The notes below the pieces were generated by a model. That model made no database searches. It worked only from the letters and a program-made list of their open reading frames with translations, and was not told the origin of the DNA. Made by a program: the position numbers and the translations under genes. Below, piece after piece: positions 1 through 64,000 of a DNA stretch of 64,000 nt; within the stretch, counting starts at the first letter, position 1; every line of letters begins with the position of its first letter. The stretch is from the NCBI RefSeq assembly GCF_039645565.1, contig NZ_CP147914.1, positions 124,001 to 188,000 on the forward strand, written 5' to 3'. The stretch comes from Sulfurimonas sp. HSL1-2 (GTDB taxonomy: Bacteria > Campylobacterota > Campylobacteria > Campylobacterales > Sulfurimonadaceae).

Positions 1-2
1 CC

Positions 3-407
3 GAGAGCAGCCACCTGCTCATTATCACCGCGGACAACGAGTGTATCAAACCGGGCACGGAATACGTCCGGGCAATGTTCGCGCGCCGGGGGCTTCCCGA
101 AGAGGCTTACGAGCGTTACCTCGGCGTGTACGCAAACCACATGGGCCCGCAGTTTCACACCCGCGAAGCGATCGAAGCATGGACGCACAAGCAGTGCTAC
201 CTGGCGGCGGCGAACATGATGACGGGCGCGGCGTCGCTCGGCATCGACAGCTGCCCCATCGAGGGGTTTGAAAAAGAGAAGGTCGAAGCGGAGCTTTCTC
301 TGGAACCGGCCCGCTCCGTCGCCCTCATCATTGCCTTCGGCTACCGCCTGAACCCCCAGCCGGAGCACTATCGGCTCGACCTCGACACCATCGTCGAACG
401 GCGGTGA
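3..407 (+). CDS. Nitroreductase family protein (C-terminal part)
   Basis: Partial gene: the reading frame is open from the window edge, so only the last 134 residues are visible and the start is missing. The visible part begins with a strand-like segment (HLLIITADN), then a helical stretch, the AAANMMTGAASLGIDSCPIEGF block and the AFGYR motif. These are typical of FMN-dependent NAD(P)H nitroreductases of the NfsB type, in which the region after 'GIDS' packs against the flavin. Such enzymes reduce nitroaromatics or quinones in the cytoplasm. The physiological substrate cannot be inferred. It is followed by nnr after a 65-bp gap with its own -10-like sequence, so it is probably a separate transcription unit. 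Confidence 0.85.
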   Translation, partial: ESSHLLIITADNECIKPGTEYVRAMFARRGLPEEAYERYLGVYANHMGPQFHTREAIEAWTHKQCYLAAANMMTGAASLGIDSCPIEGFEKEKVEAELSLEPARSVALIIAFGYRLNPQPEHYRLDLDTIVERR

Positions 408-434
408 CCCCGCGTACCCTGCCGATCCCCTTTT

Positions 435-452
435 AGCCGAATCGGCTATAAT
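435..452 (+). promoter_or_regulatory. Putative nnr promoter with overlapping inverted repeat
   Basis: TATAAT at 447-452 lies about 20 bp before the nnr start. A perfect 6-bp inverted repeat (AGCCGA/TCGGCT, 435-447, one-base spacer) abuts and slightly overlaps this -10. No good -35 is visible, which is common for Campylobacterota sigma-70 promoters. The repeat could be an operator or part of a terminator for the upstream gene. Confidence 0.45.
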
Positions 453-472
453 ATGGCAAAAACGGAATCCCC

Positions 473-1864
473 ATGCAGAACCTATTCGATGAAGTAGACT
501 CCCTGGACAGACGCTGTTACAACAGCTACGGACTCAGCGAAGAGCTGCTGATGGAGCATGCCGCCGAGGCGATGGCGGTCGCGGTGCGGGGACGTTTTGC
601 CGCCGGCAGCCGCGTCGTCATCGTCTGCGGCCCCGGCAACAACGGTGCCGACGGGCTTGCACTGGCCCGATTGCTGCACGGTACCTACGGGGTGGAGGTC
701 GTGCTGCCGCTGGAGGTGAAGTCGCCGATGGCCCGGGTGCAGTTCGAGCGCCTGGAGAAGCTGGGCGTGCCCGTGGTCAATGCAATCACCCCCTGCGACG
801 TCCTGGTCGACGCGCTCTTCGGCAGCGGTCTGGGACGGCCGCTGGGGAGCGGGATCATCGGTATGATCAAGCTGATGAACGCCATGAGTGCTTTCAAACT
901 CGCCTGTGACATGCCGACGGGCCTGCGCACGGGAGGCGGCTGCGACGCGGCGGTTTTCCGTGCCGACCTGACGGTGACGATGGGGGCGCTCAAGCGCGGC
1001 ATGTTCAGCGACGCGGCCAAAAATGCGGTGGGCGAGATTATCGTAGCCGAGCTGGGCGTTTCACGTGCGCTGTACGAGCGGGAGAGCAACTGGAAACTGC
1101 TGGACCGCAGCGACCTGCGCCTGCCGCTGCGCGACGAACCGGACGTGCACAAGGGGAGTTTCGGGCATCTCGGCATCGTCTGCGGCGAAAAGAGCGGGGC
1201 GGCCGTCATCGCCGGCAAGGCGGCGCTGCGTTTCGGTGCCGGACTCGTGACGCTGCTCTCCAACGAGGAGGTCGCCATTCCTTATGAGCTGATGCAGTCG
1301 CATCTCCGCCCCGCAACGGTCAACGCCGTCGCCATCGGGATGGGACTGGGGCAGGAGTTCGCCGAACAGGAACTGCGGGAGCGGATCGACGATGATATCC
1401 CCCTGGTCTGCGACGCGGATATCTTTGCGCATCCGATGCTGGGGGAACTTCTGAAGCGCAAACGCATCGTCCTCACCCCGCACCCCAAAGAGTTTACCAC
1501 CCTGCTGAGCCGTACGGGAATTGCCACGACCGATGTACGGGGTCTGCAGCTGAACCGTTTCGGCTTTGTCGAAGCCTTCTGTCATGCCTACCCCGACGCC
1601 GTGCTGCTGCTCAAAGGGGCCAATGTGATCATCGGACAGGGGGAACGGTTCTACGTCAACCCCCACGGCACCAACGTCCTGGCCAAAGGGGGCAGCGGCG
1701 ACGTCCTTTCCGGACTTATCGGTGCTCTGCTGGCCCAGGGCTATACGCCGCTGGACGCTGCCGTTCATGCCTCCCTGGCGCATACCGAAGTCGCTGCACG
1801 TTATGAAAAACAGCCCTACGCGCTGACGCCGGACGATCTCATCGAAGGGGTCTGCCGTCTATGA
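473..1864 (+). CDS. nnr: Bifunctional NAD(P)H-hydrate epimerase/dehydratase
   Basis: 463 aa, the usual length of the two-domain fusion. The N-terminal YjeF_N domain (about 1-210) carries the epimerase loop CGPGNNGADG near residue 52. The C-terminal ribokinase-like YjeF_C domain (about 220-463) carries LTPHPKEF and the nucleotide-binding GGSGDVLSG motif near residue 405. The enzyme repairs damaged NADHX/NADPHX: the N-domain interconverts R and S epimers and the C-domain dehydrates S-NAD(P)HX at the cost of ADP or ATP. The stop overlaps the purN start (ATGA), so the two are translationally coupled. Confidence 0.93.
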   Translation: MQNLFDEVDSLDRRCYNSYGLSEELLMEHAAEAMAVAVRGRFAAGSRVVIVCGPGNNGADGLALARLLHGTYGVEVVLPLEVKSPMARVQFERLEKLGVPVVNAITPCDVLVDALFGSGLGRPLGSGIIGMIKLMNAMSAFKLACDMPTGLRTGGGCDAAVFRADLTVTMGALKRGMFSDAAKNAVGEIIVAELGVSRALYERESNWKLLDRSDLRLPLRDEPDVHKGSFGHLGIVCGEKSGAAVIAGKAALRFGAGLVTLLSNEEVAIPYELMQSHLRPATVNAVAIGMGLGQEFAEQELRERIDDDIPLVCDADIFAHPMLGELLKRKRIVLTPHPKEFTTLLSRTGIATTDVRGLQLNRFGFVEAFCHAYPDAVLLLKGANVIIGQGERFYVNPHGTNVLAKGGSGDVLSGLIGALLAQGYTPLDAAVHASLAHTEVAARYEKQPYALTPDDLIEGVCRL

Positions 1865-2454
1865 AGCCGCGCGTTGTCATTCTGTTCAGCGGGGAGGGGA
1901 CCAACCTCCAGAAACTGCTCGAAGACCTGCCTCCCATGGGCATAGAGGTGGCTGCCGCCATCACGAACCGGCCCCGGGCCCCGGGGATCAAGCGGGCGGA
2001 ATCTTTCGGGGTCCCGGTGGAGGTGATCGACCATACGCTGTATGAGAGCCGCGAAGCGTTCGACGCCGTGCTCGTTGAGCGGATCGAGAAATACACGCCC
2101 CACCTGACAGTGACGGCGGGATTTATGCGCATTCTTACCCCCGTATTCACCGACCGTATCCGTGCCGTCAACATCCACCCCTCGCTGTTGCCTAAGTATA
2201 AAGGGGCGAAAGCGATCGAACAGGCCTACGAGAGCGGGGACATCGTCTGCGGCGTCAGCGTCCACTGGGTGACGGGGGAGCTTGACGGCGGTACCGTCAT
2301 TGCACAGGCCTCGTTTGAGCGCACGGAGGCGATGGATGCGGCTGCTTTCGAAGCGGCCGTCCATGATCTTGAGTACGAACTGCTTCCCAGGACCGTTGCC
2401 GACCTGCTGGGCGGCGGGGATGGATTAGAGGCGGCCGTTAGGACTTTAGCGTAA
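1861..2454 (+). CDS. purN: Phosphoribosylglycinamide formyltransferase
   Basis: 197 aa, normal for the formate-independent GAR transformylase that transfers a formyl group from 10-formyl-THF in purine synthesis. Visible signatures are the phosphate-binding FSGEGTNLQ near residue 9, the AGFMRIL segment, the catalytic NIHPSLLPKYKG block (Asn and His) near residue 101, and VTGELDGG with the catalytic Asp near residue 136. The start codon overlaps the nnr stop by 4 bp. Confidence 0.95.
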   Translation: MKPRVVILFSGEGTNLQKLLEDLPPMGIEVAAAITNRPRAPGIKRAESFGVPVEVIDHTLYESREAFDAVLVERIEKYTPHLTVTAGFMRILTPVFTDRIRAVNIHPSLLPKYKGAKAIEQAYESGDIVCGVSVHWVTGELDGGTVIAQASFERTEAMDAAAFEAAVHDLEYELLPRTVADLLGGGDGLEAAVRTLA

Positions 2455-2494
2455 GATACGTCATAGATTAGCTGTGTTATAACCCGGCAGCATT

Positions 2495-2762
2495 TGGGCA
2501 TCACTAAAAACCCTGTGCGGATATCAGAGGGCATTTGAAATATGAGGTTGTCTTTGTTTTCGTTGTAGGCATAGCCAAGGCTATGTCAAAACGAAACGGA
2601 GGAAAGATCGTGTTTCAAATGCCCTTCCAAAGGACACCACAGAGAAAGCCATCCTCGGCGTTGTCGCTTTTCGACGTAGCCTTCGCTATGCCATCAAAGC
2701 GTCGCCTTGATGATGATTTTCTCTGCGGTGCTGAGACCGTACAGGGCTTTTAGTGATGCCCA
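2495..2762. repeat. 268-bp cloverleaf-like palindromic element
   Basis: The ends are 22-bp inverted repeats (2495-2516 and 2741-2762, one mismatch), with pairing continuing imperfectly inward. Between them are two long imperfect hairpins. Arm 1 spans about 2527-2625, closed by GGGCATTTGAAA (2530-2541) with its complement TTTCAAATGCCC (2613-2624) and with GGCATAGCC/GGCTATG near the tip. Arm 2 spans about 2635-2730, with CAGAGAAA near its left base pairing with TTTCTCTG near its right base. Together they fold as a three-way junction. There is no coding potential I trust and no clear target duplication. It ends 14 bp before the thiG start. It could be a MITE-like interspersed repeat or a structured 5' leader of thiG. 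Confidence 0.7.
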
Positions 2763-2776
2763 CAAGGAGAGAGAAT

Positions 2777-3556
2777 ATGAGCGATACACTGAAAATCGGA
2801 AAATATGAGTTCAACAGCCGCCTGATCGTGGGCAGTGGGAAGTACAAAGATTTCGAAACGACGAAGGAGGCGACACTCGCTTCGGGCTCCGAGCTGATCA
2901 CCGTTGCGGTGCGCCGTCTGAACATCACGGACCCGAACAAAGAGAATCTGCGCGACACCTTCAAAGGAACGGGCGTACAGTTCCTGCCCAACTCTGCGGG
3001 GTGTACGACGGCCGAGGAGGCGATCACGACCTTCCGTCTGACCCGCGAGGCGACGGGCATCGACCTGATCAAGCTCGAAGTCATCGGCGATACGCAAAAG
3101 ACCCTCTACCCGGACGTCCTCGAGACGATCAAAGCGTGCGAAGTCCTGGCCAAGGACGGCTTTACGATCATGGCCTATACCTCCGACGACCCGATCATGG
3201 CCAAGCGCCTCGAAGATGCCGGTGCGCACGCCGTCATGCCGCTGGCGGCACCCATCGGTTCGGGCCTGGGGATCCAGAACCGGTACAACGTCGTCTTCGT
3301 CCGCGAAGCGGTCAGCGTTCCGGTTATCGTCGATGCGGGAATCGGCTGCGCTTCCGATGCGGCGGCGGCGATGGAACTGGGGGCCGAAGGGGTCCTCACC
3401 AACACGGCGATCGCCCAGGCGAATGACCCGATGACGATGGCGGTGGCGATGAAGCATGCCGTCATGGCAGGACGCATGAGCTACCTCGCTGGGCGTATCC
3501 CGAAACGCCCGTATGCGACGGCCTCATCCCCGATCGACGGGATGATCCAGTTCTAA
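2777..3556 (+). CDS. thiG: Thiazole synthase
   Basis: 259 aa from the ATG at 2777, chosen because AAGGAG (2764-2769) sits at ideal spacing; the upstream GTG/ATG at 2753-2758 lies inside the palindromic element. ThiG condenses deoxyxylulose-5-phosphate, dehydroglycine and ThiS-thiocarboxylate sulfur to form the thiazole of thiamin. The (beta/alpha)8 family features are clear: [10 protein letters not shown] near the N-terminus, the Schiff-base lysine context LIKLEVIGD near residue 95, [10 protein letters not shown], and [18 protein letters not shown] for phosphate binding. No other thi gene is adjacent, so the gene stands alone here. Confidence 0.95.
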
Positions 3557-3608
3557 GGGACTGTTGCTCTTTTTCATTTCAAGGCATTTCTTCTGCAGCT
3601 TTGTTCCC

Positions 3609-3683
3609 CTTCTTTTTTACAACGAGGCATTTAGTGCCTCGCATGCATTGTGCTTTAGCGCTTATGCTCGTACAAAAAAGAAG
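3609..3683. repeat. Multi-hairpin element downstream of thiG
   Basis: A 10-bp outer stem (CTTCTTTTTT at 3609-3618, complement at 3674-3683) encloses a perfect 7-bp hairpin (3623-3641, CGAGGCA/TGCCTCG) and a weaker hairpin near 3645-3667. The T-rich left strand and A-rich right strand could serve as a bidirectional terminator between convergent thiG and ackA. The multi-arm shape resembles, on a smaller scale, the element upstream of thiG. Confidence 0.5.
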
Positions 3684-3810
3684 CCGAACCGGGAAGAAAA
3701 AAGTACGAAAAGGCTGCCGCGACGTATAACTTCCTGAATGCCTTTCACATGTCACAGCTGTGTTGGGTGTTCCATGGGTGCCAGTCAGTTGTGATGTATT
3801 CTGTCCGTTC

Positions 3811-5004
3811 TTATCTTCCCTGGGTGAGGTAGGGCAGGCACTGCCGTGCTATGGAGTGTTCTTCGTCCGTGGGGATGACATGCAGCTGGCTTCGGCTCTC
3901 TTCGGCGTGGAATGCGCCTCCCTCTTCCGTCAGATTCTCATTTTTCATCTTATCGGTCTCGATTCCCAGGATATGCAGCCCTTTGCAGACGGCATGGCGG
4001 ACGGCGGCGCTGTGTTCGCCGATACCTCCGGTAAAGACGACGGCATCCACGCGGTCGAGCAGCACGGCGTAGGCGCCGATATATTTGCGGATGCGGCGGA
4101 CGAAGAGTTCGAAGGCGAGCAGGGCGTCGGGGTCTTCGTCGCGCATCCGGTTTTCGATATCGCGCATATCGTTGGTCCCCGCGATACCCTTCAGACCGCA
4201 TTCACGGTTCAGAAGGGTATCGAGCTCTTCCGCACCCATACCGGTTTCGCGCGACAGGTAGGCGAGCAGGCCCGGGTCGATATCGCCGCTTCGCGTCCCC
4301 ATGACGAGCCCTTCGAGCGGGGTGAATCCCATTGAGGTATCGATGCTGCGGCCGTTACGGATGGCACAGGCGCTGGCCCCGTTGCCCAGGTGCAGGGTGA
4401 TGAGGTTGACGGCGTCGAGGGATTTGCCCATCCGCGCCGCGCATTCGGCGGCGACGTAGGCATGGGAGGTGCCGTGAAAGCCGTAACGGCGGACGGAGAG
4501 TTCGCTGTAGAAGCGCGCCGGCAGGGCGTAGCGGAAGGCGGAAGGGGGCATGGTGTGGTGAAATGCCGTATCAAAGACCGCGATCTGCGGGACATGGGGG
4601 GCGAGGCTCCGCATGGCCCTGATTCCCCTGGCGTTGGCCGGGTTGTGCAGGGGGGCCAGGGGGCTGAGGGCTTCGATGGCTTCCAGGACCGTGTCGTCGA
4701 TGCGTACGGGACCGCTGAAACGCTCGCCGCCGTGTACGACCCGGTGGCCAATGCCCTCAAGCGCGTCGAAACTGTCGATGAACCCGTTGTCGATCAGCAG
4801 GTCGCGAACCGCGGCAAGTGCGGCGTCGTGGTCGGCGACGGGGAGGTCGAGACGGACGTGCTCCTGGCATCCGTGCAGGATGGCATGGGCATCATCACGG
4901 CCGATATTTTCCACGAGGCCCGAGACGATCACCTGTTCCGAGCGCATTTCAAAGAGTTTGAACTTCACCGACGAACTGCCGGCGTTGATGACGAGGATCT
5001 TCAC
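3811..5004 (-). CDS. ackA: Acetate kinase
   Basis: 397 aa, normal length. It interconverts acetyl phosphate + ADP and acetate + ATP. ASKHA-fold signatures are the N-terminal VINAGSSSVKFKL, GHRVVHGG near residue 86, FDTAFHHTMP, RRYGFHGTSH (catalytic His), HLGNGASACAIRNGRSIDTSMG, and FTGGIGEHS for adenosine binding. It starts at GTG (5004), overlapping the pta stop by 4 bp (GTGA), so pta-ackA is a coupled operon read on the minus strand. Confidence 0.96.
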   Translation of the reverse strand: MKILVINAGSSSVKFKLFEMRSEQVIVSGLVENIGRDDAHAILHGCQEHVRLDLPVADHDAALAAVRDLLIDNGFIDSFDALEGIGHRVVHGGERFSGPVRIDDTVLEAIEALSPLAPLHNPANARGIRAMRSLAPHVPQIAVFDTAFHHTMPPSAFRYALPARFYSELSVRRYGFHGTSHAYVAAECAARMGKSLDAVNLITLHLGNGASACAIRNGRSIDTSMGFTPLEGLVMGTRSGDIDPGLLAYLSRETGMGAEELDTLLNRECGLKGIAGTNDMRDIENRMRDEDPDALLAFELFVRRIRKYIGAYAVLLDRVDAVVFTGGIGEHSAAVRHAVCKGLHILGIETDKMKNENLTEEGGAFHAEESRSQLHVIPTDEEHSIARQCLPYLTQGR

Positions 5005-7106
5005 GAGAGGCTCTCCTGTGCCTGGATGGCAGTAATGGCGACGGTGTTGACGATGTCGGCGACGCTGCAGCCGCGGCTCAGGTCATTGACCGGGCGGTTC
5101 AGCCCCTGCAGCACCGGCCCGACGGCGACGGCACCCGACGAACGCTGGACGGCTTTGTAGGTGTTATTGCCGGTGTTGAGGTCGGGGAAGATGAAGACGG
5201 TCGCCTGCCCCGCCACCGAACTGCCGGGCAGCTTCTGCGCCCCGATGTCCGGGTCGATGGCCGCGTCGTACTGGATGGGGCCGTCCACCGCGAGGTCGGG
5301 CCGCCGTTCGCGTACCAGCTTTGTCGCTTCGCGCACCTTCTCGACGTCGCTGCCCACCCCGGAATTCCCGGTGGAATAGGAGAGCATCGCTACGCGTGGT
5401 TCGATGCCGAAGCGCTTCGCCGTCTCCGCCGACGCGATCGCGATCTCGGCCAGCTGGGCCGCATCGGGGTCCGGGTTGACGGCGCAGTCGGCATAGACGA
5501 GGACCCGGGTGTCGAAGCACATGAAAAAGCAGCTCGAGACGAGGGTCTGCCCCGGGGCTGTTTTAATCGTCTGCAGGGCGGGGAGGATGGTTTCACGGGT
5601 CGTGTGCGTCGCCCCGCTGACCATCCCGTCGCACGCCCCCACTGCCACCATCATCGTCGCAAAGAGAGTTGTATTGCCCAGGGCGTCATAGGCGGCTTCG
5701 AGGCTGACCCCCTTATGGGCGCGGAGTTTGACATAGGCTTTGGCGAGGTGAAGTTTCTGCTGTTCGTCATTCGGGTCGACAATAATCGCCCCGCGCAGGT
5801 CGAGCCCCAGGGCCGCGGCACGTGCCGCGATCGTTTCTGCTTTGCCCAGCAGCGCGATGCCGACGGCCCGCCGTCGCAGCAGGATGTCGGCGGCCCGGAG
5901 GATGCGGTCGTCGGAGGTTTCGGGGAGGATAATCGTTTTACGGTCGCCCGCGGCCCGGGCGAAGAGGCGGTGTTCAAACATCGCCGGGGTGACGATCCCG
6001 GCCGATGCCGCGGCGAGCTTGGCTTCGATCAGCCCCGCGTCGACATTCTGGTTGAAGACCCCCAGCGCGGTGGCGATCTTCTTGGGGGCTGCGGCATCGA
6101 TGCGCGCGGGGAAGGCACGGACCATCTGGACGGCCTCAATCGTCTCTTTGGGGAGGTACAGCAGCGGGATCTGCATAGCGTCAAGGCCTCTTAGCAGATC
6201 AATGATACTTTCTGCGGGAGGCGTTTCACCCGTCAGGAGGACGGCACTGACGGCGGGGAAGTTTCCGGCGTAGTTGGCGGCCGTGGCGCCGAGGATGATG
6301 TCGGCGCGGTCCGAAGGGGTGATGATGAGGTCGTTGGGGCGGATATGTGTCAGGAAGTGTTCCAGGTGCATGGCGGCAACGCGCGGCTGGTCGATGAGGC
6401 GGTGCAGCTGTTCGTCGGTGCCGATCAGCACCTTCGCGCCGAGGCCTTCGGCGAGCTGGAGGACGTTGGGGCGGTCCAGGGTCGTCACCTCTGGCAGCAG
6501 AACGACCGGTTCCGGGATGCCGGGGCTGATGTTCTGGTCGTGGCGGTGGGTTTCGTAGAGCACGGCGTCGCAACGGTTCGCAAAGAGCATTATGAGCGAG
6601 ACGCCCTGTTTTTTGATGGTATGGCTCCAGAGCCGCAGCGCCTCTTTCAGCCCGGTCTCATCCATCCCGCGGGCCGGGATGACACCCACAACGGGTGCCG
6701 CGAGGTTTTTGGCGATCTCGACGTTGAGGTCGAAGTCGATCAGCTGCGAGAGTGATTCGTTCACCACGCCCTGGCAGAGGACGAAATCGTATGCCTCCAG
6801 CAGGGCGTCGTGCCGTTCGATGATTGTTTCCACCAGCCGGTCAATCTTCCCTTCGGAGAGCAGTGTTTCGGCTTCGGAGACGGTCAGACCGACGGCACTC
6901 TCGTAGGGCTGTTCCAGGGCAAAATGGCTGAGGATGGTCCGTGTATCGGGATCTTCACCGGGGGCATCGGCAATCAGCGGGCGGAAAAACGCGACTCTGC
7001 CGTGCAGGCGCAGCAGCAGTTCCGTCATGCCGAGCGCTACAAGGATGCTGCCGGCATTGCGGGTTTTCGAGACAATGTAGAGTGAGCGTGCGGTTTCGGC
7101 ATTCAT
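5001..7106 (-). CDS. pta: Phosphate acetyltransferase, long form
   Basis: 701 aa, the long three-domain class. The N-terminal third resembles a P-loop/BioD-type regulatory domain, followed by a DRTGG-type domain (about 220-330), then the catalytic PTA_PTB domain (about 370-701) with ILPETSDDRILRAA, SYSTGNSGVGSDVEKVREAT, DGPIQYDAA and FPDLNTGNNTYKAVQR. It converts acetyl-CoA and phosphate to acetyl phosphate and feeds ackA. The start at 7106 faces the divergent DUF748 gene across an 80-bp intergenic region. Confidence 0.95.
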   Translation of the reverse strand: MNAETARSLYIVSKTRNAGSILVALGMTELLLRLHGRVAFFRPLIADAPGEDPDTRTILSHFALEQPYESAVGLTVSEAETLLSEGKIDRLVETIIERHDALLEAYDFVLCQGVVNESLSQLIDFDLNVEIAKNLAAPVVGVIPARGMDETGLKEALRLWSHTIKKQGVSLIMLFANRCDAVLYETHRHDQNISPGIPEPVVLLPEVTTLDRPNVLQLAEGLGAKVLIGTDEQLHRLIDQPRVAAMHLEHFLTHIRPNDLIITPSDRADIILGATAANYAGNFPAVSAVLLTGETPPAESIIDLLRGLDAMQIPLLYLPKETIEAVQMVRAFPARIDAAAPKKIATALGVFNQNVDAGLIEAKLAAASAGIVTPAMFEHRLFARAAGDRKTIILPETSDDRILRAADILLRRRAVGIALLGKAETIAARAAALGLDLRGAIIVDPNDEQQKLHLAKAYVKLRAHKGVSLEAAYDALGNTTLFATMMVAVGACDGMVSGATHTTRETILPALQTIKTAPGQTLVSSCFFMCFDTRVLVYADCAVNPDPDAAQLAEIAIASAETAKRFGIEPRVAMLSYSTGNSGVGSDVEKVREATKLVRERRPDLAVDGPIQYDAAIDPDIGAQKLPGSSVAGQATVFIFPDLNTGNNTYKAVQRSSGAVAVGPVLQGLNRPVNDLSRGCSVADIVNTVAITAIQAQESLS

Positions 7107-7153
7107 AGCGGTAATTTACCATAAATCGGTTAGCGCTTCATTACCACCTGGGG

Positions 7154-7159
7154 TATAAT
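7154..7159 (+). promoter_or_regulatory. -10 element for the DUF748 gene
   Basis: Perfect TATAAT at 7154-7159, 28 bp before the start at 7187, leaving room for a short leader with the AAGGAG ribosome binding site at 7174-7179. No -35 consensus is visible. Confidence 0.55.
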
Positions 7160-7186
7160 GTGAGCAGAAACGACAAGGAGACGGTT

Positions 7187-10100
7187 ATGAAACGGTGGAT
7201 CCGGCGCATTCTGCTCGGCGTGCTCTCGCTTTATCTTCTGGCGGCACTCTTTGCCGTTCCCTACCTGATCCGCACAAAAGTGCCGGAGCTGGTCGGGGAG
7301 ATAACCGGGGGGACGCTGGAGATCGACGGGGCCCAGTTCAACCCTTTCATCCTCGACCTGACGGTGGAGGGGATCCGATTTGCCGACCCCGACGGCGCGC
7401 CGCTGGCGAGCCTGCGGCGTCTGGACGTCAACGTCGATGTGCTTCACCTGTTGTGGGGGGAGATCTCCGTCGAGTATTTCGGGCTGCGGGGACTGCGCCT
7501 CTCCATTGTACAGGAGCCAGACGGGGGGTTCAACTTTGACTGGCTGACGCACCTTGGCAGTGCCGACACCGCACAGACTCAGACACCTCCCGCGGAGACG
7601 AACGGCAGTACCATGCCCTCGCTGCGCCTGGAGACGTTCGAGCTTGAAGACGGCGGGATCACCTTTACCGACCTCTCCCGTCCCGTGCCGCTTCAGCTGG
7701 ATTTCTCACCGATCGGCCTTGATCTGCACGATATCGATACCGGGGGCGGCGGCGATAACGAACTGCACCTCTTTGCCCATACGGAGGAGGGCGGACTGCT
7801 CGACGTCAAGAGCCGCGTGCACTCCTTTGATCCCTTTGCCATCTCGGGAACGGTCGATTACGATGCGGGGCGCCTCTATGACGCCTGGCACTTTCTGCGC
7901 GAGATCAGCGCCCTCGAGGTGGCCGACGGCCGCATGGAGCTGCACTTTACCTATGACGTCAACCTGGCGGAGCTGAATGCCACGACGATCGATGAGCTTC
8001 GCTTCGCCCTCAACCGCCTTCGCGTCAAACCCAAGGCTGAGAACGCGGATGTGCTGCGCGTAGCATCGCTGACGGTCGAGGGGGGACCGATACATCCGCT
8101 CGCGCAGTTCGGCCGGATTGATACGGCGGGGATCGACGGGCTCTATGTCGATCTCAAGCGGCACAGAGACGGCAGCCTAAACTGGGCGCACTATTTCCCC
8201 AAGACGGATGAAGCCAACGTTTCCGCCGCACCGGCCCCGGACACGGCGGCGACAGCTTCCGCTCCGTGGGATCTGCTCATCAACCGGGTGGCACTGAGGC
8301 ACATCCGGGGGCGTTTCGACGACGCCAGCGTCCGCCCGGCCGTGCACCTTGCGCTGGACGAGTTCAACCTGACCGCGCGCCATGTCAGCGCGCTCCCGGC
8401 CACGCCGCTCGCCTATGACATGGCATTGCAGCTCAACAAAGCGATGCGCTGCGAGGCGGAGGGGAGGCTTTCGCATACGCCGCTGGACGCGACCGCCCTG
8501 GCAGCGTGCAGCGGACTGGACGTGACCTGGTTCAACCCCTACATCGATGCCGCCGCCGATGCCGCGCTGGCCCGGCACGATGTCGTACTGCGCAGCGCCG
8601 TACTGGGCGCCGCCGCGGACGTCACCGCCCGGGAAGCGAACGCGTCGGTCAACGTCACCGTCAACGACGCCAATGCAACGCTGCAGTCGCTGCTGGTGAC
8701 GCCCAAAGGCTCGAAACGGGAGCTTGTCGCTTTCGATGCGCTTTCCGTCACGGGCGTGACGGCGTCGACGGCGGCGAAGAAGGCCGGGGTCGGGCGGATC
8801 GTGCTTGAGAAGCCCCAGGTCAACCTGCGCCGCGAGCGCGACGGCAGTATCGACGCCGCACAGCTGGTCAAAGCGAAACCGGCCGCACCGGCCAAACGCG
8901 GCACCGCCCAAAAGGCGCAGCAGGCGGAGACGCCCTGGAGTGCCGCCATCGATAAGATACAGGTTCGTAGCGGTGCCGCTTCGTTCCGCGACGCCGCCAT
9001 CGCGCGCACGACCACGACGCGCTTGCAGCGTTTTGACCTGGATGTGAACGGCGTGACGACGGACCCCTCCCGCACCATCGGCCTGCAGGGCAGCTTCCGC
9101 ATCAACGGCGACGGGAGGGTGCGTGCGAAAGGGTCGGTCGTGCCGGAGCCGCTGAAGGCAACGACGGATTTCAGCGTCTCGGGGCTGCGCCTGAAACCCT
9201 TCAGCCCCTACGTGGAAAAGGGGATGTTCATACGGATCGCCGACGGGCGTGTCGGCCTGAAGGGGCAGACCAGCTACCGCCCATCAAAGCGTGCGGCGGA
9301 CCTTCGGCTTCGCGGCGACTTTAACCTGAATGACCTTCTGGTCAACGACACCCGCGACGGGATCCCCCTTGTCTCGATGAAGACGCTGGAGGCCAAAAAG
9401 CTTCTGTTCGAACTCTCCCCCGACCAGTTCTATGTCGATAACGTGACGATGGGCGGATTCTTCAGCTCGATCCTGATCGATGCAAACAAAACACTGAACC
9501 TTGCAAACCTTGTGCGAACTTCGGAGAAAGCCACGGCGACGAAACTGGCAGACAAACCGGCCGAAGCAGACAAGCAGCCCTTCCCCGTCCGTATCATGAA
9601 GTTTACGCTCTACAACGGGGCCGTGCATTTTGCCGATGAGTCGCTTCCGCTCCCCTTCGACACGCAGATCCATGATGTCAACGGCGAGGTGCTGGGGATT
9701 TCAACGCTGCCCGAAGACACGACCTACCTGCAGTTGGCGGGGGAGATCGACGAGTACGGCGCGGCCAAGGCCGAGGGGAGCCTCAACACGGGCGACCCGA
9801 AAGCCTTTACGGATATCGGGGTCAACTTCCGCAATATCGAGCTGAAATCCTACACCCCCTACTCGGGCAAGTTCGTCGGCCGGGCGATCGACAGCGGAAA
9901 GCTTTCGGTGACGCTGCGTTACCGGATCGTCAAGGGCGCGATGCAGGGGGACAACGGGATGGTCATCAACAAGATCATGCTCGGCGATACCATCGAAAGC
10001 AACGATTCGGTGAGCCTGCCGCTCGATTTCGCCATCGCCCTGCTCGAAGACCGCGACGGCGTCATCGATATCGACATGCCGGTCGAGGGGGATGTGAACA

Positions 10101-10771
10101 ATCCGCAATTCAAATGGGGCAAGGTGGTCTGGAAGGCTTTCGTCAACCTGCTGACGAAGGCGGTCACGGCGCCGTTCGATCTGATCGGCTCCATGCTGGG
10201 CATCAAAGGCGACGACCTCAAAGAGGTCGTTTTCGCCGCGGGATCGCCGGCAGTCGACGCCGTGGCACGGGAACGGCTCGATATGCTGGCGAAGGTGTTG
10301 GTCAAACGTCCGAAACTCGCCATGACGGTGCAGGGAACGTACGACCCGAAAGCGGATGCCTATGAGCTGAAGAAGCAGGCGCTGGTCCGCGAGGTGCTGG
10401 CACGCAGCGGCGAGGATGCCGCAACGACGGAGAATGCGCTGGTGCCGCAGCTGCTGGAACCGCTCTTCGAGAAGCGGCTGGGCACAGAGGCGCTTAATGC
10501 GCTCGAAGAGGAGATCGATGCGATGGACGCGGACCGGAAGACGAGGAAACGGGTCTACCGCGAGAAACTGGTCGCGAAGATGATCGCGAGCCAGCCGCTG
10601 CCCGACGGGGCGTTGGAGGCACTGGCACGTGCCCGTGCGGAAGCGATACGTAACTATATGATCACCACGCACGGCATGGAAACGGGCCGGATCACGGAGC
10701 GTGATCCGGAAGCCCTCAGCAGCGAGAAGGGCGAGGTGCCGTCGCACATCGGCCTTGACGCGGCAAAATAG
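7187..10771 (+). CDS. AsmA-like DUF748 family envelope protein
   Basis: 1194 aa from the ATG at 7187, chosen for its Shine-Dalgarno; an upstream GTG at 7160 lacks one. A single N-terminal membrane segment (about residues 6-26) is followed by a very long, beta-rich periplasmic region. Repeated DUF748/AsmA blocks are seen (for example the HFADESLPLPF and INGEV-type segments around 810-840). The C-terminal 200 residues have an OmpA-like appearance (FAAGSPAVDAVARERLDMLAKVL). AsmA-superfamily proteins are thought to span the periplasm and act in lipid transport or outer-membrane homeostasis; the role here is inferred from that family. It is followed by the PilT-like gene after 19 bp. Confidence 0.85.
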   Translation: MKRWIRRILLGVLSLYLLAALFAVPYLIRTKVPELVGEITGGTLEIDGAQFNPFILDLTVEGIRFADPDGAPLASLRRLDVNVDVLHLLWGEISVEYFGLRGLRLSIVQEPDGGFNFDWLTHLGSADTAQTQTPPAETNGSTMPSLRLETFELEDGGITFTDLSRPVPLQLDFSPIGLDLHDIDTGGGGDNELHLFAHTEEGGLLDVKSRVHSFDPFAISGTVDYDAGRLYDAWHFLREISALEVADGRMELHFTYDVNLAELNATTIDELRFALNRLRVKPKAENADVLRVASLTVEGGPIHPLAQFGRIDTAGIDGLYVDLKRHRDGSLNWAHYFPKTDEANVSAAPAPDTAATASAPWDLLINRVALRHIRGRFDDASVRPAVHLALDEFNLTARHVSALPATPLAYDMALQLNKAMRCEAEGRLSHTPLDATALAACSGLDVTWFNPYIDAAADAALARHDVVLRSAVLGAAADVTAREANASVNVTVNDANATLQSLLVTPKGSKRELVAFDALSVTGVTASTAAKKAGVGRIVLEKPQVNLRRERDGSIDAAQLVKAKPAAPAKRGTAQKAQQAETPWSAAIDKIQVRSGAASFRDAAIARTTTTRLQRFDLDVNGVTTDPSRTIGLQGSFRINGDGRVRAKGSVVPEPLKATTDFSVSGLRLKPFSPYVEKGMFIRIADGRVGLKGQTSYRPSKRAADLRLRGDFNLNDLLVNDTRDGIPLVSMKTLEAKKLLFELSPDQFYVDNVTMGGFFSSILIDANKTLNLANLVRTSEKATATKLADKPAEADKQPFPVRIMKFTLYNGAVHFADESLPLPFDTQIHDVNGEVLGISTLPEDTTYLQLAGEIDEYGAAKAEGSLNTGDPKAFTDIGVNFRNIELKSYTPYSGKFVGRAIDSGKLSVTLRYRIVKGAMQGDNGMVINKIMLGDTIESNDSVSLPLDFAIALLEDRDGVIDIDMPVEGDVNNPQFKWGKVVWKAFVNLLTKAVTAPFDLIGSMLGIKGDDLKEVVFAAGSPAVDAVARERLDMLAKVLVKRPKLAMTVQGTYDPKADAYELKKQALVREVLARSGEDAATTENALVPQLLEPLFEKRLGTEALNALEEEIDAMDADRKTRKRVYREKLVAKMIASQPLPDGALEALARARAEAIRNYMITTHGMETGRITERDPEALSSEKGEVPSHIGLDAAK

Positions 10772-10790
10772 ATTATGGTAGAGTCGAAAC

Positions 10791-11963
10791 ATGATAAACG
10801 GAAGCAGTGACCCGGTTCTAATCCTGGAACATTTTTTGGACAAACTTGTCGAGAAAGAGGGAAGTGACCTCTTTGTCAAAAGCGGCGCCGTCGTTACGGC
10901 GCGGATCGAGGGGGACCTGACCCCGCTGACGGCCGAGATGCTCAGTGGCTCGAAAGTCGAGGCGATCGCCCGCCATATCCTCGGGGCGCAGTACGAGATC
11001 TTCGAGCAGCAGTTCGAGTATGACACGATGTACGTGCTCAACGCCGAGAGCCGCTTCCGGGTCAACCTCTTCTGGCACCTCGACGGGATCGCGATGGTGT
11101 TCCGCCTTGTGCCGCTGGAGATCAAGACGCTCGAGGCGCTCAACCTCCCCGATCAGCTGCACCGGCTCACAAAACTGGAGCGGGGCCTGGTGCTTGTCAC
11201 GGGAACGACGGGCAGCGGAAAATCGACGACCCTGGCGTCGCTGATCGAAGAGATCAACCGGGAGCGCCGTAAGCACATCATCACGATCGAGGACCCGGTC
11301 GAATTCGTCCATATCGACAAAAAGAGCGTGATCGAACAGCGCAACGTCGGGTTGCATACCAAGGGCTTCAACCAGGCACTGCGGGCAGCGATGCGTGAGA
11401 ATCCCGACATCATTATGGTCGGCGAGATGCGCGACCTCGAAACGGCGGAGAACGTCCTGCAGGCAGTCAATACCGGACACCTCGTCTTTTCGACCCTGCA
11501 TACCCTCGACGCCAAGGAGACGATCGACCGCCTTATCGCGATCTTCCCGCCTTTTGAGCAGGAGCGCGTCCGCCTGAACCTTGCGAGCAACCTCGAAGCG
11601 GTGGTCTCCCAGCGGCTCATCCATGACAAGAACGGCGGGCTCGTCCCGGCCTGCGAGATGCTGTTCCGCTCGCCGATGGCCGCGCACCTGATCCGGACCA
11701 AGCGGGATTTCGAACTCAACGATGTGATGGAGAACGAGCATTCGCACTTCGGTTCGACGACGTTCAACCAGGCCCTTTTCGAACTCTGTCTCAACGACGT
11801 CATTTCCGAAGAGGTGGCCTACAGCCAAAGCGGCAGCCCGACCGACTTGCAGTTGATGTTCGCCCAGAGCAGCGAGTACCAGAAGAAGATCGGCAATACG
11901 CTCGAGAACATCAAAGAGGAAGTGGGCCTCAAACAGCCGCCGCCGCTCGTGGAACCGGAGTAG
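10791..11963 (+). CDS. PilT/PilU-type twitching motility ATPase
   Basis: 390 aa. Secretion-ATPase family: Walker A GTTGSGKST near residue 136, Asp box ITIEDPVEF, Walker B PDIIMVGEMRD and His box STLHTLDA. The N-terminal PAS-like domain has the PilT/PilU pattern (GSDLFVKSG, RFRVNLF). These hexameric ATPases power type IV pilus retraction at the inner membrane. The C-terminal tail beyond the usual PilT end suggests the PilU-like subgroup, but I cannot separate the two. No pilin or other pilus genes are in the window. It is followed after 2 bp by a TTG-started gene. Confidence 0.88.
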   Translation: MINGSSDPVLILEHFLDKLVEKEGSDLFVKSGAVVTARIEGDLTPLTAEMLSGSKVEAIARHILGAQYEIFEQQFEYDTMYVLNAESRFRVNLFWHLDGIAMVFRLVPLEIKTLEALNLPDQLHRLTKLERGLVLVTGTTGSGKSTTLASLIEEINRERRKHIITIEDPVEFVHIDKKSVIEQRNVGLHTKGFNQALRAAMRENPDIIMVGEMRDLETAENVLQAVNTGHLVFSTLHTLDAKETIDRLIAIFPPFEQERVRLNLASNLEAVVSQRLIHDKNGGLVPACEMLFRSPMAAHLIRTKRDFELNDVMENEHSHFGSTTFNQALFELCLNDVISEEVAYSQSGSPTDLQLMFAQSSEYQKKIGNTLENIKEEVGLKQPPPLVEPE

Positions 11964-11965
11964 GC

Positions 11966-12457
11966 TTGGAGCAGTTTCTAGCGCTTTTTACGCCGCAGCC
12001 CGGCTACAAGATCCTCGACATCACTGCCCATACGGATGCCCTCACCGAGGCGCTGCTGCAGCGGCTGGGGCCGGTGCACGGCCGTCTGGCGCTGGCGGAG
12101 TACCCTGGGGAGCATCTGCCGCTCCCGGAGGGGACAGGGGCGACGCTTCAGCGGCAGAGCGTCCCCGATTTCGCCAAACCCTTCCGCGCCCTGCCGCGGG
12201 ATAACGACATCGTCTTTATCCGGGACGTCCTGCACCGCCACAGCCAGCCCGAACGCATCCTGCGTGCCATCTATACGACCCTGGCCAACGCCGCCGAGGT
12301 GGTCATCGTGACGGAGACAGGGGCAGCCGATACCGAGGGGCAGCTTGCGCTCCTGGAAAAGGCCGATTTCCGCGCCGGTAACGTTATCGAGGAGGTCGCC
12401 GAAGGGGTGACGGTCGTCATGGGGAAGAAGATGCATATGTGGGGGAACGGTCTCTGA
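11966..12457 (+). CDS. Degenerate methyltransferase-like protein
   Basis: 163 aa, start TTG, 2 bp after the PilT-like stop. The fold looks like a class I SAM-dependent methyltransferase: GYKILDITAHTDALTEALL sits where motif I would be, but the glycine-rich loop (GxGxG) is missing. Later segments (DNDIVFIRDVLHRHSQPERILR, AEVVIVTETG) match the 'DvLhHl' region of the Methyltransf_11 group. It may be catalytically inactive or have another role. The stop overlaps the mnmD start (TGATG), so it is coupled to mnmD. Confidence 0.5.
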   Translation: MEQFLALFTPQPGYKILDITAHTDALTEALLQRLGPVHGRLALAEYPGEHLPLPEGTGATLQRQSVPDFAKPFRALPRDNDIVFIRDVLHRHSQPERILRAIYTTLANAAEVVIVTETGAADTEGQLALLEKADFRAGNVIEEVAEGVTVVMGKKMHMWGNGL

Positions 12458-13221
12458 TGCCGCGTTTTGACGATGCGCTGCACCAAAGCGTGCGCAGCGA
12501 AGACGGTACGAATACCGCCTATTCGGTCGAGTACGGCGAGCATTACCACTCCACGAAGGATGGGGCGCTGACGGAGTCACTGCAAAAGCACGTCATTCCG
12601 GCTTTCTCCTGTTTTGAGACGGCACCGTCGCTGCGTATCCTCGACATCTGTTTCGGGCTGGGCTTCAATACGCTCGCAACGCTCTACTATATGCAGGAGC
12701 AGGGGATCGGCAAAAAGATCGAGATCGTCTCCCCCGAGCTGGACGAGGCGCTGGTGCGCTCGCTGGACACCTTTGAGTACCCGGAGATCTTCCATCCTTT
12801 CCAGCCGATCATTGAAGCGATCAGCCGGACGGGCAGCTACGAAGATGAGCGGGTGAAGATTACGGTGCTCTTCGGTGACGCTCGCGAAACGCTGCCGACT
12901 CTGACGGAGCCCTTCGACATCGTCTACCAGGATGCGTTCAGCCCGGAGCACAACCCGATCCTCTGGACCTCCGAATATTTTGCCGAGCTGGCGCGCCTGA
13001 CCCATGATACAAGTGTCATTACGACCTATTCCACGGCTCTCCGGACCCGACTGGCCCTCTATGAGAACGGCTTCAACATCTACCTGAACAAGGGGGAAGG
13101 GTTCCGCGACGCAACGGTGGCATGCAAAAGCGGACTGCCACGTTTCGAGAAGGTCGATATGGCGCATAAGATTGCCTGCAATCCGGATGTTAAAAGTCTG
13201 CGGGATGCGGATCTGGTTTGA
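12457..13221 (+). CDS. mnmD: tRNA 5-aminomethyl-2-thiouridine methyltransferase (stand-alone MnmD type)
   Basis: 254 aa from the ATG at 12457; an upstream GTG at 12439 is possible but overlaps the preceding gene. It belongs to the DUF752/MnmC N-terminal domain family. Signs are the SAM-binding ILDICFGLGFNTLAT, YQDAFSPEHNPILWTSEYF, and the terminal HK-IACNPD segment. The enzyme methylates nm5(s2)U34 of certain tRNAs to mnm5(s2)U. The FAD oxidase domain of bifunctional MnmC is absent, as in Gram-positives and many Campylobacterota. Confidence 0.85.
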   Translation: MPRFDDALHQSVRSEDGTNTAYSVEYGEHYHSTKDGALTESLQKHVIPAFSCFETAPSLRILDICFGLGFNTLATLYYMQEQGIGKKIEIVSPELDEALVRSLDTFEYPEIFHPFQPIIEAISRTGSYEDERVKITVLFGDARETLPTLTEPFDIVYQDAFSPEHNPILWTSEYFAELARLTHDTSVITTYSTALRTRLALYENGFNIYLNKGEGFRDATVACKSGLPRFEKVDMAHKIACNPDVKSLRDADLV

Positions 13222-13266
13222 ATGGTTTGTGGTTAGAAAGATTTTTGTTTGGGAAAAGTTTGATGA

Positions 13267-13353
13267 TGGTGCGCTCGAGAGGACTTGAACCTCCACGGCC
13301 GTTAAGCCACTAGAACCTGAATCTAGCGTGTCTACCAATTCCACCACGAACGC
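13267..13353 (-). tRNA. tRNA-Leu (anticodon CAG)
   Basis: 87 nt with encoded CCA (complement of 13267-13269). The acceptor stem GCGTTCG pairs with CGAGCGC (one G-U). The anticodon stem CTAGA/TCTAG closes the loop TTCAGGT, giving CAG. The long variable arm (TGGCTTAACGGCC) is typical of class II tRNA-Leu, and the T-arm GGTTCAAGTCC is intact. Confidence 0.97.
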
Positions 13354-13378
13354 ACATTGGTAATTAAAAGAGAGCGTA

Positions 13379-13408
13379 ATTATACGCTACATTCCTTAAA
13401 ATAAACAA
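13379..13408 (-). promoter_or_regulatory. Promoter of tRNA-Leu(CAG)
   Basis: On the minus strand TATAAT (13379-13384) lies 26 bp upstream of the tRNA 5' end, with a partial -35 (TTGTTT, 13403-13408) 18 bp further upstream. Confidence 0.6.
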
Positions 13409-13514
13409 AAATCAAAGCACCCTTTTTACGGCAATTTTCTATTTGCACCAGCGTGCATAAATCATCTGCATAAAAAACATTCAGAACCGTTTTGGTTATG
13501 TAACGCATTTGGAA

Positions 13515-13520
13515 TACAAT
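13515..13520 (+). promoter_or_regulatory. -10-like TACAAT directly before the CxxS protein gene
   Basis: TACAAT at 13515-13520 ends 6 bp before the ATG at 13527, so a transcript from it would begin at or next to the start codon. No Shine-Dalgarno is visible. Confidence 0.3.
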
Positions 13521-13526
13521 CTGACT

Positions 13527-14000
13527 ATGAAAATTTTAGTTTTTGCGTTATTGCTGATCGTCTCCATTGTTCACGCCGAGCAGAAGAAGACGCATCTGCA
13601 GCTCCCTTACGCGAAAGCGATGGCCCTGCTTGAAGGGATCCGGCAGGATGCCATTGTGCTGGGAAAGGGGAGCACGGATGTGTATGTCTTCGTCGATCCG
13701 CTCTGTCCCCATTCACGCAAATTTATCCGGATGGTCTCACAGAATGCGCAGATGCTTTCGAAATACAGGTACTATATCTACCTCTACAGCATTCCGCGCC
13801 TGCACTCCGAGCGGACGGTCTCGGCAATTTTTAGCTCTGAACGGCCGGCGGAAACCCTCTTGAAAGTCATGGTCGGGCAGGAAGCCCATACGGCGGATGT
13901 GACCGGACCGATGCAGAAACGGGTCGATGAGATCGCAGCCGTCGCCCGTGAAATGGATGTCTACAAGCGTCCGTATCTTATAGTGGCACTGCACCCCTAG
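13527..14000 (+). CDS. Periplasmic thioredoxin-fold protein with CxxS motif
   Basis: 157 aa. Start ATG 13527; the first about 17 residues (MKILVFALLLIVSIVHA) form a cleavable signal peptide. A thioredoxin-like strand VYVFVDPLCPHSRKF carries CPHS, a CxxS variant of the DsbA/DsbC CxxC centre lacking the resolving cysteine. No other cysteine is present, so it cannot form an intramolecular disulfide. KRPYLIVAL near the end fits the cis-Pro region. It could bind or carry mixed disulfides rather than oxidise. It is 9 bp upstream of the RND exporter gene, so the two are probably cotranscribed. Confidence 0.65.
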   Translation: MKILVFALLLIVSIVHAEQKKTHLQLPYAKAMALLEGIRQDAIVLGKGSTDVYVFVDPLCPHSRKFIRMVSQNAQMLSKYRYYIYLYSIPRLHSERTVSAIFSSERPAETLLKVMVGQEAHTADVTGPMQKRVDEIAAVAREMDVYKRPYLIVALHP

Positions 14001-14009
14001 CGAGGCACT

Positions 14010-16085
14010 ATGTATTATCAAACACCGGACGTTACCAGGTATGTCGATGTCGTGACCCGCTACAGGGGCTACCTTATTGCCGCCTACCTCCTGCTTTTTT
14101 TCGCGGTGTTGTCGCTCTATCACCCCAAAGTTCTCTCCTCGGACGCGATGTTCTGGCTGAAGGATTCGGCCGAACTGCACCGGAGCGAAGCGAACCGCTA
14201 TACCCCCCATCTCCTCTCGAAGCTGACGGTCCATGTCGATGCGTTCGATGAAAAGACGCGGGAGGCGCTTCACAGGCTCAACGACCGGCTTGAGGGATTA
14301 GAGGGGGTGGATGAGGTCTACTCGCTCTTCAGCAAGGAGCAGAGTGCGATCGGCGGGGAATCGGAGATGGTGGGTGTCGTCAGCACCGGGGAACTGGATT
14401 CCTACCGTCTGACCCGGCTGGTCAAGGAGGCGTTCAACGCCTACGGGAACGTCGTCGATGCCGATTTCAGGACGTTCCGTTTCTTTATCAGCGCGCAGAC
14501 TCCCGTTGCTGTCGACGGCCTGGCGATCCCGGGGACTTATAGTTATTCGGCGACGCCCGAGCGTGTCGACTGGGCGGAACTGCTGCGCTACGGCGGGATA
14601 CTGCTGCTGACTATACTCCTCGTCTTCAGGGGGCTGTTCAAAAACTATATCGCCGCGATCAGCGCACTGGTCGTGATCACCCTCAGTACCCTCTTTACCT
14701 TCGCATTGATCTATGCGCTGACGGGAATAGACGCCGTCCATATGACGATGCCTTTCATCACGATCAGTATCGTGCTCGTGGACTTTCTCTTTTTTTATTA
14801 CCGCTGGCATGTCTCCCAGTACAAGATCGACAAACGCAACGCGCTCATCAAGATGCTCAACCGCAGCTCCGCACCGGCGCTCTGGACCTCCGTTATTACG
14901 ACCCTCGGGCTGGGGAGCCTGCTCTTTATCGATTCGGATATTATCCGGCTGCTCTGTCTGGGGGTGATTTTCTCTTCCATCGTCGGCTACGTCATCAACC
15001 TGACCTTCCTGCCGGCGCTGCTGAGCTATTTCGAACTGGAACACGCACACATTCCCTACGCGAAGATGGGTTATTTTTTCGCGTCGAGCGAGCTGCACTA
15101 CAACCGGAAGTTTCTCCACCTTTTTTTGGGGGCGACCTTCGGGCTCATGGTGCTGGGCGGTTCGATGATTTACGGCGAAAGCAGCCGTTTTTTCAACCTC
15201 AACGTCGTCAATGACCAGATCCAGCTCAAGATCCCCTATTCGCGGATCGATCTCGAACTTATCCGTTCCATCGACCGTTTCACGGAGGCATTGGAAGACA
15301 AATTCGAGGACGGCCTGGGGGAGGTCGTCTCCCTCGCGTCGATCGTCAAGAACCTCAACGACGCCAACTCCCAGACGGACACGCTTGATGACGAGGCGCT
15401 GATGCAGGCACTTTTCTACCTCGATCTTTACGGGATGCGGGAGCGTTACTACGATGAGGACGCGGTCAATATCCGCATCAACCTCTTTGATGTCGACAAG
15501 CTGGAACTCATCGACTGGCTGTCGCATTACAGCGCCCTGGAGATCTTCTTCGTGGACAAGGAGACGCTGCTTGATAGCGCGAAATTCAACAAGACGCTGC
15601 TGCTGTCGACATCGCTGTTTTCGGCCCTGCTCGTTATCGGGTTCATCACAGGGTGGATCTTCCGCTCCGTGCCGATGGTTTTTGTCGGATTCGTCGTCAA
15701 CGCGGTGCCGATCGCCTGGTTCGGGCTGCTGGTGCGGCTGCTCGACGTGCCACTGAGCCTGGAGATGCTGATTGCCATGACGATTGCCGTCGGGCTTGCG
15801 TCGGACGCGACGATCCACTTCGCATACAAGTATTTTCGTGCACGCTATTTCGGCCGGAGCCAGAAGCACGCGCTGGAGAAGATGTATTTCTATTCGGGCA
15901 TCCCGGTGATTATCGGGTCTGTGGTGCTGATTGCCGTCTTTGCGGCACTCTACCTCTCAACGGTGGAGTCACTTCAGCTCATCGGCCTCTACAGTGCCGT
16001 GCTTGTTTTTATCTCGCTGCTGACGGACCTGTTCGTGTTGCCGGTGATGCTGCTCTATATCGACCGGTTCGATCGGGGCAAATAA
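14010..16085 (+). CDS. RND/MMPL-type exporter
   Basis: 691 aa inner-membrane protein. One N-terminal transmembrane helix (about 23-42) is followed by a periplasmic domain (about 45-190). Then comes a cluster of helices (about 195-345) with the sterol-sensing-like pattern, a second periplasmic domain (about 375-520) and another helix cluster (about 525-690). This duplicated plan matches the RND superfamily MMPL/HpnN-like group that exports lipids or hydrophobic molecules. Substrate unknown. It is paired with the preceding secreted CxxS protein and is the last chromosomal gene before the island. Confidence 0.8.
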   Translation: MYYQTPDVTRYVDVVTRYRGYLIAAYLLLFFAVLSLYHPKVLSSDAMFWLKDSAELHRSEANRYTPHLLSKLTVHVDAFDEKTREALHRLNDRLEGLEGVDEVYSLFSKEQSAIGGESEMVGVVSTGELDSYRLTRLVKEAFNAYGNVVDADFRTFRFFISAQTPVAVDGLAIPGTYSYSATPERVDWAELLRYGGILLLTILLVFRGLFKNYIAAISALVVITLSTLFTFALIYALTGIDAVHMTMPFITISIVLVDFLFFYYRWHVSQYKIDKRNALIKMLNRSSAPALWTSVITTLGLGSLLFIDSDIIRLLCLGVIFSSIVGYVINLTFLPALLSYFELEHAHIPYAKMGYFFASSELHYNRKFLHLFLGATFGLMVLGGSMIYGESSRFFNLNVVNDQIQLKIPYSRIDLELIRSIDRFTEALEDKFEDGLGEVVSLASIVKNLNDANSQTDTLDDEALMQALFYLDLYGMRERYYDEDAVNIRINLFDVDKLELIDWLSHYSALEIFFVDKETLLDSAKFNKTLLLSTSLFSALLVIGFITGWIFRSVPMVFVGFVVNAVPIAWFGLLVRLLDVPLSLEMLIAMTIAVGLASDATIHFAYKYFRARYFGRSQKHALEKMYFYSGIPVIIGSVVLIAVFAALYLSTVESLQLIGLYSAVLVFISLLTDLFVLPVMLLYIDRFDRGK

Positions 16086-16195
16086 GTGCGGCCATGCTCT
16101 TTGGGATATTTTGATGCAGAATCGCAGGTTGTATTTCTTGCTGGCGTTTTTATTCAGGGTTTTGGAAAATGTTAAATGATGGTGAAGATCTAAAA

Positions 16196-16253
16196 GTGGT
16201 GCGGACGAGAGGACTTGAACCTCCACACCTTTTGGGCACCAGATCCTAAGTCT
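16196..16253. other. attL: 58-bp copy of the 3' part of tRNA-Leu(UAG)
   Basis: Perfect 58-bp match to 37107-37164. It contains the CCA end, T-arm, variable arm and anticodon loop of tRNA-Leu(UAG), but the sequence then diverges into AT-rich island DNA, so no 5' half exists and it is not a functional tRNA. This is the duplicated attachment site left by integration. Confidence 0.95.
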
Positions 16254-16316
16254 AATTTTAAACGTTTTTCAAAATTTCTTAAATTGTTTCAAATCTTTTC
16301 AGAACCCCTATTTTAC

Positions 16317-16331
16317 CGGCCATATTGGCCG
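16317..16331. repeat. Short palindrome between attL and the integrase gene
   Basis: CGGCCA/TGGCCG separated by TAT. It is the only GC-rich stretch in an otherwise AT-rich leader. It may be an integrase accessory or operator site. Confidence 0.35.
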
Positions 16332-16379
16332 TGATATCTTTTTCATGTTGATGCCTTCATTATCATTGGTTTTCAAATT

Positions 16380-16414
16380 TTGTAGTAAAAACTGTAGTAA
16401 AAAAATATTTTTTT
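16380..16414 (+). repeat. Putative integrase arm-type repeats, left end
   Basis: Two adjacent TGTAGTAAAAA copies followed by A/T tracts. A very similar arrangement occurs just inside the right end of the island (37024-37056), in the same orientation. Arm-binding sites of tyrosine integrases typically flank attachment sites in this way. Confidence 0.5.
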
Positions 16415-16482
16415 CATTACAAAGTATTGTTACAATCTTTCAAGAGAGAAAGATAAAAAAAACATTCATAAGAGAGTTGTTC

Positions 16483-17631
16483 ATGGCTATGAAACCTGCC
16501 GGTGGGAAGTACAATGGAGTATGGATCAATGAGCTCAAAAATGGTGACGTTTCATACTACATCAACTACCGCGATGAGCATGGGAAGCCGAAAAAGGTTC
16601 AGGTAGGTAAAAAAACCAAAACATCCGACTTTACAGTGAAAGACGCTTTCGCAAAACTCATCGAAATGAAATATCGACTTCAACATGACGAAGAACCGGT
16701 GCTCAAGGGTGGAAGAGTTGCCAAGATTAAGCTCGATGATTTGTGGGAAAAGTATTTCAGTTATGCCAAGGCCAATAAAAAATCCTATCTCATAGACAAA
16801 CAGAATTATTATAAGCATATCAAACCCAGATTCGGTCATAAAAATGTAAAAGGGTTGAGCTCTTTGGAGTTTGAAAAGTTCAAGCAGGATCTCATGGCCA
16901 AAGGCCTGGAGGCTCAAACTGTCAAACACCAGTTGACCTTGATCCGAACAATCATCAATTTTGCGATCAAACACAATGTTCTCAAAAACTTCACCAACCC
17001 CATCGGAGGCGGAAAAGTGAAAATGCCTGACATCGACAATAAACGTCAGGCATATCTGACTAAAGAACAGGCTAGAGAAATTCTGGAGGTTTTGAAAGCG
17101 ACGCATCCGCTTACATATCATTTGACCGTGTTATTGCTTTTTACCGGGGCCCGTTTCAGCGAGATTACGGGTGCTTCGGCACAGAAGAACAAAACAGGCA
17201 TGGATACTCGATTGAAGTGGCATGACGTCAATTTTGAAAACAACACCATCTATTTCAAAAAGACGAAGAATGGGAATGATCGCCATATCGCAATGAATGG
17301 GATCCTCAGAGAGACTATGGACTATCTCTATGCAAATAGGTTTGATGATAATGTCATATGCAATAGCAATGGTGGAATTGTTTTGAGAATGCCGGACTAT
17401 TTTTTGGCTGCGGTGGAAATTGTGATTCCAGGGAATAGAAACAGAGAAAATAAATACAAAATCACCGCCCATTCATTACGGCATACACATGCAAGTTGGC
17501 TGGCGGAAGCGGGACTGGACATTTTGCAAATCAAAGAACAACTTGGGCACAAAAACATTGAGATGACAATGCGCTATGCACATCTTATCCCAAATGTAAG
17601 ACATCAGGTGACAAAGGTATTATTCTCCTAG
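16483..17631 (+). CDS. Tyrosine recombinase (island integrase)
   Basis: 382 aa from the ATG at 16483; the open frame extends upstream to 16345 but through AT-rich leader, and MAMKPAGGKYNGVW is a typical phage-integrase N-terminus. Domains in order: arm-binding N-terminal domain (about 1-75), SAM-like core-binding domain (about 85-175), catalytic domain (about 195-382). The catalytic residues are visible: Arg in LFTGARFSEITG, Lys in KKTKNGNDRHI, HSLRHTHASWL (HxxR plus second His), LGHKNIEMTMRYAH with the His and nucleophile Tyr. Placed 230 bp from attL, it most likely catalysed insertion into tRNA-Leu. Confidence 0.95.
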   Translation: MAMKPAGGKYNGVWINELKNGDVSYYINYRDEHGKPKKVQVGKKTKTSDFTVKDAFAKLIEMKYRLQHDEEPVLKGGRVAKIKLDDLWEKYFSYAKANKKSYLIDKQNYYKHIKPRFGHKNVKGLSSLEFEKFKQDLMAKGLEAQTVKHQLTLIRTIINFAIKHNVLKNFTNPIGGGKVKMPDIDNKRQAYLTKEQAREILEVLKATHPLTYHLTVLLLFTGARFSEITGASAQKNKTGMDTRLKWHDVNFENNTIYFKKTKNGNDRHIAMNGILRETMDYLYANRFDDNVICNSNGGIVLRMPDYFLAAVEIVIPGNRNRENKYKITAHSLRHTHASWLAEAGLDILQIKEQLGHKNIEMTMRYAHLIPNVRHQVTKVLFS

Positions 17632-17666
17632 AACGAAATAGAAGTTTATTATGAGGTATAAAATAC

Positions 17667-18743
17667 ATGTTGCTTTTGCCCAGCGTGAAAGATATTCTTA
17701 AACTGTATGGTTTCAATAGCCCAGAACAGTTTCTATATAAAGTCGGCTCTTCAGATACTAGTGATTTTCCCACCCAAAAAACATTGAAAAATATATTCTC
17801 AGGGGAGACAAGTCCGTCTAGAAAGACGATAGAAAAATTGGGCCATGCTATCCCCGAAAATTCTGTTGCTAGAATAAGCTTACAGGATATGTTGAGTGGA
17901 AAAAAAAGCCCCAAAAACTATATTTCTGAATGGGAACCAATATTGGAAGGTTTAAAACTTGGTTTTCCCCCAGATTTCTTTCCAAAGTCGTTTGAAAAGT
18001 TGGAAGAGCTTATAACTTCAGAACGCAAATTGATTCAGGATATAAACAAGACAAAGAGCCCGCAAAAGAAATTGTATCTTTTCGCAAAAGAAAAGAATAT
18101 GCAGACGGTTCTTAGTAAATATGAGCAGAACATATTGAAGAAAGCTACTGCTTTGTCACCAGAAGTTCTAATTACATTAGGGAAAGCGAAGTGCAAAATC
18201 ATGATGCTTTTTGCAGCTTATTTTGATGCTGAAATAGGTATTGCATATCAAGAAAAATTTGGCCCAGAGTTTTCTTTCGTCAAATTAATTATGCCAAGAG
18301 TGGAAGAGAATAAATATCTTAGTCCCATCGAACGTCTCTTCCGACGGTGGAAAGATGTCACAGGGGTTTCTTTTAAAAAAATGGCAGAGTTTATTCAGGC
18401 GGATACTCAACAGGATGATCCTAATGACGCAGCTTGGACAAAATTCAAACAATGGCGTAGAGGAGAGCACCCGGTCTCATATCGTGATATGAGCGATCTT
18501 TTATTGGCAATAAAACCTGATATAGCTCCTGTTACACTGGAAAACTCGATCATGTTGTACTACCATGCTTTGGCCCTTCATTCATTTTTTCAAGAATGCT
18601 TAGGTATCAATACGGACTTTCCCAAAGAGCTGGAAGGAAAGAGACCATTTCAATTGGACAGTGAGCTGGTAGAGTGGATGCAAGAGTATTATGAAACGTT
18701 TTTTGATATGGCATATAAAGAGTTCTCTGTTGACCAGGCCTGA
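17667..18743 (+). CDS. Hypothetical island protein with HTH-like segments
   Basis: 358 aa, not recognised. It follows the integrase by 35 bp. The N-terminus (SVKDILKLYGFNSPEQFLYKV... TLKNIFSGETSPSRKTIEKLGHAI) resembles an XRE-type helix-turn-helix. A second similar stretch (GVSFKKMAEFIQAD... KQWRRGEHPVSYRDMSDLLLAI) lies at about 228-285, so it may be a two-HTH regulator. The middle is charged and helical; there are no membrane segments. AT-rich like the rest of the island. Regulation of the integrase is a plausible but untested role. Confidence 0.55.
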   Translation: MLLLPSVKDILKLYGFNSPEQFLYKVGSSDTSDFPTQKTLKNIFSGETSPSRKTIEKLGHAIPENSVARISLQDMLSGKKSPKNYISEWEPILEGLKLGFPPDFFPKSFEKLEELITSERKLIQDINKTKSPQKKLYLFAKEKNMQTVLSKYEQNILKKATALSPEVLITLGKAKCKIMMLFAAYFDAEIGIAYQEKFGPEFSFVKLIMPRVEENKYLSPIERLFRRWKDVTGVSFKKMAEFIQADTQQDDPNDAAWTKFKQWRRGEHPVSYRDMSDLLLAIKPDIAPVTLENSIMLYYHALALHSFFQECLGINTDFPKELEGKRPFQLDSELVEWMQEYYETFFDMAYKEFSVDQA

Positions 18744-18766
18744 TGTGCCATAGCACATCGGTCTGG
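18734..18766. terminator. Bidirectional hairpin terminator
   Basis: An imperfect 14-bp stem (CCAG..., with the perfect core GATGTGC/GCACATC around a CATA loop) lies at the junction of the 17667 gene and the convergent small gene that ends at 18778. No long T-run follows. Confidence 0.5.
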
Positions 18767-18777
18767 CAAAACTGATC

Positions 18778-18906
18778 TTATTTCTGATCAGTATTCATCT
18801 GCTTCCCACGGTTCCCTTGTGCTTTGTCATACACCTTGTTGGTGCCTGAAGTTCCCTTGTTTTTGTTGTTCTGATTTGCCTTATGATCGGCATTTGCTTT
18901 ATTCAT
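18778..18906 (-). CDS. 42-aa hydrophilic Asn/Lys-rich small protein
   Basis: Too short for usual ORF cutoffs. It starts at 18906 with AAAGGA about 10 bp upstream and ends TAA at 18778. The product is extremely polar (MNKANADHKANQNNKNKG, ending KQMNTDQK), without hydrophobic segments. It resembles the widespread class of short 'ANADHxANQxNPNN' proteins of unknown function seen in many proteobacteria. Part of a cluster of four tiny genes. Confidence 0.6.
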   Translation of the reverse strand: MNKANADHKANQNNKNKGTSGTNKVYDKAQGNRGKQMNTDQK

Positions 18907-18944
18907 GATTGGTCCTTTTATTTTTTCATTGCCTCTATTGGCAA

Positions 18945-19091
18945 TTATTCGTCGTCATCATTTTCGTCATCGAAAAGATAATCGTCATTATTCGGATTGT
19001 GGGTATCAGCCCAATCATCCATATCCGCGTCGTTGTTCGGATTATGAATATCCGACCAGAGATCATTTTCCTCTTTGGTCATATCTGACAT
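18945..19091 (-). CDS. 48-aa acidic small protein with repeated HNPNND motif
   Basis: Starts at 19091 with a strong ribosome binding site (AAAGGAGGAG, 6-7 bp spacing). It is very acidic and contains two copies of the pattern WxDxHNPNND followed by a D/E-rich tail. The Asn-Pro-Asn-Asn motif links it to the class of the neighbouring 42-aa protein, which it precedes by 38 bp on the same strand. Function unknown. Confidence 0.65.
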   Translation of the reverse strand: MSDMTKEENDLWSDIHNPNNDADMDDWADTHNPNNDDYLFDDENDDDE

Positions 19092-19235
19092 ATCTCCTCC
19101 TTTCATTTGAGATGCTGGTATGATACTTTTTATCTGGGTACCAGGGGAGGGGGAAATTTTTGGGAAATCCTAGAGAGAGTGACTAGCGAGTGCCCCCAAA
19201 CCGCTCATTCAGAGACGTGCAAGAGGAGAAACAAC

Positions 19236-19343
19236 ATGGATATGACACCAGGTGAAATTGTACTAGCCATCTTGGCCGCAGTTGGCGTATTTTTGTCAAT
19301 TGGAAAATATCAATACGAAAAAAAGCATAAAGACTCTAAGTAA
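19236..19343 (+). CDS. 35-aa single-span membrane peptide
   Basis: Start ATG 19236 with AAGAGGAG (19221-19228) at good spacing. One hydrophobic helix (IVLAILAAVGVFLSIG) is followed by a basic tail (KYQYEKKHKDSK), giving an N-out/C-in prediction. Size and shape resemble type I toxin or small regulatory membrane peptides, but no antisense RNA is demonstrable from sequence. Confidence 0.5.
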   Translation: MDMTPGEIVLAILAAVGVFLSIGKYQYEKKHKDSK

Positions 19344-19383
19344 AAGTAGTGATTCATGTAAATGCCCTTGGCTGTCAAAACGT

Positions 19384-19557
19384 TCAGAATAGATTTAATA
19401 CCCACTGGCTGAGAGTGGAAGTTGGCTTAGTAACAATGTAAATCGCTAATGCGCCTAATACGAATGGGAAGACTCCATAAAGCAGGCCCTCCTGATTGCT
19501 TACATAGCCAGTAAGGATTGAATCAAAAAAGATTATGTTCCAAATTAACCACTTCAT
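19384..19557 (-). CDS. 57-aa small membrane protein
   Basis: Starts at 19557 with GGAAGG upstream. Two hydrophobic segments (residues 4-20 and 28-43) are separated by a short polar loop (SNQEG). Convergent with the 35-aa membrane peptide. Not recognised. Confidence 0.45.
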   Translation of the reverse strand: MKWLIWNIIFFDSILTGYVSNQEGLLYGVFPFVLGALAIYIVTKPTSTLSQWVLNLF

Positions 19558-19827
19558 ATTTCAACCTTCCATCTCTTTGCCTCACACCAACCGTATAAGA
19601 TCATAGTCCCCCATTATAGGTACCACTTCGGAGATTTTTGTGACTCTATTGCATTTTGAAAACTCTCTTAGCAGAATCGAAAATACTCCCTATACTATAA
19701 AGTATAAATCAATAAAATAACGATAATATGTTGTCTTATGTGTTATACAGTTAATTGTGTTCACTTTATATCCTTAGTTCCCTGAAGGCAGAAGTCTTTT
19801 GAGTTCTAAATAAAAAAAAGAGGTTGT

Positions 19828-20235
19828 ATGGCTGCTACTGCTATTTTGTTTGCTGTGATGGATATAGCTATTTATTTGGTCTTTTTGGCTTTATTGAATA
19901 GCCTGATCCCGGAGCGTGTCCCTAATATCAAACGCTATATGGTTTGGAGCATCTTTGCGGTGATATTTCTCCCTGTTTCCTTCATCGTTGGAGGCGTGTT
20001 CTTTATACCTTTCCCACTCTTCATCGTATTTACATTCATCTATATACTGGTGTCACTGTATCTTTATTGGAAAGAGAGAACTATCGATACTCGTGTGAAG
20101 AAAATGATCCTCATGGATCAAAAGTTGACGATGAAGGATGTTGTCGATACACTGAATGTCAGTGAAAGTCGAATTAATGAAGCGGTACTAAGACTGAAGT
20201 CGCGTGCGCTCGTCCCAGTTTCTACATCACTCTGA
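19828..20235 (+). CDS. Membrane protein with cytoplasmic winged-helix-like tail
   Basis: 135 aa, not recognised. Three transmembrane helices (about 5-27, 38-58, 60-82) are followed by a basic linker and a C-terminal part (LTMKDVVDTLNVSESRINEAVLRLKSRALV) that reads like a winged helix-turn-helix. A membrane-anchored regulator is the simplest guess. AGAGG 7 bp before the ATG supports the start. The 270 bp before it (19558-19827) is AT-rich with no gene I can support. Confidence 0.5.
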   Translation: MAATAILFAVMDIAIYLVFLALLNSLIPERVPNIKRYMVWSIFAVIFLPVSFIVGGVFFIPFPLFIVFTFIYILVSLYLYWKERTIDTRVKKMILMDQKLTMKDVVDTLNVSESRINEAVLRLKSRALVPVSTSL

Positions 20236-20259
20236 ATTTTCATACGGCTTAGTACGAAT

Positions 20260-20598
20260 TCAATAGGTGCTGCATTTATTGATGAGTACAATCGCCTCTC
20301 TTTCCGATGTAGCTCCCAGCCAAGAAAAAGAAGCGTTTCCAAAATTATCTATCCGAATTTCGTCGAAGTAATCATGATTTTTGAATAGGATAGGCGCTTC
20401 ACCCAAGTTATCTACACCCATGTGAATCAGGTCCAACAAGACGGCTGAAATATCTTCTTGTATCGATTTTGGCGATGATTCACTTTCATCTAAGAAAATG
20501 AAAAACCCCTCACTGGTCAACAGCAGACAGTAGTAAACCAGAGCGCGCTTCATTCCCGTATCGGTTGTTGGTGTGAGCAAAAAGTATTTATCTCTCAT
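20260..20598 (-). CDS. Hypothetical protein
   Basis: 112 aa; start 20598 preceded by AGGAAAG. Convergent with the membrane/HTH gene. Soluble, mixed alpha/beta, with an acidic centre (FLDESESSPKSIQEDISAVLLDLI). No family recognised. Confidence 0.45.
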   Translation of the reverse strand: MRDKYFLLTPTTDTGMKRALVYYCLLLTSEGFFIFLDESESSPKSIQEDISAVLLDLIHMGVDNLGEAPILFKNHDYFDEIRIDNFGNASFSWLGATSEREAIVLINKCSTY

Positions 20599-21044
20599 GT
20601 GACTTTCCTGAATAGAAAATGAGCGTCACATTAACATAATAGGATCCTTCGAGCTTCTATCATTACATATTGATATGAAGCATAGTGTCACTGCAACAGA
20701 GAGGAATTCTTACCTTTTAATGTTCATTTATGAAGAATATATATTTACGAAAAAAAGTGCGACTAATACGTGAAAATTCAAGAAGTTATTGCAAATATGA
20801 CCCTTAAAAAGTAAATATAAAAAACCGTGGCCACATCCGCCAATACGGACAACCGGATCTGTATGGCTAGCAACACGTCATACTATTTTTTGCCACTTAA
20901 AACACTATGATAAAAGTCTTGTTCGTCAAAGTGAAGATGGGAAATCAAGCACAATCTAGTTACCTAATGACAAACATGAAACTTGGCCTATTGGATATTT
21001 AATAAATATTTTTTAGATATACTATATATATCTAAAGGATATTC
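20599..21044. other. Non-coding interval upstream of the parA-like gene
   Basis: AT-rich, no supportable gene. It holds a hairpin at 20839-20867 (GCCAATACGGA against TCTGTATGGC) and, at its end, the palindromic operator candidate described separately. It may contain the promoter of the parA-led operon or a centromere-like site. Confidence 0.4.
21012..21036. promoter_or_regulatory. Putative ParA/RHH operator
   Basis: Perfect 10-bp inverted repeat TTTAGATATA/TATATCTAAA with a 5-bp spacer, overlapping the ribosome binding site of the parA-like gene. The half-site TTTTAGATAT recurs at 21706-21715, just before the next gene. This fits autoregulation by the ribbon-helix-helix-like second gene product. 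Confidence 0.5.
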
Positions 21045-21689
21045 TTGATTCTTACACTTTCTCACCAAAAAGGCGGCGTTGGAAAGTCGACTATCGCCTG
21101 GAACCTGGCATTGGAATTCTCAAAGTTCTTACCCGTTACAGTCATCGATTTGGATATGCAGCGTTCCATGAGTGCTGCAAATAGGATTCGTACTGACAAG
21201 GGTATGGCACCTCTTGATATCTGTCATTTTGGAGATGCTGACGAGTTTGTTCACTATATCGAAAAAGATCATGAGGGTCGTCTCACTATCATCGATTCTG
21301 GCGGGTTCGACAGTTCATTCAACCGAATAGCCATTATGGCGTCAGATGTCCTCTTGACTCCAGTATCCGACAAGCCATTCGATCTTTTAGGACTACAGAA
21401 ATATGAAGAGATATTGGAAGCGTTGTCGGGCTTTCAAGAAAAGACCATTAAAACGCACGTTGTGTTAAATAACTTGAACCCTGCTCTCAGAAATTTTGGT
21501 GATGTTATGGAGTTTGTATTGATGTCGGAATACTTTGAACTCATGACGTCGGTATTGAGGCAGCGAGTGGATTTTTCTAACTCTGTTGGTGTAGGGAAAA
21601 GTGTCATAGAACATGCTCCTCAGGGCAGGGCGGCTCTGGAGATGAAAGCGTTGTGTAAAGAGATAGGTGAGATATTAAATATATTATAA
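21045..21689 (+). CDS. ParA/MinD-like ATPase
   Basis: 214 aa; start TTG 21045 with AAGGAT upstream. Deviant Walker A HQKGGVGKST near residue 7, VIDLDMQRS (Walker A' region) and IIDSGGFDS (Walker B). It is short like ParA proteins of type Ib partition cassettes that lack an N-terminal HTH. Such ATPases segregate plasmids or position cargo on the nucleoid. It heads a run of six same-strand, tightly spaced genes that continue into the restriction system. A stabilisation role for the excised island is inferred. Confidence 0.85.
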   Translation: MILTLSHQKGGVGKSTIAWNLALEFSKFLPVTVIDLDMQRSMSAANRIRTDKGMAPLDICHFGDADEFVHYIEKDHEGRLTIIDSGGFDSSFNRIAIMASDVLLTPVSDKPFDLLGLQKYEEILEALSGFQEKTIKTHVVLNNLNPALRNFGDVMEFVLMSEYFELMTSVLRQRVDFSNSVGVGKSVIEHAPQGRAALEMKALCKEIGEILNIL

Positions 21690-21726
21690 ATATATAAAAG
21701 ATATATTTTAGATATGAAAAGGATTC

Positions 21727-21951
21727 TTGATGGCAAAAAAAGATTTTCTGAAAAATATTGAAAAAGTCAAAAGCTCTGCAGCAATGAGCGAGCAGAATAG
21801 TAGTAAAGTAATATCGAAAGAGAAGAAGAAAAAGCTGATTACAATCCCGGTTGAATGGGAGGATAAGATCAAAGCATTTCATGGAGGTACGGTCAGTGCC
21901 TACATCCTCATTGCACTGCAGGAACGCATGCATAAAGATGGTTTGATCTGA
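21727..21951 (+). CDS. Small ribbon-helix-helix-like (ParG-type) protein
   Basis: 74 aa. The basic, disordered N-terminal half is Lys/Ser-rich. The C-terminal half (KLITIPVEWEDKIKAFHGG-TVSAYILIALQERM) has the strand-helix-helix pattern of ribbon-helix-helix DNA-binding proteins such as ParG or Arc. Position directly after a parA-like gene fits the centromere-binding partner of a type Ib cassette. The stop overlaps the start of the PLD gene (TGATG). Confidence 0.65.
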   Translation: MMAKKDFLKNIEKVKSSAAMSEQNSSKVISKEKKKKLITIPVEWEDKIKAFHGGTVSAYILIALQERMHKDGLI

Positions 21952-23504
21952 TGCAGATCATTGCCGACAACGTCAAGCTGAGAGAGAAGCTGGTCTCTTT
22001 GATAGATGAGTGTGATCGGATACAAATTGCTTCCGCCTGGGCCAGTGCCGGGAATATCGTAGTTGATGCCCTCCTTCAAAATAAAGAAAAAATACAAAAG
22101 CTCATTGTAGGGACACATTTCTTTCAGACAGATCCGAAATTTTTGGCAGCTTTCGAGGGTTTTGAAAAAGCCAGAGTCAGAATGCATGAAGGCGCCGTTT
22201 TCCATCCTAAAATCTACTATTTCGATATGGGTAACAATGGCTGGGAATGCCTGATTGGGAGTGCCAATTTGACCAATGCAGCCATGGGTAATAATGACGA
22301 GATTATGGTACTTGTCAGTGATTCAGATGCAGATGCATCGACTGCACAGCTTGATATTTGGAAAGTGATGGGAGAATGGGAAAAAAACGCCAAAAAGATA
22401 GATAATGAGTTCATCAACTTTTACACAAAGCTTTACAAGGCCAAAAGCCAGGCATTGCAAAGTGTTGCGACTCCACTGCCACCAAAGGATTCAGAACGTA
22501 CATTTGACAGTGAGATTTTTTCTTTGACCTGGGAGGAGTTCTTCAATGAGATCCAGGAATTTACGATTTTTGAGAAGGGCACCATCATAGATAGAGATGC
22601 GGTATTAAGCAAGGCTCATCAGCTGTTTAGTACACATCAGAATTTCGCACAAATGGGTGAACTCGACAGGAAAAAGATCGGTGGGTTTTATGAGAGGATT
22701 GAAGACGGGTTGGACTGGCGGTGGTTCGGAAGCATGAAAGGGAGCGGAGACTTCAAAAAACAGATAAACGATAACAATCCTCATATATCAAGTGCTTTGG
22801 ACCTGATACCCAACGATGGAACCGTTACACGGGAAGACTATCTCGCTTATATCGATGAATTTTCCAAGTCGTTCACGGAAGAGCAGAACAGGCTTGCTAC
22901 GTCCACGAGACTGCTGACCATGAAGCGTCCTGACTATTTCATGTGCGTGGATTCGCAGAACAAAAGGCAGTTGTGCCGGGATTTTGGGATCATCGAGCGT
23001 GAGCTGAACATAGACACCTATTGGGACCTGATTACAGCGCAAATCATCAACTGTGCGTGGTGGAGCCAGGATCCATCTGTGCTTACTGGGTTGCAGCGGT
23101 CCGTATGGAATGGCAGGGCCGCATTTTTAGATGCATTGTATTATCAGAATATAGTACGTTCCAACGCGAAGCCTTTTTTACAAAGCAATTATCCCGAATT
23201 GCTGCGACATAAACTGTGTTCTAGCCGAAAATGGGAAGAAGAGGGAGACTTGGGAAATTGGTGGTTCAAGTTCTCCGAAGACGACCTCAAGAGTTATGAG
23301 TATATTGTACTCGCGGGTGCCCTGGATGATTCCAACCATGCTTTCAAACTATTCAAAATCCCGACACAATACATAATAGACCACCTTGACAAATTAGATT
23401 GTAACGCAGAAGGGCGTATGATAAATATCTATTTATCGATCGAAGACCATATCGACTTGCGTAATGACTATCATTTGAGCTTCAAAGAATTTTGTATCAA
23501 CTAG
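21951..23504 (+). CDS. PLD-like (HKD) putative nuclease with large C-terminal domain
   Basis: 517 aa. Residues about 1-165 form a phospholipase D-like domain: FHPKIYYFD near residue 83 gives the H-x-K of the HKD motif, followed by [18 protein letters not shown]. One HKD copy is present, so an active site would need a dimer, as in Nuc or BfiI. Residues about 190-517 form a separate domain I do not recognise, rich in aromatic residues ([24 protein letters not shown]). Coupled to the preceding gene by TGATG and 7 bp from hsdM, so it belongs to the restriction operon. PLD-fold endonucleases exist among restriction enzymes, and a DNA-cutting role is inferred. Confidence 0.75.
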
Positions 23505-23511
23505 GATAATT

Positions 23512-25098
23512 ATGAGTTTCAAAAACATTCAGGAACTGGAAAAACGACTTTGGGATGCGGCCGATGAACTTCGGGCCAATTCCGACCTGACGTCGCAGGA
23601 GTATTCGCGTCCGGTGCTGGGGCTGATCTTCCTGCGCTATGCGGAGTACCGTTTCGAAATGGCGAAGGCGAGGATCGAAGAGAAGCAGAGTTCCCGCAGA
23701 CGTGGTGGCGATATCAAGACGGCCATCCAGGCGGAGGGGGCGATGTATGTCCCTGAGGGAGCACTATACTCGAAATTGTTGGAGCTGCCTGACGGTGCCG
23801 ATGTCGGCAAGGCGATCAACGATGCCATGAAGGCGCTGGAAGCGGAGAACGAGGCGATCAAGGATACCCTGCCGAAGACCTTTACGAAGTTCGACGGCGA
23901 TACACTCTCCGGACTGCTGAAGAACTTCGCGGCGATCCGTTTCGACATTGGTTCCGACGTCTTCGGTCGGATCTACGAGTACTTCCTGACCCAGTTCGCC
24001 CGGGCCGAGGGGCAGGGCGGCGGCGAGTTCTTCACGCCGAGCCCGCTGGTCCGTCTGATCTCGGAGATCATCGAGCCTTACAGCGGCAAGGTGTACGACC
24101 CGGCGTGCGGATCGGGCGGCATGTTCGTCCAGAGTGCGGCGTTCGTGCGGGAGCACAACAAAACGGCGACTTCCGAGCTCTCCATCTTCGGCGAGGAAAA
24201 GACAGGCGATACGGTACGCCTGGCGAAGATGAACCTCGCGGTGCACGGTCTCGAAGGGGACATCAAAAACGGCAACTCCTACTATGAAGACATCCACGAC
24301 AGCGTCGGCAAGTTTGACTTCGTCATGGCCAATCCCCCGTTCAACGTTGACAAGATCCAGAAGGAGCGCCTCGAAGACAGCAAGGCCCGCTTCCCGTTCG
24401 GGATGCCGCGGGTGGATAACGGCAACTACATTTGGATCCAGATGTTCTACTCGGCGCTCAACGCTAAAGGTCGTGCCGGCTTCGTCATGGCCAACTCAGC
24501 CAGTGATGCCCGCGGCTCCGAGATGGAGATCCGCCGCGAGATCATCCAAAGCGGTGCCGTCGACGTCATGGTGGCGATCAGTTCCAACTTCTTCTACACG
24601 GTAACTCTACCTAGCACACTTTGGTTCTTCGACAAAGGCAAGCCTGAAAGTCGCAAGGACAAAGTGCTCTTCATTGATGCTCGCCACATCTACACCCAGG
24701 TCACCCGGGCCGTGCGCGACTACTCCAGCGAACAGCTCAATTTCGTTGCCAATATTGTACGGCTCTACCGGGGCGAAATGGTAGACGACACTTTCCTGGC
24801 AACCCACCCCGACGAGCGAAACAGTGGTGATTGGAGCATCGAGAAATTCTTCCCGGATGGCACTTATCAGGACATCGCTGGACTCTGTAAAGTTGCGACA
24901 ACTGAGGAGATCGAAGAGCAGGGATGGAGCCTCAATCCCGGACGATATGTCGGCGTTGCCGAAGGGGAGGAAGAGGATGAAGAGGAGTTCCGCATCAAGC
25001 TTGAAGAGCTGCAGGAGGAGCTGGAGATTCTGAACGGTGAAGCGCATGAGCTTAAAAAGATCATTGCTCAGAATGTTGCAGAAGTGTTAGGATACTAA
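23512..25098 (+). CDS. hsdM: Type I restriction-modification methyltransferase subunit
   Basis: 528 aa. HsdM N-terminal helical domain (about 1-160), then the N6-adenine methyltransferase domain: [18 protein letters not shown]-binding [14 protein letters not shown] near residue 196, and catalytic NPPF in [13 protein letters not shown] near residue 280. The C-terminal coiled coil ([24 protein letters not shown]) contacts HsdS. It methylates adenine in the bipartite target set by HsdS. Base composition is clearly GC-richer than the neighbouring island genes, hinting at a different origin. Confidence 0.96.
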
Positions 25099-25101
25099 TA
25101 A

Positions 25102-26331
25102 GTGAAAGTGTCAACTACGTTAGGTGAGCACATCACGACACAAAAAGGGTTCGCTTTTAAAAGTAAATGGTATGTCACAGAGGGGCAACCCATCGTTAAG
25201 GTTAGTGATTTTACTTCGGACTCCATTGATCCAAGGAATCTAATTTGTATACCAAAAGAGCTAGCACGGGAATATTCCAAATATCAGCTTCAACAAAATG
25301 ACATTATTATTCAAACTGTTGGCTCTTGGCCAAGCAATCCAGCATCTGTTGTAGGTAAAACGATACGTGTACCAAGAAGTACTAATGGGGCACTCCTTAA
25401 TCAAAATGCTGTTAAAGTCATCCCAAACAAGACTATAGACCAAACATATCTATTTTACTTGTTAAGAAACAACGATTTTAAAGATTATATAGTCGGTACT
25501 GCACAAGGGGCAGCAAGCCAAGCCAGTATTACATTGGATTCAATTCGTTCATTTAAATTCGACTTGCCACATTTGGATAAGCAACGGAAAATCGCTTCCA
25601 TCCTCTCCACCTACGACGACCTGATCGAAAACAACAACCGTCGCATCGCCATCCTCGAAGAGATGGCCCGAAGACTCTACCGCGAATGGTTTGTCAAATT
25701 CCGCTTTCCGGGGCATGAAGCGATCAAGATGGTTGACTCGGAGCTTGGGAAGATCCCGGAAGGGTGGGAGGTTGTTAAACTTTTTGACATCGCAGCTCCA
25801 ACATATGGTTTTGCATTTAAATCTAAGCTATTCACCGATGATGGGAATGGAATCCCCGTTGTACGTATTAGAGATATTCCGAAGGGGTTGTCAAATACGT
25901 TTACCCAGGAACATCCAAAAAAAGAAGATCAAATTCTTCAAAATGGCGATTTGCTTATTGGTATGGATGGTGATTTTCACATGGGGAAATGGTCCGGAGG
26001 TCATGCGTACTTGAATCAGCGAGTAGTTAAGATTACTCCGTTTGATAATTATTCGAAATACTTTGTTTTTCTCTCGTTCCAAAAACCTATTTTGGATCTG
26101 AACAAATCGATTGTAGGTACTACGGTTGCCCATTTGGGAGATAAACATTTAAAAGAAATCAAGATAATTTTGCCAGAAGAAGGAAGTCGGAAACAAGCGG
26201 AAAGGTTGTTAGATGCATTGTTCGACAAAGAAATTAATCTAAAGCTTAGGAATCGGAATCTTCAAAAGCAACGAAATATGCTACTACCGAAACTTATCTC
26301 GGGAAAGATTAACCTTCTATATGGCAAATAG
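25102..26331 (+). CDS. hsdS: Type I restriction-modification specificity subunit
   Basis: 409 aa; GTG start 3 bp after hsdM. Two target-recognition domains (about 1-155 and 220-355) alternate with conserved helical spacers: HLDKQRKIASILSTYDDLIENNNRRIAILEEMARRLYREWFVKF in the centre, given here only as its position (about 154-200), and a second at the C-terminus. The central spacer is GC-rich whereas both recognition domains are AT-rich, the pattern left by domain swapping. Overlaps the next gene by 11 bp. Confidence 0.94.
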   Translation: MKVSTTLGEHITTQKGFAFKSKWYVTEGQPIVKVSDFTSDSIDPRNLICIPKELAREYSKYQLQQNDIIIQTVGSWPSNPASVVGKTIRVPRSTNGALLNQNAVKVIPNKTIDQTYLFYLLRNNDFKDYIVGTAQGAASQASITLDSIRSFKFDLPHLDKQRKIASILSTYDDLIENNNRRIAILEEMARRLYREWFVKFRFPGHEAIKMVDSELGKIPEGWEVVKLFDIAAPTYGFAFKSKLFTDDGNGIPVVRIRDIPKGLSNTFTQEHPKKEDQILQNGDLLIGMDGDFHMGKWSGGHAYLNQRVVKITPFDNYSKYFVFLSFQKPILDLNKSIVGTTVAHLGDKHLKEIKIILPEEGSRKQAERLLDALFDKEINLKLRNRNLQKQRNMLLPKLISGKINLLYGK

Positions 26332-27427
26332 AAAAAACCAGCATTTCGTTCCACAATATTATTTTCGTTATTTTTCAAAAGGACAATCAAGCATAAATGT
26401 CCTGCTTAAAGATAGTGGAAAAATCATTGAAAATGCACCAATCAAAGGCCAATGTTCAAAAAACAATTTTTACGGATCTGTTGAAATTGAAAGCCTATTT
26501 TCAAAAATTGAGGGACGACACAGTGCAGTTTTAAAAAAAATTCAATCAATTAACTCAAAAAAAGAATTTATTGAATATGCCACTATGTGCGATGAAGCCC
26601 CAGAACTTGGATTGAATCCAGATTTGCTTGAATTACTGCAAGCAATTATGTTTCAAAAATCAAGAACGGAGTTTGAAGCGAAAAAACATAGTGAGATGTT
26701 TGGGCAAGTAATTAAAGAAGTATTTTTAAAGGATATGGAACTACAAGTAAACGATGAAATTCTCAAATATAAAGAATTTCTAGATATATCGACGGATTTA
26801 ACAGATACAGTTCTGATGACACTAGAAATTGCCACAAAAAGAACAGCATTGATCTCAGACTTAGGAATTTATATTCTGAAAAACAAAACATCTACAGAAT
26901 TTATTTTTAGTGATGCACCAGTAGTTATTTATAATAAGTATTATCAAAATGTTCACTTACGTGGCGTTCTTGGGTTACAATCTCCTGGATTAATGATTTT
27001 TTATCCTATTACGCCTGATACATGTATTTTATTATTAGACGAAGCTGTTTATCACGGAGCCAGTAACTTTGTTGAGATCACAAATACTCACGACATTGCG
27101 AGTATCAACAAGTTGCAGTTGCATCATAGTTTGAATGCAATCTATTTTTCGGAAAATGTCAGCCCTAAATATATTAGAAAACTATGGAAGCAACAGCGAC
27201 ATAGTTTTAGAACAGATAAGATGAAGGTTGTAGTTGCTTCGGCTTTAGATCATAAAGGGAATGATATGGGAGAAGTTATGCATTCATATGAACCCCAGAT
27301 ACCGTATTCACTAAATTTGTCATTCATCACATCCGAAGTGCGAGGTGATAAAGATTATGATAACTCGTACAGAAACCCGGAGTTAATTGCTGAAGTCGAG
27401 AAGGAAATAAAACCTTCTCAACAATAG
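26321..27427 (+). CDS. DUF4238 family protein
   Basis: 368 aa; the start overlaps the hsdS end by 11 bp, so it is part of the restriction operon. The N-terminal NQHFVPQYYFRYF is the hallmark of DUF4238, followed by a helical region and a mid-protein strand region (FIFSDAPVVIYN, FYPITPDTCILL). The biochemical activity of DUF4238 is not known to me; members occur scattered in bacterial accessory regions. Very AT-rich compared with hsdM. Confidence 0.8.
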   Translation: MANRKNQHFVPQYYFRYFSKGQSSINVLLKDSGKIIENAPIKGQCSKNNFYGSVEIESLFSKIEGRHSAVLKKIQSINSKKEFIEYATMCDEAPELGLNPDLLELLQAIMFQKSRTEFEAKKHSEMFGQVIKEVFLKDMELQVNDEILKYKEFLDISTDLTDTVLMTLEIATKRTALISDLGIYILKNKTSTEFIFSDAPVVIYNKYYQNVHLRGVLGLQSPGLMIFYPITPDTCILLLDEAVYHGASNFVEITNTHDIASINKLQLHHSLNAIYFSENVSPKYIRKLWKQQRHSFRTDKMKVVVASALDHKGNDMGEVMHSYEPQIPYSLNLSFITSEVRGDKDYDNSYRNPELIAEVEKEIKPSQQ

Positions 27428-27429
27428 AA

Positions 27430-27564
27430 CTATTTTCGCCCTTTACGGGTTTGACTCAGAGCACTGCCGGCAAGAGACTTGCATGATTTGCTGGCAGAAC
27501 CACTTTTGAGCACCTTAGCAGCTTTGGAAGCAACACTCTTAGAGGTCTGTTTCTTATTAGGCAT
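27430..27564 (-). CDS. 44-aa basic Lys/Ser/Ala-rich small protein
   Basis: Start ATG 27564, chosen for the AGGAG 5-6 bp upstream. The sequence (MPNKKQTSKSVASKAAKVL...SLAGSALSQTRKGRK) matches a widespread family of about 40-residue proteins with the SK-SVASKA and SLA-SALSQ patterns, found in many bacteria and phages, function unknown. The stop lies 3 bp past the convergent DUF4238 gene. Confidence 0.65.
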   Translation of the reverse strand: MPNKKQTSKSVASKAAKVLKSGSASKSCKSLAGSALSQTRKGRK

Positions 27565-27650
27565 CTTTTCTCCTTTCATAGGTATTTGACTTTTTTCGTT
27601 TAACGTCTGAACCCGGCAGTCATAGCCATCAAGCGACATTGATTTGAAGT

Positions 27651-27965
27651 TTATTCGTAGATAAACCTGTCCAAAAAACTGAGCAGATATAGCAAATAAA
27701 AAATGACTGCAGTCAGAATCAATGCAACCAGAAAATAGTATTCATTTGCCACCAGGTACCAACCAAGTGCTGCTACAGGCAAGACAATCAGTTTGGCAGA
27801 TAGGTCCAACAGCTTGTTTCTTTCTCGATAAGTGTCTGACAGATCAAAACGAAAAATGAATATGACGATACCAATACCGATTGCCAGCAAGAGATACGGC
27901 CATGAAAATTCGACCGCGGTTGATGCCGCAGTCTGAAATGCATGTTTTAAATCCAACATTTTCAT
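27651..27965 (-). CDS. Small membrane protein
   Basis: 104 aa, three predicted transmembrane helices (about 20-38, 57-73, 76-98). Two possible starts: ATG 27965, or ATG 27959, which has the better-spaced AAAGGA. Divergent from the XRE-ImmA gene across a palindromic operator region, so it may be controlled by that regulator. No family recognised. Confidence 0.5.
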   Translation of the reverse strand: MKMLDLKHAFQTAASTAVEFSWPYLLLAIGIGIVIFIFRFDLSDTYRERNKLLDLSAKLIVLPVAALGWYLVANEYYFLVALILTAVIFYLLYLLSFLDRFIYE

Positions 27966-27973
27966 TCCTTTGC

Positions 27974-28023
27974 GAAATAGGTTTACAAATATAACATATA
28001 ATTTGTAAATGTAAACCTATTTC
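27974..28023. promoter_or_regulatory. Palindromic operator between divergent genes
   Basis: The inverted arms GAAATAGGTTTAC (27974-27986) and GTAAACCTATTTC (28011-28023) enclose a second perfect inverted repeat TTTACAAAT/ATTTGTAAA. A further GTAAAC half-site occurs downstream near 28076. Placement between a divergent membrane gene and an XRE regulator fits an autoregulatory operator. Confidence 0.6.
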
Positions 28024-28100
28024 AGTATAAATGAAGAGTAAAAAATTTACAATGTGGCCATAATTGGTTTGTTTTGTAAACTTAGTATGAGGAGGTGCTT

Positions 28101-29165
28101 ATGTTGGCCCAACGCATAGAACGTGCGCGTAAGACTTCCGGATTGTCGTTACGCGATTTGGCAGCAAAAGTTGGTGTAAGCCAGACAGCTATCAACAAAT
28201 TTGAGAAAGGGACTTTAACTCCCGACTCAACAATGTTGATCAAACTCGCAAAAGCCCTGAATGTGAAAGTCGGATATTTTCTGCGTTCAACGACACTGGA
28301 ACTTGAAAAACCGGAATACCGTAAAAAGAGTACGCTTTCTGCAAAAAAACTGCAGATGATAGAGGGAAAAATCCTTGATTTGATTGAACGTCGGATGGAG
28401 CTTGAATCACTTTTTCCGAAGCCGCCGGTCCAGGAATTTGTCATCCCTAGTAATTTGCCAGAGCAAGTTACATCGATGGATGAAATTGAAGAAGTGGCAA
28501 AGTCGGTACGAGAACAGTGGCAACTGGGGTTAAACCCGATTCCGGAACTCGTGGATGTGCTTGAAAGCAAGGGGGTCCGTGTATTTGAAATAGGGGAAAG
28601 CGCTGATAGCAAATTTGACGGTTTGGCCGCCAAAGTGAATGGTCAGCGTGTCATTGTAATCTCTAGTAATTGGTCCGGTGACCGTCAGCGGTTCACCATG
28701 GCACATGAGCTCGGACACCTTATCCTTGAAGGACGTCTTATCGATGAACTGGATGAAGAGCTTGCTTGCCACCGTTTTGCAGGAGCATTCTTGCTGCCGG
28801 AAGATGCAATCTGGTCTGAACTTGGCGAATTTCGAACCCGACTGGAGCTCCAGGAATTGCTGATGCTCAAACAGGAGTTCGGTATCAGTATGTCCGGGAT
28901 CCTGTATCGTGCAAAAGATCTTGGAATCATCAAGCAGAGCTATCATAAACAGTTGATGATTGAGTTCTCGAAGCGGCGCTGGCGTAAAAATGAGCCTCAA
29001 CCATATCCGGCAGAAAAACCGCACCATTTCAAGCAATTGGTATTTCATGCTTTGGCCGAAGAATATATCGGGGAATCAAAAGCTGCGGATTTGATGGATA
29101 TGAGTGTCCATAAATTTTATCAATTACGAATGATTGAGGATGGGCATGCAGCTTCTGATCAGTGA
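28101..29165 (+). CDS. XRE-type regulator with ImmA/IrrE metallopeptidase domain
   Basis: 354 aa from the ATG at 28101 (strong GAGGAGG; an in-frame GTG at 28095 overlaps it). Residues about 4-60 form an XRE helix-turn-helix (LSLRDLAAKVGVSQTAINKFEKG). The middle is the COG2856/DUF955 domain with the zinc-peptidase motif AHELGHLILEG near residue 200 and the downstream glutamate region DEELACHRFAGAFLLPED. In phage and ICE systems such proteins cleave or displace repressors. A C-terminal extension (about 300-354) adds an HTH-like MSVHKFYQLR segment. Overlaps the next gene by 20 bp. Confidence 0.9.
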   Translation: MLAQRIERARKTSGLSLRDLAAKVGVSQTAINKFEKGTLTPDSTMLIKLAKALNVKVGYFLRSTTLELEKPEYRKKSTLSAKKLQMIEGKILDLIERRMELESLFPKPPVQEFVIPSNLPEQVTSMDEIEEVAKSVREQWQLGLNPIPELVDVLESKGVRVFEIGESADSKFDGLAAKVNGQRVIVISSNWSGDRQRFTMAHELGHLILEGRLIDELDEELACHRFAGAFLLPEDAIWSELGEFRTRLELQELLMLKQEFGISMSGILYRAKDLGIIKQSYHKQLMIEFSKRRWRKNEPQPYPAEKPHHFKQLVFHALAEEYIGESKAADLMDMSVHKFYQLRMIEDGHAASDQ

Positions 29166-29640
29166 TACAAATATTATCATTGATCTCGATGTGTGCGGGC
29201 TCATCGAAAAGATGTTTGACCTCTCATATGCGTTTGCAGTGCCTGATGTACTGTACATTGAAGAGCTTGAGGAGCAGCACGGAGAGTTGCCTGCCTATGG
29301 GTTATTGATCAAATCGCTTGAATCAGAAAAAGTCGATTATGCTGTTGCGCTTCAGGCCAAGCATATAGAAACCAGCCCAAATGATCTGTTTGCCCTTGCT
29401 TTGGCGAAACAGGAAGAGTGCCCTCTTTTGACAGGGGACATGGCATTGCGTACTGTAGCTGCTGAAGAAGAAATTGAGATCAAAGGGACACTCTGGATTG
29501 TAGAACAAATGGTTGTTCAGGGTATCATTGGCATTGATCGTGCCGAGGGAGCATTTGAGGATATGAAAATGAAGCAGCGCAGGTTACCTTGGAAAGAAGT
29601 TGAGCGAATGCTTGAACGGCTCAGGGATAAATTGGAATAG
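29146..29640 (+). CDS. PIN-like domain protein (putative RNase partner)
   Basis: 164 aa; start ATG 29146 with TTGAGGA upstream. LLISDTNIIIDLD at the N-terminus gives the first PIN acidic residue, and SPNDLFALALAKQEECPLLTGDMALRTVA supplies the conserved Asp pair typical of PIN nucleases such as VapC or DUF3368. Overlapping expression with an XRE-ImmA protein suggests a toxin-antitoxin-like or regulated nuclease pair. It ends 9 bp before hsdR, so all three may be cotranscribed. Confidence 0.75.
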   Translation: MQLLISDTNIIIDLDVCGLIEKMFDLSYAFAVPDVLYIEELEEQHGELPAYGLLIKSLESEKVDYAVALQAKHIETSPNDLFALALAKQEECPLLTGDMALRTVAAEEEIEIKGTLWIVEQMVVQGIIGIDRAEGAFEDMKMKQRRLPWKEVERMLERLRDKLE

Positions 29641-29649
29641 GGCGGCATA

Positions 29650-32600
29650 ATGAGCTATAGTGAGGACGCTTTAGTAGAACAACCTGCCATTCAATTCTTT
29701 GAGGGAATGGATTGGGAAAGCTGCCACTGCTATGATGAAACTTTTGGTCTGGAAGGAACTCTTGGTCGAGAGGACCGTTCGAAAGTTTTCCTATTCGGTC
29801 GTCTTTATGAAGCTATCGAGAAACTAAATCCCGGACTTGAGAACCATGTCATTCAAGAAGCAATAGAAGAACTGACGCGCGATCGATCTTCCATGAGCGT
29901 TATTGCTGCAAACGAAGAGGTCTACGATTTTATTAAAGATGGCGTCAAAATCAATATCATTGACGAGGACAGCGAGGACACAGTAACCGTAAAAATCATT
30001 GACTGGGACGTTCCGAAAAACAACAACTTCCTTCTCACATCGCAGCTATGGATTACCGGGGAAGTTGAAACTCGGCGAATGGACCTGGTCGGATTCGTGA
30101 ATGGCCTCCCGCTCGTTTTCATTGAACTCAAAACCTCGCACCGGAAACTCATTAACGCATACAAAGACAACCTCAAGGACTACCGCTCAACTATCCCCCA
30201 GCTTTTCTGGTACAACCAGCTGATCATCCTTTCAAACGGCATCCAGTCCCGGGTAGGAACGATCTCAAGCGGCTGGGAGCATTTCGCCGAATGGAAAAAG
30301 GTTGAAAGTGAAAAAGAAGAGCGTCGCGTCAGCCTAGAAGTAATGCTGCGCGGTACCTGCGACAAAACCCGCCTGCTGGATATCATCGAGAATTTCATTC
30401 TTTATATCCGAAAAAAAGAGACGGTGAAGATCGTTGCCAAGTATCACCAGTACCTCGGAGTCAACGAAGCGCTCGCAGGAGTGCGGCATATCAAGGAACT
30501 CGAAGGCAAGCTAGGGGTCTACTGGCATACCCAGGGGAGCGGCAAAAGCTTTTCCATGATCTTCTTCTCGAAAAAGATCTTCCGAAAAATACCGGGGAAC
30601 TGGACGTTCGTCTTGATCACTGACCGTACCGATCTGGACGACCAGATATATAAGGGTTTTCAGGCTGCAGGGGTTTTGATACAGGAGTGCCAGGCGGAGT
30701 CTGGCGATGATCTGAAACAACTCCTGAAAGAAGACCATCGGTATGTCTTCACACTGATACAGAAGTTCGGTACAAAGGGTGGAGAGACCTTCCCGGAACT
30801 CTCCGATCGTGATGATGTCATTGTCATTACGGATGAAGCACACCGAAGCCAGTATGCATCGTTGGCAATGAACATGCGCAAGGCATTGCCGAATGCCGCC
30901 TTTATCGCCTTTACCGGAACGCCGTTGCTTGCCGGTGAAGAGAAGACGAAAGAGGTCTTTGGCGACTATGTCAGTATCTACAATTTCTCCGATGCCGTTG
31001 AGGATAAAGCAACGCTGCCACTTTATTATGAAAACCGGGTACCGGAGGTCAATCTCAACCGAGAGGATCTCGGCGAGGAGATCGTCGATATCCTCGACCA
31101 GGCGGATCTTACCGACGAGCAGGAGGCAAAACTTGAGCGCGAGTTTGCCAATGCCTACCACATCATCACCCGCGAGGAACGGCTTGATACCATCGCAGAC
31201 GATATCGTCGAGCACTATATGGGGCGCGAGTTCATGGGCAAGGCTATGGTTGTTTCGATTGATAAGGCAACGGCTATCCGAATGTATGACAAAGTGCAGA
31301 AAGCCTGGAAACACAAACTGGGGCGACTGAAGGTGAAGTCCCGCGTGATGTACGGTTCCAAACTGGCAAAGATCAAAGAAGACATAGCCTATATGGAGCG
31401 AACCGATATGGCCGTTGTCGTCTCCGGAGGCCAGAACGAATACGAGCGTCTTGCTGCGAAGGGAATCGACCTAAGACCCCATCGGGAGCGGATGCAGCGA
31501 GAGAGGCTGGACGAAAAGTTTAAAGACCCCGACGATCCGCTGAACATCGTGTTCGTTTGTGCCATGTGGCTGACCGGATTCGATGCCCCGTTCACGTCCA
31601 CGCTCTACCTAGATAAACCGTTGAAAAACCATACGTTGATGCAGACCATCGCACGGGCCAACCGGGTCTATCCGGGCAAGCCAAACGGACAGGTCGTGGA
31701 CTATATCAATATCTTTGGAGCACTGCAGGAAGCACTGGGACGATACGGCCACGGTGTCAAGGAGCCTTCAACCGGATACGGCGAAGAATCTGATACACCG
31801 GCGCAGGATAAAACCGTACTGTTGCATGCCCTTGAAAATGCTATTTTTGAGCTGCAAAAGTATTTGCGTGAACGTAAAATCGATCTTGATGAGATTATCA
31901 CTGCGAATACGGATGACTTTGTGAAGCTCCGACTGCTTGATGAAGCAAGTGAAATCCTTCTTGAACCGGCCAACGAAGATGAGTTCACTTCCTATGTGAG
32001 ACAGATAAACCGGATATTCAAAGGCATCCTTCCTGATACGCGAGCCGATATCTACGTGCGGCAGCGTGTTGCGATAAACGTCATTTATCGTCAGATGAAG
32101 ATCAAGAGTGGCGAAGACATCGATGACGAGGATGTACTGCAGGTGATCCGCAACCAGGTCAACGAGTTACTGGATGAATCCATAGAAACTGTAGCAATTG
32201 AATCCCACCTCCCTGAACCTGTCGACATCTCCAATATTGATTTTGAAGCATTGGCGAAGATGCTGGATCGTATCGAAAAGCCGAAGACATCAGATGCCGA
32301 TAAACTGAAAAACCTTATTGCCCGAAAGCTGCCAAATATGGTAAAGCGCAACAAGCTTCGTCAGCAACTGCAGGAAAAGTTCCAGGAACTGGTGGATCAA
32401 TACAATCTGGGAGCATACACGACCGAAGAGTTCTTTGAGAAACTCAAACAGTTTATCCGTGATGAACTAGATCCGGAAGAAAAACGTGCAATGCGTGAAG
32501 GACTTAGTGAAGCTGAGCTGGCGATATTCGACCTTCTGGTGTCGGAAGTTCATCTGAGCGAGAAAGAGCGCAACGACATTAAACGTATTGCGAAGGATCT

Positions 32601-32799
32601 GCTCGAAAAACTCAAAGAAACACTGGTGATTGACTGGCGTAAAAAGCAGCGCTCCAAAGCACAGGTGAAACGTGTAATTGAGGATGTTCTGGATGAATTA
32701 CCAGCAAGTTATGATGATACGATTTGGCCACATTCTGTGGAGTTGGTTTATCAGCATGTCTTTGATGCCTATAGTGGTCGAGAACAGAGCGTTTACTGA
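29650..32799 (+). CDS. hsdR: Type I restriction-modification endonuclease/translocase subunit
   Basis: 1049 aa, normal for HsdR. The N-terminal PD-(D/E)xK nuclease domain shows DLVGFVNGLPLVFIELK near residue 150. The SF2 motor follows: Walker A WHTQGSGKS near residue 300, VIVITDEAHRSQ (motif II, DEAH), AFTGTPL (motif III), and TGFDAPFTSTLYLDKPL with IARANRVYPGK for later motifs. The C-terminal helical domain (about 800-1049) docks on the M2S core. It cuts foreign DNA after translocation. It is separated from hsdMS by 3.3 kb holding the XRE-ImmA/PIN pair. Confidence 0.96.
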   Translation: MSYSEDALVEQPAIQFFEGMDWESCHCYDETFGLEGTLGREDRSKVFLFGRLYEAIEKLNPGLENHVIQEAIEELTRDRSSMSVIAANEEVYDFIKDGVKINIIDEDSEDTVTVKIIDWDVPKNNNFLLTSQLWITGEVETRRMDLVGFVNGLPLVFIELKTSHRKLINAYKDNLKDYRSTIPQLFWYNQLIILSNGIQSRVGTISSGWEHFAEWKKVESEKEERRVSLEVMLRGTCDKTRLLDIIENFILYIRKKETVKIVAKYHQYLGVNEALAGVRHIKELEGKLGVYWHTQGSGKSFSMIFFSKKIFRKIPGNWTFVLITDRTDLDDQIYKGFQAAGVLIQECQAESGDDLKQLLKEDHRYVFTLIQKFGTKGGETFPELSDRDDVIVITDEAHRSQYASLAMNMRKALPNAAFIAFTGTPLLAGEEKTKEVFGDYVSIYNFSDAVEDKATLPLYYENRVPEVNLNREDLGEEIVDILDQADLTDEQEAKLEREFANAYHIITREERLDTIADDIVEHYMGREFMGKAMVVSIDKATAIRMYDKVQKAWKHKLGRLKVKSRVMYGSKLAKIKEDIAYMERTDMAVVVSGGQNEYERLAAKGIDLRPHRERMQRERLDEKFKDPDDPLNIVFVCAMWLTGFDAPFTSTLYLDKPLKNHTLMQTIARANRVYPGKPNGQVVDYINIFGALQEALGRYGHGVKEPSTGYGEESDTPAQDKTVLLHALENAIFELQKYLRERKIDLDEIITANTDDFVKLRLLDEASEILLEPANEDEFTSYVRQINRIFKGILPDTRADIYVRQRVAINVIYRQMKIKSGEDIDDEDVLQVIRNQVNELLDESIETVAIESHLPEPVDISNIDFEALAKMLDRIEKPKTSDADKLKNLIARKLPNMVKRNKLRQQLQEKFQELVDQYNLGAYTTEEFFEKLKQFIRDELDPEEKRAMREGLSEAELAIFDLLVSEVHLSEKERNDIKRIAKDLLEKLKETLVIDWRKKQRSKAQVKRVIEDVLDELPASYDDTIWPHSVELVYQHVFDAYSGREQSVY

Positions 32800-32816
32800 G
32801 TAGAGGGGGGAGAAAG

Positions 32817-33536
32817 ATGCAGTACTATTCAGGTGATTGGAAGCTTGGTATCAAAAGCAAATCACATAGGGCAGAATTTTCTCCTAACCCGGATGACAGA
32901 AAAAAGTCTGAAGTCAAATATCATGAATATGCCAGACGTCTCAAAGAAGAAATGAATCAGGAGATGGCTTATCGAGTTGAGATAAACAAAATAAGGCATC
33001 AATATGGCCTTGAGCCTTTCCTCGACCAAGAAACTTTTAATGAATTAATTGATGATTGTGATTTAAAAGGTGAAGCCTTATGGCATTATCTATGTGAATA
33101 TGATGGGGAACCACCTAAAAATAGTATTGAGAAGCCCAGGCACTCATTAGAAGTGATGATTGCGCAAAATCTTCCAGTCGTTTCCAGTGAAGCATTGGTT
33201 GAATACCTTGATCTTGATCATAAAGATTTTATTGAAGCCATACAACTTTTACATAATGCAGAGGTGTTTTACATTGAGTATCTCACGATCGAGACTTTTC
33301 ACGAATGCTTTCGACCTATTCCCATAAAAGGAACTAATGCATTCTATATTACATATGCAAGTCTATTGGTTCTAGCTGCAGTGAGAGCATATTCTGGACA
33401 TATAACAAGAGAGTGCTTTGAACTACTCGATATGATGGAAGTTCGTTATCAAGAGCATAAAAGTATGAACGAATTTTATGGTTATTTTAGGAGTATTCAC
33501 GAGGACATAGAATTTTATGTCAATGGTTTTCGTTGA
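32817..33536 (+). CDS. Hypothetical protein, possible Rha-like regulator
   Basis: 239 aa; start ATG with AGGGGGGAG upstream, 17 bp after hsdR, so likely the last gene of that operon. The N-terminal half is charged. The C-terminal half (LPVVSSEALVEYLDLDHKDFIEAIQLL... TYASLLVLAAVRA) has the layout of phage Rha/antirepressor DNA-binding domains (short 'VSSrEiAe' helix-turn-helix, then conserved aromatic core). The resemblance is weak and unverified. Confidence 0.45.
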   Translation: MQYYSGDWKLGIKSKSHRAEFSPNPDDRKKSEVKYHEYARRLKEEMNQEMAYRVEINKIRHQYGLEPFLDQETFNELIDDCDLKGEALWHYLCEYDGEPPKNSIEKPRHSLEVMIAQNLPVVSSEALVEYLDLDHKDFIEAIQLLHNAEVFYIEYLTIETFHECFRPIPIKGTNAFYITYASLLVLAAVRAYSGHITRECFELLDMMEVRYQEHKSMNEFYGYFRSIHEDIEFYVNGFR

Positions 33537-33577
33537 GTCACAAGTAGCATTCAAATCATGAATAGTAAAGCTTGATT

Positions 33578-33590
33578 CCCACACGGTGGG
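33578..33590. terminator. Small hairpin between convergent genes
   Basis: CCCAC/GTGGG stem with a 3-nt loop in the 89-bp gap between the converging 32817 gene and second recombinase. There is no T-tract, so termination activity is uncertain. Confidence 0.3.
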
Positions 33591-33625
33591 CCAGCAGAAA
33601 CACATTCCAATAGAGTGTTGCACGA

Positions 33626-34618
33626 CTACCCTCCTAAATAGTGTTCAGTGATACTGGCCCTGTTGTGTTTCATCTCACTGCTCACTTGTTGAAGGGAATC
33701 GGTATACGAGTAGCCAGCCAGCGCGTATTCAAACATTCTTCGTTTTGCGAAATTCCAGCGAAACCCATGTGAGCCCTCTGCATTTTCATGTGCGATAGTG
33801 GATGCCCGTATGATGTCATCCCAGTATTGTTGACGATTGATTTTGAAAGAGCTGTTGATTCGCATGTAATCTTCAAGTAAACGGTATGTACTGATATCGA
33901 TCAGTACATCTCCCTCTTTTCCACCTTTTTCTCGCGTGAAAATAATCCCTTTTTCAGTACCGGTAATCGGATCCAATCTTGTACCATGAAGCTGGGCTGA
34001 TTTTATAAGTGCGACCCCCTCGATTCTTGCCCCTCCTTCATACTGGATACGAGCTGCTAATTGATGTTGTGGATCTGACAATGAATTGATGAGTGCTTCT
34101 GGATCAGAATAGGCACGGTGGTGATAATTGTCGGCGACAAAATTTAAATCCCTCGCTTCATCCAGGATATATTGTCGAATAGAAAAATCATAGGCTCTTT
34201 CTTCGTTGTGAATATTCCGTGAGAATAGCTTCAGAGCAACCTCAAGTTTTCCTAGCGCAGAGCATATCTTTTCCAGGTATTGTTTGGATGGGTAATATTC
34301 AATTTTATAGTCCATGTATGCGGCAACATGTTCAGATGAAACCTGCTCAAAATCTTTTATGCCCCAGTGTTCTTTGAGATAATTAAAGAAGTTGTTCCAG
34401 ATATTTCGATAGCTTTCCATGGTTTTATAGGAAGCAACTTTTTGAAAATCAGGATGTTCAGGGTTTATACGTTCTTCTTTCTTTGCGCCGGATCTGAATA
34501 TCTGCTTTGCGAGTTGTGCGCTTTGATAATAGACACTTCCCCGCATGGGAACTCCCTTTTTTATTTTGATAGTTTCAGCCGCTATCTTCGGCAAATATAC
34601 TGTTAAGTCAATCTGCAT
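33626..34618 (-). CDS. Second, divergent tyrosine recombinase
   Basis: 330 aa from 34618, or 306 aa from the ATG at 34546, which has a better ribosome binding site (AAGGGAG). An N-terminal core-binding region (about 60-150) precedes a catalytic domain with Arg in YEGGARIEGVAL near residue 200, Lys in EKGGKEG, HGFRWNFAKRR (HxxR), and EMKHNRASITEHYLG (His and Tyr nucleophile). The family is unlike the attL-proximal integrase. It may act in excision, in a different recombination reaction, or be a relic of an older element. Confidence 0.8.
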   Translation of the reverse strand: MQIDLTVYLPKIAAETIKIKKGVPMRGSVYYQSAQLAKQIFRSGAKKEERINPEHPDFQKVASYKTMESYRNIWNNFFNYLKEHWGIKDFEQVSSEHVAAYMDYKIEYYPSKQYLEKICSALGKLEVALKLFSRNIHNEERAYDFSIRQYILDEARDLNFVADNYHHRAYSDPEALINSLSDPQHQLAARIQYEGGARIEGVALIKSAQLHGTRLDPITGTEKGIIFTREKGGKEGDVLIDISTYRLLEDYMRINSSFKINRQQYWDDIIRASTIAHENAEGSHGFRWNFAKRRMFEYALAGYSYTDSLQQVSSEMKHNRASITEHYLGG

Positions 34619-34973
34619 TTTTTTACAAGACTTGCATCTGTCCTGGCTCTTTTGGTTGAGATGGTGCGAAGCTCTCGTGAGCGCTTCTGGGCTCCAACTA
34701 TAAGTATCAGGTCTTTTAAAATAAAAGATGTAGCAAGCTTATCACGGAATGCTGTTCAATATTTTTACTATCAAAAATAAGATACTGGTAGTTGTTTTTT
34801 TCAGTTTCCATTTTTGGTGATAAAAGATGTCCATACCCTTGTAAATGTGCCTTTTGCATTGTAGAAAGTATGAAATGAAAGACAACGGACAAAACAATAA
34901 ATTAACAAGGCAATAGACTTTGTAATGCCGACCAACGAAGAAGCCTCGTATAAAAGTAAGTGGCACCTCATGG
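34619..34973. other. Non-coding interval before the second recombinase
   Basis: AT-rich, 355 bp. A small hairpin near 34668-34690 (GAAGCTCTCGTGAGCGCTTC) is the only structure seen. Short open frames on the minus strand here have no Shine-Dalgarno and implausible composition. Confidence 0.4.
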
Positions 34974-35447
34974 TTAAGTCTCCAGGTATGGCATTTCTAA
35001 AAAGTTGCAACGGTCGATTTCTTTATTGATTCCTTGCGGGGTAAATGTGTATTCATACTCAAAGAGTCTTGAAAAAGAATAGCCCATAAAGGACATAGTG
35101 AAAAGCTTGTACATTGCTTTGGCTTCTGATCTTGAAATGAAAATATTTTTGTTGTCGACATTAAGTTTTAGGTTCTTTGAGTTTTTGTGTTGCGACACGG
35201 TGAAATATTTGTTTTGGTCATTCCCGAGCTCGAACATTTTCAGCTCTTCCATCAAATGAATAGTATCGGATAGTTTGGTTGTGATGAGTCTTTTACCTGC
35301 AATAATTGTGGCGCCTCGTAAGTACTGTTTATTCGTAGCATAAACAACTTGAAAAGCCTGGAGCAGGTAAATGCCTTTGTCCCCATTAAGTTCAATAGGG
35401 CGCAGCTGCATTATTGACTCGGGACCTACATATGTTGATTCATCCAT
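34974..35447 (-). CDS. Hypothetical protein, third gene of a three-gene operon
   Basis: 157 aa, start 35447, overlapping the upstream gene by 8 bp. Beta-rich and soluble; no membrane segment or recognisable motif. Translational overlap with two DNA-binding-type genes suggests it acts with them. Confidence 0.5.
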   Translation of the reverse strand: MDESTYVGPESIMQLRPIELNGDKGIYLLQAFQVVYATNKQYLRGATIIAGKRLITTKLSDTIHLMEELKMFELGNDQNKYFTVSQHKNSKNLKLNVDNKNIFISRSEAKAMYKLFTMSFMGYSFSRLFEYEYTFTPQGINKEIDRCNFLEMPYLET

Positions 35448-35895
35448 GTTCTACATCCTTTTTATCGTTTTCAATGGATTCCCATACTGAGTGAATTGTG
35501 CTGTATGACACATCCAACTTGTGGTATTTGAATAAGTATTTGCTGATATCCCGGAAGCTCATGCCCTTTTCAATTTTGAGCTTTCTGACAATTGCCCAGT
35601 AGCCAAGAAGCTTTTCTCGTTTCAACTGAGGTTTATGATTCTTTCCTCGGATGTGAATGACATTTATATCAAGTTTATCCAGCGAAGTCGTTGTTGCGTG
35701 AATTGCCAAAATAAATGTTGCAAGAGTTAAAACGGATTTATCGACGTTGTAGTGCAGGCCTTTGAGTTTGTGGAAAAGTTGTCTCTGCTGCACAAAAATA
35801 CTTAGTCTCGTATCTGTATCAGCACGCGCAAAAAAGCGAAGTTGCTGATTCTGTATTTCCGGAGACAAAGTCGTTATTCTTTCTATTGACTCCAT
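35440..35895 (-). CDS. Hypothetical protein with C-terminal HTH
   Basis: 151 aa. The C-terminal part (LGYWAIVRKLKIEKGMSFRDISKYLFKYHKLDVSYSTIHSVW region, about 95-140) reads as a helix-turn-helix of the type found in site-specific DNA-binding or replication proteins. The N-terminal part is helical. The first base of its start codon is the last base of the upstream gene's stop. Confidence 0.55.
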   Translation of the reverse strand: MESIERITTLSPEIQNQQLRFFARADTDTRLSIFVQQRQLFHKLKGLHYNVDKSVLTLATFILAIHATTTSLDKLDINVIHIRGKNHKPQLKREKLLGYWAIVRKLKIEKGMSFRDISKYLFKYHKLDVSYSTIHSVWESIENDKKDVEHG

Positions 35896-36149
35896 TACTT
35901 TGTTCCTTCTGTTTCAATCAGCCATTTGGCTATATCCGTCAGCTTCCACATACGCCTCTTGTTGATGGTTGTCCAAGGGGGAATGATCTTTTTCACTAAG
36001 ATCAATTTTTCCGGAAGGGCGTTTTTGCCACCAAATAATTTAGATAGTGATGAGTAACTACTTCCCCATTCATAGGGTGCCTCTTTCGAGTTCAACATCC
36101 ACTTTTTATGCTTTTGATACATGAATTCAACAAGTTCTTTTTCGGTCAT
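35895..36149 (-). CDS. Small winged-helix protein (excisionase/AlpA-like)
   Basis: 84 aa with an excellent AAGGAGG 5 bp before the ATG at 36149. The segment LVKKIIPPWTTINKRRMWKLTDIAKWLIE resembles the MerR-type winged helix of excisionases and AlpA regulators. It is first of three overlapping minus-strand genes that precede the second recombinase, so directionality factor or island regulator is a reasonable inference. Confidence 0.6.
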   Translation of the reverse strand: MTEKELVEFMYQKHKKWMLNSKEAPYEWGSSYSSLSKLFGGKNALPEKLILVKKIIPPWTTINKRRMWKLTDIAKWLIETEGTK

Positions 36150-37023
36150 GGAGCCTCCTTAGATTGAAGAGAGTGAAGATTTTTCCTTTCTCTCTGAACT
36201 ACAAATAAGGCGGATATTTCAAAAAGTCGCATTTCAAACGAAAAAAATTCAATTTATGTCAATTCCGGAGTGAGAAGTGAGGAGAAGCTGTAGTTTGGGG
36301 CTTTGAAGCTCCCAAAAATTTGGGCATACTTCTCCGCTTTTGAAATTTCACTTACTTAATTTACGTTACTATTCCATCGTTTCGATTGATCGTCGAATAG
36401 CCTCTTCGCCTTTTTCACGCTCAGCAAGAGCATACCCCCAACTGTCGGTTGTGCTGTACAGTTTGTTCCTTGTCCATGTATGTGAGAGTTCTGGATTTAG
36501 GTCGGTATGAGAAGGTGCAGAGTGCATTGTGTCTGCCACAGCGCCACTATCTGCGTGTAGTCGATCCCTCTTTCTGTTTCCATGTGAGGACCAGCCGCAG
36601 CTGCATCAATTTCTACTTTTTTTTCTATATTTCTGGTACGGCATTATGGCCAGAGACAATGATGAACACAATCGAAATATATACTTCACCAGACGCTTGA
36701 TGAGACGCCTATCCAAATGATGACAATGCTATGAAGTTTGAGTAGGAACAGGTACCAAGTGTTCCAGGAGATTACTCAACGGGAAGCCAGGGATGGCTCC
36801 CCTCACTTTTGGGAGTGAAAAACACTTGGTACCCCGTTGAATAATCGCAACGGGTGAATCATAGTCGAAATCAAGGCCCTTGTTAATAAACGGTTTGGAG
36901 CGTTCAAGTTGTATCAAAACGTTTCATTCTGATGTAATCAAGTTCAGAAGAGATGCACAGCTGCACGATTAGCTTAAAAATGAAAAATAGTGACTGTAGT
37001 GATGGATAGGTTTATTTTGGGGG
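36150..37023. other. Structured non-coding interval at the right end of the island
   Basis: About 0.87 kb without a gene I can support; the open frames here lack ribosome binding sites. It holds an inverted-repeat cluster at about 36281-36335 (GGAGAAG with CTTCTCC, enclosing TTGGGG/CCCAA) and the structured region at 36746-36856 described separately. It probably includes the promoter for the minus-strand three-gene operon. Confidence 0.5.
36746..36856. repeat. Interleaved inverted repeats (possible ncRNA or recombination site)
   Basis: Arm A GGTACCAAGTGTT (36751-36763) is complementary to A' (36821-36833). Arm B ATTACTCAACGGG (36771-36783) is complementary, with one G-U-type difference, to B' (36833-36845). 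The order A-B-A'-B' would form a pseudoknot or alternative folds. Local hairpins AGCCA/TGGCT (36785-36798), CTCCC/GGGAG (36797-36814) and CCCGTT/AACGGG (36833-36854) add competing structures. Confidence 0.55.
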
Positions 37024-37056
37024 TTGTAGTAAAAAAGTAGTCAAAAAATGTTTTTC
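37024..37056 (+). repeat. Putative integrase arm-type repeats, right end
   Basis: TTGTAGTAAAAAAGTAGTCAAAAAATG-like arrangement (37024 onward) closely matching 16380-16414 at the left end in order, spacing and orientation. It lies 51 bp inside attR. Confidence 0.5.
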
Positions 37057-37106
37057 CGGTTTTCTTAAAAAAGGAGAGTTCGGCCTCAAAAGTGCCTATT
37101 TTAGGG

Positions 37107-37164
37107 GTGGTGCGGACGAGAGGACTTGAACCTCCACACCTTTTGGGCACCAGATCCTAAGTCT
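37107..37164. other. attR: 58-bp direct repeat inside intact tRNA-Leu(UAG)
   Basis: Identical to 16196-16253. The repeat runs from the CCA end through the anticodon loop and stops in the anticodon stem. To the right the tRNA continues normally, so the gene stays intact after integration. Confidence 0.95.
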
Positions 37165-37193
37165 GGCGTGTCTACCAATTCCACCACGTCCGC
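37108..37193 (-). tRNA. tRNA-Leu (anticodon UAG), island target
   Basis: 86 nt with encoded CCA. Acceptor stem GCGGACG/CGTCCGC; anticodon stem and loop AGACTTAGGATCT gives TAG; the long variable arm (TGCCCAAAAGG) is typical for Leu. It is the last gene of a five-tRNA operon and carries attR in its 3' part. Confidence 0.97.
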
Positions 37194-37300
37194 GTGGGAA
37201 TGTTAAATGTATCTCTTGTTTTCGGAAGAAAACAAAAGCTTTAATGCCAAAGCGGCAAGCGTAGAAAATCGGGCTTTGCACGGTTTTCGTTTTCAATAAG

Positions 37301-37377
<77 letters not shown>

Positions 37378-37398
37378 ATCTATGATGGGAAACCCCGG

Positions 37399-37475
37399 TG
37401 GTGCGCCCGAAAGGATTCGAACCTTTAACCGTCGGATCCGAAGTCCGATACTCTATCCAGTTGAGCCACGGGCGC
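37399..37475 (-). tRNA. tRNA-Arg (anticodon UCG)
   Basis: 77 nt with encoded CCA. Acceptor stem GCGCCCG/CGGGCGC; anticodon stem TCGGA/TCCGA with loop CTTCGGA gives TCG. Intact D- and T-arms. Confidence 0.95.
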
Positions 37476-37536
37476 TTCCATAGTGAAAAAATGTATGGTG
37501 TATCAAAAAAAATCTATCGGGAATGTTGTCAAAACA

Positions 37537-37613
37537 TGGGGTGGGTAATGGGGTTCGAACCCACGACCCCCAGTGCCACAAACTGGTGCTCTAACCGACT
37601 GAGCTATACCCAC
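37537..37613 (-). tRNA. tRNA-His (anticodon GUG)
   Basis: 77 nt with encoded CCA. Acceptor stem GTGGGTA/TACCCAC with discriminator C; the base before position 1 (complement of 37614) is G, supplying the G-1 needed by HisRS. Loop TTGTGGC gives GTG. Confidence 0.96.
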
Positions 37614-37633
37614 CATGAAGAATGTTGTAGAGG

Positions 37634-37711
37634 TGGTCGGGGTGAAAGGACTCGAACCTTCGGCCCCTTGGTCCCAAACCAAGTACTCTAACCATACTGA
37701 GCTACACCCCG
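37634..37711 (-). tRNA. tRNA-Pro (anticodon UGG)
   Basis: 78 nt with encoded CCA. Acceptor stem CGGGGTG/CACCCCG; anticodon stem CTTGG/CCAAG with loop TTTGGGA gives TGG. First gene of the tRNA operon. Confidence 0.96.
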
Positions 37712-37753
37712 ACCTTGTCACCTCACACGGATAATCCGGATAAGTGAGGCGAA

Positions 37754-37782
37754 ATTATAACCGATGTTAAGCCCGTTGTCAA
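37754..37782 (-). promoter_or_regulatory. Consensus promoter of the tRNA operon
   Basis: On the minus strand TTGACA (37777-37782), a 17-bp spacer and TATAAT (37754-37759): a perfect sigma-70 promoter about 43 bp upstream of tRNA-Pro. It drives Pro-His-Arg-Arg-Leu, and may read on past the tRNA-Leu into the right end of the island. Confidence 0.85.
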
Positions 37783-37831
37783 TACTTTTTTGCTTAAATA
37801 GATCGGTAAACAAAGAAGACAGGACACCCTG

Positions 37832-39175
37832 ATGAAGATAGCACGCTTTAGCCGTATAGGATTTATTCTCGCCGCCGCCGGCAGTGCGGTCGGACTGGGA
37901 AATATCTGGAAATTCCCCTATATTACGGGGGAGTACGGCGGCGGCGCTTTCGTCATGGTTTATCTTTTTACGGTCATGCTCATCGGTTTCTCCATCATGA
38001 TTGCCGAGCTGCTCATAGGGTTTCTCAGCCGCCGGGATGCTTTGACCGCGTTTGAAGAGCTGGCTCCGCGCCATAAGGAGGCGTGGAAATGGGGCGGGTT
38101 GATGGCCTTTTCCGGCCTGCTCATCATGACCTTCTACTCCGTGGTGATCGGCTGGATCTTCAACTATATCTTCGTCTCGCTCGGCAGTCTGCCCTCTTCG
38201 CCGGAGGAAGCAGCGGGGCTTTTTAAGACGATGGTGGGTTCGGATATCAAAACCCAGATCTTCTACCATACGCTTGCCTTTGCCATCATCACCGCCATTA
38301 TCATCCGCGGGATCAAGGGCGGTATCGAGCGGTTGAACCTGATCCTTATGCCGATGCTCTTTCTCATTGTCGGCGGGATGTTTCTCTACGCGACGACCCA
38401 GGCGGGTTTTTCGCAGGCGTGGGACTTTATGTTCAGTGTCGACTGGAGCAAGCTCAATTCCGAAGCCTTTGTGACCGCCGTCGGGCACGCCTTTTTCACT
38501 CTCTCACTGGGGATGGGGGCGCTGCTGACCTACTCCGCTTCTCTTCCCAAGGAGAGCAGCCTTGTCAAAAGTGCCCTTGTCGTCGTGGCCCTCGATACAG
38601 GCATTGCCCTGCTGGCCGGGCTGATGCTCTTTACCTTCCTCTACCAGTATGGTGCGGAACCCTCCGCCGGACCGGGCCTCGTTTTTATCTCGCTGCCGGC
38701 GGTCTTTTACGAAATGGGGGCACTGGGCAACGTCTTTGCCGTACTCTTCTTTATCTCCCTTGCCTTTGCCGGGCTCACCTCCGCCGTCTCCCTCGTCGAA
38801 CCGATGGTCCAGCTGGCCATAGACCGTTTCGGCTGGAGCCGTTTCAAGGCCTCGGCGACCATGGGGCTGTTCTTCTACCTGGTCGGCATCGTTGTCATCT
38901 ACTCGAACAGCAGTGACTACGGTGCGATGCTTACCTGGGGCGGCAAGAATCTCTTCGACTGGGTCGACTACGTTACCGCATCAATCCTGCTTCCGACCGG
39001 CGGACTGATCATGGCGATTTTTATCGGCTACGTCATCGAACCCAGCCGCGTCGAAGCGGCAGTGAAGCAGCAGATGGGCTTTGCCTACGGCATCTGGCAC
39101 TTCAGCCTACGCTACATCGCCCCGGTGGCGCTGGTCGTCGTCATGCTGAACATGATGGGCATTTTGAAGTTATAG
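37832..39175 (+). CDS. SNF-family sodium-dependent transporter
   Basis: 447 aa inner-membrane protein, about 12 helices. The N-terminal FSRIGFILAAAGSAVGLGNIWKFPY is diagnostic of the neurotransmitter:sodium symporter family (Na+ and substrate site in TM1 GSAVGLGN). The GGAFVMVYL and LSLGMGALLTYSASLPK segments support it. Bacterial members take up amino acids with Na+. Substrate not predictable. Divergent from the tRNA operon. Confidence 0.9.
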   Translation: MKIARFSRIGFILAAAGSAVGLGNIWKFPYITGEYGGGAFVMVYLFTVMLIGFSIMIAELLIGFLSRRDALTAFEELAPRHKEAWKWGGLMAFSGLLIMTFYSVVIGWIFNYIFVSLGSLPSSPEEAAGLFKTMVGSDIKTQIFYHTLAFAIITAIIIRGIKGGIERLNLILMPMLFLIVGGMFLYATTQAGFSQAWDFMFSVDWSKLNSEAFVTAVGHAFFTLSLGMGALLTYSASLPKESSLVKSALVVVALDTGIALLAGLMLFTFLYQYGAEPSAGPGLVFISLPAVFYEMGALGNVFAVLFFISLAFAGLTSAVSLVEPMVQLAIDRFGWSRFKASATMGLFFYLVGIVVIYSNSSDYGAMLTWGGKNLFDWVDYVTASILLPTGGLIMAIFIGYVIEPSRVEAAVKQQMGFAYGIWHFSLRYIAPVALVVVMLNMMGILKL

Positions 39176-39182
39176 AAAGGGC

Positions 39183-39794
39183 TTAATAAAGCGCGGTGAA
39201 ACGCTCGGCGGTCTCCCAGTCGAGCTTGGCATCCTTGTGCGCAAGAAAGTGGGCGATGTAGCGGGCGAACATATCTGTCTCGATATTCACCTTCGTACCG
39301 TTCCTGTAGCTGCCGAATAAGGTTTCACGCATCGTGATGGGGATGATGGTGAGGCGGAAGCTGCTCTCATATACGTCGTTGACGGTGAGGCTGACGCCGT
39401 CGATGGCGATGGAGCCCTTGGGCACGATATAGGGGATGAACTTCTTGTCGACATCGATGACGACGTCGTAGCTGTTGCCGTTGTCGGTGATGCTTTTGAC
39501 GGTGCCGACGGTGTCCACGTGCCCCTGGACGATATGCCCCTCCAACCGGTCGCCGAACTGCATGGCCGGTTCGATATGCACGCGCCCTTTGAGGTTCTCC
39601 GTGGCGATGATCCCCTGCGTTTCGGGGGAGAGCTCGACGGTGAAACCGTCGCTTTCCAGGGAGACGACGCTGAGGCAGGCGCCGTTGATGGCAATGGAGT
39701 CGCCGAGCTTCGGGCGGTAGGCGGCCTTGAGACTCAGCCTGTCCCCGCCATACTTCTTTACCGTTGCCATCTCCCGGATCAACCCTGTGAACAT
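39183..39794 (-). CDS. ribE: Riboflavin synthase (alpha subunit)
   Basis: 203 aa, two tandem lumazine-binding domains: MFTGLI at the N-terminus, GDSIAINGACLSV in domain 1 and KGSIAIDGVSLTVN in domain 2, plus the EGHIVQGHVDTVG junction. It dismutates two 6,7-dimethyl-8-ribityllumazine molecules to riboflavin. Convergent with the transporter gene; no other rib gene nearby. Confidence 0.95.
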   Translation of the reverse strand: MFTGLIREMATVKKYGGDRLSLKAAYRPKLGDSIAINGACLSVVSLESDGFTVELSPETQGIIATENLKGRVHIEPAMQFGDRLEGHIVQGHVDTVGTVKSITDNGNSYDVVIDVDKKFIPYIVPKGSIAIDGVSLTVNDVYESSFRLTIIPITMRETLFGSYRNGTKVNIETDMFARYIAHFLAHKDAKLDWETAERFTALY

Positions 39795-39927
39795 TATGCG
39801 TTGCCTCCAAATTCATAATTCCATATTGTACCTAGTCCATGATTGATTTTAATTTCAGGCCAATCTAAGTGCCTTTTTAATGTTTAGGGAATAGCATTAA
39901 AGTTAATATATGTTCAAAAGGACTGTT

Positions 39928-40914
39928 ATGCGTTTATTGATATTTCCATTGTTGGCCGCTACTATGACGATATGGTTTGCAGGTTGTGGTAGTGGGGATT
40001 CTACTGAATCGACAAGTCCAGACGGTGCTCCATTGAATGTATTGTCAATGTCGCCTGACGGCAATGCAACGGGTGTCGTGCCTGATACGAATATTTCTGT
40101 AACCTTCAGTGCTTTAATCAGTGCAGCAACCATCAATGCAACAAGCTTTGAAATTCAAGACGAGAGTAATAGCAGTGTTGTGGGGAACATTGTCGTTAAT
40201 GGAGCTAAAGCGATATTTGATCCGGTCGGGGACTTGTCATTTGGAACAAAATACACGGGGATACTTACAACACAAGTTACCGATGTACAGGGCAATCCGC
40301 TTGCACACACATTCAGGTGGAGTTTCACAACGATAATTGCACCGGTTCTTTTCAAAACAGGTCAGACGAAAAGCTATGATGAAAACGGTATCGAAGTGAT
40401 TGATAGCTCTCTCAAAGATGATGGTTACTACCAAAAAGGAGATGATCATAATTATTCCCGAGACAATGCCAACGAGATCGTCACTGACCATAGCAGCGGT
40501 CTGATGTGGCAGGATGACGCCAATGTTACCAGTGTTTCGAAACCCTGGTTGACCAGTTCAAATGCTCTTTTATGCTCGGATTCCGGTGACGCAACATCGT
40601 CATCTTGTCTTGATACCTCTGGGGATACGGCTGCAACTTATTGCGAAAATCTTACACTAGGTGGGTTTACTGATTGGCGGCTGCCGACACTCAAGGAATT
40701 GGAAGGCTTGAGTGATTTTGGCATTTATAATCCAGCTTTGAGCCCGGTGTTTCAACATGTTGTGAGCACAGAAAGTTTTTCCATTTATTGGTCTTCTACA
40801 TCATATGTGTATTTTCCAAATTTTGCATTGGGGATAAATTTCTATCATGGGGGTTCGACAAATAATTACAAAGATGCCGACGGATTCATCCGGTGTGTAA
40901 GAGTCAAGCAGTAA
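39928..40914 (+). CDS. Lipoprotein with Ig-like domain and DUF1566 domain
   Basis: 328 aa from the ATG at 39928 (AAAAGGA upstream); the ATG at 39910 is an alternative. A signal peptide with lipobox (WFAGC) is followed by a low-complexity linker, a Big_5/SbsA-type Ig-like domain (about 35-130: SPDGNATGVVPDTNISVTFS, ending FRWSFTT), and a C-terminal DUF1566 domain (GLMWQDD, DWRLPTLKELEGL, YWSSTSY, FIRCVRVK). DUF1566 proteins are exported, often cysteine-linked surface modules. AT-richer than the surrounding core. Confidence 0.8.
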   Translation: MRLLIFPLLAATMTIWFAGCGSGDSTESTSPDGAPLNVLSMSPDGNATGVVPDTNISVTFSALISAATINATSFEIQDESNSSVVGNIVVNGAKAIFDPVGDLSFGTKYTGILTTQVTDVQGNPLAHTFRWSFTTIIAPVLFKTGQTKSYDENGIEVIDSSLKDDGYYQKGDDHNYSRDNANEIVTDHSSGLMWQDDANVTSVSKPWLTSSNALLCSDSGDATSSSCLDTSGDTAATYCENLTLGGFTDWRLPTLKELEGLSDFGIYNPALSPVFQHVVSTESFSIYWSSTSYVYFPNFALGINFYHGGSTNNYKDADGFIRCVRVKQ

Positions 40915-41003
40915 TTTTCTCTCCATATCCCGGCAATTACATTTGTTGAATGGTGCCATGGGCTTATGCGAAGTTATAAATCCCGATCAATAAGGCAGGA
41001 AAA

Positions 41004-41441
41004 ATGAAACGAATTCTTTTGATTTTGAGTGTTTTCATAACAGTGTTGCAAGCTGATTTCAGCCGCGATGCAGACGGTATAGTCACCGACAATATTACAG
41101 GTTTGCAATGGCAGGATAACGGCAGTGGCGGTACGCGAAATTGGCGTGGTGCTATCGATTACTGTGAGTCACTTGTCCTCGGCAGTTTCAGCGATTGGAG
41201 GCTGCCAAATATTAATGAACTGTTTTCAATTGTTGAATTTACACACCACAATCCAGCCATGGACCCTGTTTTTGAAATGTTAACAGGGGGATATTACTGG
41301 TCTTCCACGTCCAGCGCTGTTCTTCCCGGTAGTGCTTTGAGCATTTATTTTGATGATGGCGCCATGTGGAGTGTTGATAAGGTTAGTGGGGATGTTTTGA
41401 GTCACTACGGTTATACTAGGTGTGTAAGAGACGGGAAGTGA
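41004..41441 (+). CDS. Secreted DUF1566 protein
   Basis: 145 aa: signal peptide (about 1-17, ending LQA) plus one DUF1566 domain with the same landmarks as the preceding gene (GLQWQDN, FSDWRLPNINELFS, YYWSSTSS, YTRCVRDGK). The pair looks like a partial duplication with loss of the Ig-like module. RBS AGGCAGGA before ATG 41004. Confidence 0.8.
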   Translation: MKRILLILSVFITVLQADFSRDADGIVTDNITGLQWQDNGSGGTRNWRGAIDYCESLVLGSFSDWRLPNINELFSIVEFTHHNPAMDPVFEMLTGGYYWSSTSSAVLPGSALSIYFDDGAMWSVDKVSGDVLSHYGYTRCVRDGK

Positions 41442-41465
41442 ATTAAGAGCTGAAGAAAAGAATCG

Positions 41466-42152
41466 TTAAAAAACGATCTTCCCTTCGTCCTGCAGGCCCT
41501 TGATGATCTCTTTGGCCTTTTCGTGGCCGTTGTAGGCGGCTTTGCGGCACCACTCGAGCGCCTTGTCGTGGTCCTCTTCGACGCCGAGCCCCTGGTCATA
41601 GAGGAGGCCGAGGTTGAACTGCGCCTGCGCGAGTCCCGCCTCTGCGGCGCGGGAGAAACAGACATAGGCGCGTCCGAAGTCCTGGTGGACGCCGTGGCCC
41701 TCCTTGTAGAAGACGCCGAGGTTGTTGAAGGCTTCGCGGTGGCCGCGCTTGGCGGCCTCTTCGTACCAGAAGGCAGCCTCGGAGTAGTTCTGGATGCAGC
41801 CAAGTCCCCGTTCGAGCATCATTGCCGTTTCGTACATCGCCTGCGGGACTTCGTGGATGGCGGCTTCAAGGTAGTATTCGTGGGCTTTAAACTGGTCGTG
41901 CGCCACGCCGCCGAGCCCGTTGGCATAGAGAATGGCGAGGTTGAAGAGCGCATAGGGCTGTTTCTGTTCGGCGGCTTTTTCGTACCATTTCAGTGCGGCG
42001 GCATCATCGACGTCCGTGCCCTGCCCCTGTTGGTACATATAGCCCAGCGAGGCCTGTGCATCCGCGTTCCCGGCTTCGGCAAGTTCGCGGTAGAGTACGA
42101 AGGCGGTGGCAAAATCCTGCTGGTTGTAGGCGTTATGGGCTTCTTGAATCAT
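41466..42152 (-). CDS. Sel1-repeat (SLR) protein
   Basis: 228 aa from the ATG at 42152 (a TTG two codons upstream is possible). About six Sel1/TPR-like repeats with the pattern A..G.A.AQ..LG.(Y)..G.G...D...A..WY..AA (for example NADAQASLGYMYQQG). No signal peptide, so likely cytoplasmic, acting as a protein-protein adaptor. Partner unknown. Confidence 0.85.
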   Translation of the reverse strand: MIQEAHNAYNQQDFATAFVLYRELAEAGNADAQASLGYMYQQGQGTDVDDAAALKWYEKAAEQKQPYALFNLAILYANGLGGVAHDQFKAHEYYLEAAIHEVPQAMYETAMMLERGLGCIQNYSEAAFWYEEAAKRGHREAFNNLGVFYKEGHGVHQDFGRAYVCFSRAAEAGLAQAQFNLGLLYDQGLGVEEDHDKALEWCRKAAYNGHEKAKEIIKGLQDEGKIVF

Positions 42153-42220
42153 GAACAAATCCCGGGAGTTTTTCCGCGATTGTAGATTAAGGCGGTTTAA
42201 GGAGGGGTTAGTCCGGGGCG

Positions 42221-42418
42221 TTAACGCCGGACTTTACGGTTTCCGCGGTTTTTCTCTTTGAGTCGGGTGATGACGTCTTTGAGACGCTCTTTTTCCGCCA
42301 GAAGCTCGTCGCGGACCAGGTGCTCCTCACCGCCGTCCACCTCGGGGTCATACTCCATAACCTCGGGCTCGTAATCTTTGTAGGGATCGTTTTGGGGTGT
42401 CTTATTTTCCTTGCTCAT
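42221..42418 (-). CDS. 65-aa charged hypothetical protein
   Basis: Acidic N-terminal part (DPYKDYEPEVMEYDPEVDGGEEH) followed by a helical basic part (LLAEKERLKDVITRLKEKNRGNRKVRR) that may form a short coiled coil. Ribosome binding site weak. Composition suggests a real small gene; function unknown. Confidence 0.5.
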   Translation of the reverse strand: MSKENKTPQNDPYKDYEPEVMEYDPEVDGGEEHLVRDELLAEKERLKDVITRLKEKNRGNRKVRR

Positions 42419-42564
42419 AATTATTATTTTAAAAGGCCGAGGCTTAGATTCGCCAAAAACGAAAAGACTACAATTGTTTTTAACCGTAGGGCGTTTCGTA
42501 AGGGGTCGCTGCCGTTCACGTTATGCTCACGTTTTTACACTATACTACAAAGAAAGGAGATGCC

Positions 42565-43014
42565 ATGCGAAGTTTTTTGATCATTGCGACGGCACTGATG
42601 CTCGTGCTCGGCGGCTGTGCCGGACGCCAGGGGGCCGATTACGACGGCCGGACCTACCGTCAGGTGAAGCACTACCTCGTGGGCGTCGTGGTAGAGGAAC
42701 GGCCGGTTCGGATCTCCGATGACGGTTCGGGGGCCTTTGTCGGCGCGCTGATCGGGGCCATTTTCGGCTCGGCGATCGGCCGCGGGCACGGCCGGGGGCT
42801 GGCAACGCTGGGCGGCGGGCTGGCCGGTGCCTACGTCGGCGGCGCGGCGGGACAGTCCAACGCCCAGGAGCTGACCGTGCGGCTAGACAGCGGGGAGCAC
42901 ATCGTCATCGTCGCGAAGGGCGAGCTCCGCTTCCTGCCGGGCGACCGCGTCAAGATCATCAAGCAGGGCAACATGGTCGAGCGGGTCGACCGCCTGCCCA
43001 ACTACCCCTACTGA
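42565..43014 (+). CDS. Glycine-zipper outer-membrane lipoprotein (SlyB-like)
   Basis: 149 aa from the ATG at 42565 (AAAGGAG). Lipoprotein signal with lipobox LGGC; an N-terminal beta region; glycine-zipper 2TM segment (about 58-100: GAFVGALIGAIFGSAIGRG and GGGLAGAYVGGAAGQ); then the C-terminal VRLDSGEHIVIV... FLPGDRVKII of the SlyB/Pcp/17-kDa antigen family. These stabilise the outer membrane. Confidence 0.88.
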   Translation: MRSFLIIATALMLVLGGCAGRQGADYDGRTYRQVKHYLVGVVVEERPVRISDDGSGAFVGALIGAIFGSAIGRGHGRGLATLGGGLAGAYVGGAAGQSNAQELTVRLDSGEHIVIVAKGELRFLPGDRVKIIKQGNMVERVDRLPNYPY

Positions 43015-43439
43015 CCGCGGCGGCACGCCGCCATGATCCGCTCCCACTCCGTATCGAACACCTTGTCGATATAGGCGCGGTGGTGGGGCACGGTACAGCC
43101 GGAGCAGTCCTGGTGGACGGCGTCGCCGTAAACACCTTCCTTTCCATCCTTTGAGGCGATCGCGCAGCTGCTATAGACCGTTTTGCCTTCACGCCATTCC
43201 ATCCCCGCATCGCTGAAACGGAAATTGGGGCAGGCGCAGAGATAGCAGTTGAGCTTTTCCATATCGTGACACTTTTTTTTCTCCGCGTAGAGCGGGCAGA
43301 AGTCCGGCTCGGCCGCCACCATATTCTCAAAATCGAAATAGTCGATGATCTCCGCTTTGCCGAAGCCGCGGGCAAGCAGTTTCTCCATGATCGCCCTGTG
43401 TTTCTCGGCATGGGCATCGAACCACTCTGTATAGGTCAT
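43008..43439 (-). CDS. Cysteine-rich small-domain protein
   Basis: 143 aa. The cysteine pattern FCPLYAEKKKC...NCYLCACPNF...SSCAI...DCSGCTVPHH suggests metal binding (zinc or iron-sulfur) and resembles the 'cysteine-rich small domain' family (PF04071-like). Last gene of a five-gene overlapping operon with the TonB receptor; it overlaps the upstream membrane gene by 4 bp and the convergent lipoprotein gene by 7 bp. Confidence 0.6.
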   Translation of the reverse strand: MTYTEWFDAHAEKHRAIMEKLLARGFGKAEIIDYFDFENMVAAEPDFCPLYAEKKKCHDMEKLNCYLCACPNFRFSDAGMEWREGKTVYSSCAIASKDGKEGVYGDAVHQDCSGCTVPHHRAYIDKVFDTEWERIMAACRRGQ

Positions 43440-44023
43440 GCCCCTCTCCTTTCGGCGGGATGGAACGCCCGGTAGAGATAGTAGATGACGACGATTTCCG
43501 CGACCAGCAGCACATAGTGTACGAGGTAGACCTGTGCCTGGCTCTCACCGATGCCCGCGACGTACTCCACTGTTTTGTAAAAGAGAAACGAGACGAGCAT
43601 CCCGGCGAGGTAGCCCGCCTGCTTGTAGACGTCGAGGTAGGTCAGCGCTTTGGCTCTTTCGATCAGGATCGTCTCCGCGCGCACCAGGTAGGAGCCGAAG
43701 GCGAAGGTGAGCTGGTAGCCGGCATAGACGAAGAGGGCACTGGCGTAGCTGTATGAAAAGAGCAGAAAGTAGAGCACGAGCAGCAGCATGACGATTTCGA
43801 CGGCGAGGGAGATACGCCAGAACCAGGTCCGGTTGAGGATGCGGGTGTAGAAGCGGGCGATGACGAGCATGGCCAGGGCGAGCAGGATCCCGCCCAGGGA
43901 GTAGACGTAGGGCTGCAGGGGTGCGTAGATGATAAAGATGCTTCCCACCGAAATGCCGGTAAAGAGTGCGTTATAAAACTTGTACCAAATGAAGGGCCTC
44001 AGGGCGAGATTTCTGGCCTGCAT
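43436..44023 (-). CDS. Six-helix membrane protein
   Basis: 195 aa with about six transmembrane helices, no cysteine. It looks like half an MFS bundle or a small transporter, but no family is recognised. It sits between the CobT-like gene (3-bp gap) and the Cys-rich gene (4-bp overlap), so it is likely part of the same uptake or salvage function. Confidence 0.55.
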   Translation of the reverse strand: MQARNLALRPFIWYKFYNALFTGISVGSIFIIYAPLQPYVYSLGGILLALAMLVIARFYTRILNRTWFWRISLAVEIVMLLLVLYFLLFSYSYASALFVYAGYQLTFAFGSYLVRAETILIERAKALTYLDVYKQAGYLAGMLVSFLFYKTVEYVAGIGESQAQVYLVHYVLLVAEIVVIYYLYRAFHPAERRGA

Positions 44024-44026
44024 CGG

Positions 44027-44779
44027 TTACGCCCCGCTCCCGGCCCGTGACGTAATCTGCGCCACGGTGAGTCCCTGCATGATGCCGTAGGCGACGGTCG
44101 CCCCGGCATAGGGTTCCCCTTCGTGAGAAGGGAGGTCTACGTAGAGGGCCCGCGGGCGGAAGTCGAGCTGACCCAGCAGCGACAGCGTTGCCGCCCGCTC
44201 TGTTTCCGCGATCCCGCCCACTGTGCAGAGGGTGAGCTTGCGCGGGTCCATCGGCAGGCCGTCGCGGCGCACGACCCGGTTGGCGATCAACAGCGCCGCC
44301 GCCATCCTGCTTCCGCCGCCGAGGACGACGGGGAAGCGGCGGCACGCCTCGAGCATGAAGCCCGCGGCGAACATCAAGAAACCGTCCGCCGTGCGGCCAA
44401 GCTGTTCGAAGAGTCCCATCCCGGGAAGCGGTTTGAGAAGGGCCGCGGCGTCCGCGGCATCCGGGGAGACGCTTTCGCCAAGGATGACGTAGTCGCCCGC
44501 CGGTTTGTAGTAGCGCCCGAACTCGCGCCCCTTTTCAAAGAGTGTTTTCGCATCGAAGGCACCCCCCGGAGCGATGCCGAAGGTCACGGTTTCGTACCTT
44601 TCCGGCGCGGACACAAGGCCCAGGTCGAGGATCTTGAGGGTGGCAAAGGGGGTGAGGGCCTCGACTGACAGGGTCAGTGGACCGGGCGTTGGGGTGTCCG
44701 GGCCCGCCGCGGCCAGCAGGAGGTCGGCACGCCCCGCAGGCAGCGCACTCTCTTCGTGGTCCTGCAGGGTACGGATCAT
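44027..44779 (-). CDS. Divergent CobT-like (TIGR00303-type) protein
   Basis: 250 aa, shorter than the about 350 aa of archaeal/cyanobacterial-type nicotinate-nucleotide:dimethylbenzimidazole phosphoribosyltransferases. Matching landmarks: ADLLLAAAG, ATLKILDLGL, LFEKGREFGRYY, YVILGES, PVVLGGGSRMAAALL, and the end HEGEPYAGATVAYGIMQGLTVAQI. The phosphate-binding loop after GES, normally GGTTTA, is replaced by VSPDAADAAALL, so normal catalysis is doubtful. Placed 2 bp after a TonB receptor gene, it points to corrinoid handling. Confidence 0.65.
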   Translation of the reverse strand: MIRTLQDHEESALPAGRADLLLAAAGPDTPTPGPLTLSVEALTPFATLKILDLGLVSAPERYETVTFGIAPGGAFDAKTLFEKGREFGRYYKPAGDYVILGESVSPDAADAAALLKPLPGMGLFEQLGRTADGFLMFAAGFMLEACRRFPVVLGGGSRMAAALLIANRVVRRDGLPMDPRKLTLCTVGGIAETERAATLSLLGQLDFRPRALYVDLPSHEGEPYAGATVAYGIMQGLTVAQITSRAGSGA

Positions 44780-44781
44780 GC

Positions 44782-46740
44782 CTAGAACTTCAACGTGGCG
44801 CCGACGAGGGCGGTGGTGGTGAAATTGACGGGGTAGATGGCGTCGTCTGCGACCCAGAGGCCGTTGGGATTGTTGAACATGTTGTTGATTTTAGCAAAAA
44901 GCGCATAAGAGGCCGTGTCGTAGTTGAGGACGACGTCCGTGCTGTTGAAGGCGCGCTGTTTTTGCGCGAAGCTGTTGCCGAAGTCGTTCATCGCGTAGGC
45001 CTGCGAACGGTAGGTGTGCGAGAGGGTAAGGCTGAGCGCGTCCGTCGGCAGGATCGTGAGGGCCGCTTTGAGGGTGTGGGGGCTGACGCCCGGGAGGTCG
45101 TTGCCGCCGAAATCCTCGCCGTTCTGGACCTCCTTGTCGATGACCGCCTGCACGTAGTTGTAGTTGAGCGAGAGGCCGAAGCGTTCGGTCACCTTCCACT
45201 GTTCGAACAGGTCGACGCCGACCTTGTGGGAACGGTCGATGTTCGTATTGACCGAGGCGATGTACGCGGGGTCGCTGTAGTAGTAGATCTCGTTTTCAAG
45301 CGCGGCGTAATAGGCGGAGAGCTTGAACTTGTTCGCCGCTGTTACCGCCGTATAGCCCGCCGTGACGGTGTCGGAGGTCATCGGGTCGATAAAGCCGTTG
45401 AAGGTGACGACACCGCTGAAGTCCCGGTTGAAGAAGCGGTCGACGTCGGGGGCCTGGTAGGCGTGGGCGTAGCTGACAAAGAGCGAGCGTTCCGGGCTGA
45501 GGCGGAGATTGTAGCCCGCTTCGATGCCGTGAAGCGTCTCGGAGCGATCAAGGGCGTTGCCCGCATCGCGGTAGTCGTAGCGCACGGTTTCATAGCGGTA
45601 GCCCGCTTTCAAGGTGTGGTCTCCCGTGCGGTACTGCGCCAGGGCATAGGCTGCCGAATTTTTTTTGGTCGTTTCGCTGGCGATCGCAAAGGCCGTCGCA
45701 CCGCTGTTGCGGCTGCCGTCGAAGAGGGTACCGCCGAGGGAGAGCTGCAGCCCGCCTTGGGTGTAGTCAAGCGCCAGCGTTGCCGTGCGGTAGTCGTAAT
45801 TGGCGACGCTGCGGTAGAACCACGCGGGGAGATCGTACACGGATTTTTTCTTCTCGACGGAAGTGTCGAGCGAGACGGAGAGGTCGGCCGTCGGAAAGAG
45901 GGTCAGGCCGGCGGTGAAAGCATCGGTGTCGTACTGCTGGTAGGCCGGGGCCGGAAAGGCGCCCGGCTGGGCAGGGTCGTCGTTGAACTCGCTTTGCGTC
46001 AAGGTGCTCCCGTAGGCGGCGTCGATGCGGCTTGCCTGCGCACCGAGGCGGAATTCGAACAGTTCGCCAGGGGTCAGGGCAAGGTCGAAGGTGCCGTTGG
46101 CCAGCTGCTGCTCGTCACGGTTCTGCGCCGCATCGATATGGCGCGTGCCGGCGGTGTGGTAGGCTTCGCCGGAGGCGGAAACCGTCAGGAAGTCGTCGCT
46201 GTGGCCGACCCGGAACGCCGCGTCGTAGGTACCGTAGAGGCCGCCGTAGAAGCTGACTTCCTTGGTATTGTCGTTTCTCGTGACGATGTGGATCGCACCC
46301 GCGCTGGCGCCGTCGCCGCCGAGGACGATCCCGCCCCCTTTGACGATCTCGAGGCGTTCGATGTCGGCAGGGGCGATGGAGCTGAGCAGCTGCGGGACCA
46401 TGTCGACGTTGTTGAGCCGGCGGCCGTTGAGGGTGACGACGATGTTCTGGTAGCCGTTCTCGATGCCGTAGCCGTGCAGGTCGAGGCGCTGGGCCATCGG
46501 GTTGCCGTAGGAGGGCAGTGCAAAGAGGGAGGTCTGCAGGGTGATGAACTCGTAGAGTGACCGGGCATGGCTCTTTTCGATCTCCTCGGCGGTGTAGACC
46601 TCGACACTGTCTGCGGCATCGAGCTCGGTACTGTGCAGGGGGCTGGAGGTGACGGTCAGCGCTTCGAGGGTGATGCCTTGGGCGTTGAGGGCAGAGCCTG
46701 CGAGGGCTGCCACGGCGAGGGAGAGTGCAATTTTTTTCAT
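44782..46740 (-). CDS. TonB-dependent outer-membrane receptor (BtuB-like)
   Basis: 652 aa from the ATG at 46740 (AAAGGAA upstream). Signal peptide (about 1-20), possible TonB box ITLEALTVTSS, plug domain (VEVYTAEEIEKSHARSLYEFI, LDLHGYGIENGYQNIVVTLNGRRLNNVDM, VPQLLSSIAPADIERLEIVKGGG) and a beta-barrel ending in aromatic F (ALVGATLKF). It imports a large substrate with TonB energy; corrinoid is the best guess from the CobT-like neighbour. The ATG overlaps the stop of the upstream His/Cys-rich gene. Confidence 0.88.
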   Translation of the reverse strand: MKKIALSLAVAALAGSALNAQGITLEALTVTSSPLHSTELDAADSVEVYTAEEIEKSHARSLYEFITLQTSLFALPSYGNPMAQRLDLHGYGIENGYQNIVVTLNGRRLNNVDMVPQLLSSIAPADIERLEIVKGGGIVLGGDGASAGAIHIVTRNDNTKEVSFYGGLYGTYDAAFRVGHSDDFLTVSASGEAYHTAGTRHIDAAQNRDEQQLANGTFDLALTPGELFEFRLGAQASRIDAAYGSTLTQSEFNDDPAQPGAFPAPAYQQYDTDAFTAGLTLFPTADLSVSLDTSVEKKKSVYDLPAWFYRSVANYDYRTATLALDYTQGGLQLSLGGTLFDGSRNSGATAFAIASETTKKNSAAYALAQYRTGDHTLKAGYRYETVRYDYRDAGNALDRSETLHGIEAGYNLRLSPERSLFVSYAHAYQAPDVDRFFNRDFSGVVTFNGFIDPMTSDTVTAGYTAVTAANKFKLSAYYAALENEIYYYSDPAYIASVNTNIDRSHKVGVDLFEQWKVTERFGLSLNYNYVQAVIDKEVQNGEDFGGNDLPGVSPHTLKAALTILPTDALSLTLSHTYRSQAYAMNDFGNSFAQKQRAFNSTDVVLNYDTASYALFAKINNMFNNPNGLWVADDAIYPVNFTTTALVGATLKF

Positions 46741-47114
46741 AGGGTTCCTTTGGGAATGGATAATGGGGTCAGGGGGCAGGGCGCTGCGGGCGGCGACAGG
46801 GTCGAACGGGTATAGCGGAAGGGGTTTCGGGCACGTTTCGGGCGGTTGTGGCTGCGCAGGTGTCTGCAGGCAAGGCGGTGAAAGTGGAGGTTGCAGTGGC
46901 AGGGGCGGCGCCGGCCGCCGGGAAGCTCCGTTGTGGCGGGTTCCAGTGCCGCCTCGTCCTCTTCGAGGCACGCCTCGTCGTCGCTTTCGTCACTGACCAT
47001 GCCGTGGTGCGCTAGGGTGCTGTTTTCACGGCGCTGCAGGGTGGTCACGGCACTGTAGGCCTGGATGGCGCTGAGTGTAAAGTAGCGTTTTCCGAACCCT
47101 CTTGGTACGCGCAT
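46737..47114 (-). CDS. His/Cys-rich small protein at the head of the receptor operon
   Basis: 125 aa with strong AAGGAGG 4-5 bp before the ATG at 47114, and ATGA overlap with the receptor gene, both supporting a real gene. The N-terminal half has an acidic stretch (SDESDDEACLEEDEAALE). The C-terminal half has a dense CHCNLHFHRLACRHLRSH cluster that could bind metal. No family recognised and no signal peptide. Confidence 0.6.
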   Translation of the reverse strand: MRVPRGFGKRYFTLSAIQAYSAVTTLQRRENSTLAHHGMVSDESDDEACLEEDEAALEPATTELPGGRRRPCHCNLHFHRLACRHLRSHNRPKRARNPFRYTRSTLSPPAAPCPLTPLSIPKGTL

Positions 47115-47203
47115 CCGGCCTCCTTGAATGAATAGCGGAAGTATAGCACAGAGGGCGCCCGGAAGGGCCCGGTGTACAGGTTTCTTAGATGATTTAGGAT
47201 AGT

Positions 47204-48535
47204 ATGACCGAAAAGCATCGGGAGTGGGAAATGGTCATCGAAGAGGATCTCGCGGCGCTGTCCCAGCGCTTTCATCGTCACACGCTCTGCGGCATGCGTC
47301 TGCTCTGGCTGATGTCGCTGCCGCTGCTGCTCTGGCTCTTCGCCATGGCGGGGTTTACGGGGCTTGTCAACTTCAACGTCGAACTGCACAGCGTCATTAT
47401 GATGGGCGCCATCTTCCTGATCTGGCTCTTTTTCGCCCCGCACAACGCCTACTACGCCGCGTGCAAACTCCGCCGCGGTTTCGGCAGCATCCAGCGCGCT
47501 CTGGCCGCCTTCATCAACAAGAACCTCCTTGCCGTCGCCGGGGTTGAGAAGGCGGATGCGACGCTGGACGATTTCCTGGCCGAGTCGGCGGGGACGATGC
47601 GCAACGAGAACTTCTCCTCCGTGGCCGCCGGGATCTTCCCGACGCTGGGGATCCTGGGGACCTTTATCAGTATCGCTATTTCGATGCCGGACTTCTCGGC
47701 CCAGACCTCCGAAGTGCTGGAACAGGAGATCTCGCGGCTGCTCGGCGGGGTGGGAACGGCCTTCTACGTCTCCATCTACGGTATCTTCCTCTCCATCTGG
47801 TGGATCTTTTTCGAAAAGAGCGGCATCAGCCGTTTCGAACGGGACGTGGCGGAGCTCCGCGAGGTGACGCGCCCCTTCTTCTGGGAGAAAAAGGAGATCG
47901 AACAGACCTACTACCGCAAGAGCCTGGCCCATTTCGAGAAGCTTGACACCCTTTATGACACGATGGCCTCGCGCGATTTCGTCGCGGAGGTGAACCGTAC
48001 CCTGGAGCAGCGTCTGCACATTTTCGGCCAGATCATCGAGCGGGAGCAGCAGGCGGCGGAAGCGCTCGGGAAGCTGATGGCGCAGAGCGGTTCGCTGTTT
48101 GAGCGCACGATGCAGGAGCAGACTGTTTCGGCGGAAGCACTGCAGCGCGTCGGCCTGGGGGTTGAGCGTTTCGCGGCGCAGATGCGCGAAGAGGACGAGC
48201 GGATGGAGCAGCGCCGGCAGACCCTCTCAAGGGAGTATCAGCACGGTGTCACCGTTGCGGAGACCCTGGGCGGGGAGATTGCGCGGCTCAGCGAGGCGCT
48301 GGCCAACCTCAACGCCGGCAATGTCAAGGAGCTCTACAGCGGGGTACTCTCAAACATCGAGTCTATGAAACAGGAGATCGACCGGGTCGGTGTGCAGTTT
48401 GACGAACACATCCGTGGCTTTGACGCGCAGTTTTTGGAGAAACTCCAGCGTACCCTGAAGCTGATCGATTCGGAAACGGCCCAGATCGTCGAGCAGATCG
48501 CCCGGTTGAACAAAAGCGACGGGGAGACGCGCTGA
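47204..48535 (+). CDS. MotA/TolQ/ExbB-type proton channel protein with coiled-coil tail (ZorA-like)
   Basis: 443 aa. Helices at about 28-48, 60-80, 140-165 and 180-205 form the MotA_ExbB core (VAAGIFPTLGILGTFISIAISMP and LLGGVGTAFYVSIYGIFLSIWW). A long C-terminal coiled coil (about 230-440) extends into the cytoplasm, as in ZorA. It would assemble with the downstream MotB-like protein as a proton-driven 5:2 motor. The pair is not accompanied by helicase or nuclease genes. Confidence 0.75.
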   Translation: MTEKHREWEMVIEEDLAALSQRFHRHTLCGMRLLWLMSLPLLLWLFAMAGFTGLVNFNVELHSVIMMGAIFLIWLFFAPHNAYYAACKLRRGFGSIQRALAAFINKNLLAVAGVEKADATLDDFLAESAGTMRNENFSSVAAGIFPTLGILGTFISIAISMPDFSAQTSEVLEQEISRLLGGVGTAFYVSIYGIFLSIWWIFFEKSGISRFERDVAELREVTRPFFWEKKEIEQTYYRKSLAHFEKLDTLYDTMASRDFVAEVNRTLEQRLHIFGQIIEREQQAAEALGKLMAQSGSLFERTMQEQTVSAEALQRVGLGVERFAAQMREEDERMEQRRQTLSREYQHGVTVAETLGGEIARLSEALANLNAGNVKELYSGVLSNIESMKQEIDRVGVQFDEHIRGFDAQFLEKLQRTLKLIDSETAQIVEQIARLNKSDGETR

Positions 48536-48537
48536 GC

Positions 48538-49692
48538 ATGCTGCGGCGACGGGATAACGGGGAGCGGGAGCAGAACTTCTGGATCTCCTATGCCGACCTG
48601 ATGGCGGGGTTGCTCTTCGTCTTTATCCTGCTGGTGGGGGCGATTGTCGTCAAAACGGTGCTGATGCGTTCCGATCTTTTTGCGATCCGCGCGGACCTGC
48701 AGGCGCAGAAAACGGCGCTCGGGCTGAGCGAAAAGGCGCTCTCCGAGAAGAAAAAGCGGCTGCGGGAGATCCAGGCACAGCTGGCGGCCTCCCGGGAGGC
48801 GAACGCCCACCTCAGCATGGAGCTGGCCCTGCTGCAGAGCGAAGCGGAGGGGCTGCGCATCTCCGTGGATGATCTGAATGCGACCCTGCACGAGCGAACA
48901 ACCGCCCTGGCGCTGACCCGCGGGGAGATGGAACAGCTCAAAGCGCTGCTGCTGGAGACGGAGACGCAAAGAGCGTCACTGCAGGGCGAGGCGGAGCGGC
49001 TCACTTCGGAACTGGATGCGGCCCAGAAACAGCATGCCGAAGATACGAACCTGATCAAACTGCGCGACGACGAGATGGTAGAGCTGGAGAAAGCGCTGCT
49101 GTTGAAAAAACGCGCCTACCAGAAGGTGGTGGAGGATCTCAACCTCACCAGGATCAAGATCAAGAATCTCACGGGGATCAAGGTCAAGGTCGTACAGCAC
49201 CTCAAGGAGGAGCTGGGCGATTCGATCAGCATCGATCCCAAGAGCGGCTCGTTGCGCTTCGCGTCGAACGTGCTTTTCAACCAGGGGGAGGCGACGCTCA
49301 AACCGGAGGCGAAGCAGGAACTTAGCCGGGTGCTGGGGCAGTATATCGACGCCCTGCTCAGCGACAAGCAGATGCGCCGCTATATCGACCGGATCATCAT
49401 CGAGGGGCATACGAACTCCGACGGCAGCTACCTTTTCAACCTGGAACTCTCCCAGCAGCGGGCCCTGGCGGTGATGACGTTCCTCTATACGCAGTACCCG
49501 CAGAACCGGAAGCTTTTCCGGGAGTACCTCAGCGCCAGCGGCCGCAGCTTCACCGAACCGGTGCTGGGGGCAAACGGCAAAGAGGACAAGCAGGCGTCGC
49601 GCCGCATCGAGATCAAGTTCCGCATCAAGAACGAGGAGGCGGTGCGGGAGCTGATGAACTACCTCAACGCGCAGGGGGATGGCGGTGCGTGA
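48538..49692 (+). CDS. MotB/OmpA-type partner with coiled coil (ZorB-like)
   Basis: 384 aa, 2 bp after the MotA-like gene. FWISYADLMAGLLFVFILLVG (about 14-34) is the MotB transmembrane segment with the critical Asp that carries protons. A long coiled coil (about 45-220) precedes an OmpA-like peptidoglycan-binding domain (about 240-384: RFASNVLFNQGEATLKPEAKQEL, IIIEGHTNSDGSYLFNLELSQQRA, ASRRIEIKF). The periplasmic coiled coil is longer than in flagellar MotB. Confidence 0.8.
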   Translation: MLRRRDNGEREQNFWISYADLMAGLLFVFILLVGAIVVKTVLMRSDLFAIRADLQAQKTALGLSEKALSEKKKRLREIQAQLAASREANAHLSMELALLQSEAEGLRISVDDLNATLHERTTALALTRGEMEQLKALLLETETQRASLQGEAERLTSELDAAQKQHAEDTNLIKLRDDEMVELEKALLLKKRAYQKVVEDLNLTRIKIKNLTGIKVKVVQHLKEELGDSISIDPKSGSLRFASNVLFNQGEATLKPEAKQELSRVLGQYIDALLSDKQMRRYIDRIIIEGHTNSDGSYLFNLELSQQRALAVMTFLYTQYPQNRKLFREYLSASGRSFTEPVLGANGKEDKQASRRIEIKFRIKNEEAVRELMNYLNAQGDGGA

Positions 49693-49831
49693 CGAAGAGC
49701 TGCTGGTCCGGCCCGAAAAGCTCGAAGCCCTGCGCAAGGAGCTGACGCTGCAGGCGGAACGCCGTGAACGCGCACGCAAAATCCTCACGCCGCCGCGGAA
49801 AAAACCGTGGTGGCGACGCCTCTTCTTCTAA
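49679..49831 (+). CDS. 50-aa basic peptide, third gene of the MotAB-like operon
   Basis: Below usual ORF cutoffs. The ATG at 49679 overlaps the MotB-like gene by 14 bp with GGGGG just upstream. The product is a helical Arg/Glu-rich segment ending in PPRKKPWWRRLFF, suggesting an amphipathic membrane-associated tail. Its overlap with the motor genes suggests an accessory role. Confidence 0.5.
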   Translation: MAVRDEELLVRPEKLEALRKELTLQAERRERARKILTPPRKKPWWRRLFF

Positions 49832-49843
49832 CGCCCCCTGCGC

Positions 49844-49849
49844 TATAAT
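49844..49849 (+). promoter_or_regulatory. -10 element immediately before the NFACT gene
   Basis: Perfect TATAAT ends 7 bp before the ATG at 49857, so transcription would begin at or next to the start codon. No Shine-Dalgarno is present. Confidence 0.45.
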
Positions 49850-49856
49850 GCGCCCT

Positions 49857-51203
49857 ATGAAACTCTCCCACCTGCGCCAGATCGCCGAGTACCTACAAGC
49901 CTTCAAACATATCAATGCCATCCACCGCGTGAATGACACGACGATCAAGATCGTCCTGGGGGAGAAGAGCCTCTATGCGAACATGCAGAAGGGGCACAGC
50001 TACCTGGCGATGTGCCGTCACGACATCCGGCGCAGCAAGGTCTACCAGGCCCCTTTCGACGTCGTGCTGGCCAAGCGGTTCAACCGCGCCGTCATCACGG
50101 ACATTTCGCTCTACAACGACGACAAGATCCTCCGCATCGAAGCGGCGCTCAGCGGGGCATACAAGCACTCCAAAACGATCCTGCAGCTCGAATTTACCGG
50201 TAAAACGACCAACGCGATCATCCTGGACGAAGATGAGGTCGTCCTCGAAGCGCTGCGCCACATCGACGCCTCTACCTCCTACCGGATCGTGCGCGTCGGC
50301 CAGCCCCTGCTGCCGCCGCCGCCTCCGACATTCACGCCGAAAGAGTACCCCATTGCGGACGTGGAAGCCTACCTCTACGAGGTGTGTGACCGGGAACAGG
50401 CAGAGCGGCTGGCGGCGCTCAAGCAGCAGAAGGTCGGTCTGCTGTTCAAAAAGCTCCGACGGCTCGAAAAACACCTGGAGGCCCTTGAGGACGAAGCGGC
50501 GCTGGAGGTGGAGGCGGCGCGGTTACAGCACCTGGGCAACCTCGCCCTGGCCAACCTTTACAAGATCAAGCCCTACCAAATGCGCCTTACGCTGGATGAT
50601 TACGACGGTACTACTGTTGAAGTCGACCTTCCAAAGGCCTTCGCCTCGGCCCACCAGGTGAGCGACCACTTCTTCAAGCTGGCGAAGAAGACGAAGCAGA
50701 AGGCGGCACATATGCATATCGAGCGTGAGGGGCTGGAGGGGAAAGCCAGCCACTTCGGGCACTTCATCGCGACGGTTGAGGGGGCGGCGACGGTCGAGGA
50801 GATCGCCCGCCTTTTCCCGCCGAAACAGACGGGACGCACCAAAGAGAAGAGCGACGATGCCGTCGAGACCTTCTGGATCGAGGGGTACAAGGTGCAGCTG
50901 GGCAAGAACGAACGGGGCAATATCGCGCTGCTGCAGCGCGCCCGCGCCCGGGACATCTGGCTGCATCTGCGCGACCGCCCCTCGACCCACGTCATCATCA
51001 CGACCGACAAACAGAAGGTACCCGAGAGCGTCCTCGAGGCGGCAGCAAAGCTCTGCGTCGACTTCTCGGTGATGAGCCCCGGGCTCTTCGAGGTCGACTA
51101 CACCCCGAGACGCGAGGTGAAGATCCAGGAGGGGGCAAACGTGCTCTACAACAAGTACGAGACGATCACCGTCTCCAAGCAGCCCACTGTTCCCGGGCCA
51201 TAG
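49857..51203 (+). CDS. NFACT/RqcH-family protein
   Basis: 448 aa from the ATG at 49857 (the open frame upstream to 49764 is unlikely to be coding). NFACT-N domain (about 1-180), coiled-coil helix pair (about 195-290) and C-terminal DUF814/NFACT-R domain with GYKVQLGKNERGNIALLQRARARDIWLHLRD. RqcH homologues bind obstructed 50S subunits and add alanine tails in ribosome quality control; older literature calls them fibronectin-binding proteins. Confidence 0.85.
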   Translation: MKLSHLRQIAEYLQAFKHINAIHRVNDTTIKIVLGEKSLYANMQKGHSYLAMCRHDIRRSKVYQAPFDVVLAKRFNRAVITDISLYNDDKILRIEAALSGAYKHSKTILQLEFTGKTTNAIILDEDEVVLEALRHIDASTSYRIVRVGQPLLPPPPPTFTPKEYPIADVEAYLYEVCDREQAERLAALKQQKVGLLFKKLRRLEKHLEALEDEAALEVEAARLQHLGNLALANLYKIKPYQMRLTLDDYDGTTVEVDLPKAFASAHQVSDHFFKLAKKTKQKAAHMHIEREGLEGKASHFGHFIATVEGAATVEEIARLFPPKQTGRTKEKSDDAVETFWIEGYKVQLGKNERGNIALLQRARARDIWLHLRDRPSTHVIITTDKQKVPESVLEAAAKLCVDFSVMSPGLFEVDYTPRREVKIQEGANVLYNKYETITVSKQPTVPGP

Positions 51204-51245
51204 GGGCGTACAGCCTACTTGTTGTATAATCCCTTTAAAAACGGG

Positions 51246-52004
51246 ATGAAAATGGCAGCAACGGAGACGACAAAAAGGGTAGTAACGGGAGCCGCGCTGA
51301 TCGGGGCGGTTGTCCTGCTGGGCTGGATTGACAACTTCATCCTGATGTGGCTGGTTCTCGGCGGCGTCTACCTGCTTGCCTTCTACGAGGCGGCCAACCT
51401 CTACGGCCTGCACCACAACGCCTCTTTCGCCTTTGCGGCGATGCTCTGGCTCCTGGCCGCCGTCTACCCCTACCCGGACGACCTTTTCGTGTTGATGGGC
51501 GTCGCCTTCGCCGCCTATGCCGCCTACAAACCCCGTACCGACTGGCGCCTCTTTCTTCCCTTTGCGTACCCGACGGCGGGGATGCTTTTCTTCCTGACCC
51601 TCTACAAAGACTACGGCCTGGTGGCGATGGCCTGGTTAATCGTCGTTGTCGCCGCAGCCGATATCGGGGCCTACGTGGTCGGCAAAAGCATCGGGAAGAC
51701 GAAGTTTTCCGAAACGAGTCCGAACAAGACGCTCGAAGGCGTCATCGGCGGGATCGTCATCGCTACCGTTGCCGGTGTTTTCGTGGGGCTGCGCGTCGTG
51801 AATCTTGAGGTGGCTATAGCCGTGTCGCTGGCGACGGCGGTCAGTGCCGTGTTCGGCGACCTTTACGAGAGCTACCTCAAGCGCAAAGCCGGCGTCAAGG
51901 ACAGCGGTAACGTCCTGCCGGGCCACGGCGGGGTGCTCGACCGCATCGACGGCTACCTTTTCGGTGCTGTTGTCATGGTAATTCTGCTGCGGGGCCTCGT
52001 GTAA
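51246..52004 (+). CDS. cdsA: Phosphatidate cytidylyltransferase
   Basis: 252 aa, start ATG 51246 (ATG 51252 also possible); TATAAT at 51225-51230 lies upstream. Six to seven transmembrane helices and the signature SPNKTLEG...GDLYESYLKRKAGVKDSG with GHGGVLDRIDG near the C-terminus. It makes CDP-diacylglycerol from CTP and phosphatidate in the inner membrane. Followed after 1 bp by dxr. Confidence 0.94.
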   Translation: MKMAATETTKRVVTGAALIGAVVLLGWIDNFILMWLVLGGVYLLAFYEAANLYGLHHNASFAFAAMLWLLAAVYPYPDDLFVLMGVAFAAYAAYKPRTDWRLFLPFAYPTAGMLFFLTLYKDYGLVAMAWLIVVVAAADIGAYVVGKSIGKTKFSETSPNKTLEGVIGGIVIATVAGVFVGLRVVNLEVAIAVSLATAVSAVFGDLYESYLKRKAGVKDSGNVLPGHGGVLDRIDGYLFGAVVMVILLRGLV

Positions 52005-52005
52005 G

Positions 52006-53079
52006 GTGATCATTCTCGGTTCGACCGGTTCCATCGGTGTCAACGCCCTGGCGATCGCGGAACGCTTTTCGCTCAACGTCGAGGCCCTCGTTGCCGGCAA
52101 CAGCATCGACCGGCTCAACCAGCAGATCGAAAAGCACCGTCCCAACTGGGTCGTCATCGCGAATGAAGCGGATATCCCCAGGGTCAATCACCCCAACGTT
52201 CTGAGCGGCGAGGAGGCGATCCTGCGTGTGATCGAGGAGGCGGATTCCGAATTCGTCGTCAACGCCCTGGTGGGCTTCCTGGGGCTCCGCCCGACCCTCA
52301 AGGCGCTGGAGCGGGGCAAGAAGGTCGCCCTGGCGAACAAGGAGTCCCTCGTGGCGGCGGGCGCCTTTATCGATACCTCCCGCATCCACCCTATCGACAG
52401 CGAACACTTCGGACTCTGGTACCTCCTCAACGACAGCCGCCCGGTCAAGAAGATGACCATCACCGCCAGCGGCGGGGCATTTCGCGACTGGCCGCTGGAG
52501 AAGCTCGCCACGGCGACGCTGGAAGACGCCCTCAAGCACCCCAACTGGTCCATGGGGCAGAAGATCACGATCGACAGCGCCTCGATGATGAACAAGCTCT
52601 TCGAACTGCTCGAAGCGCGCTGGCTCTTCGGGGAGCTCGACTACGACGCCATCATTGAGACCCGTTCGCTCATCCACGCCTTTGTCGACTTCGCCGACGG
52701 TTCGACGACGGCGCACATCGCCGGGGCCAACATGCAGCTTCCGATCGCCTACGCGCTGATGGGCAAGGTCGAAGAGCAGATCCTGGAGCCCGTGGACCTG
52801 CTCAAGGTGGGCGGCCTGGAGTTCCGCGAGATCACGAAGGAGCGCTACCCGGTCTGGGAGATCAAGGAGGCGCTGCTGCGTGAGCCGCAGCGTGGCGCGG
52901 TCGTCAATGCCGCCAACGAGGCGGCCATCGCGCAGTTCATCGCCGGGAATATCGGTTTCCTCGATATCTCCCGTCGGGTCGTCGATGCCTTCGAGCACTT
53001 CGACCGGGTGCCGGGGAGCGTCGAGGAGGTTTTCGCCATCGACGAAGAGGTGCGCGCCTATGTGGGAGCAATGTCATGA
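52006..53079 (+). CDS. dxr: 1-deoxy-D-xylulose 5-phosphate reductoisomerase
   Basis: 357 aa, GTG start 1 bp after cdsA. NADPH-binding ILGSTGSIGVNAL at the N-terminus, ALANKESLVAAG near residue 108, ITASGGAFRDW, HPNWSMGQKITIDSASMMNKLFE and KVGGLEF. It catalyses the first committed step of the MEP isoprenoid pathway. The stop overlaps the hydrolase start by 4 bp. Confidence 0.96.
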   Translation: MIILGSTGSIGVNALAIAERFSLNVEALVAGNSIDRLNQQIEKHRPNWVVIANEADIPRVNHPNVLSGEEAILRVIEEADSEFVVNALVGFLGLRPTLKALERGKKVALANKESLVAAGAFIDTSRIHPIDSEHFGLWYLLNDSRPVKKMTITASGGAFRDWPLEKLATATLEDALKHPNWSMGQKITIDSASMMNKLFELLEARWLFGELDYDAIIETRSLIHAFVDFADGSTTAHIAGANMQLPIAYALMGKVEEQILEPVDLLKVGGLEFREITKERYPVWEIKEALLREPQRGAVVNAANEAAIAQFIAGNIGFLDISRRVVDAFEHFDRVPGSVEEVFAIDEEVRAYVGAMS

Positions 53080-53615
53080 GCAAAAAGGTCCTTCTGCTGC
53101 ACGGCTGGGGCGGCAGCGACTTCCCGCACTGGCAGAGCTGGCTGGCCGGGGAGCTGGCCAAGGATTACGGCACGGTCTGCTTCCCGCTGCTCGACCATCC
53201 CCACTTCCCCTCCAAAAACCGCTGGGTGCGTCAGGTGAAAGCACTGCTGGAGGAGTTCAGACCCGACGTCGTCATCTGCCACTCCCTGGCGAACACCCTC
53301 TGGTTTCATCTCTGCCACGAGGGGGAGATCGCACCGGTAGCAAACCTCTTCCTCATCGCCCCGCCGCGGCTTGACTGCGAGATCGAGACGATCAAGAGTT
53401 TCTTCCCTGTGACACCTCCTGCAAACCTCTTTGCCGAGAATGTGCAGCTTGTGACGTCGACGACAGACCCCTATATGACGCCGGAGGAGGCGCAGGCACT
53501 GCAGGCGGCGCTCGACGTGCCGATGACGGTGCTGGAAGCAGCCGGGCACATTAACGCCGACAGCGGCTACGGCGAATGGCCGTGGATCCTTGAACAGGTA
53601 AGGGGCCTAGGGTGA
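53076..53615 (+). CDS. RBBP9/YdeN-type alpha/beta hydrolase
   Basis: 179 aa. [19 protein letters not shown] (oxyanion region), nucleophile in [12 protein letters not shown] (Ser near residue 72), Asp in [12 protein letters not shown], His in [15 protein letters not shown]: a complete serine hydrolase triad. Substrate unknown. Overlaps dxr and tsaD by 4 bp each, so it is translated with them. Confidence 0.85.
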
Positions 53616-54589
53616 TTCTTTCCATTGAAAGCAGCTGCGACGACAGTTCTATCGCGATTACCGAGATAGCGACCAAGAAACTCGTCTACCATAAGAAGAT
53701 TTCCCAGGAGCTGGAGCACTCCGTTTACGGCGGGGTCGTGCCGGAGCTGGCTTCAAGGCTGCATGCCGAGGCGCTGCCGAAGATTCTGGAGGAGTGTAAA
53801 GGGTGGTTCGGGCAGCTCAAGGCCGTCGCCGTCACGAACGCGCCCGGTCTATCGGTGACGCTGGTCGAAGGGGTGACGATGGCGAAGGCGCTCAGCCTGA
53901 CGCTGAAGATCCCGCTCATCGGCGTCAACCACCTCAAGGGGCATATCTATTCGCTTTTCATCGGGAAAGAGACGCAGTTCCCGCTGACGGTGCTGCTCGT
54001 CTCCGGCGGCCATACCCAGGTGATCGAGGTGGAGAACCTGGCGCGGATGGAAACGGTGATGCGGACGATGGACGACAGCTTCGGGGAGAGCTTCGACAAG
54101 GTCGCGAAGATGATGGGGCTGGGCTACCCCGGCGGGCCGGTCATCGAGAAACTGGCGCTGGGAGGTGACCGGGAGCGCTACCCCTTCCCCATCCCGCTGC
54201 AAAAACGCGGGGAGATGGCGTTCAGCTACTCGGGGCTCAAAAACGCCGTCCGTCTGGCCGTAGAGGAGGGCAGCGAAGCGGATTACCCCGACATCGCCGC
54301 CTCGTTCGAGCACATCGCGACCGAGCATCTTTTTAGAAAGTTACGAAAATATTTCAAAACCCGTCCGCCCAAACGCTTTGCCATTGTCGGGGGTGCCAGC
54401 GCCAACCGCTACCTGCGCGGACGCATCGAGGAGCTGCTGTCACCTTACGGCGCCGAACTGCTGTTGGCGGAACTGCAGTACTGCTCGGACAATGCGGCGA
54501 TGATCGGGCGGATCGCCGTCGACCTTTACGAAGCAGGGGCATTTACCTCCATCGCAGAGCTCCACAGCGCACCCAAATCTGATTTTTAA
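53612..54589 (+). CDS. tsaD: tRNA N6-adenosine threonylcarbamoyltransferase
   Basis: 325 aa, GTG start in a GTGA overlap. Kae1/Qri7/YgjD family: [20 protein letters not shown], the metal-binding [11 protein letters not shown] (HxxxH), [23 protein letters not shown] and a C-terminal [13 protein letters not shown]. It transfers the threonylcarbamoyl group to A37 of ANN-decoding tRNAs. Confidence 0.96.
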
Positions 54590-54685
54590 ACTCAACTTAA
54601 GAGTTCCCAGGTTGGGGTCTATTAAGACAAAAGTTATCCGAATTATGTAAAACTCCTGCATCTCAAAAAAAACAGGAGCCCTAAC

Positions 54686-55189
54686 ATGGCAACTACAATG
54701 CTCAAAGGTAACACAGTTAACCTCGCAGGTAACGAAGTAAACGTTGGTGATAAAGCACCGGAAGTTACAGTCGTAAACTCTAACGGTCTGGCAGACAAAG
54801 TTGTCGGCGGCGCGTCCGGCAAAAAACAACTGATCGTTGTTGTCCCGTCCCTCGATACTCCGGTATGTGCAACAGAAACTCGTAACTTCAACAAGAAGGC
54901 ATCTGAACTCGGTGATGTTGACCTCACTATCGTTTCTATGGACCTTCCGTTCGCAGGCGGCCGCTTCTGTTCTACAGAAGGTATCGAAAACCTGACAGTC
55001 GCTTCCGACTTCCGTAACAAAGATTTCGCGAACGCTTACGGTGTTCTGATCGCTGACGGCCCGCTGGCTGGTGTTACTTGCCGTGCTATCTTTGCAGTAG
55101 ACGCTGAAGGTACGATCACTTACAAAGAGATCGTTCCGGAAATTACTGAAGAGCCGAACTACGACTCTGCACTCGCAGCCGTTAAATAA
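54686..55189 (+). CDS. tpx: Thiol peroxidase (2-Cys peroxiredoxin)
   Basis: 167 aa with AGGAG 9 bp upstream of the ATG. Tpx pattern: VVVPSLDTPVCATETRNFN (peroxidatic Cys near residue 60) and GRFCSTEGI (resolving Cys near 94). It reduces hydrogen peroxide and alkyl peroxides with thioredoxin. Codon usage (many GTT, GCA, AAC, CGT) differs from GC-rich neighbours, which suggests very high expression. Confidence 0.95.
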   Translation: MATTMLKGNTVNLAGNEVNVGDKAPEVTVVNSNGLADKVVGGASGKKQLIVVVPSLDTPVCATETRNFNKKASELGDVDLTIVSMDLPFAGGRFCSTEGIENLTVASDFRNKDFANAYGVLIADGPLAGVTCRAIFAVDAEGTITYKEIVPEITEEPNYDSALAAVK

Positions 55190-55198
55190 TCGCTTTTC

Positions 55199-55238
55199 CG
55201 CCCCCTCGGGGGTACCCCTCCCCCTTATTTTTTCTCCT
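55199..55238 (+). terminator. Terminator of tpx
   Basis: CCCCCTCGGGGG hairpin (about 55201-55212), with an overlapping GGGGTACCCC alternative, followed after a C-rich stretch by TTATTTTTT. Confidence 0.5.
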
Positions 55239-55303
55239 ATCTTTTTTCTTGTTACCCCATTCTGTGTTATAGTCCGCACTCATAATACTGGAGGTTAAAA
55301 AAT

Positions 55304-56065
55304 ATGAAAAAATGGTTTAAATTCGTTGCTTTACTGGCGCTCTCTGCCGTACCGGTTTTGTCGGATGTATTGAGAGTGGAAGCGGGCGGCGGCGTCTGGA
55401 TGCAGACGCCGAAGGGCACCATTGCCTATCAGACATCGACGGATTCGGGCAGCAGTACGAACCGTGAGGATCAGACCCAGCGCGGTTACGCCTGGCTCTA
55501 TGTCAAACACCCCGTACCGGTCCTGCCCAACATTCGGCTGGAGTACTGTAACATCAGTACGGACGGTGATGTAACGGTCACACTGGGCTCGCTGATCCCC
55601 GTGACGACGTCTAGCACGAGCAGCTTCGACACAAACGAATACGATGCCGTCCTCTACTATAATCTTCTGGACAACACGTTCTGGACGACCCTGGATCTCG
55701 GTGTGGATGTCAAAGCGCTCGATTACCGGTTTGACGTCGCCCCGACAAATGACCTGATCGCCTACGGCGGCTACAGCAAAAGCGGCACCTTCGTACTGCC
55801 GCTCGTCTATGCGAGGGCACGGGTGGAAATCCCCGGGACAGGGCTCGGGATCGAAGGGCTTGGCAGCTACATCTCCTATCAGAAGTCGCATGTGTATGAC
55901 GCCCGCATCAAGGCCGACTGGACGATGACGTTCGTGCCGGGTATCCAGCCGGGTGTCGAGGTGGGGTACCGTATCCAGAAGATCACGATCAACGTTGACG
56001 ACAAGGCAATCGACGGCGATATCGACTTCAGCGGGCTCTACGTTGGCGCATTCCTGCGTTTCTGA
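55304..56065 (+). CDS. Outer-membrane beta-barrel protein, TIGR04219-like
   Basis: 253 aa: signal peptide (about 1-20), then alternating beta strands ending in phenylalanine (GAFLRF). Shared features with the next gene: LRVEAGGGVW, YAWLYVKHPVPVLPNIRLEY, AVLYYNLLDNTFWTTLDLGVDVK, GVEVGYRIQKI. This matches the epsilonproteobacterial-type TIGR04219 outer-membrane family. Function unknown. Confidence 0.75.
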   Translation: MKKWFKFVALLALSAVPVLSDVLRVEAGGGVWMQTPKGTIAYQTSTDSGSSTNREDQTQRGYAWLYVKHPVPVLPNIRLEYCNISTDGDVTVTLGSLIPVTTSSTSSFDTNEYDAVLYYNLLDNTFWTTLDLGVDVKALDYRFDVAPTNDLIAYGGYSKSGTFVLPLVYARARVEIPGTGLGIEGLGSYISYQKSHVYDARIKADWTMTFVPGIQPGVEVGYRIQKITINVDDKAIDGDIDFSGLYVGAFLRF

Positions 56066-56106
56066 TATACTCTGTTTTTGATAACTTTGTAATAATGGAG
56101 TCAATG

Positions 56107-56790
56107 ATGTCTATGAAACTGAAAACGGCGGCGGCACTGGTTGCGGCACTTTTCTCTCTGAACGCGTCGGCGGATTTTTTGCGTGCCGAAGCCGGTATCG
56201 GTGCTTTCAATGCTGCCCCCGGCGGTACATTTGAAGACAAAAGCGGTGCCCCCAGCTTTGATCTGAAAGATGATCTTGGAATCGATACGGAGAACGACTT
56301 CTATGTCTGGGCCTATGTCAAACACCCGGTACCGGTCATTCCGAACGTCCGTCTGGAGTACCTGAACCTGACGCACAACCCCGATGGGGCCAGCTCGTTC
56401 AACGTCAGTGAACTTGACGGGATCCTCTATTACAACATCCTGGACGATACCTTCTTCGTCACCGTCGACATCGGGCTTGATGTCAAATACGTGACCTCGG
56501 ACAGCAAGGGCTTCGATGATTCGGAGACCCTGGCACTCGCCTATGCCCGTGCACGGGTGGAGCCGCTCGATTCGCTGGGCCTGGAGACCCTGGTCAAGGT
56601 GACGAACTACCAGGATAATAAGGGGTACGATTTCCGTATCAAGGCGGACTATACGCTGACGTCCCTCCCCGTCGTCCAGCCGGGGCTGGAGATCGGTTAC
56701 CGCATCCACAAGGTGCAGTACGCGATCGGCGATTACATCAACAAGGGTGAATACACCGGCGTCTACGGCGGTCTGATGCTGCGCTTCTAA
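56107..56790 (+). CDS. Outer-membrane beta-barrel protein, paralogue of preceding gene
   Basis: 227 aa from ATG 56107 (GGAG 7 bp upstream; 56104 is an alternative). Signal peptide, then the same landmarks as its neighbour (LRAEAGIGAF, WAYVKHPVPVIPNVRLEY, GILYYNILDDTFFVTVDIGLDVKY, GLEIGYRIHKV, GGLMLRF) but shorter loops. A tandem duplication. The stop overlaps the convergent murB stop by 4 bp. Confidence 0.75.
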   Translation: MSMKLKTAAALVAALFSLNASADFLRAEAGIGAFNAAPGGTFEDKSGAPSFDLKDDLGIDTENDFYVWAYVKHPVPVIPNVRLEYLNLTHNPDGASSFNVSELDGILYYNILDDTFFVTVDIGLDVKYVTSDSKGFDDSETLALAYARARVEPLDSLGLETLVKVTNYQDNKGYDFRIKADYTLTSLPVVQPGLEIGYRIHKVQYAIGDYINKGEYTGVYGGLMLRF

Positions 56791-57575
56791 AGCCAGCGTC
56801 GGTCGATAATAATCACTTCCCGCTCCAGCAGGATGCCCGTGGCCTCCTGCACGCGCCGCTGCGCCAGTTCCAGCAGCGCCGCGGCTTCTTCAAACGTCCC
56901 ACTTCCCAGATTGACCAGAAAGTTCGCATGCATGGTGCTGAAGGCCATATCGCCGATGCGGTACCCTTTGAGCCCGACGGATTCGATCAGCCTCCCGGCA
57001 TAATCTCCCGGCGGGTTTTTAAAGGCGCTGCCGGCGCTGGGGTCGGAGGGCTGGTTGGCTCGCATCTGCTTGAAGAGCTCTATTTTTGACGGGTCGAACC
57101 CTGTTTCGATCTCGAAAGTCGCTTCGAAAACGACCTTGTCGATCCCTGTGGTACGGTAGCCGTGGGTGATTGCCGCTTTCGCATGCCAACCGCTCTTTGT
57201 ACGCAGGGCGATGAGGCGGTTGAAGATCTCGTACTCCTTCAGTCCCGCGTTCATCTTCAGCATGCCGCCGAGGGTGCCCGGAAGGTGGGAGAGAAATTCG
57301 AAATGGGCGATATCGTGTTTTTTGCAAAAAGAGACGATCTTGCCGCCGGGGGTCGCGGCCCCGATATGCAAAACACCCTCTTCGATGCGGATAAAATCAT
57401 AGGTTTTGGAGAGTTTCATCAGCGGGGGGAGCTCCGTACCGAAGAGGACGTTGTTGGCGGCCCCGATCAGGTAGGCACCGTCGGGGTAGTCGTCGCTGTC
57501 GATCATGTAGACGTCGGCGACGGGCCCGATACGGATGGAGCTGAGCTTGGCCAGGTCGATCGATTTGTACGGCAT
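56787..57575 (-). CDS. murB: UDP-N-acetylenolpyruvoylglucosamine reductase
   Basis: 262 aa, shorter than E. coli MurB, as in Campylobacterota. FAD-binding SSIRIGPVADVY and LIGAANNVLF, HLPGTLGGMLKMNAGLKEYEI, QPSDPSAGSAFKNPPGDYAGRLIE (catalytic Ser) and HANFLVN. It reduces enolpyruvyl-UDP-GlcNAc to UDP-MurNAc for peptidoglycan. 1 bp after mqnD on the minus strand. Confidence 0.93.
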   Translation of the reverse strand: MPYKSIDLAKLSSIRIGPVADVYMIDSDDYPDGAYLIGAANNVLFGTELPPLMKLSKTYDFIRIEEGVLHIGAATPGGKIVSFCKKHDIAHFEFLSHLPGTLGGMLKMNAGLKEYEIFNRLIALRTKSGWHAKAAITHGYRTTGIDKVVFEATFEIETGFDPSKIELFKQMRANQPSDPSAGSAFKNPPGDYAGRLIESVGLKGYRIGDMAFSTMHANFLVNLGSGTFEEAAALLELAQRRVQEATGILLEREVIIIDRRWL

Positions 57576-57576
57576 G

Positions 57577-58440
57577 TCAGCTGTGGCGGTAGTCCAGGTA
57601 CTCGCGGGGGATCGTATACTCCTCGGCCCGGATGGGTGCGTCGTAAAAACCGTGTTTGAAACCGAGTTCGTAAAGCTTGTCGATCGCCTGGTACTGCAGG
57701 GGGCTCAGCTCGACGGAGTCGTCGTTGGCATAGAGCTCGAGGTAACGGTCCAGCGTCGGGGCGTCGATGCGTACGAGGTTGTTTTCCAGCAGCAGTTCGC
57801 ACAGCTCCGCTTTGCGTTCGCGGGCAACGCGGACGGCGTCGGTGAGCGTCTGTTCATACGCGATGGCCGATGTCAGCGGCAGGGATCGCCTGATCGCCAT
57901 ACCTCCCAGCGGCAGCGGAAGGTCGGGACCGGCCAGTTCCTGCCAGACATCCCAAAGCTCGCGTTCGACCTCGAGGCTCTCGTCGAAGGTGAGGATGCTC
58001 TCGTGGATGAGCACGCCGGCGTCGACGGTGCCGTTCTTGACGGCTTCCTCAATTTCGAGGAAGTTCATGTAAACGATGCGCGCGTCGGGGTAGGCGATGC
58101 GGAAGAGCATCGCATTGGTCGTATAGCGGCCGCTCAGCGCCACTTTGAAGCGGCGTTTGAGCTTCTCGCCTTTGCGTTTGATCAGTTTGGGGCCGTACCC
58201 CTCTCCGAAGCTGACGGCGGTTCGCAGCAGGGCGTATTCGTCGCGGATGTGTGGATAGAGGGCGAAGCTGATGGCGGTGATGTCGTAGGTGCCCGCCAGG
58301 GCCTCGACGTTGAGGGTTTCGATATCGAGGGGGATGTTGTCGAAGGCAACGTCGGGCTGGGTCACCCATCCGAATTTGACGGCATAGTACATAAAGATGT
58401 CGTCGGCATCCGGGGAGTGGGCGATCAGCATTTTTTTCAT
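57577..58440 (-). CDS. mqnD: 1,4-dihydroxy-6-naphthoate synthase
   Basis: 287 aa. IAHSPDADDIFMYYA at the N-terminus is diagnostic of MqnD; DITAISFALYPHI, SGRYTTNAMLFRIAYP and GVLIHESILTF follow the periplasmic-binding-like fold. It converts cyclic dehypoxanthine futalosine to 1,4-dihydroxy-6-naphthoate in the futalosine menaquinone pathway used by Campylobacterota. Confidence 0.93.
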   Translation of the reverse strand: MKKMLIAHSPDADDIFMYYAVKFGWVTQPDVAFDNIPLDIETLNVEALAGTYDITAISFALYPHIRDEYALLRTAVSFGEGYGPKLIKRKGEKLKRRFKVALSGRYTTNAMLFRIAYPDARIVYMNFLEIEEAVKNGTVDAGVLIHESILTFDESLEVERELWDVWQELAGPDLPLPLGGMAIRRSLPLTSAIAYEQTLTDAVRVARERKAELCELLLENNLVRIDAPTLDRYLELYANDDSVELSPLQYQAIDKLYELGFKHGFYDAPIRAEEYTIPREYLDYRHS

Positions 58441-58595
58441 TAAAGACCCTCGTGTTTTATTACGCCCATTTTAGCCAATGCGCGCTAAAATGCCGGAACG
58501 AATCAGACCTGAAAATATGACAGTTTGAAATAATATTTCTAACAAATTTCATATTGTCATAAAATGATCCAAAACGACTAAAGGGTTGTACGCAC

Positions 58596-60898
<2,303 letters not shown>

Positions 60899-60902
60899 AC
60901 CT

Positions 60903-60922
60903 GTGCCGCCCTTGTGCGGCAC
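60903..60922 (+). terminator. Hairpin between eno and the FtsB-like gene
   Basis: GTGCCGC (60903-60909) pairs with GCGGCAC (60916-60922). No T-tract follows, so it more likely attenuates or protects the mRNA 3' end than fully terminates, since the next genes are close and co-directional. Confidence 0.5.
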
Positions 60923-60931
60923 TCCCTTGCA

Positions 60932-61225
60932 ATGCAACCTACTGACACACCGACCGGAGAAGACGAGATTGGGTATGCTTCGCCCGACATCGTTGAACGC
61001 TACCTCGGATTCAAAACCAAACATTTTCTGCTTGCACTGGCGGGTGTTGTCCTCGGCGCTTTTTACCTGAGCAACCTTCTGTTCGGCAACGCGTCACTTG
61101 AAGTCCTGCTCCAGCTGGAAAATTATGAAGGCCATTTGGCGAGTGAAATTGCAAGATTGAAGCAAGAAAATGCGACACTGCAGAAAGAGTATTTCGAACT
61201 CAAAGAGCTTGAACCATCGGAGTAA
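60932..61225 (+). CDS. FtsB/DivIC-like septum protein
   Basis: 97 aa from ATG 60932 (GTG 60914 lies in the hairpin). One transmembrane helix (about 34-52) followed by a coiled coil (LENYEGHLASEIARLKQENATLQKEYFELKEL), the FtsB/DivIC layout. Same relative position as the gene after eno in Campylobacter. Short cytoplasmic N-terminus. Confidence 0.7.
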   Translation: MQPTDTPTGEDEIGYASPDIVERYLGFKTKHFLLALAGVVLGAFYLSNLLFGNASLEVLLQLENYEGHLASEIARLKQENATLQKEYFELKELEPSE

Positions 61226-61229
61226 ATGT

Positions 61230-61682
61230 GTGAAACGATTTCTGATCCTGCTGACCTTTGCCGCCGCGACGCTGCTGAGCGGCAGAGAAAACCCTTTTAT
61301 GCCCTCATCCTCTCTGCCGGAACCTGAACCGGTCACGGCGGTGGAAGCACCGGTTGCGCCGGAACCTTCAGCATCGACGGCAGCGTCTCAGACCGTGAAT
61401 TTTCAACAGGCGCGATTTCTTTTCACGGAAGGGAACGTCCGGATCGAAAGCCGTGACAGGCTCGCAAAACACTTTGTCATTCGGGAACCGACGCGGATTA
61501 TTCTGGATTTCGAAGCGAAAACGGACTTTCCGACACGCAAACGTGCACTGGATGTTGCACCGTTCAGCGAGATCCGCATGGGAACGCACCCGGGCTATTA
61601 TCGCGCCGTCATCGAGTTGACGCGCGCTGCGGATTATACGATCGAACCTTCCAAGTACGGCTACACCCTTATCCTGAAGTAG
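61230..61682 (+). CDS. AMIN-domain periplasmic protein
   Basis: 150 aa from GTG 61230: signal peptide (VKRFLILLTFAAATLLSG), Pro/Ala-rich linker, then an AMIN domain (about 58-150) with VRIESRDRLAKHFVIREPTRIILDF and YRAVIELTRAADYTI. AMIN domains bind peptidoglycan and localise cell-wall or secretion proteins. Directly follows the FtsB-like gene, suggesting an envelope or division role. Confidence 0.75.
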   Translation: MKRFLILLTFAAATLLSGRENPFMPSSSLPEPEPVTAVEAPVAPEPSASTAASQTVNFQQARFLFTEGNVRIESRDRLAKHFVIREPTRIILDFEAKTDFPTRKRALDVAPFSEIRMGTHPGYYRAVIELTRAADYTIEPSKYGYTLILK

Positions 61683-61724
61683 TCTGCCATCCGTACCCCG
61701 CCTTGCTGACGGAGTACTTCTTCC

Positions 61725-64000
61725 CTAGATGTTGTAGTACGTCGCTTCTTTGTGGTGAACGACGATCGCCGAAGTCGACTGTTCCGGATGGATCTGGAAC
61801 GTTTCTGATAATTCAATCCCGAACTCCTCCGGCTTCAGCAGATCAAAGAGCGGGCGGTTGAGCTCAAGGTCGGGACAGGCGGGGTAGCCGAAGCTGTAGC
61901 GCGCACCCTGGTACCGGTTCATGCGGACATCGGCGAGGGTCGGTCCCTCATCGTCGGCGATATTGAGATCGAGCCGGATCTGTTTGTGCGCGATCTCGGC
62001 CAGAGCCTCTGCCAGCTCGACGCCCAGGCCATGGACCTGGTAATACTCGGTGTATTTCCCCGCATCATAGAGCTCTTTTTCATAGGTACTGAGGCGGCTG
62101 CCTGCGCTGACACACGTCAGCGCGACGACATCGTGGCGGTCATGGCGGAAAAAGTCGCTGAGTGCACGGTGGGGCTGTTTGCGCTGCCGCGGGAAGGTAA
62201 AGGCGCATTCGGCATCACCGATAATCTGCTCCAGCGGCTCGCGACTGGCATCTGCATCGCGGTGCCACCCCTCCGTCTCCGGGAAGACAAGCAGGGTGTT
62301 GTCATCGGAACGTGCCGGCCAGTAGCCGTAGAGTACCGTCGGTTCAAAGAGGCCTTCATCCAGGAAGAGCGCTTTGAGCTTCTCGTAGGCAGGCCAGACA
62401 AGTTCGTCGAGCTGTTTCTCGTAGGCCTCCTTATCCATTCCCTTCGAACTGTACCCCCAGCGCTGCTTGAAGAGGATCTTGTGGTTGATCCATTCAAAGG
62501 CCATGGCCTTCTGCGCTTCGGTCAGCTTCAGTTCACGGCGCCCCCAGAACGGCGGTGTCGGGATGCGGACCTCTCTTGAGGGCATCTTCAGTTCGGAAAA
62601 CGGCGGGATGACAACAGCCTCTTTCTTGGTCTGATCGGCGATCTCCGGCGCTTCGGGGTGGAGGTTGGTGTCCAGGTTCCCCGCCTCGATGCGGCTCATC
62701 GCCGTGACGCCGTCAAAAGCGTCTTTACAGTAGAAGATCGGGCCGTCGTAGCTGGGACGGCAGAAGTCCTCGATAAAGCTGCGCGTAAGCGCCGCCCCGC
62801 CCAGCAGGATGGGGACGGTGATCCCCGCCGCTTTCAGCGCTTCGAGGTTCTCTTTCATTACCTGGGTCGATTTGACGAGCAGGCCGCTCATGCCGATGGC
62901 GCTGGCGTTGGACTCCTGCAGCGTCTTGACGAAGTTGTCCAGTTCGACCTTGATTCCGAGGTTGATCACCTTGTAGCCGTTGTTGGTGAGGATGATGTCG
63001 ACGAGGTTTTTGCCGACGTCGTGAACATCCCCTTTGACGGTGCCCAGCACGAGGGTCGTGTCGACAGCTTTGTCGACTTTGGGGAGATAGGGGTTGAGGT
63101 GGTCGACGGCCGCTTTCATCGTCTCGGCGCTCTGAAGAACGAAAGGCAGCTGCATCTGCCCCGAACCGAAAAGCTCGCCGACGACCTTCATCGCATCGAT
63201 CAGGATCTCGTTGACGATCTTTTCCGGGGCGATCTCGTTCCTTGCCGCCTCGACAAGGGGGATCATCCGCTCCTTGTCGCCGTCGAGCAGGAGTTTGGCG
63301 ATCTTCTCCTCAGTATTGAGAGCATTGTAGGCTTCATCTTCCGCCGCACTGTCGACGGCTTCCTTGTGGCTAAAGTGCTCGATGAAATCAAAGAGCGCCT
63401 GCCCGTTAGGTTTACGGTCGAAGAGGAGGTTTTCGCAGGCAGCGAGGTCCTCCTCGTTTATCTTGGCCATCGGGATGATATGTTTGACGTTGATGATGAC
63501 GGAGGTGAGCCCCGCTTCGATACAGTGGTGCAGGAAAACGGAGTTGAGGTAGGGGCGTGCGTCCTTGTCGAGGCCGAAGGAGATGTTTGAGAGGCCCAGG
63601 ATCGCCCCGACTTCCGGGTGGCGGGTGCGGAGTTCGCGGATCGCCTCGATGGTCTGGACCGCCGCATCGCGGTACTCCTCGTCCCCGCTGCCCACGGTAA
63701 AGGTGAGGACGTCGAAGACGAGGTCCTCTGGGTTGAGACCGTGCTTCTCGGTGGCCAGGGTGTAGATACGCTCGGCCACCTCGAGTTTGCGCTCGACCGT
63801 TTTGGCCATCCCCACTTCGTCGATCGTCAGACAGACGAGGGCCGCCCCGTACTTCTTCGCCAGCGAACAGACGGCGTCGAATTTTTCAATCCCGTCTTCG
63901 AGGTTGACGGAGTTGATGATCGGTTTACCCCCGATCAGCTTGAGGGCCTCCTCGAGCGCCGGGGTCTGCGTCGAGTCGGGCATCAGCGGCAGCGGGATCT
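61725..64000 (-). CDS. metH: Cobalamin-dependent methionine synthase (5' end outside window)
   Basis: Partial: the last about 758 residues; the frame is open to the window edge, so the homocysteine-binding domain and part of the pterin domain are missing. Visible order: end of the methyltetrahydrofolate/pterin domain (IPLPLMPDSTQTPALEEAL, PIINSVN), B12 cap domain (about 230-320 of the visible part), cobalamin domain with GDVHDVGKN (DxHxxG, axial His), then the AdoMet activation domain (RYSFGYPACPDL) for reactivation. It transfers methyl from CH3-THF to homocysteine via cobalamin, so this organism needs corrinoid. Confidence 0.95.
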   Translation of the reverse strand, partial: IPLPLMPDSTQTPALEEALKLIGGKPIINSVNLEDGIEKFDAVCSLAKKYGAALVCLTIDEVGMAKTVERKLEVAERIYTLATEKHGLNPEDLVFDVLTFTVGSGDEEYRDAAVQTIEAIRELRTRHPEVGAILGLSNISFGLDKDARPYLNSVFLHHCIEAGLTSVIINVKHIIPMAKINEEDLAACENLLFDRKPNGQALFDFIEHFSHKEAVDSAAEDEAYNALNTEEKIAKLLLDGDKERMIPLVEAARNEIAPEKIVNEILIDAMKVVGELFGSGQMQLPFVLQSAETMKAAVDHLNPYLPKVDKAVDTTLVLGTVKGDVHDVGKNLVDIILTNNGYKVINLGIKVELDNFVKTLQESNASAIGMSGLLVKSTQVMKENLEALKAAGITVPILLGGAALTRSFIEDFCRPSYDGPIFYCKDAFDGVTAMSRIEAGNLDTNLHPEAPEIADQTKKEAVVIPPFSELKMPSREVRIPTPPFWGRRELKLTEAQKAMAFEWINHKILFKQRWGYSSKGMDKEAYEKQLDELVWPAYEKLKALFLDEGLFEPTVLYGYWPARSDDNTLLVFPETEGWHRDADASREPLEQIIGDAECAFTFPRQRKQPHRALSDFFRHDRHDVVALTCVSAGSRLSTYEKELYDAGKYTEYYQVHGLGVELAEALAEIAHKQIRLDLNIADDEGPTLADVRMNRYQGARYSFGYPACPDLELNRPLFDLLKPEEFGIELSETFQIHPEQSTSAIVVHHKEATYYNI

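Follow-up and report, generated by a model that had tools for sequence, protein, structure and literature searches.

The window, by which we mean the whole 64,000-nucleotide stretch of Sulfurimonas sp. HSL1-2 DNA that was analyzed, contains six ORFs in a run on one strand, encoding a ParA-type ATPase, a ribbon-helix-helix (RHH)-like protein, a PLD nuclease, HsdM, HsdS and a DUF4238 protein (Table 1), in the order given by the original prediction. The end of the run at 27427 agreed with that prediction, but its start at 21012 was not borne out, as this position lies upstream of the ParA ORF, which opens with a TTG codon. The junctions were as described: a 37-bp gap between the ParA and RHH genes (40 bp when counted to the RHH ATG), a TGATG overlap between the RHH and PLD genes, gaps of 7 bp and 3 bp on either side of hsdM, and an 11-bp overlap between hsdS and the DUF4238 gene. 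Pfam supported the domain calls for ParA, PLD, HsdM, HsdS and DUF4238, but gave no match for the 73-aa protein that had been called RHH.

The HsdR gene lies outside the stretch originally described, starting 2.2 kb past the DUF4238 gene and following an HTH-ImmA/PIN gene pair. It completes the type I system, so that HsdM, HsdS and HsdR are all encoded at one locus; HsdR scored 525.8 bits against TIGR00348 (cut-off 284.55). The PIN protein matched PIN (E 5.7e-4) and DUF3368 (E 1.4e-4), both below the models' own cut-offs, and the RmrT models did not match it. A consensus scan for promoters and terminators was uninformative, yielding 24 promoter-like sites with 17.7 expected.

Table 1. Island features and their positions in the window.
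Feature	Position	Strand	Evidence or remark
attL, left copy of 58-nt att repeat	16196–16253		exact direct repeat of 37107–37164
Tyrosine integrase of the element	16345–17631	+	PHROG integrase, E 4.7e-63
AT-rich inverted repeat preceding parA (putative operator/parS)	21005–21043		17-nt arms, 88%
ParA-type ATPase, 214 aa	21045–21689	+	profile and motif (KGGVGKST Walker A)
ParG-like RHH candidate, 73 aa, putative centromere-binding protein/repressor	21730–21951 (alternative start 21727)	+	
PLD-fold nuclease, 517 aa	21951–23504	+	Pfam PLDc_2 and RE_NgoFVII
HsdM, type I methyltransferase	23512–25098	+	N6_Mtase E 2.5e-81, HsdM_N E 4.2e-20
HsdS, specificity subunit	25102–26331	+	Methylase_S E 1e-32, two stretches
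DUF4238 protein	26321–27427	+	PF14022, 125.7 bits (cut-off 27)
HTH + ImmA/IrrE peptidase, RmrA-like antitoxin/regulator	28095–29165	+	PADLOC RmrA, E 1e-57
PIN-domain protein, candidate toxin of RosmerTA-like pair	29134–29640	+	
HsdR, restriction/translocation subunit	29650–32799	+	HSDR_N, SWI2_SNF2, T1RH-like_C
Second tyrosine-recombinase-like gene, element core	33626–34618	-	PHROG integrase, E 1.3e-6
Three small core genes	34974–35447, 35440–35895, 35895–36149	-	relatives in G144 and G068
Right att copy, 3' part of tRNA-Leu(TAG)	37107–37164		tRNA at 37108–37193

Borders and core of the integrative element

The six genes lie inside a 20.9-kb integrative element that sits in tRNA-Leu(TAG) and is bounded by an exact 58-nt att repeat. 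The GC content of the island is lower than that of its flanks, and the integrase sits at the border. A 75% relative of this integrase was found in genome G041, in a stretch that has the same tRNA-Leu(TAG) as well as hsd genes. Stretches from two genomes, G068 and G144, contain relatives of the second recombinase-like gene, accompanied in G144 by relatives of the first and second small core genes and in G068 by relatives of the second and third. All three same-genus genomes examined (G006, G007 and G004) lack the element at the tRNA-Leu(TAG) site; in G006, the chromosomal flanks are 2.4 kb apart, without the island. An Rfam scan of positions 16000–37800 returned tRNAs only, and no replication or conjugation genes were recognized among the island proteins scanned.

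The partition cassette and the restriction genes behind it

By homology, ParA and the 73-aa protein appear to form a type Ib (ParF/ParG-like) partition cassette that would belong to the element and not to a nuclease system. At 214 aa, with its Walker A motif at residues 9–16 and no N-terminal HTH, the ATPase is a small Walker-type ParA of the type Ib kind. Its closest solved relatives by sequence are ParA (5u1g) and ParF (4dzz), and it is 38–47% identical to the ParAs on the seven Campylobacterota plasmids read (five near-duplicates among 14 plasmid records were left out). The 73-aa protein is 48% and 40% identical to proteins encoded directly 3' of parA on two plasmids, from Nitratiruptor and Nitrosophilus, where the parA-RHH relatives lie near rep, and 68–84% identical to 14 aligned sister proteins. 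It matched PHROG 19714, a family of unknown function (E 1.1e-5), and, weakly, the NikA (E 0.74) and Arc (E 1.1) profiles. A single-sequence AlphaFold2 model compared with VIA-align gave no match with Z ≥ 2 among the six chains compared. Its position, its homology to the post-parA plasmid proteins and the weak profile matches make it a candidate RHH protein.

Sister cassettes, like the one in the window, carry AT-rich boxes before parA. The 12-base box of the sisters reached p ≤ 0.05 in the upstream region of 19 out of 25 cassettes. The cassette in the window was not one of these, its own repeat matching the box at 9/12 positions, no better than shuffled sequences (p 0.39). The cassette accompanies such an element elsewhere too: G068 encodes a ParA at 64% with an RHH gene beside tRNA-Leu(TAG), together with relatives of three island core genes, in a stretch where hsd genes were not called. 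The ParA-RHH pair is not always an element module, because in genus g14 it is chromosomal and solitary, and none of the 17 stretches read had an hsd gene called (3 of the 20 relatives, near contig ends, were left out).

Restriction-modification (RM) genes were found next or next but one after the RHH gene at four of the eight ParA-RHH loci outside g14, the window included. They comprise two type I families, with HsdM proteins 28% identical, and one MmeI type. The HsdM of G394 is 28% identical to that of the window, while those of G070 and G394 are 77% identical to each other; in both of these genomes the RHH stop codon abuts the hsdM start (TAAATG in G394, TAGATG in G070). In G296, an MmeI gene follows the RHH gene on the same strand, and the cargo also includes Avs4.

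As a control, RM genes were sought behind ParA-ParB cassettes with downstream genes, and between none (hsd scan) and one (conservative count) of 22 had any. The hsd scan took in 23 ParA-ParB cassettes for which a ParA had been called, plus the 17 g14 stretches. No hsd gene was found in the genes following the 23 cassettes (at L293, hsdM and hsdS lie in another part of the stretch) or after the 16 usable g14 cassettes. L299 was dropped for having no ParA called, and L294 and L273 for having no gene after the cassette. The library scans pooled 105 genes from as many as three positions behind 38 cassettes (22 ParA-ParB and 16 g14), with results covering the first 25 of 49 and the first 25 of 75 families; among the matches listed were an SNF2 helicase (L288, the first member) and methyltransferase models that each matched a single member. 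A check for motifs, which would miss cytosine methyltransferases, turned up a single protein that has SAM-binding as well as DPPY motifs; it is encoded at L282, a g14 locus, in the orientation opposite to parA. The conservative 1/22 arises from one methyltransferase that was counted against the ParA-ParB set before this check and then retained. With the window dropped and sisters merged, RM genes followed the RHH gene at two of six loci (p 0.11 against 1/22 and p 0.037 against 0/23). RM genes directly behind this par cassette recur, but under this strict counting the association is weak.

RM genes are common cargo. Islands may gather par cassettes and RM systems alike, and the arrangement here might reflect a chance neighborhood, with cargo inserted behind a convenient promoter and par and RM interacting by readthrough only. 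The varied cargo behind closely related ParAs, which is type I in G070 and G394, MmeI with Avs4 in G296 and without any RM found in G068, is consistent with this, as is the weakness of the association just noted. Against it stand the contrast between 4/8 loci and 0–1 of 22 ParA-ParB cassettes, with no hsd after 16 g14 cassettes, and the junctions themselves, in which the RHH stop codon directly adjoins the next start codon in G394 and G070 and overlaps it in the window. We regard chance as possible but doubtful. Relatives of the same cassette head unrelated restriction operons elsewhere, so the link between par and RM may not be mere accident. One of the two original proposals, that a partition module was joined to a restriction operon in the island, is supported by the homologies, the att borders and the par-RM junctions in other genomes. 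We consider it fairly probable that the locus is a composite defense island on an integrative element, in which the operon of the element's par cassette captured hsdM-hsdS and two passengers, PLD and DUF4238. In the literature, titles and abstract starts among the matches listed mentioned no par cassette heading an RM operon, which is thin evidence of absence.

The PLD and DUF4238 passengers

Each part of the locus is of a known kind. The PLD protein consists of a conserved region (residues 1–400) and an orphan C-terminal 118 aa, for which no homologue was found in Pfam or in the relatives compared outside the window's own copies. Its structure model matches SauUSI, NucT, Nuc, BfiI and NgoAVII over about residues 1–150 to 1–175, and its relatives are mostly a stand-alone nuclease family of ≈400 aa. 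DISARM was considered through DrmC and rejected, as the PLD protein scored 24.3 bits against a cut-off of 133; neither DrmA nor DrmB was among the matches listed for the 10 proteins scanned.

Could the PLD protein be an accessory nuclease of type I complexes, for instance cutting HsdR-stalled, translocated or escaping DNA, with ParA unrelated? PLD genes lie close to type I hsd genes at 6/91 loci (L013, L020, L054, L062, L088 and L090; a raw count, the PLD genome scan having kept the best 80 of 201 relatives). In each case the PLD gene has the orientation of hsd and is separated from it by no more than one gene of that strand, and at L054 it lies between hsdS and hsdM. The modeled fold also appears to group with the restriction-enzyme PLDs SauUSI, NgoAVII and BfiI, and the conserved H85, K87, S104 and N106 are kept. 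However, 81/91 loci have no hsd gene in the stretch, some stretches being short, and in hsdM relatives the same intervals are filled by other genes. The PLD protein is therefore probably able to act alone, and we judge the accessory role improbable.

The DUF4238 protein carries a PF14022 domain scoring above cut-off, and a protein of this family has published single-gene antiphage activity (PMC9122126); like the RmrA-like protein, it belongs to a known defense family. The phylum sample has five other DUF4238 genes, none with an hsd gene called in the stretch around it, and a single query found no DUF4238 relatives in viral contigs.

These observations bear on the other original proposal, that ParA, PLD and DUF4238 together make up a single undescribed defense layer on the type I core. 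Their tight spacing on one strand fits such a system, but none of the other loci read had all three genes. When co-occurrence was checked, as the original prediction had proposed, a distant ParA appeared in only 1/91 PLD stretches (the genome scan kept the best 80 of 201 relatives), about 8 kb away, and PLD was called at none of the seven other ParA-RHH loci outside g14. DUF4238 and PLD genes each occur alone. With par untied to either gene, DUF4238 a single-gene system and PLD mostly stand-alone, we abandoned this proposal as very improbable.

Proposed working and comparison with known systems

Starting from the gene anatomy, element borders, homologies and par-RM junctions observed, the captured-operon reading would work as follows. 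The par operon would have captured the modification half of a type I system, hsdM and hsdS, in translational coupling, taking along the PLD and DUF4238 genes; HsdR follows 2.2 kb further on with the RosmerTA-like pair. The RHH protein would bind the AT-rich repeat before parA and repress the operon; with ParA, it would also help to retain the excised circle through partition. Island maintenance and RM likely share one co-transcribed operon, and presumably its regulation, under an RHH-bound par promoter. The RM genes would penalize cells that lose the element and would also restrict phage as part of its defense. In a new cell, a burst of hsdM-hsdS expression would be expected because the repressor is absent there, preceding HsdR, whose gene sits in a separate stretch.

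Partition and addiction are two main means by which mobile DNA keeps itself. A more general and quite tentative idea, which we think rather unlikely at present, is that Campylobacterota mobile elements share a partition-restriction cassette, in which one RHH protein is both the centromere binder and the repressor of the RM operon behind it. If so, failed partition or entry into a new cell would derepress methylation and restriction, and partition and addiction/defense would form a single regulated unit with interchangeable RM cargo. Timing of RM by a partition repressor, if real, would explain how an incoming island whose RM system has no C protein could methylate the host before cutting. A single ParA-RHH family with swapped RM cargo puts natural comparisons at hand.

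Among known systems, ParF-ParG of TP228 and delta-omega of pSM19035 resemble the locus in pairing a small ParA with a small RHH protein (here a candidate) with a variable tail, and in the AT-rich repeats before the operon (PMC5016525, PMC9499535). Unlike these type Ib cassettes, the par genes here lie in an integrative element and read directly into an RM operon, and their RHH fold, DNA binding and partition role are putative. The omega protein of pSM19035 acts in partition and also controls the addiction module epsilon-zeta (PMC9499535, PMC3874152), much as proposed for our RHH protein; here, a type I RM system belonging to that very operon would serve as the addiction module. The srpMRC genes of SXT/R391 ICEs are likewise partition genes on an integrative element (PMC4489591), but are actin-type, whereas the locus is ParA-type, with conjugation genes unrecognized among the proteins scanned. 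As in other type I loci with passengers, including the phylum's hsdM relatives, all three subunits are present with other genes interspersed, but here a par cassette heads the locus and PLD precedes hsdM. The locus also has an HTH-ImmA RmrA-like gene, with the PIN protein as the candidate toxin partner in a putative RosmerTA-like pair. With the DUF4238 antiphage system (PMC9122126), it shares a PF14022 protein, whose activity here is putative and whose gene overlaps hsdS.

The gene row and its integrative element

The ORF calls in the window bore out the six same-strand genes and their junctions as originally predicted, and Pfam matches were obtained for ParA, PLD, HsdM, HsdS and DUF4238. Two details of the original prediction stood only in part: the gene order holds but the row does not start at 21012, since ParA starts at a TTG codon downstream, and the gene for the 73-aa RHH candidate is present but its product matches no Pfam domain (Table).

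GC content was ≈0.36–0.53 across 16.2–37.2 kb of the window, peaking over hsdM, against ≈0.53–0.65 in most of the flanks. Both ends of this region carry an exact 58-nt repeat, one copy within tRNA-Leu(TAG), and 92 bp separate the left copy from the start of a tyrosine integrase gene. In three genomes of the same genus (G006, G007 and G004), the left-flank gene of the island is 88–97% identical and lies close to the tRNA cluster: G006 has ≈2.4 kb between them and G007 ≈1.5 kb. In G004, the same site at tRNA-Leu(TAG) is occupied by a different element of ≈7 kb with a 64-nt repeat (98% identity). The GC profile, the repeat, the integrase and these three comparisons therefore place the six genes within an integrative element. 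The host belongs to Campylobacterota, probably to the family of Sulfurimonas, since G008, from the host's family, has its ParA match at exactly the coordinates of the match on the S. paralvinellae plasmid.

Two small minus-strand ORFs (Table) divide the two plus-strand gene rows of the island. The RmrA-like HTH-ImmA gene and the PIN-domain gene between hsdS and hsdR form a RosmerTA-like pair within the type I locus; RmrA-type proteins are described as the antitoxins of RosmerTA defence (PMC10440598).

Features of the window and gene neighborhoods of related loci (G, genome; L, stretch around a locus)
Feature	Location	Strand	Description
ParA	window, start TTG 21045	+	Pfam CbiA/AAA_31
RHH candidate	window, start ATG 21730	+	no Pfam match
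PLD C-terminal 118 aa	window, 23145–23504		unmatched, absent from relatives examined; poorly modeled
Two small ORFs	window, 27430–27965	-	one lysine-rich (69 aa), the other membrane-like by eye (104 aa)
RmrA-like HTH-ImmA protein and overlapping PIN-domain gene	window, 28095–29640	+	between hsdS and hsdR
HsdR	window, 29650–32799	+	downstream of the two small ORFs and then the RmrA-like/PIN pair
239-aa gene	window, 32817–33536		17 bp 3' of hsdR; no match in Pfam, PADLOC, NCBIfam or PHROG
Different element at the same site	G004, L316 3430–10641		
Type I locus with PLD relative	G004, L013 3040–12067		
Cargo after RHH	window		PLD, hsdMS
Cargo	G394		hsdM, hsdS, hsdR later
Cargo	G070		hsdM, then reverse transcriptase and GHKL ATPase; hsdR further along
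Cargo	G296, L173 990–8230		MmeI-type enzyme, then Avs4 (1712 bits), behind ParA–RHH
Neighbors	G112, L178 405–8022		DruE3-like helicase (680 bits) and unmatched 901-aa partner, divergent from ParA–RHH; Druantia-like
Neighbor	G012, L271 1530–3761		reverse transcriptase–Cas1 fusion 5' of ParA–RHH
Neighbors	G068		tRNA-Leu(TAG), relatives of island core genes, 526-aa gene without match
Neighbors	G021		three, none matched

PLD, DUF4238 and type I passenger genes

The structure model of the PLD protein was confident over residues 1–400, the part that defines the family. Its first ≈160 residues matched PLD domains of restriction enzymes and nucleases: SauUSI (Z 18.2, rmsd 2.6, 156 aligned), NucT (17.0, 2.3, 140), Nuc (16.9, 2.4, 142), BfiI (14.6, 3.1, 160) and NgoAVII (12.8, 2.9, 146). 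H85, K87, S104, N106 and E117 are invariant or almost so in the family, and we presume that they have catalytic roles. The family profile gave 15 matches in 296 phylum genomes, near full-length in only three, including the window, and seventeen viral contigs carry a relative, some as partial matches. In G004, a PLD relative and an Abi_C protein lie between hsdS and hsdR of a different type I locus.

As one of two alternatives, the original prediction had proposed an undescribed defence system joining the ParA-like, PLD and DUF4238 proteins on a type I core, which is not supported. Among 91 PLD loci (the 80 top-ranked of 201 relatives across 84,980 species at one genome each, nine plasmid loci, G004 and G344), an hsd match occurred within the stretch in 10, hsd was close by on the same strand in 6, and ParA was found in one, at a distance. 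DUF4238 gave six matches in 5 of the 296 phylum genomes, the window's among them, and single-sequence searches with the window subunits found no hsd gene around the other five (L215–L219). A single DUF4238 protein is described as conferring strong resistance to T7 (PMC9122126), and the family is listed in later defence surveys (PMC11291487, PMC10855318, PMC12629846).

Passenger genes within type I loci are ordinary in the phylum: at least one other ORF lay among hsdM, hsdS and hsdR in 19 of 20 loci with hsdM relatives (34–50% identical), with ORFs called mechanically throughout and the stretch ending at hsdM in the twentieth.

ParA–RHH cassettes and their cargo

When solved structures were searched with the ParA sequence, ParA/ParF ranked first. 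The top plasmid matches were Campylobacterota plasmids, with 38–47% identity in the seven that were read, where parA was followed by ParB in four and by a small protein in three. On the Nitratiruptor and Nitrosophilus plasmids, this small protein is related to the RHH candidate (48% and 40%, respectively) and a replication gene lies near the cassette; on the latter plasmid, the cassette is followed by an endonuclease, with a methyltransferase two genes on. AT-rich repeats occur 5' of parA and in the parA–RHH gap in the window and sister cassettes. Of 25 cassettes scanned for an upstream 12-base box, 19 had one scoring better than shuffled sequences (p ≤ 0.05); the window's cassette was not one of them.

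Searches of the 296 phylum and 200 family genomes yielded eight loci, including the window, with ParA at ≥57% identity outside the genus g14, all eight with RHH; of these, the window's locus alone yielded element borders. In g14, 20 ParA loci were found and 17 read, all 17 with RHH (L273–L287, L176, L177). There, the ParA–RHH pair stands by itself on the chromosome, among neighbors that are alike in many genomes, and ten neighboring proteins scanned were ordinary cell genes or unmatched.

In the ParA tree, G070, G394, G296 and G068 formed a single supported group (98/98); its branches are short yet its cargo differs, so cargo behind closely related ParAs has been exchanged; the window sits on a separate, longer branch. 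Among more distant relatives, a divergent hsdM adjoins ParA by tRNA-Leu(TAG) in G043 (ParA 41%), and hsd genes lie within the stretch in G055 (39%).

A restriction-modification (RM) gene was next or next but one after RHH, on the same strand, at 4 of the 8 loci outside g14, counting the window. ParA–ParB controls had hsd in the next genes in 0 of 23; the conservative control figure is one methyltransferase in 22 cassettes. The sole methyltransferase detected by motif was in g14, on the opposite strand. Against 1/22, Fisher's test gave p = 0.011 (4/8), 0.034 with the window left out (3/7) and 0.11 with G070 and G394 also merged (2/6); against 0/23, the values were 0.0022, 0.0086 and 0.037. Coupling beyond chance is thus suggestive, not settled. 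The predicted partition–restriction arrangement is real in the window and recurs elsewhere with other RM types. The HsdM proteins of G394 and the window are 28% identical, so repeated origins of the junction are probable.

Proposed regulation and known partition systems

For the window locus, we infer every regulatory step by analogy. The par promoter would drive the entire gene row, and the RHH protein, bound at the repeats, would hold that promoter down. This role is proposed because type Ib centromere-binding proteins are described as repressors (PMC5016525) and omega sites as overlapping several promoters (PMC9499535). Omega is also described as the regulator of epsilon-zeta (PMC3874152), and at least one ICE family is reported to be stabilized by partition genes (PMC4489591). 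The partition–restriction junction is a new variation on already known kinds.

Follow-up and report, generated by a model that had tools for sequence, protein, structure and literature searches.

A RosmerTA-like XRE–ImmA/PIN module behind a conserved operator is a candidate controller of hsdR in Sulfurimonas sp. HSL1-2

Sulfurimonas sp. HSL1-2 encodes a type I restriction-modification (RM) system: HsdM, HsdS and HsdR are all present with their domains. The window, by which we mean the whole stretch of 64,000 nucleotides that was analysed (contig NZ_CP147914.1, positions 124,001 to 188,000), contains these genes together with the features listed in Table 1. Directly upstream of hsdR lie a gene for an XRE–ImmA/IrrE protein, here called RmrA, and a gene for a PIN-domain protein; we refer to the two as the module. 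RmrA starts at the ATG at 28101, with a Shine-Dalgarno sequence, AGGAGG, at about 28091. A first, sequence-only reading of this DNA had placed the pair between hsdS and hsdR, with its genes overlapping by 20 bp and a gap of 9 bp before hsdR. Both distances are correct, and hsdM and hsdS do lie upstream, but the module is not immediately behind hsdS because the DUF4238 gene and two minus-strand ORFs intervene.

Table 1. Features of the hsd locus (positions in the window)
Feature	Position	Strand	Remarks
hsdM	23512–25098	+	Pfam HsdM; no RmrA operator in front
hsdS	25102–26331	+	Pfam HsdS
DUF4238 gene	26321–27427	+	overlaps end of hsdS
ORF for 44-aa basic protein	27430–27564	-	divergent from RmrA
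Gene for 104-aa small predicted membrane protein	27651–27965	-	divergent; downstream of operator 1
Operator 1 (predicted)	27981–28016	none	GTTTACA-N22-TGTAAAC, span 36; overlies divergent minus-strand promoter-like site
Promoter-like TTTACA-16-TATATT, inside operator 1	27988–28015	-	for divergent small genes; consensus match only
Operator 2 (predicted)	28045–28081	none	ATTTACA-N23-TGTAAAC, span 37, one mismatch
rmrA, XRE–M78 (ImmA/IrrE), RmrA-like, 354 aa	28101–29165	+	predicted autorepressor, antitoxin and peptidase
PIN gene (VapC-like), 164 aa	29146–29640	+	predicted RNase toxin, from Pfam, fold and active-site residues
hsdR, type I restriction endonuclease subunit	29650–32799	+	HSDR_N/SWI2_SNF2; predicted in rmrA–PIN operon

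The locus lies inside an integrated island of about 20.9 kb (window 16196–37127). A 21-bp direct repeat of the 3' end of tRNA-Leu(TAG) occurs at 37107 and at 16196, and the latter copy is adjoined by a tyrosine integrase gene (16345–17631). The island also carries a ParA-like gene (21045–21689) and a second recombinase-like gene (33626–34618). A PLD-nuclease-like gene (NgoFVII/PLDc_2; 21951–23504) lies 7 bp before hsdM, apparently in the same operon. The G+C content of the hsdM region (23500–25000) is 0.57, against 0.39–0.44 on both flanks, which suggests that the RM genes are of mosaic origin. There is one RmrA in the whole host genome of 2.52 Mb.

The small divergent genes have counterparts at other loci, which we cite by their survey numbers. 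Three loci, the window, L154 (about 9717) and L156 (about 6917), encode almost the same 44-aa basic protein (M[AP]NKKQTSKS[VI]ASKA...) divergently from RmrA, although the HsdRs beside it are strongly different. A tblastn search of plasmids gave no homologue of this protein. In L103 a small gene stands divergently at the same place as that for the 104-aa protein in the window.

Pfam assigns to RmrA an HTH_3 and a Peptidase_M78 domain. In PADLOC the protein matches 14 RmrA models, the best with an E value of 1.2e-57, and also capP (4.5e-15) and capH (5.9e-13). The HExxH motif is invariant among RmrA homologues, and a later Glu is also kept. Fold comparison of a structure model (pLDDT 88) with VIA-align returned the HTH domains of ImmR (Z 12.9) and CapH (7t5u; Z 11.9 over 63 residues), as well as CapP (7t5t; Z 11.5 over 160 residues). 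CapP is the sole peptidase among the best 50 matches, which are mostly HTH domains; because HTH domains fill these 50, the lack of further M78 proteins there is uninformative. The homologies support a model in which a single chain, RmrA, contains both an HTH of the CapH/ImmR type and a peptidase of the CapP type.

The PIN protein is harder to recognize. Its Pfam matches (DUF3368/PIN) are weak, and in PADLOC it matches the candidate PDC-S70 alone, weakly (E 3e-6), and no RmrT model. A search of PDB sequences with the PIN profile gave no clear match, only NOB1 at E 0.098, so that a fold model was needed. This model (pLDDT 93.9) reaches Z scores up to 13.6 against VapC/PIN structures, and the acidic residues D7, E40, D80 and D98 are invariant in 13 homologues.

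Across the genomes, plasmids and viral contigs of the module survey, intact PIN genes sit straight after RmrA with gaps mostly of -38 to +7, and the 20-bp overlap recurs; the exceptions are fragments, contig ends and disturbed frames. RmrA occurs without an intact PIN in S. baltica OS117 (L112, PIN frame broken), in Synechococcus PCC 7502 (L119, transposase behind) and on the viral contig L020. The reverse case, an intact PIN without RmrA, was found at none of the surveyed loci, and this asymmetry is what is expected of an antitoxin and its toxin. One locus (L180, 1221–3590) has a shortened PIN remnant without RmrA directly before an N6-methylase-like frame and is probably a decayed copy of an RM-associated arrangement. 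L004 was rejected as a relative: the match covers 52 residues, and the contig has a GntR-like regulator in that frame. Judged by sequence, the pair is a toxin–antitoxin (TA) system of a known kind, the Xre–COG2856 + PIN pair; we class it as RosmerTA-like rather than as a member because its PIN protein matches just PDC-S70 and no RmrT model. Given this family, the PIN protein is likely a toxin that RmrA neutralises.

The sequence-only reading had also described a double palindrome in front of the module, and it is there: one pair of arms lies at 27974–27994 and 28003–28023 (21 nt, 86%), the other at 28043–28052 and 28074–28083. Sequence comparison identifies the two palindromes as copies of a single operator, conserved across phyla beyond chance, of the form GTTTACA-N22-TGTAAAC and measuring 36–37 bp between its outer ends. 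Upstream of RmrA, 49 of 58 modules carry an exact symmetric copy and 55 carry one with at most one mismatch, although these modules include some close relatives and so represent fewer than 58 independent cases; base-shuffled upstream regions gave 0.1 exact copies and 1.3 with one mismatch. Fifty of 56 operator sites have spans of 36–37, a distance that separates the half-sites by about three turns of the helix. Operator 2 is at the usual distance from the RmrA start (about -56), the usual position of the RmrA promoter. The -10 signature inside the operators is weak on average, a point against the reading favoured below. A repeat with a spacer of 12–20 bp, or of exactly 17 bp, was rejected as the operator, having no match in the window.

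No exact copies of the operator occur elsewhere in the module loci examined, and a genome-wide pattern search found only two good copies, both at this locus; the only other matches are two degenerate ones far away. The same search found no operator before 21951 or 23512, and operator control of hsdMS was rejected on that ground. Across modules the half-site varies together with the recognition helix of RmrA: GTTTAT goes with SANAIKKYE, GTTTAA with SHTAIQKYE and GTTGAC with SKQ(A/S)IS. This covariation is a good argument for direct binding of the operator by RmrA, and we regard such binding as very highly probable. The usual operator was not found at the distant modules beside CBASS (L117, L118 and L192) and beside a ubiquitin-like operon (L188). 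At L119, where RmrA without PIN stands before a type I RM system, there is an inverted repeat GTTTAC...GTAAAC (about 7945–7992) that extends over about 48 bp and exceeds the usual span by roughly a turn of the helix. GTTTACA-N22-TGTAAAC before an XRE–ImmA gene offers a sequence signature for finding such controllers.

What does this operator control? The sequence-only reading suggested that hsdR may be regulated apart from hsdMS, and most likely it is. The 9-bp gap between PIN and hsdR contains no terminator, two minus-strand genes break the route from the hsdMS promoter to hsdR, and the sole good operators stand before the module with none before hsdM. From this anatomy rmrA, PIN and hsdR very likely share one operon. 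HsdRs about 44% identical, from the same family, that have no module directly follow hsdS (L098, L099), so it is the module that sets hsdR apart from hsdM and hsdS. The same arrangement is found on the S. kujiense plasmid pSULKU03, whose HsdR is 67% identical. In L156, from another family of the same order, the gene order is M–S–x–x–RmrA–PIN–R and HsdR identity is just 30%. A promoter-like match at 29632–29661 might be hsdR's own promoter; it is weak (9/12, with 1.0 expected by chance).

The module recurs beside defence systems. Among the 31 modules found by whole-genome searches, the nearest neighbour of at least 70 aa is an hsd gene in seven (the window, L103, L154, L156, L167, L173 and L178) and a PglX methyltransferase in one (L164). 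From about 72 HsdR_N domains in 94 sampled genomes, we estimate the chance of contact with an hsd gene at well under 1 in 100, taking a genome to have about 2,700 genes. Adjacency to RM genes requires at least eight changes on the RmrA tree. In a hand-picked sample of plasmids, which therefore gives no frequencies, the module heads hsdR–AAA–hsdM–hsdS–Shedu (L104), hsdM–hsdS–Fic–hsdR (L105, L109 and L112) and hsdM–hsdS–anticodon nuclease–hsdR (L108). CBASS or CBASS-like operons lie divergently to it in L113, L115–L118, L187, L189 and L192, as does a multiubiquitin/E2/ThiF/DUF6527 operon (1188–3766) in L188, a Neotabrizicola plasmid. Many copies have ordinary or housekeeping neighbours (L155, L159 and L163, for example), so control of defence genes would be frequent but neither universal nor obligatory. 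In all, RmrA–PIN resembles a portable immune-gene controller equipped with a toxin of its own.

Two further observations concern the genes around such modules. In L100, L102, L105 and L108 the hsdS–hsdR gap, or the spot just before hsdR, holds toxin-like genes (Fic, anticodon nuclease); embedded toxins may favour this place. In L176, L032, L028 and L175, unannotated genes (about 415, 336 and 300 aa) follow RmrA-PIN on the same strand. The copies tested gave no PADLOC match and in Pfam at most a marginal DUF1153, and we consider these genes candidates for undescribed defence genes.

The reading we favour, and hold to be reasonably probable, is that RmrA–PIN is a toxin–antitoxin module whose RmrA doubles as a local controller of the genes behind it. 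The pair might instead be a stand-alone addiction or abortive-infection system that came to lie between hsdS and hsdR by accident within a defence island. It would then regulate itself alone and stabilise the island, and hsdR would be expressed from its own promoter or by read-through. Such a history would suit the many loci where the module has no defence neighbours (L003, L155, L159, L163 and L002, which is the MAG BB26, or G004, of the host's own family, the Sulfurimonadaceae), its presence on plasmids, on phage contigs and here on an integrated island, and the weak promoter-like match before hsdR. It does not readily explain why the module is repeatedly placed on the same strand straight before hsdR or before hsdM in RM systems of unrelated type, arising through those eight or more changes on the tree, or why it also occurs at divergent CBASS promoters. 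The 9 bp to hsdR without a terminator and the retention of RmrA beside RM genes even where PIN has been lost (L112, L119) likewise weigh against it, and we consider chance landing rather unlikely.

The sequence-only reading had offered another purpose, a delay of restriction until the DNA is methylated. In one form of such a timer, RmrA would keep HsdR low after entry of the island while HsdMS methylates first, and PIN would mainly guard the island. That only hsdR, and neither hsdM nor hsdS, lies behind the operator speaks for this timer, as do the mobile island and the same split in S. kujiense and L156. Yet a repressor that must first be synthesised would permit early expression of its own operon and so give no delay. 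Moreover, in L104, L105, L016 and others hsdM and hsdS follow the module together with hsdR, so that M and R would rise together, and CBASS and ubiquitin-like operons require no methylation delay. We find a timer improbable. A switch that responds to stress or infection in general and has its toxin built in is more likely, because the module is also found at operons of CBASS, PglX and ubiquitin-like type, and for most of these no such delay is needed. Least credible is that PIN is no toxin at all, being an accessory RNase or an inactive partner that aids repression by RmrA, as VapC does for VapB. Obligate pairing would fit a co-repressor too, and the sequence has diverged from Pfam PIN; against this, all four catalytic acidic residues are invariant, and RmrA survives without PIN (L020, L112, L119) whereas no surveyed locus had an intact PIN without RmrA.

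How might a controller with its own toxin work? The analysis shows the anatomy of the locus, the operator, the recurrence of the module, the folds and the intact active sites. The operator and the operon are well supported; repression, cotranscription and toxicity we infer from sequence, anatomy and family, respectively. The HTH of RmrA would occupy the 36–37-bp operators and repress both divergent promoters. Since rmrA, PIN and hsdR would form one operon, hsdR would be repressed and hsdMS would not, and RmrA would hold the PIN RNase inactive. DNA damage, or single-stranded DNA from infection, might then activate the peptidase, and RmrA would be cleaved in cis or in trans; this step is modelled on the homologous CapH–CapP, ImmR–ImmA and DdrO–PprI. 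With RmrA lost, repression would end, hsdR would rise and PIN would be freed, restriction coming first and RNA cleavage with growth arrest serving as the fallback. The best reading of RmrA is that it is antitoxin, autorepressor and stress-activated protease together.

The trigger is proposed by analogy, as is self-cleavage. In Deinococcus the protease PprI senses single-stranded DNA and cleaves the repressor DdrO (PMC10904395, available text), and CapP, activated by single-stranded DNA, cleaves CapH, the two adjoining immune operons (PMC13373217, available text). The sequence-only reading had stated that proteolysis relieves repression in ImmA/IrrE systems; the folds of RmrA agree with this, as a CapH/ImmR HTH with a CapP peptidase is a design known to end repression in this way after DNA damage. 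On the other side, fused HTH–peptidases may not cleave themselves. A literature search for protease control of the XRE–ImmA antitoxin class returned no paper, and in RipAB of S. pneumoniae, where an XRE-ImmA antitoxin likewise neutralises a toxin, the antitoxin's mechanism depends on ClpX and is reported as open (PMC12795458). We give a protease or damage trigger about an even chance. That one cleavage event both switches on the adjoining defence system and frees the built-in RNase toxin is a more tentative idea; if true, here only the endonuclease subunit of the RM system would be switched on, with the RNase toxin as fallback.

The silencing and activation of restriction and immune operons is a current open question, and here a TA pair appears as the switch. 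The locus lets a connection between TA systems and the regulation of immune genes be tested directly, in a case where the RM endonuclease alone would be inducible. Within a literature that largely lacked subscription papers and was partly available as excerpts, neither this operator nor an XRE–ImmA antitoxin in control of RM or immune operons came up; the available text of PMC2701414, PMC10440598, PMC13373217 and PMC12255303 describes no operator for such modules.

Several known systems share parts of this design. In RptR–DarTG2 a type I RM island that has a TA system embedded in it is kept repressed (available text of PMC12255303), and the type I RM system of the window with its module would be a similar case; RptR, however, is a separate small repressor, not an antitoxin, and represses a whole-island promoter. 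CapK–CapS and VapKSC form a stress-controlled repressor family for immune operons and for restraint of a VapC-like RNase, but with kinase and STAS-repressor chemistry, and VapKSC is reported as a separate TA system rather than an operon controller (PMC13373217, in the part available). CapH–CapP, in the same text, is likewise an HTH repressor with an M78 peptidase beside immune operons, and both folds match; the window differs in having a single 354-aa chain instead of two proteins, in an operon that also includes a toxin gene. With VapBC the module shares a predicted PIN-domain toxin with an acidic active site, but membership was rejected, as the partner is XRE–M78 and not of VapB type (RHH, AbrB, Phd or similar). 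In RosmerTA, which is established, the XRE–ImmA antitoxin RmrA neutralises varied RmrT toxins, and in the network of that study this antitoxin class also pairs with PIN-like domains (PMC10440598, available text). The module resembles RosmerTA in its antitoxin (XRE HTH and ImmA/M78), its adjacent toxin gene, its overlapping two-gene operon and its mobility; unlike RosmerTA it has a putative PIN toxin without a match to a described RmrT family, its operator is conserved, and it stands repeatedly at the head of defence operons or opposite them. Its domain pair is identical to that of Xre–COG2856 + PIN, predicted in 2009 as a TA system with protease control on plasmids and phages (Makarova 2009, PMC2701414, available text); beyond what that text describes are the operator, the repeated occurrence next to RM, CBASS and further defence systems, and the proposed control of those operons.
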